A stretch of 64,000 nt of DNA. Origin: Telmatactis stephensoni. Its lineage: Eukaryota > Cnidaria > Anthozoa > Actiniaria > Isophelliidae. A model generated the notes under the pieces. That model ran no database searches. It was given only the letters and a program-made list of their open reading frames with translations, and had not been told where the DNA came from. Numbering within the stretch: position 1 is the first letter of the stretch; every line of letters begins with the position of its first letter. A program made the position numbers and the translations under genes. Of this stretch, positions 1-64,000 are shown piece by piece. The stretch spans positions 162,501 through 226,500 of the forward strand of contig JALIZF010001458.1 of the NCBI GenBank assembly GCA_029948255.1, read 5' to 3'.

Positions 1-570
1 AATGTAATTTTTGTGAAAGTTGAGCTTGAGCAAACCTCGATATTTAGATAGGAACCCACCAACAATGACCAAAGACGATGGCATGTATTACAGTTATATC
101 TGGAAGATAAAGGACTTTAGTCAACAGCTAGAGACAGCAATTAAAGCAGTCAGGTCGTGATATCCAACTTTACAGCGAGCCATTTACATACTCACAGGTA
201 TGGATACCGACTGAAGCTAAGACTAGATCCCAATGGAGATGGTGATGGAAAGGGCACCCACGTATCAGTATTCCTCATTGTCATGCGTGGAGAGTATGAT
301 GGATGGTTAACATGGCCTTTTGATTGGAAAATCAAGTTCATCCTCATGGATCAGAATCCAAATCCTTCACAGCGTAGAAATATTGGATTCAGCTTTATCC
401 CTGATGAATCTATGGTAGAGTTTCAAAGGCCAACAACAGATGGAAATGATGGGAGAGGACCCTCTAAATTTGTATCTCATAAAGCGTTAGCCACAGAAAA
501 CTATGTTGTCGATAATAAACTTTTTTTTAAACTTCAGCTTAATTGAGAAACCTACAATAGCTTAGCCTTC
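1..570 (+). pseudogene. TRAF-like gene copy D, 3' end (decayed MATH domain)
   Basis: This is the end of a TRAF-like last exon: the final residues of a first MATH domain, then a second MATH domain beginning at about position 88 (YSYIWKIKDF). It is closest to copy C at 35190-35744. Against that copy it has at least four small insertions: one base near position 31, four bases near 141, one base near 188 and four bases near 540. Each shifts the frame. The unbroken stretch 157-546 keeps the core of the domain (THRYGYRLKL, KFILMDQ, FVSHKALATENYVVD). The rest of the gene lies left of the window. The pattern fits a pseudogene; assembly or sequencing error is the alternative. I infer it was once a full RING, zinc finger and double-MATH gene like A-C. 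Confidence 0.8.
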
Positions 571-984
571 TGAACTGACTATAAGCAGACAAATGTCAGC
601 GCGCACTGGATGTTTTGATGGCCAAAGAATGGTTAATCATATTCACTGTGTTACAAAATCTGATGAACTATAACTTTAAATTAGTAATATACTCCTCATT
701 GAACATGATATGCCACTCGCAATATTTCGAAATTTCGCCAAAATCTCACCAATCTTCATGATGAAGTGAACAAAATTCGGAACATTTGAAAAGCTACAAG
801 TGATTGACTAAGCGCTGATTGCCACCCCCTCCCCCCCTTCCACCTTCCCTCGCAAAAAAAAAAAGCATATAAAACAAACAAAAACAAGGAGAGAAGAAAA
901 ACACATGATTGTTGATAATTAACAAATGGGGAAAAGTGTTTTTTTTGACATCAGTAACAAACGTTACTGGCGCGATCCGATCCG

Positions 985-1987
985 CGATCTAGACTGCGAG
1001 CAGTCCTCCTTTTCCCTCCAGAATCCCAAAATACGAGTCCGATCGGAAACACGGACGAGCGAGGAATGGGGGAGAGAGGGGGAGGGGAAGCGGGGAGAGG
1101 AAAAGGAGGGACTGCAGACAATCTACTAAGGTTTGAATTACCCGTTGCCGACACAACGGAAAATTCCCATTGGTCAGAATTTGTGATCACTCATCGGCTT
1201 GTCAGTTGACTGTCATCAACTTCGACGATTAACTCCAGAGATCAACGTGAGTTAGTTGTTATGGCGGACGAGTTGATAGAAGCGTGTTTGAAGGATTTTA
1301 AAAACATTAAGCTTACATCTTTAAAGCCGGAGCAGAAAGTTGCGGTAAAAAGTCTACTAAATGGAAAAGATGTATTCGCTGTCTTGCCGACTGGCTTCGG
1401 AAAGAGTTTGATTTACCAGTTATTTGTTATGGCCAAACTTAAAGCAAGTGAACGTTCCTCGGTTATTGTTGTTTCGCCATTGAGAAGTATTATTCAAGAC
1501 CAAATAAGTGATTTGAGCCAAGCTGATATAACTGCTGCCGAGTTATCGCCGACTTCATTTGGTGATATTGCCGAAGGAAAATTCCATGTGGTTTTTACCT
1601 CGGCAGAAAACTGCCTTTCTACGGATTTCCGGCAGGTTCTGAAGGAGAAAAAGCTCAAAGTGTCGTTAATAGTTGTGGATGAGTCTCACACAGTGGATAC
1701 GTGGTAATAAACTTTCGTGCTTGACCCTAAGCTGCAGCTTGAATTCAATTGGATAGCTTTGATTGGATTAATTTTTTGTAGTTGTTAATGACGACTCGAT
1801 GATAACTCTTGACAGGTGTGAAAAAAGGGCGGTAATTCAAACCTTAGTAGATTGTCTGCAGTCCCTCCTTTTCCTCTCCCCGCCTCCCCTCCCCCTCTCT
1901 CCCCCATTCCTCGCTCGTCCATGTTTCCGATCGGACTCGTATTTTGGGATTCTGGAGGGAAAAGGAGGACTGCTCGCAGTCTATCCG
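985..1987. mobile_element. TIR element carrying a RecQ-like helicase exon
   Basis: Near-identical inverted repeats of about 157 bp flank a unique core: 985-1142 on the left and 1831-1987 on the right, with about two internal mismatches plus differences at the tips. The ends contain AGACTGCGAGCAGTCC. A 12-base direct repeat differing at one base (973-984, 1988-1999) borders the element and is a candidate target-site duplication. The duplicated flank of copy C near 36115-36135 has one copy of this site and no element. Each arm is itself a shorter inverted repeat, because its inner end reads GGACTGCAGACAATC. The core holds the exon at 1261-1703. Related end fragments lie at 28208-28243 and 33688-33799. 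I read it as an internally deleted, non-autonomous DNA transposon. The superfamily is not assigned. Confidence 0.8.
1261..1703 (+). CDS. RecQ-like helicase, first exon only (inside TIR element)
   Basis: The ATG at 1261 opens a 148-residue frame resembling the N-terminal part of the RecQ helicase core. Residues 43-49 (PTGFGKS) are the Walker A motif that binds ATP. SPLRSIIQDQ fits motif Ia and DESH at residues 140-143 fits motif II in place of the usual DEAH. After DTW the frame meets TAA. TG/GTAATA at 1703/1704 is a plausible splice donor, which would make this a first exon whose continuation has been lost. The C-terminal helicase half, zinc-binding and HRDC regions are absent, so it cannot be an active helicase alone. 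It begins 118 bp inside the left inverted repeat. It could be a captured host exon, or the remains of a helicase gene normally carried by the element. Confidence 0.75.
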
Positions 1988-2071
1988 CGATCCGATTCGC
2001 TAGTTTGAGAACTTAAATACTTTTGGGAGAATAACAGACAAATATTCAAGGCGTTTAATATTCTTTTCTTG

Positions 2072-2218
2072 GTAGAGTGCACGCACTTAATCCGTGAAAC
2101 ATAAATAGTACAAAATAGTGCTAAATTATGGTTATTCCTTTGTTTCCTATTGTCTAATCAACACTATTTACTACTAATTAGTAGTGTTTTTTTCACGGAT
2201 TAAGTGCATGCACTCTAC
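2072..2218. mobile_element. 147-bp palindromic MITE, AGAG...CCGTGAAA ends
   Basis: Inverted ends begin GTAGAGTGC and run to CCGTGAAA on the inner side; the two arms match with about one mismatch over 28 bases. There is no coding capacity. The corresponding place in the flank of copy C (near 36460-36475) lacks it, so it inserted after the duplication or was lost there. The ends match the 27-nt architecture of the elements at 13178, 14016, 20674, 20899 and 42661. Confidence 0.75.
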
Positions 2219-4316
2219 TTGTCATAAAAACAAAGGTGACGCAAAGTATAAAATTAAGTAAAACAACTCTGAATAACATGTATCATTTTTTTCTCTTCTC
2301 TAAAAATGTGAAGGTCTAAGCATTTTCCTTCGCTCGCGGCTTAAATAAAAGTTGAAGCTAAGGGAATTTTGTTTGCATTCCTGTGTGATCTGAGTTAACA
2401 TCAGTAAAAACATTTGTTCTATGAGATGTTTCCATGGAAACTGCAATTGCTACGATCACTGAAAACTGTGTTCAGCGAGCATATAGAAATGTAGAAACGT
2501 ATCTATAGATATATAGAACACTATCTCTAGCTCCCTGATGCACTGCAAGCAATAGAGTGTGGTTCCATTTAATCGCTGCGATCACTAAACATATATTTGT
2601 CTGCGATCGTAGCTATCATGTGAATACCAAGTTTAAGTTGCAGTTTTGTAAGCTTGTATGGCGATAAAGAATATAAGTGTAAATATAAGTGTAAAGAATA
2701 TAAGTGTAAAGAATATATAAGTGTAAATATAAGTACAAACTAACTGTAAATAAGTATACAATTGCTTTTCTGCTGTGTTTTTAAACAGTATTCTTATTAT
2801 CAAACTGCAGGCCTTTTTGCAAACCAGAGCGCACGAGAAACCGTCAAAGCGGTTGAAAGCCTTGACGTCATACAAGGCCAAATACGCAAACCGGATTTCT
2901 AGAGAGTATTACCGTCCCATATTGGGTCTCAAATGATACCTTATTTGGTAAATTTACGTCACAATTGTATAATAATTATCTGTAAAGGCCTCCCTGAATT
3001 AATTTAAAGACTTCTCATGTACCGTATGTTGTATGATATCGGACTGCTCGAGGAGTTACAATAAGTTATAGTATATACGTACAGTAGTGCATATTAGGTA
3101 CAATTAAATTTTGAATTCGTTAATGAAATAAAATGTTTGCGTGAAAACCATGGTTAGTCGTGATGGTGTAGAGATGAAAAATTCTATGTTGATAATCGAC
3201 AAGCAACGCCCGTCCCTTTCCTCCCCTGCCCCTCTCTTAGCGACGTTTTCAGTGGCGTTTTAGACCTAGGACATGGAGCCGACAACTGGCAATACACAGT
3301 TGGCATAAAATATACCCTTTTCGGTGAGCAGCGAACGTTTCGGTGAATAAAATATATGGCACGCAAACAGACTGTGTGAATAAAGCCTAGTGAATATTAA
3401 TATCCAGCAACTTGTTTCTTTAAAGACACTCAAGAGAAGATGAGGTAAAAGAAGGAATTGCGCGTATTAGGTCTTTGTACAATCATATGCCCCGTTTGAT
3501 ACTATTTTTAGAGTGAATCTGATTGGTCGAGAGCGCACGAGTTTTTGCATTGCCTCAAGATCACAATGGCGGAAAAAGGTGCATAATGATTGTCGATGAA
3601 AAAGAGTTTAAACTTAAGAAAAAGCGCAAATACAGTACAAAAAAAGTTCGAAAATGATCTTGGTTAAGTCGAATTAGTTTAGAAGATGAAGAAACAAGTG
3701 TATTTGAGGAAGAAACAAATTTTGTTCGGAGGAGGAAATTAGTAGTTCTGAGGAAGAAAGTGAGAGTTCAAAGGGGATTTCTTCTCTCGCCTTATATTTT
3801 CTCTTGGCACACTTTAGTAAGTAGTGCAAATATAATTGCTGAGACTGGAGTTGGGGTGACCGGTAATTATTATAAATGAAATTTTGAGAAAAGGCCTGTA
3901 AAGAAGACAAGAGACCCAGTCAGCTTGTTCCATACACAGGCCGAAAGTCAATGTAGCCGGACTTTAACAGTTCGCTGGGAAGTCAACGCTATTTAACTCT
4001 TCCATTCTCCCCTTCTGCTACGGATTCCTTTCCTTCCCATAGCTCTAATGTCTGTAGGTCTTTGTAAAGCAGACAGAGAGTTCATTTGCATAAAAATAAC
4101 TCTGGTTCTTTTGTTTCAATTGGCCAAATGAAAAAAGGCGATTTGTAACGCGACAGATTACGTAACGCCTCCCTCACAAAAGCTAGTACCCCGGGCTAGT
4201 ACCACTACAATGACAATGTTAATTCAGTTCGACAATTAGACCAAGTTCAGACGCCGCACCTTTCATGTGCCGTTCTTAATTTAAAATCAGCACAAGCCAT
4301 ATATTATTAGACTGGC

Positions 4317-4471
4317 TCTGGGGGGCAGTTGTATAAAACTTAACGTTGGACGCAACTGTTAACATCGGACGTTCAGCCCCTCGTTCAGCCCCTTTAGTTA
4401 TAAAACTGTTAGTAACGTTTGACGTTAGCATTTACGTTTGACTTTATGATTTATGCAACTGAACCCTGGTG
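4317..4471. mobile_element. MITE with GGGGCAGTTGTATAA-type ends
   Basis: The left end GGGGGCAGTTGTATAAAACT is mirrored by the right end, whose reverse complement reads close to CAGGGTTCAGTTGCATAAAT. The short interior has no coding potential. A similar end (GGGGCCGGTTGTACAAGG) occurs at 62392. Confidence 0.5.
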
Positions 4472-4568
4472 TTCTAAATGTCTTGGCCATTATATAGCAA
4501 ATCAAACCAGCCGTCCCAATTTATTTCAACGCCTCAAGTTTCCTAGTATTTCACTAAAAAATATTTGG

Positions 4569-4625
4569 TATTGGCATTGACATTGACATTGACACATTGA
4601 CATTGATTTTATTTGTAGCAGAAGT
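4569..4625 (-). mobile_element. LINE 3'-end remnant with hexamer tail
   Basis: Repeats of CATTGA run into TTTTATTTG. On the minus strand this reads as an AATAAA-like signal followed by a (TCAATG)n tail. CR1/L2-like LINEs typically end in such short tandem repeats. No RT sequence remains next to it. Confidence 0.45.
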
Positions 4626-5146
4626 TTACATTATAATACATTTGTAAATATATATAGATAAATAGTTAATAAATATAAAATATATGATATATATGTAATG
4701 TATCAATTTTAGTTTAAATATAAATGATGAATTCAGATTTATGTAATTGGGTCAAAGAAGTTATACTAGAGAAAGAAAATAGAAAATAGAAAATCGAATT
4801 AAGTCAAATATCGAATTAGTTATTGATGATAAAATATTCTTAAGCTAATACAAATATCACACAATTACTAGTATTAATTACTAGAAAAAAAAAAGGTTGA
4901 AAAGTTGAAACCTGAAATGAAACTTGAAATTTTATATAAAAGCAACACACTTACTATTATGATAAATAAATATGAATAAAGCGACCATATTTAACGTCGA
5001 TAACTCGTAACAGTAATTCAACTGACAAACCTGAGGTCGACGGTGCGCTCATTTTACTCCCCTCTCTCCATCAGTGCAGTGCTCCGTTTTAAGGGTATTT
5101 AAAGCTAATCAAAGCTACACAGATTGGAAAGAAGTCGAAACAAGGA

Positions 5147-5226
5147 TGTGAGGTCTGGCTGGGGATCGAACTCGGGACCTCTCGCACCGAAGGCCGCGCA
5201 CTAACCAACTGTGCCATCCTTGCTCC
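5147..5226 (-). mobile_element. tRNA-derived SINE head
   Basis: On the minus strand the segment has a box-A-like TGGCACAGTTGGTTAGTGCG and, about 25 bases on, a box-B-like GAGTTCGATCCCC, spaced as in a tRNA gene (internal RNA polymerase III promoter). The acceptor stem is not well formed and there is no clear mature tRNA 3' end. A tRNA-derived SINE is therefore more likely than a functional tRNA. Confidence 0.6.
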
Positions 5227-5615
5227 TTAAATTTGAATCATGTAGAGTAATTACTGAGTAAGTGATCTTTTAGTTTTTCTTGAAAATTCTTTCTGTTTAG
5301 TTTTCTTTCATAGACTCATCAATTGTGTTCCAGGTTTTTTCCGGTGGCACGTGGCTGTTACGGCGTCTGTACGGAGTCCGAAAAAAAAAAAAAAACACTG
5401 ATCCTAACAAGTTGTGGCTTTTCACCTGTTTCACTTGGTCCTGACACAAACAGCAGTTATTACGAGAATTGGTATTAGGGGAAGATCTGTTGTTCTTAGT
5501 CAATTTATTAACCAAATGCATTTTTTTCAGTATGATTTCAATTTAAGAATATCCTCGGTCATACCTTGAGCATTGGTTCGAAATACTCCCATGCGTGTAA
5601 AAACTAGATTATGAT

Positions 5616-6480
5616 GTGCTTGCCTTTCCAAAGGGGCACGCAGTACTTTTCATGAAAATGTCCAAAATGGACCGTCACTCACTATACCCTGAATACAGGA
5701 GATTTATCTCACGTTACGTTCCATTGCCACGTAACAAACCTCTCTCAACCAATATACTAATCCTTCTTCAAGAGATAGTTCTTTCACTACTCTCCTTCTT
5801 ACCCCCACCACCTCCCCCCACGCTCCGCGGGATCGATAAAGTCGGGTCATACATCAGTGACATCAATTACGTAGTTGAAAGAATTTAGTAGTCACACAGA
5901 CATGCATAACAAACCAATATGTCATCAAACTTCAATAGAATTTCTGTTTGGCAAAACTTTTGTCTACATACTACCCCCCACATTCATATCGTTGACTGAA
6001 CTCATGCATAAAGTAAGCATAATTCACACTAGTGACGCAAGCATAAGCACAAGCAACATACGCAGACTTAGTAGTGTAACTCATTTGCAGTGTTCGTCTT
6101 TTTTACACCTGTGTGATGAATATGATACTCAGAATATTATACATGTGAACCAGGGTCTAAAATTTTTACGATTCTTCAAATGTTTGTTTTCCTTTTGCTT
6201 CACTGCTTTTCTTTGTTTCTTTTATACCTCAATTCTAGCAGTGCCCTGCTGAAAGTCGCGACAATATTCATGATTAGGATAAATATTTCTACATTTATGA
6301 GTTTGAAGCGAATTGAAGTGCACAGAGCATTGTAGGACTCGATTACCTTTTTATATTTCAAACCTTTCCAGCTCAGGTAGCTTGTCTTGCTAAAGTTCAA
6401 ATTCCAAGATGACTGTGGGTTTTTGACTTCAATTAGAAACTTAATAAGAGGTGATCCTCTCCAAGATTTCTCGTTTTAAA
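5616..6480 (+). repeat. Duplicated 5' flank / promoter region of TRAF copy A
   Basis: This sequence resembles 30360-31398 upstream of copy C. Shared blocks include the ATCAGTGACATCAATTACGT stretch (5843; 30493) and the CACCTGTGTGATGAATATGA stretch (6106; 30979). The similarity runs up to each ATG, so both genes inherited the same upstream region and possibly the same promoter. I could not place a TATA box or transcription start with confidence. Confidence 0.55.
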
Positions 6481-9400
6481 ATGGCTTGTAGTACTGTAAT
6501 GCCCTCTGGATACGACTATGAGTTCGTTCAGGAGGTACCTGACGACCACATTTGTATTATATGCCAACTTGTGATGAAAAAACCTGTACAGACGGCTAAG
6601 TGTGGACATCAGTTCTGTAAAGAATGTTTGGAAGAGGCAATGAAGAGGTATGTTAAGTTTAACTAACTGTATTAGTCTATGACCGTGCTTGAATGGAGTA
6701 AATACTGTTCACTGAGCTTCGATCTTTTCGATTCTGGAGACTGCCTCGCGACGAATAAACTATAGGAAGTTTGTTGACGGAACAAACTCAAACTCAAAAT
6801 TCTTGTGAAATTCTTGTGACTGAAATCTCGATAACATGATTTGATTACCATTCGATATTTTTGCGCTGGCTTACGCTCAACGTTAACATATTCAACGATA
6901 ATCGAATGATTAAGCAGGATTTAATATCATAATTAACAGAAAGATGTTGAATGTAACTTGCCACACCCTTGGGCATCAAAAGGACGTCTGTTTTTGGGGG
7001 ATGGGAGGGGAGGGTAAGGAAGAAAAGATGGCGCCGGGGTTCTAGTTGAGATCTAGCTATTACTGTTCAATTACTCGGCGGGCGCCATAACTCGTTAGTT
7101 AAGGTTTCAGCTCACGTTATTTTTCTTTGGTCACAAATCACAACGGTTATGTTTTTATGAATGCTTGTACGAATGAGCCACTGAGTTACACCTGTTAACT
7201 GTAAAGTTTCTATTTAAAATCGTTTACGTTTCTTAAAAACGTCCGAGATGCATAAAAAGTAAATTAATGTCCTTTGTATGTAGCACAGGTGTATATATTT
7301 GTCTACGAATTGAAGTTCCCTCAACTTGCGCACAATAGGTAAAGACACGTCTGTACAGAAGACATGTTATAAATTAAGTTGTGCATGATTGAACAGTGTT
7401 ATATATCAATAGAGGTCTACAATATTTTTGAAGTTATTTTTGTGCTCAATTAGGAATCCACAATGTCCAAAAGACAGAGAACCTCTTACTCCACAAGATG
7501 TAAGTTGTGTGGTCATGAAATTCAACACACTTTGCGCTATTGTATACCTATAGTACTTGTACAATATGAAATATAGTAACATATATAATAACGCCACTGA
7601 CATCAAATTTATCAATACTTTTAAGCGTTTATTTAATGTTAACTTATTACATGAAATGCATTCAAATTAGGTATTTGAAGATAAGGCAATGAACCGAAGA
7701 ATTTTGTCACTCGTGATAAAATGTCCAGAACAAGCTTGCAATTGGCGAGGAGAACTACGAGATATTGAGGTACACAAACTGAGACACTAAATAAAAGTAG
7801 TAGCTGCAATAGATCAGCAATTGTAGAAATATCAAAGTATTTAAGTAGCAGCAGTAGTAATACTAAGCAGTAGCAGCAGCAGTGGCAGTGATAGCAGCAG
7901 CAAAAAATTACATGCATATGGATTCACGGGTATGCCTAAAATGTTTCTATCGCACAGAACCACGAAAAGACATGCGGTTTTAGAATTGTGGACTGTGTCA
8001 ACAAAATCTGTGGTATTAGAAAACCTCGTCATGAAATGGTTGGACACCTACAAGATGAATGTTTGTACAGGATTGTATCATGTCCTCACTGCATGATAGC
8101 ATGTACATTTTGTTTACTGCAGGTAAGTTTTACAAAGTTTATTTAATTATGACCATTTTTATGATATAACAGAAAAGTAATTTCAATATATATACTTAAC
8201 CATCATTTTGTCGCCTTTGTCACTATGAATTGGAAATAACATGCAGAATTATGTAGTACAATGGCAGACAATGGTGAACAAGGTCACTTTTGGAATAAGC
8301 CCCGCGGGTAGCTTATTGAGCCTGCGATCAATATGCATGATAGTTTATATGTTTGTCAACCAAAGGTGCACATCAGTGAATGTCCAGAATGTCCTGTCAG
8401 CTGTCCAAATGAATGTGGGGAGACAATCACAAGAGAACAGGTACAGATTTTCATGAGAAAATCAGAAACAATGAAATAGTGCCGGTGTGTAAACAATGTA
8501 AAAGAAAATTTAGGAGAAAATTTGACACTTCTATAAGCCTAGGGGTTTCATTCAAGTCTCCTTGCCATATATTTATTATTTGAATAAGCGATAATTAGTG
8601 TAAATATTTCTCTCTCTTACTCTCTTTATTTATCTATTTTTAATTGTTAATATTAATTTATATGGCAAAAATAAACTTGAACTTGAACTTGAACTTGAAA
8701 TTATATCGTAATTAGAAGTTTTGTAGTGTAAATATACGATTGTCGGGTAACAATAACTGAATTGCGATTTCGTCAATGGTGAAGAACTTTGTTTCTAGTT
8801 GGCACATGACAGTTCTAAGCTAAGTCACAGGATATACTCATGTATTATAGAACAACCCGGCATTAAAAATTATTGTATTTTGAATTGGCATGTAAAATAT
8901 TTCCTTGTGTCTGGAATTAAAAGTTTTCAATGTTTTTTTTTTTGTTTTTGTTTTTTTTCCAAAACGGTTTTTATTACCAGGTTACAAGTCATAAATCAAC
9001 TGTGTGTCCGCTGACCATTGTACCGTGTAGTTATCAAAACATTGGATGTAACTTAATGGTAAGAGAAAATTAACCGAGCTTTTATGATCCTGACCTCTTT
9101 TTTAAAGCCTCATTATATTTCCACATTTCGCCAACTTAAAATGATTTTTTGTCTGAGGCTACTCTCACGATGTCTTTGTGATTTTCTTTTAGGTACATGA
9201 GACAGCTTTTAAATGATCACCTTGAAAACCACGTAAAACAACATCTTACCATGGCGACGGAAAAGATTTTGTCTCTACAAAACCAGACTGCAAGCATTCA
9301 GAAACAAGTGGACGAGATAAAGAAGCAAATACCCTCTACCAACGCTATCGAAGGCATGCAAAAAGAGATGGATGAGATGAAAATGCAAATGCTCCCTGCC

Positions 9401-10453
9401 AACGCTATTGAAGGCATTCAAAAGAAGTTGGATGGAAATCCCTTAGTAATGACTACAGATGATGACAATTATTACAGCTTTGTCTGGAAAGTAAAGGACT
9501 TTAGTCAACAACTAGAGACAGCAAAGCAGTCAGGTCGTGATATTGTACTTTATAGCGAGCCATTCTATACCCACAGACATGGATACAGGCTAAAGCTACA
9601 GTTATATCCAAATGGATATGGTGCTGGCAAGGGTACCCACGTATCAGTATACCTGATTGTGATGTGTGGGGAGTTTGACTCGTTGTTAACCTGGCCTTTT
9701 AATTGGAAAGTCAACTTCGTCCTCATGGATCAGAAATTAAATCTTGTACGACAAAAAAATATTGGATACAGCTTATTCCTTCCAGATGAATCTGTTGAAC
9801 GTTATTTTTCAAGGAAAACAAAAGAAAATAACACTGGATGTGGATTACCTAAATTTGCATCTCATGAAGTATTAGCCACCGAACAGTATATTGTAGATGA
9901 TGTAATTTTTGTAAAAGTGAATCTTGAGAAACCTTCGCACTTGGATATGAACCCACCAACAATGACTAAAGACGATGAAATGCATTACAGTTATATCTGG
10001 AAGATAAAGGACTTCAGTCAACAACTAGAGACAGCAAAGCAGTCAGGTCGCAATATAAAACTTTACAGTGAGCCATTCTATACGCACAGATATGGATACC
10101 GACTGAAGCTGGAGTTAGACCTTAATGGATATGGTGATGGCCAGGGTACCCACGTATCAGTATTCCTGATTGTCATGCGCGGTGAATATAATGGAGTGTT
10201 AATTTGGCCTTTTGATTGGAAAGTCAAGTTCATCCTCATGGATCAGAAACCAAAACCTTCACGGCGTAGAAATATTGAATACATCTTAATCCCTGGTAAA
10301 TCTCTGAAAAACTATCAAAGGCCAACAACAGACGAAAATGTTGGGAGAGGACCCGCTAAATTTGCATCTCATGAAGTGTTAGCCACAGAAAACTATGTTG
10401 TAGATAATGAACTTTTTCTAAAACTTGAGCTTGAGAAACCTACAATAGCTTAA
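6481..10453 (+). CDS. TRAF-like protein copy A: RING, TRAF zinc fingers, coiled coil, two MATH domains
   Basis: Seven exons can be placed: 6481-6647, 7454-7499, 7671-7769, 7958-8122, 8366-8440, 8981-9058 and 9206-10453, about 625 residues. Exons 1-2 encode a RING finger (CIICQLV, KCGHQFCKECLEEA, then NPQCPKDREPL). Exons 3-6 are Cys/His-rich TRAF-type zinc fingers. Exon 7 holds a coiled coil with about three 20-residue repeats, then two MATH domains (nt ~9470-9930 and ~9990-10430). TRAFs couple TNF/IL-1/Toll-type receptors to NF-kB and JNK signalling, usually as trimers with one MATH domain; the RING suggests ubiquitin ligase activity. The acceptor used by B and C (at 9193 here) would read into TGA, because one extra base follows it. 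The next AG at 9205 restores the frame and drops a few residues. All splice sites are inferred from GT/AG and paralogy. Confidence 0.82.
8515..8702 (+). mobile_element. LINE 3'-end fragment in TRAF A intron 5
   Basis: A short T-rich segment ends in AATAAACTTGAACTTGAACT, a (TTGAAC)n tail after a polyadenylation-like signal. This is the typical end of a CR1/L2-like LINE. Copies B and C do not show it in the corresponding intron. Confidence 0.5.
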
Positions 10454-13177
10454 ACTTCTGAACTGACTAAGCAGACAAATGTCAGCGCGCACTGGATGTT
10501 TTGATGGTAGACGAATTATTAATCATATTCACTGTGTTACAAAATATGTACTAATACTATAGATTAGCCATATACACCTAATTGAGCACAATCACCACTC
10601 GTAATAATACAGCCTAAGAAATTTCTGCAATTTGATTGGTTGAGGTAGAGGACTGTTATTTCAGCTTAATTTTGAAATACTTACATGTAAAAATTACAGT
10701 TTCCATGGCAAATGTTTTCTTTCTTTACAAAAAAAGTTAAAAAGAAACTGTAAGAAAGAGCCAGGAAGCTTTCTCGCGCTTAAAGAGGTGATTTAATTAT
10801 AGAAGCAAGTCCAAAAGTTCATATAATGAAAGAAGAACGAGTCATTTGATACTTTTGAAGATTTGTTTTCGCTGTTTCTTCAAAACTGGCCAAAACCAAT
10901 CGCGAGCTGACGACCGATATGTGATAGTGAAAGTTTGCCAAAATAAAGCTTCCGAACCAGGAATGATGCTGAAAAGTTATTGAAAGATATTAAAAATTTA
11001 GGGTAGTCCACACTGTTTTTATTCCCTGTCTACCTTACATAAAACGTTTTTTTTTTGTTTGGTCTGTTTTCAAACAATACCATTTTTTGTCTTCATAAAG
11101 GACAATTTGTTTGTTTTAATGAAAAGTCACTTTTGCTGTGATTTTGAAGTCATTGAATTGAGGCCAAAAACGAAAGCAAAATTACCGATTTAAACATGAT
11201 ATTTTTACTTAGGATGATTTCTTTTTACTTCTTTTCTTGAATATTGTTTAGTTATTTTAACATAGTTTTGGCCCAACAGTCATTTTTGTGGATACTGGCT
11301 TTAGCCAGTATCCATAATGTCATCGGTTGTGTAAGAAAGTAAGTCCGTGACTGTTTGGAACGATCTCACGAAGTTAGAACGAAGATGAACGGCATTCCCC
11401 CTAGTGGGATCGACGTCTTTTAATCTTATGACAAAAAAAGTCAAGTTTTCAAAACAACATCTGACTTTTACACTCAATAGATGTTAGAATTCACTTTGAA
11501 TTTTGGCATTTGAATGAAAACAAGTAAGTTTTATGATCAATATGGCGCCTACGAATTGGCTACGAAATCGAAACAGGCAACGATTTGCTTATTAGATGGA
11601 CATCGGTTTCTATTCCGTTTCCCGACAGATATCCAGTAACCTGTCAGCACATTCGACGATTCGCCTTTTTGGAAAAGCTACAATGTTGAGGTTAATTCTG
11701 TTCGGCGATTTTCTTCATGAAACGCTACAGCAATCACCTAACTGTAAAGTAATGTAATAGAGGTTCCACTAAAGAAATATATATATAAGGCTCAATCAAG
11801 GTTGAGAAGAAAGAAAAAGAAATTCAATCTGACAGCACTTTCATGAGTTCAAATGTTAAATAATCGTTGTCGACAAAGAGAAAGAGCCACTATTCAACAC
11901 TGAACTCAAACTAGCATGACTTACTAATTATCTAAGTCTATCAGTTTCTCCGCGATGTCTCCTTTTTCACGTGGATCATTTCTGGAATTCATGATAATAA
12001 CTGAAGAGCTTGGCTTTTGACTCACGATCAATGATTGAGCTCGATGTCTTATCTAGAAATGTGAAGCCCAATCAAATATGTCCAAGCACCTCATTTCGCA
12101 CACGTCTGAAATGAAACCTGAAGAAAATTTTTTTGTTTTCTTATGTGTGAACATCTCAGTTAACATCGGACATTCCTTCTATGAGGTGTTTCCCGATGGA
12201 AGCAAAGGATCAAAATCAATTAAATGACATGAGTATTTTGCTTTAAAATCAAGTTTTCTAGGAGTTTAGGCTTTGACTTGTCAGAGCTTTCAGCCATGAA
12301 ATTCAATGTAAATCTTTTTTTCGTTCAGTTTCTCCACTGGCTTTCACTTCGGTGCTTTCGGTCACAGTGTACTAGCACTTAGTAATTTACGAATGGTTGC
12401 CATGGTCGTCACTTTGATTTGCATCAAATTTTGGCAGAGAAGTAAAAATTTGACAATGGATCGGATTAAAAAGAAATTGAGCTGCTCTCAACCAATCAGA
12501 ATCGAAAGCTAAAGTTTTTTTCAGTCAAATGTTTAAGCTTGGTAATGATCGCTACGAGCGCTGCGATTGCTACGATCACTGAAAACTGCGGTGTTCAGCG
12601 AACAGATAGAAACGCTTCGCGAGATCAGTATCTCTATGTCTCTGATGCCGTTCGCTGCAAGGACTAGCTAGAGTGTAGTTTGAAATTGATCGATGCGATC
12701 GCTTAACATATTTTTCTGCGATCGTAACGATGATACGAAAACAAAGTTTTAGCTGCACAGTTTTGTAAGCTTGTATAGTGATTAAGAATAAGATTGCGAA
12801 GGACGCTACAAACAAAGATCAGAATAAACAATCGTCTGTAAATGCTTTGTGTTATAAACCTTCCTGATTAATTAAAAGATTTTGCATGTACCTTACATTC
12901 TATGAACAAAATGAAGTATATACAGTAGATAAGTGCGTATTAGGTACAATAAAATTTCGGCATTAATAATCAATTGGAACGTTTTCCTGGAAATTACGGT
13001 TAGCAGTGATCTTAAATAAGTTAATTGAGTAATTAGTAATGATATTGCAGATTTGTTAAAAAATATATATTAATAATCCACAAGCAACTCCCCTCCCTTT
13101 CCCTTCCCTACCACCCCTACCACTCGTCGTGTGCAGCAACGTTGATTAGACGTAGACAGGAGCCGCCCACTGGCGAT
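10454..13177 (+). other. Non-coding 3' flank of TRAF copy A
   Basis: I see no gene. The first ~80 bases match the 3' ends of copies C and D. A block at 12545-12790 (GCGATTGCTACGATCACTGA and onward) is a diverged copy of 2430-2700 and 36690-36910. A perfect small hairpin with loop TTTA (GGATACTGGC stem) lies at 11290-11314. The rest is AT-rich without recognisable features. Confidence 0.5.
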
Positions 13178-13798
13178 AGAGCAAACACAGTTGAACCGTG
13201 AAACAAAATCAAGTAAATACTTAATAGATAATCACTGAGGCACGCAGCATTCGTGGGTATAATGCAGGCAGCTGAGGGCGCATTTATACCCACGAATGCT
13301 GTGTGCCGAAGTGATTATCTTTTATAATTACTGGTCAACTTCATAACCACCAAAATCACCAAATTAAAATTGTTTAAATTGAGGTATTCATTTATTTTTA
13401 AAAGTTGAAGTATTGTTTGAGCATGCGTAGTTCTGCTGATTTTGTATCCTACACGTTTTGATACCCGTGTTTGTCATAACAAAGAAAGGCTACGGTACTT
13501 AAATTCTGAATGGGGAGCTGGATTTTGAAAAGGCTCTGAAAAGTACTGTGACTGCTAGCTTAGTAGTTACATTACTTTATCATCCTGCAATTCTGGTTCC
13601 CCTGTAAGCAAAACACGCTGTATTATTATTAATAATGCTGTGGGATCACAGAATCACACAGCATTATTAAAAATAATGCCGTCTGCTAGATTAGACAGAC
13701 GGCATTATTTGCAATAATGCAGCTGCTCTATGCTTTTTCTCTAAGCATTCGTTGGTATAATGCAGAGTGAAAACAATGAGTTTTGGTAAGAACAGTAA

Positions 13799-14015
13799 TT
13801 ATTAACTAATAATTGCTCTTTAGATACTAATATAATAGTTGCTATCACTGAACCAGAACAACTCATGACACAAAATTAAAGGTAATACACAAGAGACCAC
13901 CACACATACAATCAAACTTTTCATATGTAGTGGTCTCTTGTGTATTACCTTTTGTGTCATGAGTTGTTCTGGTTCAGTGATAGCAACTATGAGTCTCTAA
14001 ATAGCAATTATTAGT
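13799..14015. mobile_element. ~217-bp palindromic MITE (TGAACCAGAAC motif)
   Basis: The two arms of about 100 bp are near-perfect reverse complements; a segment such as GGTAATACACAAGAGACCAC is repeated inverted. The arms share the words TAGTTGCTAT, TGAACCAGAAC and AATACACAAGAGA, in the same order, with the arms of the element at 20674-21793, which suggests a common family. Confidence 0.7.
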
Positions 14016-14160
14016 TAGAGTGATTTTCATTTGACCGTGAAAGAAAAATGACTATTTAGTTTGTAGTAGTTGATAAGAAACAAAAGAAAACAATGGCTTT
14101 AGAGTCTACCACCAACTATTAGTTTGTCTATTCTTTCATGGTCAAATGAAAACCACTCTA
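14016..14160. mobile_element. 145-bp MITE, AGAGTG...CCGTGAAAG ends
   Basis: The ends TAGAGTGATTTTCATTTGAC and their mirror image (two mismatches over 28 bases) bound a 145-bp stretch with no coding potential. It lies within the element at 13178-14209, directly abutting the palindrome at 13799-14015. Confidence 0.7.
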
Positions 14161-14259
14161 GTATTTACTTTGATTGTATTTCATGGTTTAACTGCGTTAA
14201 TTTTGCTCTATAATGTTTGGGTGAAACATATTTTCGGTAAACAGTAAATGTTTTTATAA

Positions 14260-15064
14260 GTAATAGCATGGCTATGAGGTTGATTAGTGATTAAATGTAC
14301 CCGAAGCCGAGGGAGGTTTAGTGGAAGTCCCGAGGCCGTAGGCCGAGGGACTTTTACTAAACCTCCAGAGGCTGAGGGTACATTTAATCACTAATCAACC
14401 GAAATAGCCATGCTATTACTTTGTAATAGTATGGTTGCCGAGGAAATATATAGGAAAACTAGAACGATTTGGACCAAATAACAAGTTACAAATGAATAAA
14501 TTAAAAGTGCTGTTATTACTCTAGGGAACTCTATTTAGACACTATCGCTCAACCAGAACAGTACAAAACTAAGTGCAAGAAAGACCTAACACAAAGGAAA
14601 CAATGCCTCGTTACAACTCACTTGTCTAAAACAGTTATTTATATTCACCAAATAATATTGAAAATAAAAAAGCGTTGTGTGATAACATTGTCGTGCCACG
14701 CATGCGCAAGATTATTCCAGTCCATCCCAAATGTGACAAGCATGCTGAATAGTATTGTAATCCATCCCACATGGTTTAGACTACACTGAAAGGTTACTTG
14801 AAGCTAATTTGCATAATTCAAGTACTGCTAGCTGCGGATGTGTCCTCAGGAAATTTCTCAGGGACGTATCCATAGTTGGACTCTCGCATAAACATGAGGT
14901 ATGATTGGTTACTAATCGTACCTCATGTTTTATGCATTAGGTACGATTAGTTACTAATCGTACCTAATGCTTATGCATGAGGTTCGATTAGTAGCAGTGA
15001 GGGGGCATTTAGCCATTAAATGCTCCTCTCGGAACAATAGAATCCGAGGCAACCATGCTATTAC
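14260..15064. mobile_element. Composite hairpin element, modules B' and A'
   Basis: Module B' (14260-14419, exactly 160 bp) is one long hairpin bounded by GTAATAGCATGG and its inverse. Its core carries GATTAAATGTACCC and the mirror GGGTACATTTAATC. A three-base spacer TTT leads to module A' (14423-15064), bounded by GTAATAGTATGG and its inverse. The right side of A' holds tandem palindromes built on TACGATTAGTTACTAATCGTA. The flank of copy D (near 3340) reads across the site, so both modules look like one insertion. A second copy in the opposite orientation lies at 44105-44847, with the same three-base spacer. Confidence 0.75.
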
Positions 15065-16500
15065 ATTAAATAAAATATGGCAGATCTCAGTTGCCAAAAC
15101 TGTGTAAATAAAACCTAGTGATTATTATATTAGTATCCACTATCTTATTTCTTTTTAAGCACACTTTGGTAAGACGCAGCAATAATTGCTGAGACTGGAG
15201 TTGGGGTGACCGGTTATCAATGAAATTTTGAGCAAGGGCTGTGGAGACCAGAGTTCCAGTAAGCTTGTTCCATACAAAGGCCGAAATTCAATGTAGCCGG
15301 ACTTTAAGTGCACCTAACCTCCTGCTATTTCCCTTTTTGACGAAAAGTTCGAGCATTTCTAAGGACTTGCACGAAAAACTGAATTACGCAATTTGAATGA
15401 ATTCCGAATTTTTTACACAATTTTAAAGTTTGGCCGGAGTTGCATGGAACACTTTCCAAAACTTAAGCCTGGATAGACGTCACACTCTTTTGTTTGTTTC
15501 AAAAGTCTTTTGTGCAAACAGGCAAAAGAGTATGACGCCTACCCATGCAGGCGGAAATTTATTCACTCCGACTTCAGACTCTTCGGAATTGAAGCTTTTG
15601 CTCGGCTTTTTTTGCCTATATAAATACGAAAAATCAGTTCTCAGCAGCTTTGAGTGAAATTTATGTGTATTCAAATCTACATCACTTCAACGATCAAATT
15701 AGTCAACCAAGTTCACATATAATTATTCTCAGGTGTGCCACCACAGGAAGCTCAAAGGCCCCTTTTTCCGATGTTTAAAATTTTGTATAAGCTTTGGAAT
15801 TCATCCAAGTCGAGTAATTTTACATGTTTTATCGTAGAAGTTCTTAGAAATACATGGTCGGACTTTTTATCAAAATTGGAAATACCATGGTGTAAGGTGC
15901 ACTTTACTGAACCCGGGCACTTTAACAGTTCGCTGAGAAGTCAACGCTATTTAACTCTATCACCCTCCCTTGTTTATCTCACTCACACAACTTGTACTTC
16001 CTGATCTACGGACTCGCTTTCTTCCCATAATTCTAACGTCTGTAGGTCTTTGTAAAGGAGTGGTACACTTAAAAAAACTGAGATTACCATGTTATTTACG
16101 TTTTAATGCGCTTATTACAAAACTGCACCCATAATATCTTTCATGGTGAGTATTATGCGTAATAGGACACGTGACCACATGTTTAAGATTTGATAACGAA
16201 TGATGATACATCTCTCGGAGCAGTTTTGTAAAGACATGGACAATTCAAAATAATCATATGCACAACCTTGATGTCTGATCATGACGCCATCGACACAGAG
16301 AATTGAAGTTTAATTGTTGGCGATGCAAAGTCTAGCCTACGTTGGTGGCGGTCTGCGGTTTTAGGTGCATATTCATTTCTAGCTCTCCGCTCTTCGTAAA
16401 ACACACTGCCAACAACGCAGGCTGTACGTAAGTACTTGTTCCCGTTCTGTTGTCATGACTTCTTTTTCACATCAGGACAACTAAATGGTTGTGACTGGAA
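15065..16500. other. Non-coding duplicated flank, no gene seen
   Basis: The block 15125-15310 matches 3395-3965 (for example GAGACTGGAGTTGGGGTGAC), and 15920-15960 matches 3960-4000. Between them lies sequence without recognisable coding content. Confidence 0.45.
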
Positions 16501-16506
16501 TCTAAA

Positions 16507-18045
16507 TTTTACATAAGATAAGATAAGATAACTTTATTTAAACACGGAAAAAAATCATCAGTAAAATTACATTGAAATTTAATACTGTTTTACATGATTG
16601 CCGTGTGGGAGTCTACTGCAGAGAAGTGCTTCTTTAGTTTTTTTCTGAAAACCCCTAAGGAGCTAGTTGTCCTAATGTTTTCTGGTAGCTTGTTCCATAC
16701 AGCTGCTCCGTCATAGCAAAAACTGCGTTTAAGATAATCTGTCCTTGGTTTTGGTAATTGTAATTTGTTTTCGTTATTTCTTAATGTGTAGCCGGTGTCA
16801 GTATTTGTGAACATCTCATTCAGATAGGCTGGGGTGACGTCATTAACAACTTTATGCATCATTACAGCTTTCTGCTTTTTAAAAGACAAGGATATATTAT
16901 CCCACCCAAGTCTAGATCTGTCAAGTAATACAGATGAACTAGTATCATAGCCACATTTAAGAATAACTCGGGCTGCTCGGTTTTGAAGTTTTTGCAATTT
17001 GTCATTTGAAATATATAAACCACACATGCCGTCCCAAACTGGGCTACAATAATCGAAGTGTGGTCTAATCGATGAGTTGTAGATTTTAATGGCAGTATCG
17101 GTAGATACAAATGGCCTGAGGCGTTTCAATGCCCCAATTCTGGAGGATATCTTTTTAGAAATATGTAACTATATGAGCTTTCCAGGACAAGTTTTCGTCT
17201 ATGTACACCCCTAGTGACTTGGTACTGTCAACTTTTTTTATATCATTGCCCTCGATTTGAAGATTTATCTGATAATCATTGCATGCCGTTATTCTTTGGC
17301 GAGAGCCTATCTGCATAAATTCTGTTTTAGCAACATTTAAACTCAATTTGTTAGATATTAACCATCGGTTAAGGCTTGTTAGTTCATTGCTCATCTCATT
17401 TTCCAAGACATTTGGACACGATGAGGCAAGGCTGATGCTTGTATCGTCGGCATACATTCTTGGTCTTGCCTTACACAAACAATTAGGCAAGTCATTTATG
17501 TAAAGCAAGAACAGTAAAGGGCCGAGAATCGAGCCTTGAGGAACTCCGCAGGTGATTTGATACGTTTTTGACAAATGACCATTTACACTACACCTTTGAG
17601 AGCGATTAGACAAGTATGATTCAAACCACCTGAGGGAGCCCTCATCGATCAAATCCATAAAGCCTAAGTTTACGTAGTAGAATGAGATGATCAATGGCAT
17701 CGAAGGCTTTCTTCAAATCGATGAATACTACTGCATTGAGTAGTCCATTATGTATGTTGACAGACCAGCTATTCGTAGCTTCTAATAGAGCCGTAAGTGT
17801 ACTATGCATAGTTCTAAAGCCCGACTGGCAGTTATTCAGCAAATTATTAGTATTCAAATATTCATATAACTGGTCATGAATTGCTTTCTCAAAAATCTTG
17901 GCTACAGCCGGTATAACAGAAATTGGTCGGTAATTGTTTGCATCCGATTTGGCACCTTTTTTAAAAATAGGTGTCACTTTAGCTAGCTTCCAATCGGATG
18001 GAAAAATTCCAGTTCTAATTGAACAATTGAAGATGTGCGTGAGTG
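16507..18045 (-). mobile_element. 5'-truncated CR1/L2-like LINE
   Basis: On the minus strand the segment runs from RT to the 3' end. RT motifs are NNYRPISVIP (about 17930), FIDLKKAFD (about 17705), CGVPQGSILGPLLFLLYINDL (about 17540, longer motif abbreviated by position) and YADDTS (about 17440). The tail region 17129-16590 encodes YNSSIRPHFDYCSPVW and ends ..DSHTAIM. At least two frameshifts (near 17660-17700 and 17130-17160) make it inactive. The 3' end has tandem TTATC units (TAAGA repeats on the + strand at 16512-16530). Its 5' end abuts a TRAF fragment at 18046, so it is truncated there. Confidence 0.85.
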
Positions 18046-18326
18046 ATGGAGAGACATAAGTTTCTACAAAACCAGACTGTAAGCATTCAAAAACAAATGG
18101 ACGAGATTTTGAAGGAAATGTTCCCAGCCAACGCTATCGCAAGCATTCAAAAAGAGATGGATAAGATGAAAATGAAAATTCTTCCTGACATCAGTTTTGA
18201 AGGCATTCAGAAAAAGTTAGATCAGTTAGATGTAAACCCCTTACTAATGACCACAGTTGATGACAATTATTACAGCTTTTCTGGAAAGCCAGAACTTTAG
18301 TCAACAACTAGAGACAACCTTCATGA
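18046..18326 (+). pseudogene. TRAF-like fragment: coiled coil and MATH start
   Basis: The frame encodes three 20-residue coiled-coil repeats (IQKQMDEILKEMFPANAIAS and two more) and then VNPLLMTT.DDNYYSF, the start of a first MATH domain. It ends in a frameshift and stop. Similarity to the genes continues to about 18326 (TTTAGTCAACAACTAGAGAC) and then ceases. It is flanked by a LINE on the left, so it is a leftover piece of another copy. Confidence 0.8.
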
Positions 18327-18599
18327 TCAAGATAATTTGTATATTTCTACAGTTACAACTGATCTGTTTCATTTGTTAATTCATTTGAATTAAATAAGCA
18401 ATTTTAATTCCATATATAGAGCTAGAACACGATATATTGTTACACATGTTTTTTCTTTCCCTTTCCCTTTTTGCTTTTTCTTTCATTCCTTATTTCTTTT
18501 GATATTTTTTGTTGTTCTGTTCTGTTTTGTTTTTATTTATTGAAAGCTTTACTTACATGACAGCTTTGGGATCCTTGTAATCTAAAGTTCAAATTTTAA

Positions 18600-18722
18600 A
18601 ATTTCATGAAGTGTCTTTGACTTCAATAAGCAACTCAACAACAAATGCTACTCTCAAAGATTTCTCGTCCTAAGATGGCTAATATACTGCAATATGCACA
18701 GGATGCGACTATGGCTTCGTAC
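18600..18722 (+). pseudogene. Decayed RING first exon of a TRAF-like gene
   Basis: The 5' leader (TCTCAAAGATTTCTCGTCC) and the first codons (ATGGCTAATATACTGCAAT) match the leader and start of copies A-C. Indels destroy the frame and the RING cysteines are not reached. It is a remnant about 400 bp upstream of the intact exon 1 of copy B. Confidence 0.65.
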
Positions 18723-19074
18723 CTCAAGCATAGGAAGCCCAAATGAAGGAAGTAAAAAGAACCGCCTCCTATTGCATGACATTTTTGTCACGCAACTGTA
18801 CAGTGAGTACACGGTGGACAGTGTATGTTTGAGTCAAAAAATTCTGCAACTTTGTTGTCGGCTATTCAGATAATAAGTCAGTAGCTCGTGTCTTTTGATT
18901 TCTTTGTCCGAATATTTTCCATTTTTGTGAATGTTTATTTTGGTGTGAGCCTGATATCCACATGACACGTTGTTCATTTTTGTGGTCAAAAGTTCAGCTT
19001 TCGAGAGTGAGCTTCGCTTCGAGCCCGACGAATCGTACCAGGAAGTGCTACTCTCGAAGATTTCTCGTTCTAAA

Positions 19075-22000
19075 ATGGCTAGTAATACTGCAATGCCATC
19101 TGGATACGACTATGAGTTCGTTCAGGAGGTACCTGATGACTACATTTGTATTATATGCCATCTTGTGATGAAAACACCTGTACAGACGGCTAAGTGTGGA
19201 CATCAGTTCTGTAAAGAATGTTTGGAAGAGGCGATGAAGAGGTAGGCTTAATTCTGTTGTTTAAGATCATATTAACTATATTATTAGTTTTGTTGTACTG
19301 ATATACAACAGTTGTCAAATCAAGCTTGCAATAGTTCCTTGCATGAGCTCTGTAATTTTGGGTGAAACCCAAAACTCTAAATTCTTGCGAGTGCAAGATT
19401 ACATACCATATCGATTTATACTATATGACATATCTGTTTTCGATTATCAGTCGAAAAAAAACCCAACCTGTAGTCGAGCGTTTATTATTAATGATAAAAG
19501 TCTGATGTTACTCATTAAAATTAATGGAAAAGTCTTTGCTGAAAATGCCATCTGTTTCTCATGTTGCTTGGCTTTCGAAAATCTTGTCACGCAATACTGT
19601 CACGCATTTTCTAGAGTCACAAAAACATATAAATTTGCTACAAATAACAAGTGGTTGGCTTGGTCAATGAATGTACTTTATGCCTTCAAAAATGTATGTT
19701 TATATATCTGTTTTTAGCATGTTTAGTAGTACTTTTAAACACATTCTTGATTAGAGGACAACGGTACTTTAAATCCTTTCATACCAAGAACGAATGGTGA
19801 TTTGGATAGGTTAGAAACACTGGAGTTCTACAATTCTTTCAAGCTTGCCTCGAGTCTGTGTTTGGTACGGTGGACACACTTTTTCGAATTAAAAGACTTT
19901 TAAGATCCTTTTGAGTTGAAATCTCCAGATGATTATTAAATTTGCCACAGTGAATTCTGGAAAACTTGTCTTGATTATGGACAAAATCTTATCGTTGTCA
20001 TATCTCGTACATGTGATCACCCAGTGGGTATCATTGAGGTAAGTCATTTATTAATGCATCAGTCAACTGAAACCACGGCCGCCAACCCCCGAAGAACAGC
20101 GGGGAAAGTAACATGTAATAATTAAGTGTTAAAATCGCGTGGTTCCCCGGCCCTCGGAGGCAAGAGAACGATTAAACGCTCGGCCCTACCGGGACGGCGC
20201 AGCAATACTTTGACCGAATATCGAACTCTAAATGGAGTACTTGAAAAAAGGCCCTCGCGATAAAGACTATTTCCTATGAGCTAGGAATCTACGAATTTCT
20301 CATCCTACATGTTGCTAAACAACCATACATAGAAGCAAGTCAATTATATTCCTCATTCAAGCATTCAAGAGGTCTTGAGAGGTTTTAGTACTGATTTTTA
20401 AGACCAGACCATTGCATGGAACGGCTAGGTTCCATTGACCTTGTTGGTCACGTAACGTCTTAAAACATCCGAAACATGAACGAAAAAATACACGATTTGT
20501 TATTGTGTCAAAAACGCCGTTGTAGAAATCTTTACAGCAAACAATTGAGATACATAGTGAAATAAAAAGTTGAATAAACTGGTATATTTTTGCATGTCGG
20601 AGATATATAATACCCATGCATGATAATAGAAGGACAAAGGCAAAGACTAATAGCTGCTGACAGACAAATTGACTAGAGTGCATTTCATATGTCTGTGAAA
20701 TAAGATCAAAGTTATTTGTGCTTATTTAGTTGCTATTTAGTCACTAGCATTGAACCAGAACTTTCTTGAAATAGCAATACACTAGAGACATCAAATACAC
20801 AAGAGAATTGAGACAAATGACTTTGCATAATAGCTTTTAATTACTTTATTACTTCAAATGAACCTTCATTGTTTCTTTCAATGAAGGTTCATTTGAAGTA
20901 GAGTGCTTACAATATATCCATGAAAACCTTTGTAAGAAATTGCACAAATTTGCACAATTTTGTCACTAGACTATTTAGTGTTAAGAAGTAAGCGAGCCGT
21001 GAAGGTAAGTTCTAAGGTACCTCTTGCACGTGCAAATGTACAAGAGCAACAAGTTTGTCAGGTCTAGTACTAGGCTAGACTAAGTCGTGAAGCAAGTCCG
21101 GATGGATGCATCTAGTTACTTTCAACTGAGAGCGTATCACTTTTGGTTAGTTTTGTTAATGTCCTTGTGTTTGACTCATCTCTTGTCTCTGTTGTCGTTG
21201 TTGTATTTTTGCAGTGTTTGACTCATTTTGTTTGGAAGAAAGCGGGATTTGTGAATAAAGCTAAGGGTGCGTTTGACTCGTTTCTTGTGTCTGTTGTCGT
21301 TATTTCAATTTTTCTGTGTTTGACTCGTCTCTTGTGGGAGAAACGGCGGGAGTTTTGAATAAAGCTAAGGGTGCATTTGACTCGTTTCTGGTGTCTGTTG
21401 TCGTGACTTACATTTAGCTGTGTTTGACTCGTTTCTTTTGGGAGAAACAGCGGGATTTTATGAATAAAGCTAAGGGTGCGTTGAGCCATTTTTGATGTTT
21501 ATTGTCATTCTTACAATTCGCTTATTTCTAAGTTTTGTAATTTGTACTAAATTGCACAATTTTGTTTGCAAAGTTTTTCACGGATATATTATATTGTAAG
21601 CACTCTAATAAAGTAATTAAAAGCTATTATGCAAAGTCATTTGTCTCAATTCTCTTGTGTATTTGATGTCTCCAGTGTATTGCTATTATAAGAAAGTTCT
21701 GGTCCAATGGTAGTAACTAAATAACAACTAAATAGCAACTAAATAGGCACATATAACTTGATCTTATTTCACAGACATATGAAATGCACTCTAATCAGAT
21801 ATTCTTTAGTTTAAGTTAGCCGATTCAAAAAGGGTCTTTATGTTACGGTTAACTATTTCCCGGGAAGAGTACGAACGGGGCCGGTCATTGGATCCTCCCG
21901 GGGCACGAGTGAACGCACGTGTGCGTCTAGTTCGTATACAATTTCTTTAATGATATGTTGCAGAATGCAAGCAAAGAAGACCTCAATTCATTTCACAACA

Positions 22001-25000
22001 AAACTTTTAAAGGACAACTGAGATTCAGAAATTGCACTATTATTATTGCAGCTATACTCTTGGTCAACCACAGCCTCGGCTGCATGTAATATATTCTTTT
22101 CAGTTTGGTAACAGCTCATGAAAAGGCAAGAAATGCACACAAATGAACCAGGGAGGCCGGTGTAAATGGGACAAAGAACAAACCTGTCGAAATCGAAAGT
22201 ATTTGCTTTGTTCATTTACACCTCCCTGGTTCATTTGTATGCATTTCTAATTCTTGCCTTTTCACAAGCTGTTACCAAACTGAAAAGAATATATTACATG
22301 CTGTTGCTGTTATTTATAAACATCCGAATTCTGATATTGATACGTTCACTAATTCACTTTCTGATACACTAGAAGTGGTTTCGACTGAAAAGAAAAAGCT
22401 TTTTATTATGGGTGATATAAATATTGATTTTCTAAAATGCAAAACTCATCAGGCCACTGGGGATTACCTTGATATGTTGTATTCTAATTTTCTTTTCCCA
22501 GTCATTACACAACCCACTCGCATCACTGACCATACACAAACACTTATTGATCACATATACACAAACACAATAGACAAGCAAATTCAATCTGGAATTTGTA
22601 TTTATGATTTGTCAGACCATTTGCCCATTTTCTTAGTTGTCAGTGATAGTAAAATCAACAAAAATTTCCGTTCCAAAAAAATTCGCAATTTTAAAAACTT
22701 TGACGAAAAGAAATTTCGTGAAGATTTAATCAAAACCGACTGGTCAATTGATACAAATGTAGACATAAATTTGTCATTTACCAATTTCTTTACTAAATTT
22801 CATTCAGTTGTTGATGTGCATGCTCCATATATAAATGTTTCTAAAAAGCAATCCAAGTTAGCTTGTAAGCCCTGGATAACGCCTGGCTTATTCAAGTCAA
22901 TTAAACATAAACAAAAACTATATTATTCTCATTTCTTGAAGGGTAATGCTCCACAAAAAGAATACTACAAGAAGTATGCTAATAAATTAACCCATTTAAA
23001 GGAATTCAGTAAACAGAAATACTTCAAAGATAAGCTACAGCGCTTAAATAATAACACAAAAGAAACGTGGAAAATTATCAATCAGATTATTAAATTAAGA
23101 GGTAACTCTGCCTCCATGCCCCAGAAACTTATTAAAGACGGTAGGGATATATTCAATCCACATGAAATCGCAAATGAATTTAATAATCATTTTAGGAACA
23201 TTGGACCAAAACTAGCCAATACGATAGATTCTAGTTCTAAGTCTTTTAAGCAGTACTTATCTCAAAATTCTCTTATTGACAGTTTTTTCATTCTACCTAC
23301 AGATCCTTTGGAAATTAATAACATTATCACTTCCTTGGATTCATCTAAATCATCTGGACCTTTTGATATTCCTGTGTCACTGCTAAAAATTGCAAGAGAC
23401 CACATATCTCATCCTCTGAGCATTCTTTTTAATACTTCTTTCCTTACTGGTGCTTTTCCGGATATTCTTAAACTAGCTAAAATTGTTCCTCTTCACAAAG
23501 GGGATTCCCCACATGATCCTAACAATTACAGGCCCATATCTTTATTGCCTACTATATCAAAACTCTTAGAAAAACTTATGTATAAACGTCTCATTTCCTT
23601 TCTTGATAAGAATAATGTTTTATATAAATTTCAATTCGGTTTTAGGAAAAAACATTCAACAACAATGGCTATTGTTGAGATTGTTGATAATTTATTAAGT
23701 GCTATTGACAATGGCTATTTTACTTGCGGTATCTTTATTGATCTATCTAAAGCCTTTGATACTGTCAACCATAATATCTTGTTAGACAAATTGCAGCATT
23801 ACGGTATTAGAGGTACTGCTTTAAATTGGTTCTCTAGCTACTTAACCAATCGTGATCAATTCGTTAGTGTTAATGGTATCAATTCGAATAGAATTAAAAC
23901 TTTATGTGGTGTTCCTCAAGGTTCCATTCTTGGGCCGCTATTATTTCTAATCTACATAAATGACCTTGCAAATAGCAGTGACCATCTATCCTTTCGACTT
24001 TTTGCTGACGACACAAATGTTTTCATGAAAGATTCCAATTTGTCTAGTCTTATTAATGCAAGTAATTCCGAACTTGCAAATGTTTCCGATTGGCTTAAAG
24101 CCAACAAATTATCCCTAAATGTCAAGAAATCTAAATGTCTCATCTTTTCGTCTGGAAGAAGAAAGATTCCTGAAAACATACCACACATTATTATCGATAA
24201 CTCTACTCTTGAAAAGGCTGACTCAATTAAATATTTGGGGGTAATACTAGATCAAAACCTCAATTGGAAAATGCACATCAACACTATTTGCAAAAAGATA
24301 TCTAAAAACACTGGAATCATATCAAAACTTAGATTTTACTTAGACCGAGATAGCCTCAAACAAGTTTATTATTCTTTGATTTATCCATATTTACAGTATG
24401 GCTGTATGATTTGGGGAAATGCTTATCAAACAAACTTGAAACAACTAAATGTTTTGAACAATAAAGTGATCCGCCTTATGACCTTTTCCGATAGAAGGAC
24501 ACACGCTCCTCCTTTATTCAAATCGCTTGGTATCTTACAATTAAATGATTTAGTCTATGTTCAAAAAGCTTTGTTCATGTTTGACTACACCAATAATCTA
24601 CTTCCATCCTCATTTTCAAATTACTTTAAAAAGATCTCTGAAATCCACTCACACTATACACGTCACTCCTCACAAAACTTTCACACATCCTCTGTCTCTA
24701 CCAACTACGGAAAATTTTCTCTTAAATACTCAGGACCTAGAGTTTGGAGTTCAATAGATAATGAACTAAAAAAATTGCCAAGGAAAACTTTTAAGAAAAG
24801 AATAAAATCAGGCTGTTTGCTATCTTATACTTAACTATAATATTATCCTAATAATTGACGTTTTTCTCAGAATTTCCATTTTCAACTTATAATAATTTAT
24901 CTTTACGCCATAGCCATTTGCATGCGCCTAGTCCAACTTGCGCATGTAAATGACTATACAATGACTATAGTGAAGCGCCTCTTAGCAATTGTCAACTTTT

Positions 25001-28000
25001 GGGGAGCTGGCCTTGAAAACTTTTAGTTACTTCAGCTCTCCAGCATTTTCGCTTATTTTTTTTACCTTTAAATACTATATATCTTTTCCTTTTTCACTCT
25101 CATGACACTAGAATGTCCTTAAAATTGTTTTGTATTTTATGTAATTACAATTTGTTATATACTCAAATGCAAATAAAATTGAATCTTGAATCTTGAATCT
25201 TGTTGAGGCTGTGGTTGACCAAGATGTGGCTGTAAAATGGTCTATTGATTAGCCGACGTCTTTTTATCGTGAAAATGTTCTCTAAATTGTCAAGATTTTC
25301 CAATTATCTTTCTAAATCTTTGTTGCTAAAAAACTAGTGTAGAAATGAAAATGCGAGTAATTTCAATTTTAATTTTTAGAAGTAAATTTGAAAAATAATG
25401 AGTACGGTGACTGATTTGACATGACTTGACAAAAACTCTGGATAAGCGGATAAATGTCAAAGCTTTCTTCTTTCTGATCTGCTGTAGTTTTTAGTTTTTT
25501 CTTCCTTAAAAGAGAAGAGAAATTTTGTTACGTATAACTGATTAAAAGCTCTTTGCTAAGAGCCCCAGGCTGGCGAGCAGCAACACTAATCTTTACGTAC
25601 GGTTTGATCTCTTGGGCAAGACCATTTTCATAACAAGAACCCAGTGTTCATACGGCCGCGCGTCCCGTAAGACTGGGCAATATGTCATTCCGCTTTACAT
25701 TTCAATCTCTTCGGCTATGTGAAGATGATTTTTTGAAGCAACAGAGCAAAAGTACGTATGACCAGCGGCAATTATCATCGAACTATGAGCTAAGCCGAAA
25801 CATAGAATTTGTTTGGTTTGCAATTAAAGGTTCATTATTTGAAAAACGTACGCCAGGCAACGATTCTTTTTCCCTTAAATTTATCATGTCAAATGCTAGT
25901 TTATTGATTTCAAGAAGTATTCATGAAGGTCACGAAATGTTTAGTGATATTTCGAGGGGAAGACAGGGATCATGATTGTAGATAAGCGGACCTTTCGCTT
26001 CTACAGGGGGTGTACATTCACCATAGGTTGGCCCTGGATCTCCGTTTCGCGTCTCAGCGCACCCCACTTGGTTACGACCCTGATATTGTTCGGGTCCAAA
26101 GCCGGAAATAGCAAGCCAATAGAACCGCACAACTCTTACGGGGTAGTGCAGTTGGTATACAATAAATATCTGTATTTAGCCTTCATTCACATATCATTCA
26201 CTTTGACGAAATGGCGTTGCTTATATCCTTCCAGGCCAGTTTTTAAAATTTCCATGAAGTGCGATTTTGGGGGTAAATAAATATCCAAGAAGTAGTAAAA
26301 TTTGCCAAGGGGAGTGTGGTCTTTATTTTTATTTTTTCATAAATTATACCCTTAATTTAAAGGACCTAAAATATTTCCAAATCCGTCTTCTAGATTTTAG
26401 TGAGACTTAATTCTTTCAGAGGAAGGCAAACATCCAAAATATATGAAGCATCGAGCATTTCCTTAGCAAATGCATTTGAGAGCCAAAATTCGACCCGAAG
26501 CTAAAACCCATTTGACGTCATTATCACGTGATATTCCACCCGATCTCCCCAAAACACATTCAGTATTGCTTTTCAGTCTATGTGTAACTAATGTGTGATA
26601 ATGGATATGAAATTGAAGTCAATCTGTTATTAGCCATGAGAGTTCCAAAATTGGAAGGTGTTCATGTAAAATTATGGGGTCGAGCCACCTTAAATTTATT
26701 AAAGAACGTGTAGTGTATAGTAGTGTATGGCCTCAACCCTGGCTTTATTACTTCCAAATGCTACTGAAGGACAATATAATTTCCTCATTCGAAAAACGTA
26801 TCGCTTCCCAGAGCGAGTCATTTATACTAAATAGTCTAAATATCCTACATGACTCAAAATTGTCGGTGTCCTGTGCTATATTTCTTTAATATTAGCTGTC
26901 TCTTATCTAGTCTATCTGATCTCTATCTATTCAGTTTTTTATTCAATTAGAAATCCAAAATGTCCAGAAGACAGAGAACCTCTTACTCCAGAAGACGTAA
27001 GTTGAATGGTCGTAGAATTAATACACTTTGTATTATATTGTACAAACATAAAGCTTGAAAACCATGGCCAATGTAAGAACAAAACATGGAATCTATATAA
27101 ACACTTTAATTTTATAGAGCTCAAACACTAAAGGTCGACTTGAATAAAGCAACACGCTCCATGTCATTTTGCATTGACAACTAGGACAACCAGCGAGGGA
27201 GCATGCTGCATGTAACAGATGTAATAATTTTTTTCCCAGAGCTTGCTCCCTCATATTTAACCAGTTTAATATCAGGGAGCATGACCACGAAGCAAAACTT
27301 TAATCGTAGGTACACACGAGGGAGCTGTGAGCTAGGCCTTAAAAGCATGAAACAGAGTGCTAAATAGTTCAAAATAGCACTGACTAATTAATTATAAATG
27401 GGAAGCAAAGGATTTCGGTACTATTTAGCATTAATTAGTTACTAAGTTGTTTCATGGTTTTAGTGTGTGCGCTTTAACTGAATTTGAGCGTCTGGTTTTT
27501 TTCTGGTTTTTTTTTTCTGTTTTTTTTTTTCTGTTTTTCGGCTAATGACTCTGATTGGATCTAAATTAGGTATTTGAAGATAAAGCAATGAACCGAAGAA
27601 TTTTATCAATCATGATAAAGTGCCCAAACCAAGCTTGCAAATGGCGAGGGGAACTACGAGATATCGAGGTAATATAGCAGTAGCACTGCGATGAAGTCAG
27701 ACAAAAAACTAAAGCATTTGAATATCAGTAAGAAGTAGTATGGACATTAGAAGTAACAGCCGTATAGTAGCAGTAACAGCAAAATATGTAGAAGAATCCA
27801 CAGGTATGATTAATGTTTATATCACACAGAACCACGAAAAGCGATGCGATTTTAAAATTGTGGACTGCGACAACAAAATCTGTGGCGTTAGAAAACCTCG
27901 TCATGAAATGGTTGTACACTTACAAGATGAATGTCAGTACAGGATTGTTGCATGTCCTCACTGCAAAAATACGTACAAGTTTTGTTTGTTGGAGGTAAAT

Positions 28001-30115
28001 ATTACAAACTTTAAAGAGTCTTTACGAAATAAGAGAAAAATGATTTCAGGACACTTAGCCATCATTTTTTCACTTTTTTTGCTATCGACTCAAACGTCCA
28101 GAAACTGATGCAGTAATTTTCACTCCATATATCGAACAATTCCCAATAAAAATTGCCGTTCGCACAGCTATCAACACTTTTCTATATTTGGGCAAAGTAT
28201 CTGGGTAAAGACCTGGAGGGAAAAGTGGGACTGCTTGCAGTCTAATGTTTTCTTTAGTTATGAATAAAAAGCATTTCATTACTTTGCATGATGCAATAAT
28301 TTCGGTAATTTAATTGGCCCCTTGCACAAATAAGCCCCTGTGCTCCATGGGGTCATGTTGAACAATTCTGTTTCTTCATAAGCCCCGCGAGTAGCTTATT
28401 GAGTATACGATACCTGAAACATTTATGAGAAAGTTACACAAATATAATAATTCATGTGTGTGTCAACCAAAGGTGCATGTCGGTGAATGTCCACAATGTC
28501 CTGTAAGCTGTCCGAATGAATGTGGGGAGACGATCACAAGAGAACAGGTACATGTCATATTGTAATGACTGGATGTTTGAAGTATATACAGTTACGCTTA
28601 CTGAGTAATTCTTTAAGAATATCAGACTTATGTCTTAAGAAAAGTACTGTTTAGAATAAGCCATGAAATTGTTGTAATAAGGCATGCAAATTAAATTTTC
28701 TCCTAGCTTGACCCTGCAATGCTAGAAGTTTTCAATGTTATTTTTTCAAAACAGTTTTTATTTGATATCAGGTTACAAGTCATACATCTACCAAGTGCCC
28801 GCTGACCACTGTATCATGCAGTTATCAAAACATTGGATGTAACTTTACGGTGAGAAAAAAAATTACACGAACTTTTTGTGATCCTGTTTTGATACTCTCT
28901 TTTGATACTCCAATTTCCACAATTCACCATGTTAATGTGATGTTCAGTCAGAGGCAACTCTCAATAAGTCCTTTATGATTTCTTAAGGTACAAAGAAAGC
29001 TTTTGGATGATCACCTTGAAAAGCACGTAAAACAACATCTTACCATGGCGATGGAGAAGATTTTGTCTCTACAAAACCAGACTGCAAGCATTCAAAAGGA
29101 CTTGGATGTAAATCCCTTAGTAATGACAAAGGATGATGACTATCATTACAGTTATATCTGGAAGATAAAGGACTTTAGTCAACAACTAGAGACAGCAAAA
29201 CAGTCAGGCAGTGATATCCAACTTTTCAGCGAGACATTCTATACGCACAATTGCGGTTATAAGCTGAGACTAAAGCTGTTTCCCAATGGAGTTGGTCCTC
29301 GCAAGGGTACCCATGTAACAGTAGCTCTGGTTGTCATGATTGGTGACTATGACTCCGCATTAACATGGCCTTTCGATTGGGAAATCAAGTTCATACTCAT
29401 AGATCAGAAACCAAATGCTTCACAACAGAAGAGCATTGAATACATGCTCATTCACGATGAATCGTCAAGGCAACAATTTCAAAGAAAAACAACAGATGAT
29501 AACATTGGGTGGGGAACCAGTGAATTTGTATCTCATGAAGTATTAGCCTCTGAACAGTATATTGTAGATAATGTAATGTTTGTCAAAGTTGAGCTTAAGA
29601 AACCTCAACATTTGGATAGAAACCCACCGACAATGACTAAAGACGAGGACAATCATTACAGTTATATTTGGAAGATAAAGGACTTTGGTCAGCAACTAGA
29701 GACAGCAAAGCAGTCAGGTCGTGATATCCAACTTCACACTGAGCCATTCTATACTCACAAATATGGGTACAAGCTGAAGCTGAGGTTGGATCCCAATGGA
29801 CTTGGCAAGGGTACCCATGTATCAGTATACATGATTATTATGCCTGGTGACTTTGACTCCATACTATCCTGGCCTTTTGAATGGAAAGTCAAGTTCATCC
29901 TCATGGATCAAAAACCAAATCCTTTACAGCGAAAGAATATTCAAATAGGTTTCACTCCTGATAAATCTCCGGCAGATTTTCCAAGAAAGACAACAAATTA
30001 TGATGACACTGGAAAAGGATACACATACTTTGTGTCTCATGAAGTACTAGCCACAGAAAACTATCTTGTAGATGATAACCTCTTTCTCAAACTTGAGCTT
30101 GAAAAACTACAATAG
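19075..30115 (+). CDS. TRAF-like protein copy B: RING, TRAF zinc fingers, two MATH domains
   Basis: Exons are 19075-19241, 26951-26996, 27570-27668, 27830-27994, 28473-28547, 28772-28849 and 28988-30115: 1758 nt, 585 residues plus stop, all phases agreeing. Exons 1-2 give the RING (CIICHLVMKTPV, KCGHQFCKECLEEA, NPKCPEDREPL). Exons 3-6 give zinc fingers (CPNQACKWRGE, CDNKICGV, CPHCKNTYKFC, CPQCPVSCPNECGE). Exon 7 has a short coiled coil with only one repeat (IQKDLDVNPLV), then MATH domains at nt ~29145-29605 and ~29655-30105. Intron 1 is 7.7 kb and contains a LINE and TIR elements, whereas A and C have 0.8 kb there. A cytoplasmic receptor adaptor with E3 ligase potential is inferred from the family. 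The pairing of exon 1 with this gene rests on order and paralogy; transcript data would settle it. Confidence 0.82.
20674..21793. mobile_element. TIR element with ~175-bp arms in TRAF B intron 1
   Basis: The arms 20674-20848 and 21608-21793 are inverted copies. Their outer 28 bases are identical (TAGAGTGCATTTCATATGTC onward to CTGTGAAAT). The arms share TGAACCAGAAC and ACACAAGAGA words with the palindrome at 13799-14015. A hairpin at 20849-20899 and a second TIR element (20899-21607) occupy the interior. I find no transposase. Confidence 0.75.
20899..21607. mobile_element. Nested TIR element with ~103-bp tandem repeats
   Basis: The ends TAGAGTGCTTACAATATATC and their inverse at 21574-21607 define an element inside the arms of a larger one. 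The interior has about three tandem units of 102-104 bp starting near 21214, 21316 and 21420, each with GTGTTTGACTC and AATAAAGCTAAGGGTGC. A partial unit precedes them. The frames across the units are not conserved as protein. Confidence 0.7.
22081..22301. repeat. Long inverted repeat interrupted by a LINE
   Basis: The arms 22081-22170 and 22215-22301 are reverse complements (for example CAGTTTGGTAACAGCT). The left arm continues outward as TGGTCAACCACAGCCTC at 22058. Its mirror GAGGCTGTGGTTGACCA is found only at 25203, beyond the LINE. The right arm was therefore split by the LINE insertion. Confidence 0.8.
22302..25200 (+). mobile_element. CR1/L2-like LINE, nearly intact 3' part, in TRAF B intron 1
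   Basis: The element starts inside the endonuclease domain, so its 5' end is truncated. It continues through an open RT region to a 3' UTR with AATAAA (25172) and a tail of TTGAATC units ending at 25197-25200. It sits in the right arm of the inverted repeat at 22081-22301, in the same orientation as the host gene. The single long frame and clean tail suggest a fairly recent insertion. Confidence 0.85.
22375..24834 (+). CDS. LINE endonuclease C-terminus and reverse transcriptase
   Basis: The open frame of about 820 codons also extends upstream of 22375 (IYKHPNSDID). The start of the real protein has been lost, so the 5' limit is arbitrary. Endonuclease motifs near the N-terminus are GDINIDFL and SDHLPIF (APE-type). 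RT motifs are NNYRPISLLPTISKLLEKL, FIDLSKAFDTVNH, CGVPQGSILGPLLF and FADDTN (residues 543-546 counted from 22375). The C-terminal part contains YSLIYPYLQYGCMIWG and SGPRVW. It would copy its own RNA at nicked target DNA. Without the N-terminal half of the endonuclease and a 5' promoter it is probably not autonomous. Confidence 0.9.
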   Translation: MVSTEKKKLFIMGDINIDFLKCKTHQATGDYLDMLYSNFLFPVITQPTRITDHTQTLIDHIYTNTIDKQIQSGICIYDLSDHLPIFLVVSDSKINKNFRSKKIRNFKNFDEKKFREDLIKTDWSIDTNVDINLSFTNFFTKFHSVVDVHAPYINVSKKQSKLACKPWITPGLFKSIKHKQKLYYSHFLKGNAPQKEYYKKYANKLTHLKEFSKQKYFKDKLQRLNNNTKETWKIINQIIKLRGNSASMPQKLIKDGRDIFNPHEIANEFNNHFRNIGPKLANTIDSSSKSFKQYLSQNSLIDSFFILPTDPLEINNIITSLDSSKSSGPFDIPVSLLKIARDHISHPLSILFNTSFLTGAFPDILKLAKIVPLHKGDSPHDPNNYRPISLLPTISKLLEKLMYKRLISFLDKNNVLYKFQFGFRKKHSTTMAIVEIVDNLLSAIDNGYFTCGIFIDLSKAFDTVNHNILLDKLQHYGIRGTALNWFSSYLTNRDQFVSVNGINSNRIKTLCGVPQGSILGPLLFLIYINDLANSSDHLSFRLFADDTNVFMKDSNLSSLINASNSELANVSDWLKANKLSLNVKKSKCLIFSSGRRKIPENIPHIIIDNSTLEKADSIKYLGVILDQNLNWKMHINTICKKISKNTGIISKLRFYLDRDSLKQVYYSLIYPYLQYGCMIWGNAYQTNLKQLNVLNNKVIRLMTFSDRRTHAPPLFKSLGILQLNDLVYVQKALFMFDYTNNLLPSSFSNYFKKISEIHSHYTRHSSQNFHTSSVSTNYGKFSLKYSGPRVWSSIDNELKKLPRKTFKKRIKSGCLLSYT
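25201..26950 (+). other. Remaining TRAF B intron 1 sequence
   Basis: I found no domain-like coding sequence in this stretch. Apart from the continuation of the split inverted repeat at 25203-25220, no repeat family is recognisable. The acceptor TTCAATTAG at 26942-26950 leads into exon 2. Confidence 0.4.
28208..28243. mobile_element. End fragment of the RecQ-exon TIR family
   Basis: CTGGAGGGAAAAGTGGGACT followed by GCTTGCAGTCT matches the right end of the element at 985-1987 (CTGGAGGGAAAAGGAGGACT then GCTCGCAGTCT). Only this end is present, in TRAF B intron 4. Confidence 0.6.
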
Positions 30116-31398
30116 CTAAGTCTTTTTCACTGACTAAGCAGACAAGTGTCAATACGTACTGGATGTTGTGATGTCAATAAGGCCCTAGCATAAAGACTTT
30201 TTTAACCTCTCTACACCAGAATCCTAATCTAAGGGTGAAGGTAATGAGTCCCATTTTTACGTCGGTAGCTCCTACGCGTAAACTCTTAAATTGACTAATA
30301 TACACGAGGACGACGGTGCGCTCATTTTACCCCCTTAATGGCGCTAAATGTTTAAGCCATTACAGTCAGTGCACGTGACAAACTTCTCTCAACCACTGCT
30401 CAAGAGATAGTTCTTTCCCCACTCCCCTATAGCTATCAACCCCAACTCGTCTTCCCACGCGCCGCAGGATCGATGAAGTCGGATTATTCATCAGTGACAT
30501 CAATTACGTAGTTGAAAGAATTTAGCAGTCCCACAGACCTGCATAACAAACCAATCTGTCATCAAGCTTCAATAAAATTTCTGGTTAGCAAGACTTTTGT
30601 CCATACATACTACCCTCTACATTCATATCGTTGACTGAGCTCATGCATAAAATAAGCCTGGTCCACACGAGTTGAGATGACGCAGGCATGAGCACAAGCA
30701 GCATACACAGACTTAGTGTAATGATCATTAACAGTGCTTGTCTTTTTGTGTGCATGTTTGTCTGTGTTTATTTATACACCATTTTAGCTCATAATACACA
30801 TATATATTTTACAATTAAATATGCAGCTAAAATGGCGAGGAGACCTGACAAAAAGCCGAGGGCTTATCAAAGTTATCAAATCTCCTCGTCTTTTCACTAG
30901 CGACGCAAGCATATAAAGTACAACCAACACACGCAGACTGAGTAGTGTATTGTTCATTAGCAATGCTTGTCTTTCTTTCACACCTGTGTGATGAATATGA
31001 TACTCAGGACATTATACATGTGAACCAGCATTTAAACATTTTACGATTCCTCAAATGTTTGTTTTCCTTTTGCTTCACTGCTTTTCTTTGTTTCCTTCAT
31101 TCTTCGATTTCTAATAGTGCCCTGCTGACAGTCGCGACAATATTCATGATCAGGATAAATGCGGTTTTCACATTTATGAGTTCGTTGGTTAATCTCTTTC
31201 GAGGAATTGAAGTCCGAAGAGCTACCACATGATTACTGAGTTAATACGTTAAAACTTTTCCAGGTAGCATGAATATCTTTTATATTTTTTGGAGCTTGTC
31301 TTGTAATCCTGCTAAGTCAAATTCCATGATTCGAAAGGGCTTAACTTCGATTAAATACAAAGCAGGAAGAGCTACATTCGGAGGTTTCTCGTTCTAAA
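30116..31398 (+). other. Spacer between TRAF B and TRAF C
   Basis: The first ~60 bases resemble the 3' ends of the other copies. From about 30360 the sequence is a duplicate of the region upstream of copy A (5616-6480). I see no separate gene. The segment carries whatever promoter copy C uses. Confidence 0.5.
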
Positions 31399-33478
31399 AT
31401 GGCTTATAACACTGCAATGCCATCTGGATACTGACTATGAGCTCGTTCAGGACGTACCTGACGACTACATTTGCGTTATATGCCAACTTGTAATGAAAAA
31501 TCCTGTACAGACGGCCAGGTGTGGACATCAGTTCTGTAAAGAATGTTTACAAGAGGCAATCAAGAGGTAAGCTTAAGAATTTAACCAGCTTTTTTGGTCA
31601 ATAACAGTGCTTGAATAGAGCAAATGTTGTTCATTGAGCTCTGAAGTTATCGATTCTTTTGACTGCCTTGCAGCAAATAAACTATAGTCTAGGTCGACTT
31701 CGAACTCAAAATGCTTGACTGAAATCTTAATAACATGCAAGTTTAATTACCATTGAATATTTTTGCGCTCGCTTACCCTCAACATATCCAACGATAATCC
31801 AATAATTTTAATTAATTTTAATTAAAAGTACGATTTAAACAATAAGAGAAAGATGCTGAATATAACTCACCACACCCTTGGGCATCAAGGGAGTAATTTT
31901 TAGAAGGATGGGAGGGGAGGGTAAGTTAGGAAAAGATAGGGGTTCTAGGTGACCTGCTATAACGATTTACTCGGCCGACGCCATACCATATTAGCTCTTC
32001 TCATTTTTCTCTGATCACAAATCACAGTTATGCTTTTACAACGTGTTTACGAATGAAACACTGAATTACATCTCTTAACTGTAAATTCGTCATTCTTCAT
32101 ATGCTCCTCAAAAACGCCCGAGATTAAAAGTAAATTTATGTGCGTCATATAAACACAGCGACATGCATATCTACGAATCAAAAGCTGACTCACTTAGCGC
32201 ACAATCTAGGTGCAGACAAATCTTTATGGAAGACATGTTATAAATTGCAATTGATTGAAAGGTGTTCTATTTCATTAGAGGGGTACGATATTTTTAAAAG
32301 CCTTTTTTATGTTCAATTAGGAATCCACAATGTCCAGAAGACGAGGAACCTCTTACTCCACAAGATGTAAGTTGCATGGTCGTGAATTCAACACACTTTG
32401 CACTATTGTCGTATAGAACTTGTACAATATGAAACCAATAAAATATACAAAACACATTAAATTCATAAATACTTTTATAGTATTCAAAATATAGTATTTA
32501 TTGCATTCAAATTAGGTGTTTGAAGATAAAGCAATGAACCGAAGAATTTTGTTACTCATGATAAAGTGTCCAGAACAAGCTTGCAAATGGCGAGGAGAAC
32601 TACGAGATATTGAGGTACACACACTGAGAAACTAAAAATAGCAGCTGTAATAGAATTATTGTAGATTGTAGAAACATCAAAGTATTAAAATAGTAGCAGT
32701 AAAGAAACAGTAGAAATATAATAGCAGTGGCAGTGATAGTAGCAGCAAAAATTTACATGGATTCACACGTATGCTTAAAATGTTTCTATCGCACAGAACC
32801 ACGAAAAGACATGCGATTTTAAAATTGTGGACTGTGTTAACAAAATCTGTGGTATTAGAAAACCTCGTCATGAAATGGTTGGACACCTACAAGATGAATG
32901 TTTGTTCAGGAATGTGACATGCCCTCACTGCAAGATTGCTGTAATGTCTTTTTTATTGGAGGTAAATTTCACAAAGTTTTTTTAATAAAGAACAGTTTTA
33001 TGAAATATAGAAAAATGATTTCAGTAAACTTAACCATCATTTTGTCGCCTTTGTCACTATGGATTCAAAATGGCATGCAGAATTATGTTGTACATAGTGC
33101 ACTCAATTGTATTCCATAGAGTACTATGGTTCCTTAGGTACGAACAAAGATACCTTCAAATTTAATTTTTTTGAATGGTTCCAAATGGAATTTTTTGATT
33201 TGTGCAAATAGGCTTCCACGCCGTGCACCGTGATGCACCTGTCCTGGAGCGGAACAAGGTCACTTTTTGAATAAGCGCCACGCATAGCTTATCAAGCTTA
33301 CGATTCTTGCTGAATTATAAGAAAGTTATATCAATATAATAATTTATGTTTGTCAACCAAAGGTACATAGCGGTGAATGTCCACAATGTCCTGTAAGCTG
33401 CCCAAATGAATGTGGGGAGACAATCAAAAGAGAACAGGTATCTAGTGGGGTGAGCGTATTAATCTGGTATTTCTACAA

Positions 33479-33627
33479 GAGATTAAGTGCGATCTCTTCA
33501 TTGTTCGGGGCAAAATGAGGTGATCGTAATAGCGGGTGATCGTATTATAACTGAGTATTTTCTATAAGAGATTCAGTTCGATCTCAAGTTGTCGGGGCAA
33601 AATGAGGTGATCGTAATAGCGGGTTGA
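33479..33627 (+). repeat. Two-copy ~89-bp tandem repeat in TRAF C intron 5
   Basis: Units start at 33479 and 33568. Both contain GGGGCAAAATGAGGTGATCG and TAATAGCGGG. They lie between exons 5 and 6 of copy C and are absent from A and B. Confidence 0.65.
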
Positions 33628-33687
33628 ACATATTAACGGGGTGGCTGTACGGATGGATTGCACATGACAGTTTTTTTGGAATATACA

Positions 33688-33799
33688 AGACTGCGAGCAG
33701 TCCAACTTTTCCTCAGATTCAGTAAAGACCCCAAGTTTTTAAAATACTGACGTGGACGAGGGAAATGCGGAGCAAAAACAGTAAGACTGCTCTAGTCTA
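33688..33799. mobile_element. 112-bp MITE related to the RecQ-exon element
   Basis: It begins AGACTGCGAGCAGTCC and ends with an imperfect inverse (GACTGCTCTAGTCT). The start is identical to the terminal 16 bases of each arm of the 985-1987 element. It looks like a solo arm or short derivative of that family. Confidence 0.65.
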
Positions 33800-35744
33800 G
33801 AATATACCTTGAGTATCATGAAAGACATTAATATTGTTTAGAACAACCCTTGAAATTGATGTATTTTTAGTTGGCATGTTTAATTTCCCGTTATGTCTGC
33901 AATTTAAAAATTAAAAAGTTTTCAATGTTTTTTTTTTTTTAACGGTTTTTATTTCTTATCAGGTTTCAAGTCATACATCCACTGTGTGTCCGCTGGCCAT
34001 TGTACAGTGTAGTTATCAAAACATTGGATGTGACTTTACTGTAAGAGAATTAGACTAACCCAACTTTCATGAAACTGACCACCTTTTAATAATTCTTTTA
34101 TATTTCCACATTTCACCATCTAAATTTCTTGTTTAGTCTGAGGCTACACTTACAAAGTCCTTTATGATGTTTTAAGGTACAAAGAAAGCTTTTAAATGAT
34201 CACCTTGAAACCAGTGTAAAACAACACCTTACCATGGCGATGGAAAAGATTTCGTCAATTCAAAACCAGACAACGATCGCTCTTGAGAGTATGCAAAAAC
34301 AGATGGACGAAATGAAGAAGAATATGCCCCCTGAAAAAGTTTTTGAAGTCATTCGAAAAGAGATGGATGAGATGAAAATGCAAATGCTCTCTACCAACGC
34401 TATCGAAGGCATTCGAAAAGAGATGGATGAGATGAAAATGCAATTGTCCCCTACCAACGCTATCGAACGGATGCGAAAAGAGATGGATGAGATGAAAATG
34501 CAAATACCCCTTACTATCGAAGGCATTCGAAAAGAGAGTGATGATATGAGAATACAAATGCTACCTACCTGCAACGCTATGGAAGGCATGCAAAAAGAGA
34601 TGGGTGAGATAAAAATGCAAATGCTCCCTGCCAACGCTCTCGAAGACATTCAAAAAGAGTTGGATGAGATGAAAATGCAAATGCTCCCTGCCAACGCTAT
34701 AGATGGCATTCAGAAAAAGTTGGATGGAAATCCCTTACTAATGACTACAAATGATGAAAATTATTACAGCTTTGTCTGGAAAGTGAATAACTTTAGTCAA
34801 CAACTAGAGAAAGCGGCAGAGCAGTCAGGTCATGATATTGTACTTTATAGCGAGCCATTCTATACCCACAGACATGGATACAAACTGAAGCTACAGCTAT
34901 ATCCAAATGGACATGATGCTGGCAAGGGTACCCACGTATATACCTGATTGTGATGTGTGGGGAGATTGACTCCTTGTTAACCTGGCCTTTTAATTGGCAA
35001 GTCAGTTTCGTCCTCATGGATCAGAAGTCAAATCCTGCACAACAGAAAAATCTTGGGTGCAGTTTTCTCCCTTCAGATGAATCCGTTAAACGTAATTTTT
35101 CAAAGAAAACAAAAGATGACAACACTGTATGTGGATTACCTAAATTTGCATCTCATGAAGCATTAGCCACCGAACAGTATATTGTAGATGATATAATTTT
35201 TGTGAAAGTTGAGCTTGAGAAACCTCGACATTTAGATAGGAACCCACAAACAATGACCAAAGACGATGACATGCATTACAGTTATATCTGGAAGATAAAG
35301 GACTTTAGTCAACAACTAGAGACAGCAAAGCAGTCAGGTCGTGATATCCAATTTTACAGTGAGCCATTCTATACGCACAGGTATGGATATAGACTGAAAC
35401 TAAACTTAGCTCCCAATGGCAATGGTGTTGGTCAGGGTACCCACGTATCAGTGTTTTTGATTGTCATGCGTGGGGAGTATGATGGCTATTTAACCTGGCC
35501 TTTTCATTGGAAAATCAAGTTCATCCTCATAGATCAGAAACCAAATCCTTCGCAGCGTACAAATATGGTATATATATTAATCCCTGATCAATCTATGAAA
35601 AACTTTCAAAGGCCAACAACAGATGAAAATCTTGGGAGAGGACCCAGTAAATTTGCATCTCATGAAGCGTTAGCCACAGAAAACTATGTTGTAGACAATA
35701 CGCTTTTTCTTAAACTTGAGCTTGAGAAACCTACAATAGCTTAG

Positions 35745-37540
35745 CCTTACTACTTCTGAACTGACTAAACAGCCAAGTGTCATCAAACACTGGATGTTTT
35801 GATGGTCAAAGAATGGTTAATCATATTCACTGTGTTACAAAATCTGATGAACTATAACTTTAAATTAGCAATATACACCTCAATGCCACTCGCAATATTT
35901 CGAAATTTCGCCAAAATCTCACCAATCTTCATGATGAGGTGAACAAACTTCGGAACACTTGAAAAGCTGCAAATGATGGACTAAGCGGTAGTTGCACCCC
36001 CCCCCCCCCCCCAAAAAAAAGGCAAAACAAACAAAAACAAGGAGAGAAGAAATACACATGATTTTTGATAATTAACAAACGGGAAAAATCTTTCTTTGAC
36101 ATAAGTAACAAACTGTCGCCATCCGATCCGCTAGCTTGCCGTGAAAATTATTTGAAGTAATGTATAAAGAACGAGAGAGCGTGTTATATCGGTGGATAAA
36201 GATCCGAGCCGAACTTATCAAACGTCTAGTTGTCAATTATCATATTGGACCAGAATTTTCCAAGTTTGACTACTTTTGGCTTAGAAAATCCAAGTTAAAG
36301 TTTATGCAAATGAACAAAAATCTTTATCCGATATAAAGATCTACGTTACGGTAGTGATTTCCATTGTGTTTTCTAATGAATTATTAATGAGTTTGATAAG
36401 GCTATATAAAGTTCTAGAGCTTGAATACCTTTTGGGGGAAAATAGACAAAAATTCAAGGCGTTAACAAGGTCATAAAAAAGGTGACGCAAAGTATAAAAT
36501 TTAGTAAAACAACTCTAAACACGAGCAGAATTCATGTTTTTTCTTCTCTAAAAATGTGAAGAAAAAAAATGCATCTTCCTTCGCACGCGGCTGAAATGAA
36601 AGTTGAAGCTAAGGGAATTTTGCTTTGGTTTCCTCTGTGTGGCCATCCGAGTTAACATCAGTAAAATATTTGTTCTGTGAGATGTTTCCATGGAAGCTGC
36701 AATTGATACGATCTCTAAAAACTGTGTTCAGCGAACATATAGAAACGTATCTATCATAGAACACTATCTCTAGCTCCCTGATGAAGTGCAGCAAGCACTA
36801 GAGTTGGTTTTAATTTGATTACTGCGATCACTAAATCCCTTTTTCTGCGATCGTACGTAGCTATTACATGAATACCAAGTTTTAGCGTGCTAAAGTGATA
36901 AAGAATATAAGTGGGTGAACACTACAAACTACGATTGCTAACATGTAAATCAGTATTAATCACCTGTAAATGCTTTGTGTTACACGGCCTCCCTGAATTG
37001 ATTAAAAGATTTCTCATGTACCGTATATGTTCTATGATATCGGACTCAGGGAGTTACATTAAGTTAAAGTATAATAAACTAGTGCATGTTAGGTACAATT
37101 AAATTTTGTTAGTAAATAAAATGTTTCCGTGAAAACCACGGTTAGTAGTGATGTTGTAGAGATAATAAATTCTATGTTGATAATCAACAAGCAACGCCCG
37201 TCCCTTTCCCTCCCCTCCCCTCTCAGCGACGTGTTCAGCGACGTTTCGATTCAGACCTAAGGCACGGACCCGACAACTGGCGATACAGAGTTTGCATGAA
37301 ATATACCCTTTTCGGTGAGCAGCGAACGTTTCAGTGAATAAAATATAGCACGCAAACAGACTGTGTGAATAGAGCCAGGGAATGTTAATATCCAGTATCT
37401 TGTTTCCTTAAGCACTCTCAAAAGGTAAGAGAAAGAATCGCGCGTGATAGGTCTTTGTACAATTGATATGCCCCGTTTGATGCTATTTTTAGAGTGAGTC
37501 TGATTGGTCGAGAGCGCACGAGCTCATCATTCATTCAAAG
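35745..37540 (+). repeat. Duplicated 3' flank of TRAF copy C
   Basis: This is collinear with 547-3600 downstream of copy D but lacks the two insertions at 985-1987 and 2072-2218. A run of C about 15 bases long is at 35997-36012. No gene is seen. Confidence 0.65.
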
Positions 37541-40500
37541 TTAATGATCACATTGTATACTTCTAAATATTTACTAGGCCCATTGAGCACTAGGATGGAT
37601 GATATTACTTTTAATCATGCAAATACGTGCACGAAGCGCTCAAAAGTTTAGGTACAGGTGAGTGCATCGAGTGTTACGAGAAACTTTCTAGGGGTCGTCT
37701 TGCTCTGCCAACTCGTTTATTGTACTTTGTACAGTAGCTAATTACAAGCTATGTGAGAGTTGGTACTACAAGGCAGGGTAGAGCCAGGCCAACCAGAAAA
37801 AAAACTTTCCTTAGTCGAAGTGGCTATCAGAAGGAATTCCTTACTCGACCACTTTCCTTACTTAGGGCTGTACTTTCCAATTAACACTGAGTCGTACCCC
37901 CCACTAGTTTGTACAAAGACTAGCTTAGTTAATGTGCAAGTGTGACAAATATTGACAGTCCTCATATAACATGTCAACTAAATATAATTTCCTGTTTACT
38001 TCAGATTTGGAGTCAAAGCGAAATCCTACGTTGGTCTATTTTGGTTACAGTGAAAGACATGAAAGAGGATGTGTCACCCAAGAACAATGCACAAACTCCA
38101 AACGGCTACGGCTACAACACTTAAAATGCTTAAACTCAAAAATAAATTGAGGCTAATGAATTAATTACTGGAAAACTGTAGCCTAACACGAGTATTCTCG
38201 TGCAGATATATTAGAAATGCTATGCTCTTGTGGTACAAGAAGTGAATCACTCCACAAAGCTTTGGGCTACAAATTTCCCTTTGGCTCCTTTGTAGCTCAG
38301 ATTTAGAATTAGAACATAATTATTTGAGCGAGCTCTTGAAAGCGCAAAGCGCAAGCCACTCTGCATGTGAAAAGTTTGTAGTAAAGGAGTTTGGAATGGC
38401 TGCTATATATTTGATTTGGGATATTTTAAAAAAATCTAGCTCCAGATCTTAAGGCCTGAATACACGATAGGCTGACATCCCTGTAAAAGGTTTTGCAACG
38501 TCGCGCGCAACATGAACATTTGCAATGCTCCAATGTTGCGCGCAATGTTCAATAGCGGAAAATGTTGCATTGTGTGTTCGGGTCTTTGTAAGCGCGAGGC
38601 GCTCGTCAAAAATCCGTTTCACAAAGGCTGTTTTTGGTTGATTTGAGAACTAACATGACGGCTTCTTTTTTAGCAACCATCGGTCATTCGTGATTCTCTG
38701 ATTCCTCAATTTTTCAGCCCAAACATTTTAATTTCACATGGTCAATAGAATTTTGTATTATGGATTAATTGGGATTATTGCATGCTGAAATCCCATGAGA
38801 GACAGCAGTATTTAATCTATCAAGCCTGAACGAGAGAAATAACAAGGCACATTTGATCATTTTATTTGGCACGTGAAAAAGAAAAGAAAGAAAACGAGTC
38901 AAAACAAACAATTTGCAGTGTGTAGCTTCACTTGATTTCTTTCGCGGTTTTGCAATGTAAATACGCTGTGTAATAACGCATTCAATTTGTTGCATGACCA
39001 AGCTTTCTTTAAAACAGTTAAAATCCCGTATTGACTCATTTGAATGGAAATTGTTGATGCCGTTGATCATTTTATCAGAGTTAGTTCCGAATTAAACTCC
39101 AGCTACAACCGCAGTTTAAACTAAGGGGCCAAATAAGATATTAATATTCAGTTGTGTTCATCTGGTCACGGAAGGAAGTCAAAACATGTTTTTTTAAGTC
39201 AATATCTATACAGGTACATCCAATCTAGCTAGTTTAAATGGAGCCCTGATATAACATAATTTATTACAAGTGGACTAAACATAAATGAAGCTATTTTCTC
39301 ACTTTGCCAACATTCCCTGTCCCTCCTCCCCCATGATATTATAATCCCCAGCCTGCACAAATTGAAATTATGAATTGGTATAAATCACAGGCTTATTGTT
39401 TGATTTCCGCTTCCTCCTCACGCTCCCTCACAATGAGACTATTGCTTAAGATGGCCTTTTAGTTTTGTCTTTAGTTTTATGCAGGAGTCTGAATGGTGTA
39501 GTGTTTAGTTCACCGACTTATTTTTGATATTTTCTCAGAAAAGGCAATGTTCTTTATTACGTTTTTAAAAAGCTCTTTAATCGGAAACATGAGGTTGTTT
39601 TAGGCTCGTCATGCAAGTGTTTCAGACATGCACAAAAGGATTTGTTCCAAGATACAACGCGATGAGTTGGCAGTTTCTGAGCGAGTTTTCTGTTTCGACC
39701 AAGTACGTCATCTTTAATTTAATTTGGCGTTCGATTTAAAAATGTTACTCTTCATCAAGAAAACCTTGGAAATGTTACAATTATTGCAAATACATTGTTA
39801 AGTAGACCATAGGAATATGACACTCAATTCTGAAGTGTTTTTCGAGATAAGTTTGAAACTGACGCGAAAGTGAAACTGTGCTAAAAGTTTACCTGAAGTA
39901 CCTAATAAAAATAATCGATTTCCGTACCGTGAATTAATAAGTTGACTCTTATTTTTTGACAACTAAGTCAACACTTGCATTGGAAAATGTCCAGCAGTGT
40001 TTTAGCGTTTTCCCAAAAACACTGAAGCTTGCTCTAATAATAATAATGATACTTTATTTATCCTGCAAAAATGAGTCAGCTAACATTAAGCTAACATGTA
40101 CGTCGCTTACAGCCAAAATCGTTGCATCGCGACGAGCAAATTACAAATTTTGTTTGGATTTTGGGTTTTTCTGAACCGTCAATCAGTTTGGGGGCGGAGC
40201 TTCTTTCAAATCAACCAATCACTGAACGAGTCCGTGAAAGATCCGCCCTCAAGAATGATGGGCCGATCAGAAAAGACCAAAATCTTATCGACATTGGAGG
40301 TCGTGATGAAACGATTTTCGCTGTAAGCTTTAAGAACAAAAAACAGACCTTCGATTCAAAAAATCATGTAATTGATTCGAAATGAGCTTGGTAAAAAAGT
40401 TTTAATTATGTCCTATTTTTCTCTGCTTTGGTGTGTAGTTTATTGCTGTATTGTCACTTTTTTAGAGCTGCTTGAATTCCAGAGAACTATTTCCGCGTTT

Positions 40501-40812
40501 TTTGTTTGTTGATCGTTGCCAAGGTAACACCGATCAAGCGGAAGCAACAGGCCTTATCAGATCACTTTCTGGAAATGAAAGTGAAAGTGTGTTAACGAGA
40601 AAACTGTTTTAGCCACTTTAAATTGCTGAACGCACAAAACTGCAATCTTTGGGTTTATTTTCATCAAATATCCATCGTTCACGCAATTCCTTTTCGTGTA
40701 ATCCTCGAAGAGTGCCACAATTTACAAATAACTGCGTATGTGGTCTGAACATCGACAGTAAACGCGCATAAATTACACAGTATTGATCAAGCCAGCGTTT
40801 ATATCGGACAAA
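37541..40812. other. Intergenic region before the LamNT gene
   Basis: I recognise no coding sequence. A LINE-type 3' end on the minus strand (TAATAATAATGATACTTTAT, 40037-40065) is the only clear repeat. GTTGCGCGC-rich inverted words occur near 38500-38555. The promoter of the downstream gene should lie close to 40812, but I could not define it. Confidence 0.4.
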
Positions 40813-41370
40813 ATGGTCGTTCTGTCAATGTCAAATTTCTTCGAGTCTCTACTGTTATCGAGCTTAATTGCCCTGACATTCAGCCAGCAAGACTGTAGTA
40901 CTGGGCCATGTTTTCCTGCTCCTACAGATGTAGAAAGTACATTCGTGGTGAATGCAAGTTCAACTTGTGGTCTCAATAGTCCCGAGAACTACTGTCTATC
41001 ATTAGATCCATCGTGCCTCCGTGTCTGTGATGCTTCAGTTAAAGACAAAAGTCACCCAGCATCTAATGTTATCGATGCAGTATTTTCAAACACTTTCTGG
41101 AAATCTGTAAACTTTATTCGACCAGTTTATTTACAGATAGACTTTGGGACTACACTGATGCTGCATCGTTCAGTTGTGACGTTCATGTACGAAGTCCCTG
41201 ACGCTATGTACTTTGCTAAATCCATAGACTATGGCACAACGTTTATACCTGTAAACTATCATGCTACAAATTGTACAAAGTTTTTTAACATGCCGGTAAC
41301 AGCAAGTAATCGAAGAAATGGTTTGGCTGTTGAGTGTTTTCGAATCGATGTAAACATCCTTAGCAAACAG
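40813..41370 (+). CDS. LamNT gene exon 1: signal peptide and laminin N-terminal domain (part 1)
   Basis: The ATG at 40813 is the first in frame that directly precedes the hydrophobic segment. A second in-frame ATG five codons on would also keep a signal peptide. The domain shows PENYC, NVIDAVFSNTFWKS, VYLQIDFGTT and NGLAVECFRIDV, typical of the laminin VI domain that mediates polymer formation in laminins. The donor CAG/GTAAGC follows 41370. Confidence 0.85.
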
Positions 41371-44300
41371 GTAAGCTTCCGGGTTTTTTTCTTGCTTTAT
41401 TGATTACTTGAAATTGCTAGAAAATAAAGACAAATTACAATTCATTATCATTTTAAATACAATTAATTATCTTATATGTCTATTATCTTATATGTCTATT
41501 TCAATCTCAATCAAAAGTGTGCAATTAAAACAGTTTCAGTTTCATGCAGTTTCAGTTTCGGCAGGCATTCGGAATTGACTCGTCAATTCGGAATTGACTT
41601 AGTCAGTTTTAGTCGATTTTAATGATTGAAATTTAATTCACTTCAAGAAATATCGTCTTTTCATTCTCCATTATTGCTCTTTCTTATATAAATATCTTCA
41701 TCTATGTGAACTGTGCTACACATTTTTCGATAAATATGGTGTTTACGAAGATGTCCCGAAAGAGACAGGAAACCCAACGCTAGTTGTTTGATTATGTGAT
41801 GTATTTTAAGAAATATTTGCCATTTATAGTCAATAGTTGCAATTATTATATGAATATTTCTGCTAGTGAGTGAAAGTTTTTGCAAGTTTTTTTGATAAAC
41901 ATTGGGTTTACGAAGGCATTCTGAACGAACTGAGAGACGTCATGCAAGCATGGGCATTACTAACCGATTGAGAGCTTGATTACATGGGTGAGTTTATACT
42001 ACTTTGAATGAAATAATCTTGTGCTATTTTGCCTACACAGCCAGATGTAGTTTTCGGCGATGTACACAAGTCCTTTTCGATTTATGATTTTGCAGATTTC
42101 TGTAATGTTTGTTAAGAATTTCCATCTGGACCGTTTGTAGTTTGGATCACGGCATTCGTCGATCGCACTGACGATTGTTGGTTTTACACTAGTTAGCATT
42201 TTAAAATACAAAATAGTTTTTTCTAAGTTTCCTATATTTCTTTGCATTCCTGCCATTAATTTCACTGCTGATTAGGTTTGAAACCTCGACGTGTTTACTC
42301 TTAGGTTTAAGTCTGGGTGAGTGAACTGGGTTTTATTCAATTAAATATTTTCGATAGAAATATTCAAATTAAATTTACCTTTCTTGAATGGAGCCTTTGT
42401 GTGTCCTTGGGGATGTCTATATAGAGTTTTGGAAACTTTTACTACCTCTCGATTGAGGCGTACTGATCTTGCTTTTGTTGTTTTAAAGTTTGAAATGTCA
42501 CGGTGATGTCACGCAAGGTGCGCAGAATCCTCATGAAAGCTTGAAATTTTGATTTTGTGACAATGAACTTGCATGTGTGTGCTTTTTCTTTCATGTTTAT
42601 TTTTCATGAACTGTATTTAATTACTTCAAATTAATTTTATGTGAATAATTTTGTAATCTTAGAGCAAGCACAGTTAAACTGTGAAATATAATCAAAGTAA
42701 TTAATACTAACTAATAGTAAAAAATTATTTGTTTTCTATAATTTTTTAATAGCGCTACTTTGCATTATTCAGCTAGTCAATTTCACGGATTAAGTGCAAT
42801 CACTCTACTTCTGCCATGGTTTTAGTCATTACACATATTTCTACAGTTTTGTTATCTTTTCTCTCGACTAAACAATCCATTTACAAGCTGCATTAAAATC
42901 TATGGTAATAAAAGCCCTCAAAGAGGACTTGTGGTTACAGGTAAAATAATCAAAAACAATACTATTGTTTTTGATCATTTTACCTGTAACCACATAAGAG
43001 GGCTTTTATTTCCATAAATTTTAATGCAGCTTGTAAAATGGACTGTTTTTATCAATTAGCGAAATCGATTCTCTTTTAGTATAAACTAGAAGCCTCCTCG
43101 CAGACGTTTTTAATCTGGATCCAGTAAATTTCCCTCGTCACAAAAGTGTTTCCCCTGGTTCTTAGCTTAACCGTAGATTACCCAATACGGTATTTCCGAT
43201 ATCATTAAATCTAATATTCACTTTTTAGAATCCTCGCCGATTCTTAAAACATTTTTCCCCAAATAAATCATCTATTATGCCAGCTTATAGGAGAACAAAA
43301 ATCCTGACACCATCGAAATAAAAATCGAATTTCACAGTTGAGAAAGCTAGGTGCTATAAATGTACGGCTAAAAACTGCGATCTCTGTTCCAATTTCCTGA
43401 TGGAATCCGATATTTTTCCAAGTACAGCTAGCTACAGGACTAATTTATAAGATTAAAGAGGAACTTAGTTGCACTTCAAGCAATGTCATTTATATCGCTC
43501 ACTGTATTACTGAAGTGCAGTTTACAATACGTTGGTTCTACTTCAACGCAATTTAAGGTCAGGTTCCGTAACCATAAATCTGCAATTAAAACAAACAAAA
43601 ATTCGTGCGAGTTTGCAGAACATTTCAATCACAGTTTTCGCTTCATAGAACGTCTTGTTTATGTCTAGAGTTTTTTTTAGACTTTAGACTTTTTTATTGA
43701 TTTTGCACCATATTTACAGATTTTTTATAATAATTATTAATATACATATACCAGAATAATCAACAAATAGAAATTTATAGAACATATAAAGTTTGTGCAC
43801 AGTAGCCGAAGTAGCATAGCTTTCGTGTCGGCTACTGATACTACTAGATCTAAGTTTATATAGACCTTCAAAATGACAAGATTTGTCAACAAATTATTTC
43901 AACCAAATCGTGTACGTCGTACGAAGACAATTTCGAAACTTCAACAGACTTTTGGTATAAGTGACAGACACCAATGGACATCAACACCAAACATCAACAT
44001 CAATCAGCTGACCCAAACATGTGTTGAGCAATGCAAACACTGTGGTCGACACTATATATCCAATATGCATTTTGCCTGTCCTTCTAATAGAAACAATTTA
44101 CGAAGTAATACCATGATCACCTCGGGATCTATTGTTTTTGGAGGGACGTTTAATCGCTAACATCCCTCCCTCATGAATAGAAAGAGGGAAAATTAGTTCT
44201 AATATTCCCTCATTAATTATGAATGAGGGATGATTAGAACTAATCGTCCCTCATCCATAATTAATGAGGGACGATTAGAACTAATCGTCCCTCATGTTAT

Positions 44301-47300
44301 TCATGAGTGGTTGTCCCTCATATATCAATCATCGGGACGATCAGGACAACTTTGCACGCTGTCCCGAAACTCTGTAACTTTCTAACGCACCGACACCTCT
44401 TACCACTGCACACTCTTACGCGTGTGGGATCTATGCATTCTATTTTGCGCATGAGCATGACGAAGCAAAGAAAGCATTATGAAAAACAATTTAGCTTTCG
44501 AATTGATTAACAACCTATAAATACTTGTTCATTGTAAGTATATAACAAAGAAATCTATTTTCGAAAGCCCCCAGAGAACAGGGTTACGCACAATTGGTAA
44601 AAGAATTGTATAATATTTTCAAGTTTTGGATGAACAAACAGCGAAGTATATTTTCGTTTATTTCCTCGGTGATCATGGTATTACAAAGTAATACCATGAC
44701 TTCTTCGGGATATTAGTGATTAAATGTCCCCTCAGCCTCGGGAGGTTTAGTAAAAGTCCCTCGGCCTACGGCCTCGGGACTTCCACTAAACCTCCCTCGG
44801 CTTCGGGGACATTTAATCACTAATATCCCTCAGGGTCATGGTATTACTTATAAATGGCAAATGGTTCTAAATAAGAAATTTGGGTAATACATGGATGGGT
44901 GTGGTAGAGGTACGTAATAAAATGGGCAACTGCTTTACCTGGTTAGTCGGAGAGAGCGGCGGATCCTTGTAGACATTTTGAAAGGAAGGAGCACTATCGA
45001 GATTAAGAGAGTCAATCTTTTGGAATGCATGGGTTATTTTAGAATGAATGTTTTTGATCTGAGTGGTAAACTGCTAACGAATTAAGATCAGTAATCTCTG
45101 CAAAAAATTCTCAACCAGTTATATTGGATTGTAGGTTAAAAATTTAACCTGTGTCGAGAATAAAATGAGCCAAAATTAAATTTGACCTGTAACTTATAAA
45201 ATGACCATATTTTTTTGTCTAGATTGAGTATGCACCCATGAAAGATCCAACAACAGCAAAGGCGATCAAAGAAAGTCATCAAAATCAGACATTTTTTCTT
45301 GCAACAAATATTCAGCTTCAGCTAGTGACCTATATTACACCAGCACAGTTTAATGCTTCAACTGCACCTATACAGATTAAGCAAAGTTTGTACTTCACTA
45401 TAGACGACTGGCTTGTTTCAGCAGCTTGCTTCTGTAATGGCCAAGCTTCAAGTTGTAAGGTAAATATATGATTTTCTAATGCCATTGGTAAAATTTACAG
45501 GTTTCTCACTGAATATTGCCCTTTTAACTTATTGTTTAAATAGCTTATATTTAGAGGTTAACGCACTTTTTGCTCGTGAATTATCGGGATTTATCTTCAC
45601 GAGTTTGCTAATAATGAACGAGAAATTTAAATACTGCACCAGGCGTTAGCGGTTATTACCGTTGTAGTTTAAGTGTTTTTGCTATTTTCACTTCAACTAC
45701 GTTATTATCTGGATATTTTCTAGATTTTCATCAGCGATTTTGTAGATTCTGATGATTATTTTTGACATTTCTCCCTGCTTGGAATCAGGAGAGGTGTTTG
45801 AGCTCTCGGTATAGGATCACAACCGAGTTCAATGGACCATTCAAGGGTTGAGGACCCATCTCTTCAATTGATCCTTGCTGAGACGCAGAGACAGATTAAA
45901 GAGAATTATGCTCTGGTTCTATCTTTGAGGGAGAAGCTAAGGCAACATGGGTTCTTCAAGGGATGACCCCGCTCCCAGATTTTCCAAGCAGCATCATACC
46001 GCCTCCATGACCAAGTGGTAGAGGCGTGCCCTCAAGTGCTGGATGCTAATCACCATCTATTGGGCTCCGCAGAATCTTGCGTCACGGTCAAGGCTTCTGA
46101 GTTCAAAGTCATGGAAGCCTTGGTGAGAAGCTCATTGAGTGTGTTATCATACATTGAGCACTTTTATGTTGCTTCTACTAAGCTCCTGCAGCAGCTTCTG
46201 TCAGAGGTGGGTCAAGTAAGTGCAGAGTCGCTGTCACCTCGTGCACACATGCTGCTCAATCTGAAATTGTCTCAGGCTAGGGCCTTGTCCCATTTAGCCA
46301 ATATCGAATCCAAGCTGTTGGGCAATGTAATTTTGGCAAGGAGAGATTGCTTTCTAGCCAAGTCTAAAGTAGCAGGAGATCAGCAGATGAAGAATTACCT
46401 GTGCACCATACCAAGGACTACTGATCTTCCTTGTTCGCAGGTCAAATTACGCCTGTCGCTAAAGAGTGGACAGAACAAAATAAAATATCTCAGTCTGTTT
46501 CCAACAGAAGAGCCCATGCTGCCTCGACTTCCACAGGGCAGCAAGAGCACACTCACTCGACGAAGTTCCAGACTCGGCCAGCCAGGTCTCACGGTTCTCG
46601 TCACCCAACTTCAGAGTTATCCAGCGGCACGGCTCCTGGGAAGCGTGCAAGCCGCCAAATCCCAGGGGGTCCCGCAAAGAAGAGCAAATGAGGCCCCAAA
46701 AACTACTGACTGGACAGGGTGGTGGCCTTCCCCTGTCCCACATCTCTCTTAACAGACCTACCACTTGCAAATATTCCAGTGGGTGGTCGTCTGTCCCTTT
46801 TTATGGATTAGAGGAGAATCAATGCCGAATCTGTTACATCTGAAATATCGGCCCCTTCAATTGTAACTGCTTGCTCACTGGTGGCCAAGCCAAGCCAAGT
46901 TGTCAGATTGAGGATTGTGCTGGATCACGCCTTTCTGGACCCATTCCTTGAAATGGTGGGCCAAACCTAGCAACGTCCTTCAGGGGAGACCGCTTCATGC
47001 GCCCATCCCTCAGTCACCCATCTTCAAAAACTCCTCGAGCCATGGGTGGGGAGCCCACTGCGGAGTGCAGCCAGCTTAATTCACACCTGTGGCTAGCAGA
47101 GGAGTCGAAACGCCACGTGAACGAATTGGAACTGCTGGCTATTCAAAGGGCAATCCATCATTTTTTGCCCACGTTGAGGAACCAAGTAGTGATGGTCCAC
47201 TCAGACAACACTTCAAAAGAATCCGTGGCCTATATATCTGTGAAGCCAGGGGGACTCGGTTTCCAGCCATGTTCCACCTGACATGTGAGATCCTACTTGG

Positions 47301-50300
47301 GTGACAGCAAGAAGGCATTACCCTGTTGGTGAGGCACATTCACGGTCTGCTGAACATTCTAGCAGACAGCTGGCTGTTAAGAAAAGAGCAGGTGAGAGGC
47401 ACAGAGTGGTCCCTGCACACCAAGCGTAGTGAGCCAAATGTTCTTCATTTGGTATACTCCAGAGCTGGACCTGTTTGCAACTCGACACATCCACAAGCTG
47501 GCAGCATTTGTGTTCCCAGTTCCAGATGGTCATGTCAGTCCAAATCGCTGAGTGCACGCTTTTCCTCCGACTGCCATGATGCAGCGGGTGGTTCTACTGC
47601 ATTCGAACAAGTGTCCGAATGGTGTTGGTAGCGCCTCTGCAGTTTACCAACCGTGGCTTCCCACTTTGCTGAGATTGTTAGTGGACATTCCACGGGAAAT
47701 CCCACCTCTGGCCCGGCTGTTGCGCCAGCTCCAGGTCAGACATTTTTCAACAGCCAGCCGAAACGAATACATCTGTTTCGCGTGGAACTTATCAAGCGTG
47801 GACTACGAGAGCAAACAGATTTCTGGAGCAGTTACCAGGCATCTCTGCAAGACAGTTAGAGCATCCACCGCCGGCATTTACGACTGTAAGTGGGGAGTGT
47901 ACGAGGATTGGTGTCGTGGGAAACAGATTAGTCCTCTTGAAGCCACTGTTCAGCAGTTAGCCAAGTTCTTTGAGTACCTGTTCTCAGGCCGCAAACTGGC
48001 TCCGTGTACCCTCAAATTAAAGGTTACACTGATCGATCATCCGCACAATTTTTCGGTTTCACTGTAGCTGGTATTCGTCTTTGAAGTGATCCAATCCTGT
48101 CCCCCAAGGTGGTGCCCCAGTGGAATTTAGCTTTGGTTCTCCAGGCTTTCCTGGAGAAGCCTTTTGAGTCTCTGAAGGCATGTGCGGCCAAGTTCCTCAC
48201 ATGGAAAACTGTGTTTTTGGTGGCTTTAGCACTGCTACAAAGCGAGTGAGCTGCTTACACGCACTGTCACTTGAACCGGATCCTGAGCAGCTAGACATGC
48301 CAGGTTCCCTGCGGTTTGGTCGTCATAAGTGCGATGTAACAATCTTCACGAATCCAGTTTTTGTAGCTAAAGCTAAGAATCACCGAGAAAGGGAATTCGA
48401 ACCCACCAGTGGTGTTAAAGTCCCTTCGGACTTTTATTGCCAGCCAGAATGAGCCAGACAACAAACTGTGCCAAATGCGGGCGCGCACTTATAAATTCCG
48501 ACCAGAGTTTATCTCCAGGTGGATCAAGTCGGCCATCAGGCAGGCGTACATGTCGGCAGGTAACTCTGAGTTTGTTCGAGGGCTTGTGGGTATCTCTGCA
48601 CATGAAGTGAGATCATTAGCCACATCATGGGCAGTGTTCAATTGTGCTCCAGTGGAGAGTATTTTGAAGGCTGCTTACTGGAACAATGAAAACACTTTCA
48701 CTACCTTCTACCTGCGGGACATGTCTGGCTTCTCTGAACAGATTCGCCGACTTGGGCCCCTTTCTGTGGCACAGACGACCGTCTGATCATGGTGTTGGAC
48801 TTGTGCATATTGTTTCCCCCTCAGAAGAATTCTTCTGGTAGCAGGGGTATAATGTACATAGTATTATTATTATTTTTTTTTTTTGTTCTTAGTTATTTCT
48901 TGTGTGTAGACCTTGCATCTAGTATCTGGGAAGACTGGCGAGACGGCCATGCTCCTTGAATTATTCTGTTGCCTTCCAGGACTCTGAGCCGGGAGCCACT
49001 GTCTCCAAAGGAGACAAGACTATACAGGATTTCTGATGCTCTACTAGCAATTAGAAGCTGGTCTCTTATCCAGATATTGGTACCGTATGGAAGTGTGCTC
49101 ACCCACCACCTTTCATGACATTCCGAAATTCATGTTAGATTTTAGGCTAAGTTTACGAAATAAATATGTCATATATTTTTTCGCAGGAAAATTGATATTT
49201 ATGAGTAATACCTACCTAAAATCTAACGATTTTGGCCCACTGTACCTGAGGTACACCACCTCCCCGCTTAGCATCTCAGAAGACCTTGCTACACAATCCA
49301 AAAGTGAGTGTAAGGCCTCGAAGGCCAGGTCACATGGCCAAGCTACATACGGGACTTTCAGTCCTTTGTCCTGGTGCATATTGTTTGACGGCGAATTATG
49401 TAAATTCATTTTAGATTTTAGGTATTACTCATAAATATCAATTTTCCTGCGGAAAACGACAATTTATGGGTCATAATATCCCTGTACCTTGTGACTTGAA
49501 TTGTTTGTTTGTTTGATCGATTACTGTTTCATTTGCAATTTCTTATATATTTGTTTGCGTTTTTTATTGTTGTATTAATTGTGTATTTACCGTCGTTTCT
49601 AGGCCAATGGCACTGAGTGTGACTGCAAGAGGAATACAACTGGCAAAAACTGTGAAAAATGTTTACCACTCTTCAACAACAAACCTTATGAGATGCGAAA
49701 ATCATGCGAAGGTGGGTCATTACCGCAAACAATTGTTATCATTAAGCATAAGTGCATTGTATTTATGTTGATCGATTTATCCATCATTTCGTATGACTGT
49801 AAAAACGTAACACTGGACGAAAAATTGGATTTGCTACCATTTACTGGCTTCCAAATGTGGTGCAAATATGTTGTAAACATAATGCAAATGTAGTAAATAC
49901 CGCATTTGCTCATCCCATTTTTCATCCCATTGGCAAATACGGTATTTACCAGATTTACATTCGGTTTACTACATATTTGCACCACATTTGCTTCCCCAGT
50001 AAAGGGTAGCAAATCCAATTTTTCGTCCAGTGTAATGCGCTTTGCTACGAGTTTATCAGTGGTTCGGTGTCTATAAAAACATTCAAAACTCGAACCATAT
50101 ATACCATTCCGTGACCTCGCCATTTACACATGCAGTTATAGGAAACTTACTCTATTGACGTGCGGTCGTCACACGACCGAAACTTCTGCAACATAGCACA
50201 TTCCGCTACAAATCTCATTTCCAGTAAGTGACTCCATTCATTTCTAATTTCAATCCCACTGAATGATTGACAACATTCATTCACTTATACTCTATGCCGT

Positions 50301-53300
50301 GAGTGCATGGATTCTTGATGTAACAAAAATGATCTCTTTCTCTGTTATATTTAGATTGTGGCTGTAACAACCATGCAGTAAGCTGTCATTACAATACTAC
50401 CAAGGGATATGGAGTATGTGATAACTGTACTGACAATACAACTGGTGATAAGTGTGAGCTGTGTAAAGTGGAACATTACAAGAACAGTGCTGTTATGATG
50501 AACCACTCTAGAACTTGTATACGTAAGTTACAAATATGCCTTAATGTAAATAGATTAAAAATATGCATAAATAGATTGGAAATGAACTGAAGCTAGTCAG
50601 TTCTGAAGCTGCCTGAAGTCTTCAGGTAATTTGTGCCTCTTACGGCCTTAGCAAGTTTATTAATTTCCAACTAACACTACAATCAACACGTACATATACC
50701 TTTTTATACCATAGTAGATATGTTGGAATCCTTGTAGATAATATTTCATCAGATTGATAAAAATCATAAATAGTCAATTTGGGATAAGAGAAATAGATGT
50801 ATAGTATATTTAAGGTGGCTACATGTATGTTGTGGTTTGATTTTTTTAAGGGGGGCCTGAGGACGGGAGTGGTGGGGTGAGGAGGGGGGGGGGATGATGG
50901 GGAGTTGGGATTGGAGTTAAAAACTTTTCAAACCAGATATATTCATTATCATAAACTGGGATAATAAAAAATAGAAAACTTGTTTGAAAATTTCCAAACC
51001 AAAAAATCACAACCGCTATGCATAAGCATCCTTTTATGCCATAATATAATGATAATATAGTTGTGTATATATTAGAGTCAACTCTTAGGGCTTTGTCACC
51101 CAGAATGACGCTCACAATGAAAACCAATTGTATGTTTTAATCTCCAGCATGTGGATGCAATCTAAATGGAGTACCCAACATTTCCAACCGTACTCACTGT
51201 CACCCCACGACTGGTCAATGTTATTGTAAACCAAGAGTACAGGGGAGGGCGTGTGACACATGTCAACCAAATTACTGGAACTCTTCTTCAGGATGTGAAG
51301 GTAAACTATTGGTGTATTATGTACATTAAGGCTGTATGGTACCGAGAGTTTGAGCAGTAGAGGTGAGAAAAGTAGGGCAGTTCAAGCTTATCACTAAAGG
51401 CACTATAAATGCACAAATTTACCTTGGCCTGATTTTTGGATGATCAGGGCCAGGTCTTTTGCTTCAAATGGCCATCATAATCTAAAAATCGGTCTTAATT
51501 TCCATGTCTGAACGGGCCAGTGAAACTAAAATTTCATCAAAAATGCTGTCAGTGCTCAACGCTAATTATGTTCACTCACCATTTAAAGACATTCAGTTTT
51601 CTAGCTACAGTTCTCATACTTCCAGAGATGTGTTACAGTTGCACTTAAAATACTTTTACCAGCAATGTTAAACCAGGCATGCATCTGTGAATTCAGTTAA
51701 TGCAAGTATGATTTGGTTTCCATTATCAAAATGCAAATGTCCTTCAATAGATGCATAGCCATAGTGAAATGACAAGTATCGCGATTCTCGTATCATTTTC
51801 ATCGACAGAGAGACGACATTTTCTTCAGATAAGTGTCGTCTCAAAATCGGCGTTCGTGAATGGCCCAAACTGTGAGGACGGTATCATAGTGACTTTCTTC
51901 AAAACAACCACGTCTTAGTATCATTACAAACTTTTAGCAACGATTTCTTTTAAATAGACATTTTAAAGGAATAATATAATGCCCTCTTAATATTTACCTT
52001 ATAGACTCATATCGTATTCTTTTTAAATATTTATAATGTAGAATTAGTAATTTTTTTTCTTCCTGTTATGTAGGTATAGGTTACGTTATACGCCCTATCT
52101 ATTTAGCATTCATACGTTTGTACTGTCAATAATAATGATAATAATAATGATAATAAAATTAAACCCTCCCACTGGCCTTTCGGCTAGTGAGATATCTCAC
52201 CCGATAACAATAATGTTTATTCCTTTAAGCAGCTCATTTATATAAGCAGTGGTAGCTAGATGGTGTATTACCTCCTATATTACAGGTGTATTCCACTCTT
52301 GCCCTTTGTTCATCTATGCTAGTAATACTTCTAATTGTACTTCACAGCATGTCAATGCAATTCATTTGGAAGTCGTTCAGGAACACCATGTTATCATGTT
52401 ACTGGACAGTGTCAATGTCTACCACGTGTTGTAGGACGGTCATACTAATAATTCATCTATGCCATTTGTTCATCTGTTCTAATAATACTTCTAATTGTAC
52501 TTAACAGCATGTCAATGCAATTCAACTGGAAGTCGTTCAGGCACACCATGTAATCGTGTTACTGGACAGTGTCAATGTCTACCACGTGTTGTAGGATTGT
52601 CATGTGATCGATGTGAAGCCAACGCGTATAATTTCTCTAGTGTTGTGGGTTGTTTAGCATGTAGTTGTTATCCACAAGGTTCTACAAAACAACAATGTGA
52701 TGAGGTTAGCGGTTAAAATCATTGAATTGCCTTCAAACCATATTTGTTGGAATTTGAAATTTGAAATGTCATGCGCCTGGTTTACGCGAGGGACGAAAGC
52801 AGAAGCGTAAGCAACATACGCAGACTCAGTATGCACTGTCCACTGTCTTCTCTCAAACAGAAATGCAACACTTAGTCTGTTTACGGTTTTCCCACTTCTG
52901 CTTCCTTCCCTCTTTATGACTTTATTGAATGGCTCAGAAATGAACATTCGTGCTCGTGGTAGTCGTTTATCGAGTTCACTGTTATTGCTTTTATTTATTG
53001 CATTCTTCTCTCTACAGACTACGGGTAAATGTGATTGTAAACCAAATGTCATTGGTGACAAGTGTGAGTCGTGTGCGCCTGGTTTTTACAATATCACCCT
53101 GACACCTCCTTGTCAAAGTAAGTATCTACTAAGGTTTGATGACGGACCTTTATGTATCAAGAGCGTTGCTAGCTAAGGGGTGATTCCAGGGGTTCTGGAA
53201 CTCAATTTGGTGCCATTTCTGTTGTATTTATCAAATAGAACAGCTTTTATCCCCGTGCTCCGTTCACTAATACAGCACGCAGGAAGCGACGGGAGCACAA

Positions 53301-56300
53301 AAGTATGTCAGGAGAGCAAAAGTTTTAGGCGAATAAATGGGCAAGTAAATATTCAAGGGAATTAAACTTTTGATTTTCTCAGCAGAAAGTTTAAAAAGGT
53401 GCGCGAGCGCGGTCGAGCTCCCGCTGCTGACATCAGAACTATGCTCTGTTCTCTGATAAAGCACAGCTTTCAGCCAATTAGAGCGCGCGTATAGACAACG
53501 GTATATATTAATATATCAATATAATAATTGGAACATCATGCACGCTCTGATTGGTCAAGAACCGCGTGTTATCACAGTACGCACGCATAGATGACGTCAT
53601 CAAATCTTAGGCGCCCTCTGATTGGTTGAAATATTTCGACAAATAATATAAAAAAACAAATTGGATTCAATTTTTTCGTGAGTCTGTACTCCAATACATG
53701 CACAGGTGACGTCAAAATGTGGTTAGAACAAGTCACATCCCTCGAATTCGTCTGGAGGCGTACATTTTGCCCTTTGTTCATCTGTGCTAATAATTTATAC
53801 TTCTTATTGTACTTCACAGCATGCCAATGCAATTCAATTGGAAGTCGTTCAGGAACAACATGTAATCGTGTTACTGGACAGTGTCAATGTCTACCACGTG
53901 TTGTAGGATTGTCATGCGATCGATGTGAAGCCATCGCGTATAAGTTGTCTAGTGGTGTGGGTTGTTTAGCATGTAATTGTCATCCACAAGGTTCTACAAA
54001 ACAACAATGTGATGAGGTTAGCGTTTGAAATCATTGAATTGGCTTCAAACCATATTTTTGGGAATTTGAAATTTGAAAGGTTATGTGCCTGGTTTTCGCG
54101 GGGGACGAAAGCAGAAGCGTAAGCAACATACGCGCGCAGACTCAGTATGCACTGTCTACTGTCTTCTCTCAAACAGAAATGCATCACTAAGTCAGCGTAC
54201 GGTGCTTCCACTTCTGCTTCCTTCCCTGTTTAGAACGACTTTACTAAATGGCTCCGAAACGAACATTCGTGCTCTCGGTAGTCTTTGATATAGTTCATTG
54301 TTATTGTTTAGATTATTGTATTGATCTCTCTACAGACCACGGGTAAATGTGATTGTAAACCAAATTTCACTGGTGACAAGTGTGACTCGTGTGCGCCTGG
54401 TTTTCATGGTGTCACCCTGACACCTCCTTGTCAAAGTAAGTATCTACTAAGGTTTGATGACAAACCTTAAATGTATACAAAGAGCGTGGCTAGCTGAGGG
54501 AGGGTGCCAGGGGTTCTGAAATTCCCTTTGGTGCCATTTCTATTGTATTTATCAAATTGAACAGCTTTTTCCGTGCTCCGTTCACTAATACTACACGAAG
54601 TGAGTTACGAGAGCACGAAAAAAGTGTAAGGAGAGCACGAGTCGTAGGCAAGTAAATAGACAAGTAAATATTCAAGGGAAAACGTTTAATTTTTTTTCCG
54701 TACAAAAATTCAAAAAATGCGCTAGCGCGGTCGAAATCCCGGTGTTGACATCAGAACTATGCTCCGTTCTCTGATAAGGCACAGCTTTCAGCTAATCAGA
54801 GCGCGCGTATATACAAGGGTATATAATATATCAATACAATAATTGGTACATCATGCATGCTCTGATTGGTCAAAACCCGCGTGTGATCACGGTACGCACG
54901 CATTGATGACGTTGTAACATCCGCCCTCTGATTGGTTGAAATGTTTCGATGAATATTGTATAAAGCAAATTGGATTCATTTTTTTCGTGGGTCTGTACTC
55001 TAACAGATGCACAGATGACGTCAAAATGTGGTTAGAACAAGTCACATCCCTCGAATTCGTCTGGAGGCGTACATTTTGCCATTTGTTCATCTATACTAAT
55101 AAAACCTCTAATTGTACTTCACAGCATGTCAATGCAATTCAACTGGAAGTCGTTCAGGCACACCATGTAATCGTGTTACTGGACAGTGTCAATGTATACC
55201 ACGTGTTGTAGGACGGTCATGTGATCGATGTGAAGCCAACGCATTTAATTTCTCTATTGGTGTGGGTTGTTTAGCATGTAGTTGTCATCAACAAGGTTCT
55301 ACAAAACAACAATGTGATGAGGTTAGCGGTTAAAATCATTGAATTGGCTCAAATCATATTGGTGGGAATTTGAAATGTTATGTACCAGGTTTTTGGGTTG
55401 CAAGTCAATGATAACCGTCACGAATTTATGCAAAGAAGCACTTGTTTTTATTATGTTGAAGAATTTTCATAGCAACAAGGTGTAAAATCGCCATAGTGAA
55501 GACAGTAACTGTGGTATATGAAGCAAGTGTAGTAACTGTAGTAAACGTAGCAAGCGTAGTAACTGTAGCAAGTGTAGTAGCTGTAGCAGGCGTACTAACT
55601 GTAGCAAGCGCAGTAACTGTAGCAAGCGTAGCAAGCGTAGTAAGCGTAGTAACTGTAGCAAACGTAGCAAGCGTAGTAACCGTAGCAAAAGTAGTAACTG
55701 TAGCAACTGTAGCAAATGTAGTAACTGTAGTAAACGTAGCAAGCGTAGTAACTGTAGCAAGCGTAGTAACTGTAGCAAGCGTAGTAAATGTAGTAAGCGT
55801 AGCAAGAGTAGTAACTGTAGCAACTCTAGCAAACGTAGTAACTGTAGCAAACGTAGTAACTGTAGTAAGCGTAGTAAACGTAGTAAGCGTAGTAACTGTA
55901 GCAAACGTAGCAAGCGTAGTAACTGTAGCAGGCGTAGTAACTGTAGTAAACGTAGTAACTGTAGTAAACGTAGCAACCGTAGTAATTGTAGTAGCTGTAG
56001 TAAATGTAGTAAGCGTAGAAGCTGTAGTAAATGTAGCAAGAGTAGTAACTGTAGCAACTGTAGCAAATGTAGTAACTGTAGCAAGCGTAGTAACTGTAGC
56101 AAACGTAGTAACTGTAGCAAACGTAGTAACTGTAGTAAGCGTAGTAACTGTAGCAAGCGTAGTAACTGTAGCAAGTGTAGTAACTGTAGCAAGTGTAGTA
56201 ACTGTAGTAAGCGTAGTAACTGTAGTAAGCGTAGTAACTGTAGTAAACGTAGTAACCGTAGTAAGTGTAGTAGCTGTAGTAAATGTAGTAAGCGTAGTAG

Positions 56301-59300
56301 CTGTAGTAAATGTAGCAAGCGTAGTAACTGTAGTAAACGTAGCAAGCGTAGTAACTGTAGCAGGCGTAGTAAACATAGTAAGTGTAGTAAGCGTAGTAAC
56401 CGTAGCAAGCGTAGTAAGCGTAGTAAGCGTAGTAACTGTAGCAAACGTAGTAACTGTAGCAAACGTAGTAACTGTAGTAAGCGTAGTAAACGTAGTAAGT
56501 GTAGTAACTGTAGTAAGCGTAGTAACTGTAGCAAACGTAGTAACTGTAGCAAACGTAGTAACTGTAGTAAGCGTAGTAACTGTAGCAAGCGTAGTAACTG
56601 TAGTAAAGGTAGTAACTGTAGCAAGTGTAGTAACTGTAGTAAACGTAGCAAGTTTAGTAACTGTAGTAAGCATAGTAACTGTAGTAAACGTAGTAACTGT
56701 AGTAAACGTAGTAACTTTAGTAAGCGTTGTAAATGTAGTAAGCGTAGTAACTGTAGTAAGCGTAGTAACTGTAGCAAACGTAGTAACTGTAGTAAGCGTA
56801 GTAACTGTAGCAAGCGTAGTAACTGTAGCAAGCATAGTAACTGTAGCAAGCGTAGTAAGTGTAGTAACTGTAGCAAACGTAGCAAGCGTAGTAACCGTAG
56901 CAAGAGTAGTTAACTGTAGCAACTGTAGCAAATGTAGTAACTGTAGCAAGCGTAGTAACTGTAGCAAACGTAGTCACTGTAGCAAACGTAGTAACTGTAG
57001 TAAGCGTAGTAAACGTAGTAAGCTTAGTAACTGTAGTAAATGTAGCAAGTGTAGTAACTGTAGTAAGTGTAGTAACTGTAGCATGCGTAGTAACTGTAGC
57101 AGGCGTAGTAACTGTAGCAAGCGTAATAAATGTAGCAAGTTGTAGTAAATGTAGTAAATGTAGTAAGCGTAGCAAGCGTAGTAACTGTAGCCAGTTTAGT
57201 AACTGTAGGAAGCGTAGTAACTGTAGTAAACGTAGCAAGCGTAGTAACTGTAGCAGGCGTAGTAACTGTAGCAGGCGTAGTAACTGTAGTAAGCGTAGTA
57301 ACTTCGCTTACTACAGTTACTACAGTTACTACAATTACTACATTTACTATGCCTGATACAATTACTACGCTTGCTACAGTTACTACAGTTGCTACATTTA
57401 CTACAGTTACTACGCTTACTACAGTTACTACGCTTGCTACAGTTACTACGCTTGCTACGTTTACTACAGTTACTACACTTGCTACAGTTACTACACTTGC
57501 TACAGTTACTACGCTTGCTACAGTTACTACGCTTGCTACGTTTGCTACAGTTACTACGCTTACTAAGTTTACTACGGTTACTACGCTTACTACAGTTACT
57601 ACGCTTACTACAGTTACTACGCTTGCTACAGTTACTACGCTTGCTACAGTTACTACGCTTGCTACGTTTACTACAGTTACTACGCTTACTACAGTTACTA
57701 CGCTTACTACAGTTACTACGCTTACTACAGTTTCTACGTTTGCTACAGTTACTACGTTTGCTACAGTTACTACGCTTGCTACAGTTACTACGCTTGCTAC
57801 AATTACTACACTTGCTACGTTTACTACAGTTACTACACTTGCTACAGTTACTACACTTGCTACAGTTACTGCGCTTACTACATTTACTACGCTTGCTACA
57901 TTTACTACACTTGCTACGTTTGCTACAGTTACCACACTTGCTACAGTTACTACACTTGCTACAGTTACTACGCTTACTACATTTACTACGCTTGCTACAA
58001 TTACTACACTTGCTACGTTTACTACAGTTACTTCGCTTGCTACAATTACTACACTTGCTACAATTACTACACTTGCTACAATTACTACACTTGCTACAAT
58101 TACTACACTTGCTACAGTTACTACACTTGCTACAGTTACTACACTTGCTACAGTTACTACACTTGCTACAGTTACTACACTTGCTATAGTTACTACGCTT
58201 ACAACATTTACTACGCTTGCTACAATTACTACACTTGCTACGTTTACTACAGTTACTACACACTTGCTACAGTTACTACACTTGCCACAGTTATTACGCT
58301 TGCTACAGTTACTACGCTTGCTACAATTACTACACTTCCTACAATTACTACACTTGCTACGTTTGCTACAGTTACTACACTTGCTACGTTTACTACACTT
58401 GCTACAATTACTACACTTGCTACAGTTACTACACTTGCTACAGTTACTACACTTGCTACAGTTACTACACTTGCTACAGTTACTACGCTTGCTACAATTA
58501 CTACACTTGCTACGTTTACTACAGTTACTACACTTGCTACAGTTACTACACTTGCTACAGTTACTACGCTTGCTACAGTTACTACGCTTGCTACGTTTGC
58601 TACAGTTACTACGCTTACTAAGTTTACTACGGTTACTACGCTTACTACAGTTACTACGCTTACTACAGTTACTACGCTTGCTACAGTAACTACGCTTGCT
58701 ACAGTTACTACGCTTGCTAAAGTTACTACGCTTGCTACGTTTACTACGCTTACTACGTTTACTAAGCTTACTACATTTACTACGCTTGCTACATTTATTA
58801 CGCTTACTACGCTTGCTACAGTTACTACGCTTACTACATTTACTACGCTTGCTACAATTACTACGCTTGCTACGTTTATTACAGTTACTACACTTGCTAC
58901 GTTTACTACACTTGCTACAGTTACTACGCTTGCTACAGTTACTACGCTTGCTACAGTTACTACACTTGCTACAGTTACTACACTTGCTACAGTTACTACA
59001 CTTGCTACAATTACTACACTTGCTACATTTACTACACTTGCTACAATTACTACACTTGCTACGTTTACTACAGTTACTACACTTGCTACAGTTACTACGC
59101 TTGCTACAATTACTACACTTGCTACAATTACTACACTTGCTACGTTTACTACGCTTGCTACGTTTACTACACTTGCTACAATTACTACACTTGCTACGTT
59201 TACTACAGTTACTACACTTGCTACAGTTACTACACTTGCTACAGTTACTACGCTTGCTACAGTTACTACGCTTACTACAGTTACTACGCTTGCTACAGTT

Positions 59301-60740
59301 ACTACGCTTGCTACAGTTACTACGCTTACTACGCTTGCTACAATTACTACACTTGCTACGTTTACTACGCTTGCTACAGTTACTACGCTTGCTACAGTTA
59401 CTACGCTTACTACGCTTACTACGGTTGCTACACTTGCTACGGTTGCTATGGTATCTATGGAAAAATCTTTTATGCGTCATAATGATTTTGCTAGCCTGTA
59501 CAAATTCGTGACGGTTATCATTGACTGACTACCGGTTTTTGCGAGGGACGAAAGCAGAAGCGTAAGCAACATACGCAGAATCAGTATGCACTGTCCACTG
59601 TCTTCTTTCAAACGGCAATGCAACACTAAGTGTGCGTACGGTTTTTCAACTTCTACTTCCTTCCCTCTTTAGAACGACTTTACTAAATGGCTCAGAAACG
59701 AATATTCGTGCTCGTGGTAGACTTTTATCGAGTCCATTGTTATTGTTTTTATTTATTTTATTGTATTCTTCTCTCTACAGACTACGGGTAAATGTGATTG
59801 TAAACCAAATTTCATTGGTGACAAGTGTGACTCGTGTGCGCCTGGTTTTCATGGTGTCACCCTGACACCTCCTTGTCAAAGTAAGTATCTACTAAGGTTT
59901 GATGACAAACCTTTATGTACCAAGAGCGTACATGGCTAGCTAAGAGAGGGTTCCAGGGGTTCTGGAAGTCCATTTGGTGCCATTTCTATTGAATTTATCA
60001 AAAGGTACAGCTTTTTTCCCCGTGCTCCGTTCACTAATAAAGCACGAAGGAAGCGACGGGAGCACAAAAGCAATGTCAGGAGAGCACAAGTTTTAGGCGA
60101 ATTAATGGGCAATTAAATATTCAAGGGAATTAAACTTTTGATTTTCTCAGTACAAAATTTAAAAAGGCGCGCGAGCTCGACATCAGAACTATGCTCCGTC
60201 CTCTGATAAAGCACAGCTTTCAGCCAATCAGAGCGCGCGTATATACAAGGGTATATAATATATCAATACAATAATTGGAACATCATGCATGCTCTGATTG
60301 GTCAATTGGTTCATCTATGTTAATAATACTTCTAATTGTACTTCACAGCATGTCAATGCAATTCAACTGGAAGTCGTTCAGGCACACCGTGTAATCGTGT
60401 TACTGGACAGTGTCAATGTCTACCACGAGTTGTAGGATTGTCATGTGATCGATGTGAAGCCAACGCGTTTTATTTCTCTAGTGGTGTGGGATGTTTAGCA
60501 TGTAGTTGTCATCCACAAGGTTCTACAAAAAAACAATGTGATGAGGTTAGCGGTTAAAATCATTGAATTGGCTTCAAACCATATTTGTGGGAATTTAAAA
60601 TTTGAAATGTTATGTGCCAGGTTTTCGCGGGGGAAGAAAGCAGAAGCGAAAACAACGTGCGCTGACTCAGTATGCACTGTCCACTGTCTTCTCTCAAACA
60701 GAAATGCAACACTAAGTCTGCGTACTGTGCTTCCGCTTCT

Positions 60741-60777
<37 letters not shown>

Positions 60778-60802
60778 CTAGCTAGCTAGCTAGCTAGCTA
60801 GC

Positions 60803-60864
<62 letters not shown>

Positions 60865-63079
60865 GTTAGTTAGTTAGTTAGTTAGTTAGTTTGTTAGTTA
60901 GTTAGTAAAATAGTTATCGAATTCATTGTTACTGTTTATATTCTTGTATTCTTCTCTCTACAGACTACGGGTAAATGTGATTGTAAAGCAAATTTCATTG
61001 GTGGCAAGTGTGACTCGTGTGCGCCTGGTTTTCTTGGCGTCACCCCGACACCTTCTTTTCAAAGTAAGTAATTGCTAAAGTTTGATGACAAACCTTAATG
61101 TAACAAAAGTGTGACTGCAATCCGCGCCGATTGCAATTGCCGACACACTTTCAAAAAATGGTCAAAATTCTACGTTTATGAATTGCGACCTTTTCACCCT
61201 CGCCCCCTAAGCAACGCTGTCCACTGGTCAGATTCTAGTGTGGGAGACTTTTCTCACCTCAACATTGAATAGGGGGAGGGGGGGGGGGGAATGACTGAAT
61301 TAAACAAACTTAGTTTCCAGTGAGGACAACTTTAGTAAGATAGGTAATTTTCTTCCACAAATGTGTGTCATTCAAAAAGGCGCCGATTGTAGACGGCCTG
61401 GGCACGAGTAATAATTTCATTTTAGTGGGAGAAGGCTTCCTAATCTGGCTTCAATTTTTGTGCCTTTCTTGCAAAGAAATAAAGCGGTTACTATGGGAAA
61501 CTGTCATTTTCTGTAGGCATGCAGGTATTTCAAAATCAAGCTAAAATACCACTCCTCTCAGCCAATCACATTGCAGAGATTTCTTAGGTTATATTATTAC
61601 ATTCAAAACACTACAAAATCCTCAACTTTTTCGCCTTTTTTCCATTCTCCTTTTGTGATCAGAATATGCATAGTCAGTTGATGCTAGATAATGTGAACAT
61701 TAGCAAAACTAGGAAAAGTTTGATTTTCGCGCGGTTTTGGGAACTCAAATTTGCACTAAATTTCTTTTTTTCTGAACTAAATTGGATTAATACAGCACTG
61801 TTCTTAGCCAATCAGCATCGATAATTTTTTCATGTATATCATTGCAGATAGGAAATTACCAAGCTAGCTAGTCTTTACATGTAAGCGCACTGACTGTAGT
61901 GATGTTTCTTGTTTGTTTTCTAGGTTACACAGACTGTACACGTTCATCGACTGCTACCCAGCAAACGGGATATTGTAAGTATATATTTTTGTACAAAACA
62001 TTTCATCATCTTCCACAGCAGCAAGTGATAACATCTTCGCATGTCTCCAACTTCTATTGTCTTGGACAAATGGATAATTTTGAAAGGATAATTTCTAGCT
62101 GTTCATACTTTTGCACTCGACTGTAATGCTAGGGGAGACTATATATACGACTCTCTCATAGAGGTAGCCCTAATCCAGGTTAAAACCGTAATTGAGGCCA
62201 CTTCCGTCCAGCGGTTCGTACATACTCGTCATGTTACCACTTGCTGTTCATCTTTTACAGGATTTGCACTGTAGTTGTTTGTGTGTTTACTTGATTACTA
62301 TTCCCAGTGTCCATGCAGGTTCTATTTTTTGAAAAGTGGAGAGCGCTACCCGTTGGATATATTCTTATGCAGAAGATAAATCCATTGTATCAGGGGCCGG
62401 TTGTACAAGGGGTGAATAGCGCTATCCAGCGGATAATTCCTTATCCAGCGGATAAAATCTATACAAAATCTATACAGTGGATAACTCTTATCTCATCTAT
62501 CATTATATCCATTGGATGTCGAACGATCTATCCACTTATATAGCATTATCTACTTTCAATGTAAACGGAGCCAGACTTACAAAATATACAGCAATTAAAG
62601 GGGGACGACGATCAAAATCGGTTAGAATTGGAAATGGATTATTCCTAGATGAAGTAACTCAATGATGACAATAAATGCATATGAATAATTACTTTCTCAA
62701 AAATTCTGCATTTTAAGCTCATTATCACCGAAAAATTTAAAGGCCAAAAGAACAATAGGTTTGTGTAAATGACGTCATTTCTTTCAGCTTCTACAGTTCT
62801 TATTGCCCTGTCAGCCTCCCTTGCAGTGTTTTTACTAGTCATCATTGTACTTGTGGTGTGCATTTGGAAAAACAGACGAACAGAACAAAGGTATTTATAT
62901 CTTTCTTTTTCTCCCTCTTTTCCTTGTTTTCTTTCTTCCTTCCTTTTGAAAGTCAAACCTTCATTTGTTCATCTCCTCACTAGGCAAGTCAATTTACCAC
63001 ATATTATTGAAACAAACGCTTGCCTGACTCACATTTTGTTCTTTGTTTTTCAAGTACAAACGATACCGAAGCACACGAA
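40813..63079 (+). CDS. LamNT - laminin-EGF - transmembrane protein
   Basis: Exons placed by GT/AG and phase: 40813-41370, 45223-45459, 49603-49711, 50355-50522, 51148-51300, four pairs (52508-52704/53018-53117, 53820-54016/54336-54435, 55125-55321/59781-59880, 60349-60545/60964-61063), then 61924-61974, 62788-62890 and 63055-63079. The gene continues past the last exon. The protein has a signal peptide (hydrophobic LLLSSLIALTF), a laminin N-terminal domain, about 11 LE repeats, a short Ser/Thr-rich stalk and one transmembrane helix (VLIALSASLAVFLLVIIVLV) with a basic stop-transfer WKNRR. Laminins and netrins are secreted, so a membrane-anchored form is unusual and suggests a cell-surface adhesion or guidance receptor (inference). 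The frames agree across every junction. Confidence 0.82.
42661..42807. mobile_element. 147-bp TIR element with unlike ends
   Basis: The left end AGAGCAAGCACAGTTAAACT resembles the element at 13178. The right end, read inward from 42807, is AGAGTGATTGCACTTAATCC and resembles the element at 2072. Both end in GTGAAAT. It lies in intron 1 of the LamNT gene. Confidence 0.6.
42871..43048. repeat. ~178-bp near-perfect palindrome
   Basis: The left arm runs 42871-42962 and the right arm 42963-43048, with almost no loop (the centre is ACAATACTATTGT). Arms share CAAGCTGCATTAAAAT and GTGGTTACAGGTAAAAT with their inverses. The arms differ by only a few bases. It is probably a MITE; no copy of the same family is seen elsewhere in the window. 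Confidence 0.75.
43345..43668 (+). mobile_element. Penelope-like element fragment with GIY-YIG endonuclease
   Basis: The reading frames give CYKCTAKNCDLCSNFLMES, then after frame breaks LQYVGSTSTQFKVRFRNHKS and CEFAEHFNHSF. The Cys-rich linker followed by YVGST...RFRNHKS is the typical zinc-finger and GIY-YIG end of Penelope-like retroelements. Stops and frameshifts lie between 43440 and 43500. The reverse transcriptase is absent, so this is a dead 3' piece in intron 1 of the LamNT gene. Confidence 0.75.
44105..44847. mobile_element. Composite hairpin element, modules A and B
   Basis: Module A (44105-44684) is bounded by GTAATACCATGATCACC and its inverse. Its left side has tandem palindromes built on GAGGGACGATTAG and CTAATCGTCCCTC. 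A three-base spacer AAA leads to module B (44688-44847, exactly 160 bp), a single hairpin with GATTAAATGTCCCC and GGGGACATTTAATC. This is the 14260-15064 element in opposite orientation, with spacer and B length preserved. It lies in intron 1 of the LamNT gene and interrupts an open frame that starts at 43873. Confidence 0.75.
45223..45459 (+). CDS. LamNT gene exon 2: end of laminin N-terminal domain
   Basis: The acceptor TTTTTTGTCTAG at 45222 is followed by IEYAPMKDPTTAKAIKESHQ and ends YFTIDDWLVSAACFCNGQAS plus SCK. The last residues begin the first LE repeat (CFCNGQASSC). The phase agrees with exons 1 and 3. Confidence 0.85.
45780..48850 (+). mobile_element. DIRS-like retroelement, RT deleted, tyrosine recombinase decayed
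   Basis: A gag-like frame starts MDHSRVEDPSLQLILAETQ at 45832, has an in-frame TGA at 45964, and runs to about 46440. A Ser/Lys/Arg-rich tail follows in another frame. The RT expected next is missing. RNase H-like sequence follows at about 47095-47260 (HVNELELLAIQRAIHHFLP, VHSDNTSKESVAYISVKPGG). A tyrosine recombinase comes last: RVSCLHALSLEPD near 48246, HEVRSLATSWA near 48603 and the candidate nucleophile in TFYLRDM near 48706, spread over three frames. DIRS elements integrate by recombinase rather than integrase. The copy is inactive and lies in intron 2 of the LamNT gene, same strand. Confidence 0.82.
48409..48786 (+). pseudogene. Tyrosine recombinase C-terminal part (DIRS-like)
   Basis: The frame keeps the catalytic core residues of the tyrosine recombinase family: H-x-x-R in AHEVRS, the Trp in AAYWNNENTF and the candidate active Tyr in TTFYLRD. 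The preceding part, including the first catalytic Arg (RVSCLHAL), is in a different frame, so no complete enzyme can be read. Confidence 0.75.
49150..49480. repeat. Inverted repeat downstream of the DIRS-like element
   Basis: The arms at 49184-49227 and 49410-49449 are reverse complements (GCAGGAAAATTGATATTTAT; ATAAATATCAATTTTCCTGC), continuing imperfectly outward. The spacer is about 180 bp. It may be a separate MITE or the terminal repeat region of the adjoining retroelement. Confidence 0.6.
49603..51300 (+). CDS. LamNT gene exons 3-5: LE repeats 1-3
   Basis: Exon 3 (49603-49711) finishes LE1 with CDCKRNTTGKNCEKCLPLF. Exon 4 (50355-50522) is LE2: CGCNNHAVSCHYN, CDNCTDNTTGDKCELC. Exon 5 (51148-51300) is LE3: CGCNLNGVPNISNRTHCHP, CYCKPRVQGRACDTCQPNYW. 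Each exon starts and ends in phase 1, so each LE module can be duplicated or skipped without a frame change. LE repeats form rod-like extracellular stalks held by four disulphides each. Confidence 0.85.
49809..50034. mobile_element. ~226-bp palindromic MITE in LamNT intron 3
   Basis: The arms start ACACTGGACGAAAAATTGGA and are mirrored ending TTCGTCCAGTGT at 50034. Further inward, CAAATGTGGTGCAAATATG is mirrored as CATATTTGCACCACATTTG. TA dinucleotides adjoin both ends, consistent with a TA target duplication. No coding sequence is present. Confidence 0.75.
52348..52440 (+). pseudogene. Truncated LE exon (X0)
   Basis: It starts with a good acceptor (TTCACAG) and CATGTCAATGC, like the four real X exons, but breaks off after GTTGTAGGACGGTCAT and runs into TAA. 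A direct duplicate of the upstream intron then leads to the complete X1 exon. If spliced in, it would truncate the protein, so it is presumably skipped. Confidence 0.75.
52508..53117 (+). CDS. LE exon pair X1/Y1
   Basis: X1 (52508-52704) encodes CQCNSTGSRSGTPCNRV, CQCLPRVVGLSCDRCEA and the start of the next LE (CSCYPQGSTKQQCDE). Y1 (53018-53117) completes it: CDCKPNVIGDKCESCAPGF. X begins in phase 1 and ends in phase 0, Y begins in phase 0 and ends in phase 1, so only the pair is frame-neutral. Donors are GTTAGC after X and GTAAGT after Y. Confidence 0.85.
53820..54435 (+). CDS. LE exon pair X2/Y2
   Basis: X2 (53820-54016) and Y2 (54336-54435) repeat the X1/Y1 pair with few changes (CNSIGSRSGTTCNRV; CKPNFTGDKCDSCAPGFHG). 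All eight Cys of each LE are kept. The surrounding introns are also copies of those around pair 1, so the whole ~1.31-kb unit was duplicated. Confidence 0.85.
55125..59880 (+). CDS. LE exon pair X3/Y3, intron holding the fold-back element
   Basis: X3 (55125-55321) has CQCIPRVVGRSCDRCEA. Y3 (59781-59880) has CKPNFIGDKCDSCAPGF. Between them the normally ~315-bp intron is enlarged to 4459 bp by the fold-back element at 55396-59533. The splice sites on both sides are unchanged. Confidence 0.83.
55396..59533. mobile_element. Fold-back transposon with arms of a 9-bp satellite
   Basis: The ends are inverted repeats. The left reads GGTTGCAAGTCAATGATAAC and on to CGTCACGAATTT; the right, read inward from 59533, begins GGTAGTCAGTCAATGATAAC and on to CGTCACGAATTT. 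GGTTTTTG at 55388-55395 and 59534-59541 is an apparent 8-bp target duplication. Paralogous introns (after X2 near 54092, after X4 near 60620) show the unoccupied site, AGGTTTTCGCG. Inside, about 55503-57310 is a run of GTAGYAAVY units (about 200) and about 57310-59450 is its reverse complement (about 240 units), switching orientation near 57305. Drosophila FB and Galileo elements have tandem-repeat arms of this kind; 8-bp duplications are typical of hAT elements. No transposase is present. Confidence 0.85.
60349..61063 (+). CDS. LE exon pair X4/Y4, last unit, one Cys lost
   Basis: X4 (60349-60545) is normal. Y4 (60964-61063) reads CDCKANFIGGKCDSCAPGF and then TPTPSFQ, where the other copies have TLTPPCQ: the last LE cysteine has become Phe and the Asp of GDK is Gly. 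Both splice sites are intact. The intron between them contains the tetranucleotide tract at 60741-60907. Confidence 0.8.
60741..60907 (+). repeat. (GTTA)n microsatellite with an internal (GCTA)n block
   Basis: About 40 tetranucleotide units: GTTA units, then eight or so GCTA units (about 60777-60804), then GTTA again with a few GTTT interruptions. It sits in the intron between X4 and Y4, where the corresponding introns of the other units have none. Confidence 0.9.
61924..63079 (+). CDS. LamNT gene stalk, transmembrane and cytoplasmic exons
   Basis: Exon 61924-61974 encodes YTDCTRSSTATQQTGY. Exon 62788-62890 encodes STVLIALSASLAVFLLVIIV, continuing LVVCIWKNRRTEQ: a membrane helix with a basic cytoplasmic edge. 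A 25-bp exon at 63055-63079 (TACAAACGATACCGAAGCAC through ACGAA) with TTTTTCAAG before it and GTAAGT after it would add TNDTEAHE in frame. The rest of the tail is beyond what I can place. The microexon is the least certain part. Confidence 0.68.
62340..62590. repeat. MITE-like sequence with GGATAA words
   Basis: GGGGCCGGTTGTACAAGG at 62392 resembles the end of the 4317 element. Around it, ATCCAGCGGATAA occurs twice in tandem and GGATA/TATCC words recur in both orientations. The outer limits are unclear. Confidence 0.4.
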
Positions 63080-63099
63080 GTAAGTAATGAATATTGACA

Positions 63100-63800
63100 A
63101 ACCATTGACCCCAGACGATGTACTCGGGGGGTAAAATGACGGGGGAGTCCGACGGAGCTTCACATTGCAACCCAAAAAAAATTTGAAATTTTACACCCAA
63201 AAAATACATGGCATGCAAATTTCAAACCCAAAAAAGCACAATATACTTGAATACCTCAAAACTGATTTATTGAATTAAACAGGCTCTTCTAATGCATGAT
63301 TTTGCATACAACAAAAAAGAACTTAATTAAATTGTGTGTCCGTTAATCTCTGTTCATCCTCCCTACTGCTCGACATTTTACAGACAGATCCTCATTATAT
63401 ATGAAATTTTAGCATACTTCTTATATCCACTTTGCGAATATGACCGATAATTAAATTTCACATTTTCAAACAGCTGGAACTGTAACGAACGATAAAAACT
63501 GTCTTCATTTAAAGAATTAGTGTGCTGTATAAATGACGGCTCGCCGAAGCCTTCCTAAGCGTGCGTGAATGGCAAAACTGACATATACACGGATCCAAAC
63601 AAAAATTTAGCTCAGAAATGTGAAAACCTCCAAAAAATACCGGTTTCTTTTTAAGACCTGAAAAATACGTGGGAGGTGTCTTGACCCAAAAAATACCCAG
63701 AACGAAAATTGTCAACCCCCCAAAAATACGTCGAACCTCCACGACATGTTATCCCCCGAATACATCGCCTGGGTCATGGACATCATAGTATTATTTACGA
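63100..63800. other. Repetitive non-coding stretch with CCCAAAAAATAC words
   Basis: Variants of CCCAAAAAATAC recur at least five times (near 63170, 63200, 63225, 63635, 63690). It is likely part of a dispersed repeat. No gene is recognised. The tail exons of the LamNT gene could lie here or beyond the window, but I cannot identify them. Confidence 0.35.
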
Positions 63801-63834
63801 TTGAGAGCAATTGGGAATAAATGAAAACAAAACC

Positions 63835-64000
63835 GAGAAGAAAGGAAAGAAGGAAGAAGAAGAAGAAGAAAAAAAAAAGAAACTGAGCAAGAAGGAAAAG
63901 AACGAAAGACACAAACAAAAGATAAAGAAAGACAGAGAGAGATAAAGAAAGAAAGAAAACGAGAAAGAAAGGAAGAAAGGAAGGAAGGAAGAAAGAAAGA
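63835..64000 (+). repeat. Polypurine GAAA/GGAA tract
   Basis: This is almost pure A/G sequence made of GAAA, GAAG and GGAA units up to the window edge. It is low complexity with no coding meaning. Confidence 0.85.

Follow-up and report, generated by a model that had tools for sequence, protein, structure and literature searches.

The FB elements of Drosophila and the TU elements of the sea urchin have inverted arms that consist of short tandem repeats, and TU elements show 8-bp duplications; the elements described here are likened to both by description alone. Fold-back elements of Drosophila, sea urchin and plants are named in the available part of the report on Tetris (PMC4079207), and the corresponding parts of three papers place those with tandem-repeat arms in flies and nematodes (PMC4079207, PMC3573991, PMC3169594). 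For Galileo, the portion of the source that deals with the protein describes a transposase whose THAP domain binds sites within the tandem repeats (PMC3688188).

An element of comparable architecture was found in the sea anemone Telmatactis stephensoni, in the window (the whole stretch of 64,000 nucleotides analysed here, C490:162501-226500); genome searches covered the assembly of 483.5 Mb in 1,782 contigs. A protein with a MATH domain encoded in the window matches proteins of Exaiptasia and Actinostola best, which agrees with a sea-anemone host. The element consists almost entirely of two arrays of a 9-bp unit, GTAGYAAVY, that face each other across a single point (Table 1). The initial annotation had drawn its limits correctly to the base, as judged from the sequence, repeat finders and scripts, and its estimate of about 200 forward and then about 240 reverse units compares with 199 and 239 counted. 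Counted from 55511, the left arm comprises 1,794 bp up to 57304 (199 x 9), with the first unit fitting GTAGYA starting at 55529, and the right arm comprises 2,153 bp (239 x 9). In the forward orientation 180 strict matches to GTAGYA were counted and in the reverse orientation 219, a script scan of the whole element found no misoriented pattern-matching unit, and TRF detected both arrays independently. The terminal inverted repeats that had been proposed are also present: the 25-bp sequence AGTCAATGATAACCGTCACGAATTT at 55403-55427 has its exact reverse complement at 59502-59526. The outermost 7 bases, GGTTGCA on the left and GGTAGTC on the right, differ between the ends and lie outside this core, so that the full ends are about 32 bp long and start with GGT. 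We call the window element and its relatives the clan. The 8-bp direct repeat of the initial annotation, GGTTTTTG, is exact in both copies. CATAGCAAC, which is akin to the 9-bp unit, is present in both subterminal segments. By eye, the 9-bp unit GTAGCAAGC also resembles the terminal GGTTGCAAG, a likeness that may be at chance level and is not counted as evidence.

Table 1. Features of the window element and its host intron (window positions)
Feature	Position	Strand	Remarks
Host intron	55322..59780	+	4,459 bp; GT..AG limits set by eye; 313 bp minus element and one duplication copy
Whole element	55396..59533	.	4,138 bp, intronic insertion
Target-site duplication, left copy	55388..55395	.	GGTTTTTG; from the sequence and empty sites in three paralogous introns
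Target-site duplication, right copy	59534..59541	.	GGTTTTTG
Left (A) end	55396..55427	+	GGTTGCA plus the 25-bp AGTCAATGATAACCGTCACGAATTT
A-type subterminal segment	55428..55528	+	Well conserved across the 14 elements whose arms are 9-bp repeats; L021 has an insert there
Left arm, GTAGYAAVY units	55529..57304	+	About 199 units when the count starts at 55511
Single inversion point	57304..57308	.	Forward units start up to 57295, reverse units from 57309
Right arm, GTAGYAAVY units on the opposite strand	57305..59457	-	About 239 units
B-type subterminal segment	59458..59501	-	Unlike A type; well conserved in the 14 elements (alignment)
Right (B) end	59502..59533	-	25 bp same as left end, plus GGTAGTC

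The intronic position given in the initial annotation was confirmed. Upstream of the host intron lies a Laminin_N domain (40783-41403), and the exons of the host gene are repeated and cysteine-rich, with paralogous exons present; read by eye, they appear to be laminin-EGF-like. Alignment of three paralogous introns (near 52.8 kb, 54.1 kb and 60.6 kb) across the insertion point shows no insert and a single target copy in each; these are the sites without the element that had been noted. Their empty-site sequence is GGTTTAC or GGTTTTC.

The window element is one member of a dispersed family. A 20-base core of the ends, allowed up to three mismatches, occurs at 103 places in the assembly, of which about 17 may be chance matches as judged from the 17 given by a reversed-pattern control (L039, L041 and L048 are possibly among them). 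Exact matches number at least 46 among the 100 listed of the 103 places, against a chance expectation far below one. Among 20 fetched stretches, 17 contain a complete element, two belong to a nested complex on C180 and one has two back-to-back ends. Including the window element there are 18 complete elements, 14 with 9-bp and 4 with 8-bp arms, a count that excludes the C180 nested complex (L026/L027), the back-to-back ends (L028), the one-ended L003/L008, a remnant on C48 and the loci of two later fetches (e.g. L030, L034, L050). Both ends start with GGT in all 18, certain partial copies deviating, and the 8-bp duplications are exact in 16 and match at 7 of 8 positions in two (L013, L015). Judged by sequence, two pairs (L016/L022 and L018/L020) appear to be one insertion each on two contigs, which leaves 16 independent insertions among the 18 elements.

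The duplications themselves differ from one insertion to the next. When 16 chosen duplications (14 exact ones from complete elements and those of the C48 remnant and L030) were re-paired between elements, a mean of 2.6 of 8 positions matched, with a maximum of 7 (120 pairs). The remnant on C48, 91 bp long, has the exact duplication ATTCGACA; L030 and L050, which carry a 10-bp repeat and are probably one insertion on two contigs, have CATGCAAG, also exact, the L030 copy being read by eye. L010 and L011 have 69% of their A-arm 54-mers in common and unlike duplications, and arms so much alike at targets so unlike speak for recent movement. The copies are dispersed, with a target-site duplication of constant length, 8 bp, and have long inverted arms of short tandem repeats whose length varies. 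The genome search for ends with 8-bp duplications had been set beforehand as a test; it recovered further copies, with no refutation, and the same ends with different duplications uphold the original reading as a non-autonomous fold-back transposon. Nor is the satellite fixed, since other short repeats occur in complete elements that share the end core.

All 14 elements with the 9-bp repeat have one A-type and one B-type end; the two types differ inward of the common core, and each is well conserved across elements. The units of complete elements face inward, reading GTAGYAA whichever end one starts from. A single switch point, placed where it fits best, leaves no stray unit in 15 of the 18; L014 and L017 each keep one and L023 keeps three. 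The position of the switch ranges from 0.19 to 0.80 of element length, and the junctions vary, one being common to L010, L011 and L017, while a 105-bp unique middle segment is common to L015 and L019. Length varies even at what appears to be the same insertion: L016 and L022, with flanks 100% and 99.8% identical, measure 2,490 versus 3,791 bp, and L018 and L020, with flanks 100% and 99% identical, 3,351 versus 3,871 bp. This contrast is a change in the arrays, to which assembly duplicates or array misassembly could contribute.

The A and B arms within one element share a mean of just 1% of their 54-mers (14 elements). Between elements the figures are 8% for A-A, 7% for B-B and 2% for A-B, the pair L016/L022 being part of the sample and raising both like-arm means. 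Within an element, then, neither arm is a copy of the other, which indicates that the inversion is old and is no assembly mirror; a fresh inversion in each copy was rejected on the same 1%. The inverted layout looks ancestral, older than the copies, and the arms have evolved as two lineages. Of the initial claim that the element carries and inverts a satellite, the carrying is retained and the inverting anew at each insertion is not.

The reading that best accounts for these observations is that the window element is a non-autonomous cut-and-paste DNA transposon of the fold-back type, to which we assign a probability of about 0.87; together with its relatives it constitutes a clan of non-autonomous fold-back transposons. 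It has 32-bp ends starting with GGT, 8-bp duplications, copies at unlike sites and an empty paralogous site; its interior is nearly all 9-bp tandem repeat, and each complete element has a single inversion point. Short-repeat arrays pose difficulties for assembly, and the inversion point could be a false join or the mirror image of a hairpin read; this is very improbable given 18 elements at different places, each with one inversion, several unlike junctions and, in two of them, a common unique middle segment. Moreover, a mirrored read would yield identical arms, and the arms differ, which much reduces the worry about an assembly join. Still less credible is a host origin of the arrays, with end fragments inserted separately and no mobile unit as a whole. 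The ends lying inside arrays on C180 (L026/L027) would suit such an origin, but the 8-bp duplications bracket whole end-array-end units, and three paralogous introns have no insertion at the site that is occupied in the window.

Our guess as to the transposase scarcely favours either of Merlin and Mutator over the other and ranks hAT well below them. When the hAT, Merlin and MULE places of the genome were compared with 100 listed of the 103 end places, no transposase bounded by clan ends was found, and the autonomous relative with the same ends that the initial annotation had envisaged did not emerge among them; the distance comparison is blind to elements with strongly changed ends. A Merlin-type (IS1595-like) transposase is a tentative candidate on account of the GG termini and 8-bp duplications: the available part of PMC8101967 gives conserved 5'-GG ends and 8- or 9-bp duplications for Merlin, both of which are seen here, as well as internal tandem repeats in some families. 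The genome has 32 DDE_Tnp_IS1595 places, but all are 177 kb or more from the 100 listed end places, and the Merlin loci L069-L072 with their flanks gave no paired end-core match, the best single match having 5 mismatches in 21 (L072). Mobilisation by a Mutator-type (Phantom-like) transposase is possible but doubtful. It would agree with the statement, in the consulted portion of the Tetris paper, that most fold-back elements are of Mutator type (PMC4079207), and with Tm1, which is built much like the clan and, in the corresponding portion of PMC3169594, has a Phantom-like transposase; the 8-bp duplications fall within the 8-10 bp of Phantom, and 28 MULE places are present. The nearest of these is nevertheless about 55 kb away from any of the 100 listed end places, L073, the single MULE locus retrieved, matches at best with 7 mismatches in 21, and the duplications of the clan measure 8 bp rather than mostly 9. 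The hAT mobilisation suggested initially fares worse and is improbable. Its 8-bp duplications are observed, and scoring of 150 of 171 candidates gave at least 93 hAT-dimer places in the genome, but the nearest is 28 kb from the listed end places. hAT ends usually start with CA or TA, whereas GGT starts both ends in all 18 complete elements.

Several further candidates for a partner were tried and rejected. PIF/Harbinger elements make 3-bp duplications, not the 8 bp found here; their target rule, in the part of PMC4482050 available, is 5'-TWA-3'. A Harbinger-like frame (recognised by eye, with no Pfam match) lies beside the B end on C48, but that end belongs to the 91-bp element with its own duplication, so the frame is a neighbour and not an autonomous partner. 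The DDE_Tnp_4 fragment beside the C43 end (E 0.0039; 17.3 bits, under the Pfam cut-off of 24.8) was rejected since it is joined to a Polinton-like element, and no clan end was found within about 1.5 kb in any of 11 fetched relatives (L056-L066, of 67 matches). Inspection by eye of about 5 kb at the repeat-less ends on C86 and C9 revealed no partner end and no recognisable transposase frame. Carriage by a Helitron or Helentron, for which no target duplication is expected, was considered and rejected because 8-bp duplications are present.

No transposase source having been found, a fold-back transposon of this kind would move in trans, its ends recognised by a transposase made elsewhere, with cuts staggered by 8 bp giving rise to the target duplication. 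By analogy with described systems, the repeats perhaps serve as extra binding sites for the transposase. The repeat probably started as a few units beside each end, inverted because the ends are inverted, and each arm may then have lengthened and shortened separately through slippage or unequal exchange. Separate growth would keep the units facing inward, while arm length, the position of the inversion point and the higher-order pattern would change fast. The relatives with the same end core could reflect a like process acting on other short units.

The same end core is associated with several repeats. L018, L020, L023 and L024, all complete, have arms of the 8-bp unit GAGGCACT that run inward from both ends with one inversion. 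L030 and L050, also complete, have cores with 2 mismatches at one end and 3 at the other; their 10-bp unit TACCATGTCT keeps a single orientation throughout, so that not every member of the clan has the fold-back layout. In complete elements, then, three clearly different repeats (GTAGYAAVY, GAGGCACT and TACCATGTCT) occur with one end core. The 10-bp unit resembles the terminal GGTAGTACGT by eye, which was not used as evidence. At 18 further fetched places with 1-3 mismatches (L050 included), an array lies beside the end in 12, all except L050 being viewed from one end; five have no nearby array (L035, L041, L048, L049, L051), and in L039 the only array lies far inside. Viewed in this way, arrays of GAGGCACT are found at L037 and L042, which are probably one insertion, and at L045, 8-bp GTAGCAAY arrays at L036 and L047, a 9-bp GTAGTAGGC array at L040, and forms of the window repeat at L038, L043, L044, L046 and L052. 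At L038 about 5 units point inward, the next 132 or so point outward, and a further end-like match, with 5 mismatches, lies alongside. At L034, about 6 window-repeat units and about 175 bp of other sequence are followed by at least 134 units of GTAGTACTT; this may show a change of satellite, but as the locus is viewed from one end, the GTAGTACTT array may be a neighbour and not part of the element. It is conceivable, though less likely than not, that one set of transposon ends repeatedly gave rise to new satellites, making the element a mobile starter and spreader of satellite DNA. Short subterminal motifs, perhaps bound by the transposase, would in that case have been amplified into arms.

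The clan shows one route by which satellite DNA is carried around a genome, and bears on the open question of how short satellites originate and how arrays become scattered in gene-rich DNA; in the window, a 4-kb fold-back sits within an intron of a laminin-like gene. A single genome here offers test material of several kinds: one core with different repeats, the same insertion in versions of unequal array length, and arms that diverge yet keep their direction. Both the seeding of satellites by transposon ends and a role of arm repeats in transposition can be tested on it directly.

Among the literature matches listed, no fold-back or minisatellite-armed element of sea anemones or other cnidarians was recognised as this clan. 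The clan resembles the Merlin superfamily, as far as the available part of PMC8101967 describes it, in its 5'-GG ends and in duplications of 8-9 bp, and differs in that no Merlin transposase was found with clan ends. Galileo, of the P superfamily in Drosophila, likewise has long, internally repetitive inverted arms; in the sections of the two papers available it differs in its 7-bp duplications, far longer units and known transposase (PMC3573991, PMC3688188). Tetris of Drosophila virilis is closer, being a non-autonomous fold-back with tandem-repeat arms that seed satellite arrays, with 8-10-bp duplications and ends common to DAIBAM; its autonomous source is likewise unknown. The same portion of that paper gives it 220-bp units, long unique outer domains and three structurally complete copies, unlike the clan (PMC4079207). 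Tm1, a Mutator/Foldback element of root-knot nematodes, shares with the clan arms of short (13-15 bp) tandem repeats in variable number and unlike 7-bp motifs at the outer ends. Its duplications of 8-10 bp lack a clear consensus, where those of the clan are 8 bp, and its copies occur with and without transposase, where none was found near the clan ends. The two differ in host phylum, sequences and unit, and Tm1 has a middle part, with for example a histone-hairpin motif (PMC3169594, in the part available). In the clan, compared with Tm1 as there described, little of the element lies outside the arms, and several repeats share one end core. As far as the literature was searched, the host group, the satellite arms running nearly from end to end and the pairing of one end core with several short satellites appear to be new.

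Clan ends, the shared termini of the fold-back transposons whose arms are short satellite repeats, are found inside the satellite of other clan copies in the complex at 340600-353000 of contig C180 (loci L026/L027). Several consecutive B ends, one of the two end types, are present there, and two of these adjoin GTAGTAAC. The arrangement is apparently the result of nested insertions of clan elements into the clan's own arrays. At another locus (L028 4938-4985, contig C106), two clan ends lie back to back with their cores 8 bases apart. The outer GGT bases normally seen at the ends are missing there, and the structure may be a product of end joining.

The flanks indicate that two complete elements with 9-bp repeats (L009 and L017) are both hosted by copies of another, palindromic repeat, which they interrupt at an almost identical point. 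By eye, tRNA-like sequence with a GGTTCGAATCC-type box was recognized at positions 1011-1381 of the L009 element and at ∼220-300 of L039, where the end core is matched with one to three mismatches; these sequences are perhaps tRNA-derived short interspersed elements.

An element distinct from the clan also sits within the C180 complex (L026 ∼618-2850). Its inverted ends of 468 bp, 97% identical to each other, are made up in part of ∼20-bp units (ATTCGACATCCAAGTTCTAA), and AAGCAACT is, by eye, an apparent 8-bp duplication. The exon-like pieces inside it are perhaps captured gene fragments. On contig C43 (808250-814500; L049/L054), a Polinton-like element, with frames resembling integrase, polymerase, and helicase by eye, adjoins a DDE_Tnp_4 fragment.

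Additional features of the window and the basis of their assignment
Feature	Position	Basis or setting
Tandem gene, coiled-coil and paired MATH domains	9197-10453	Pfam
Tandem gene, coiled-coil and paired MATH domains	29003-30115	By eye
Tandem gene, coiled-coil and paired MATH domains	34234-35744	By eye
Tyrosine recombinase-like frames	47552-48786	Appearance of frames
(GTTA)n array, 41 units	60741-60906	Within the neighboring paralogous intron

The recombinase-like frames gave no Pfam match; they look like the tyrosine recombinase of a DIRS/Crypton-type element.
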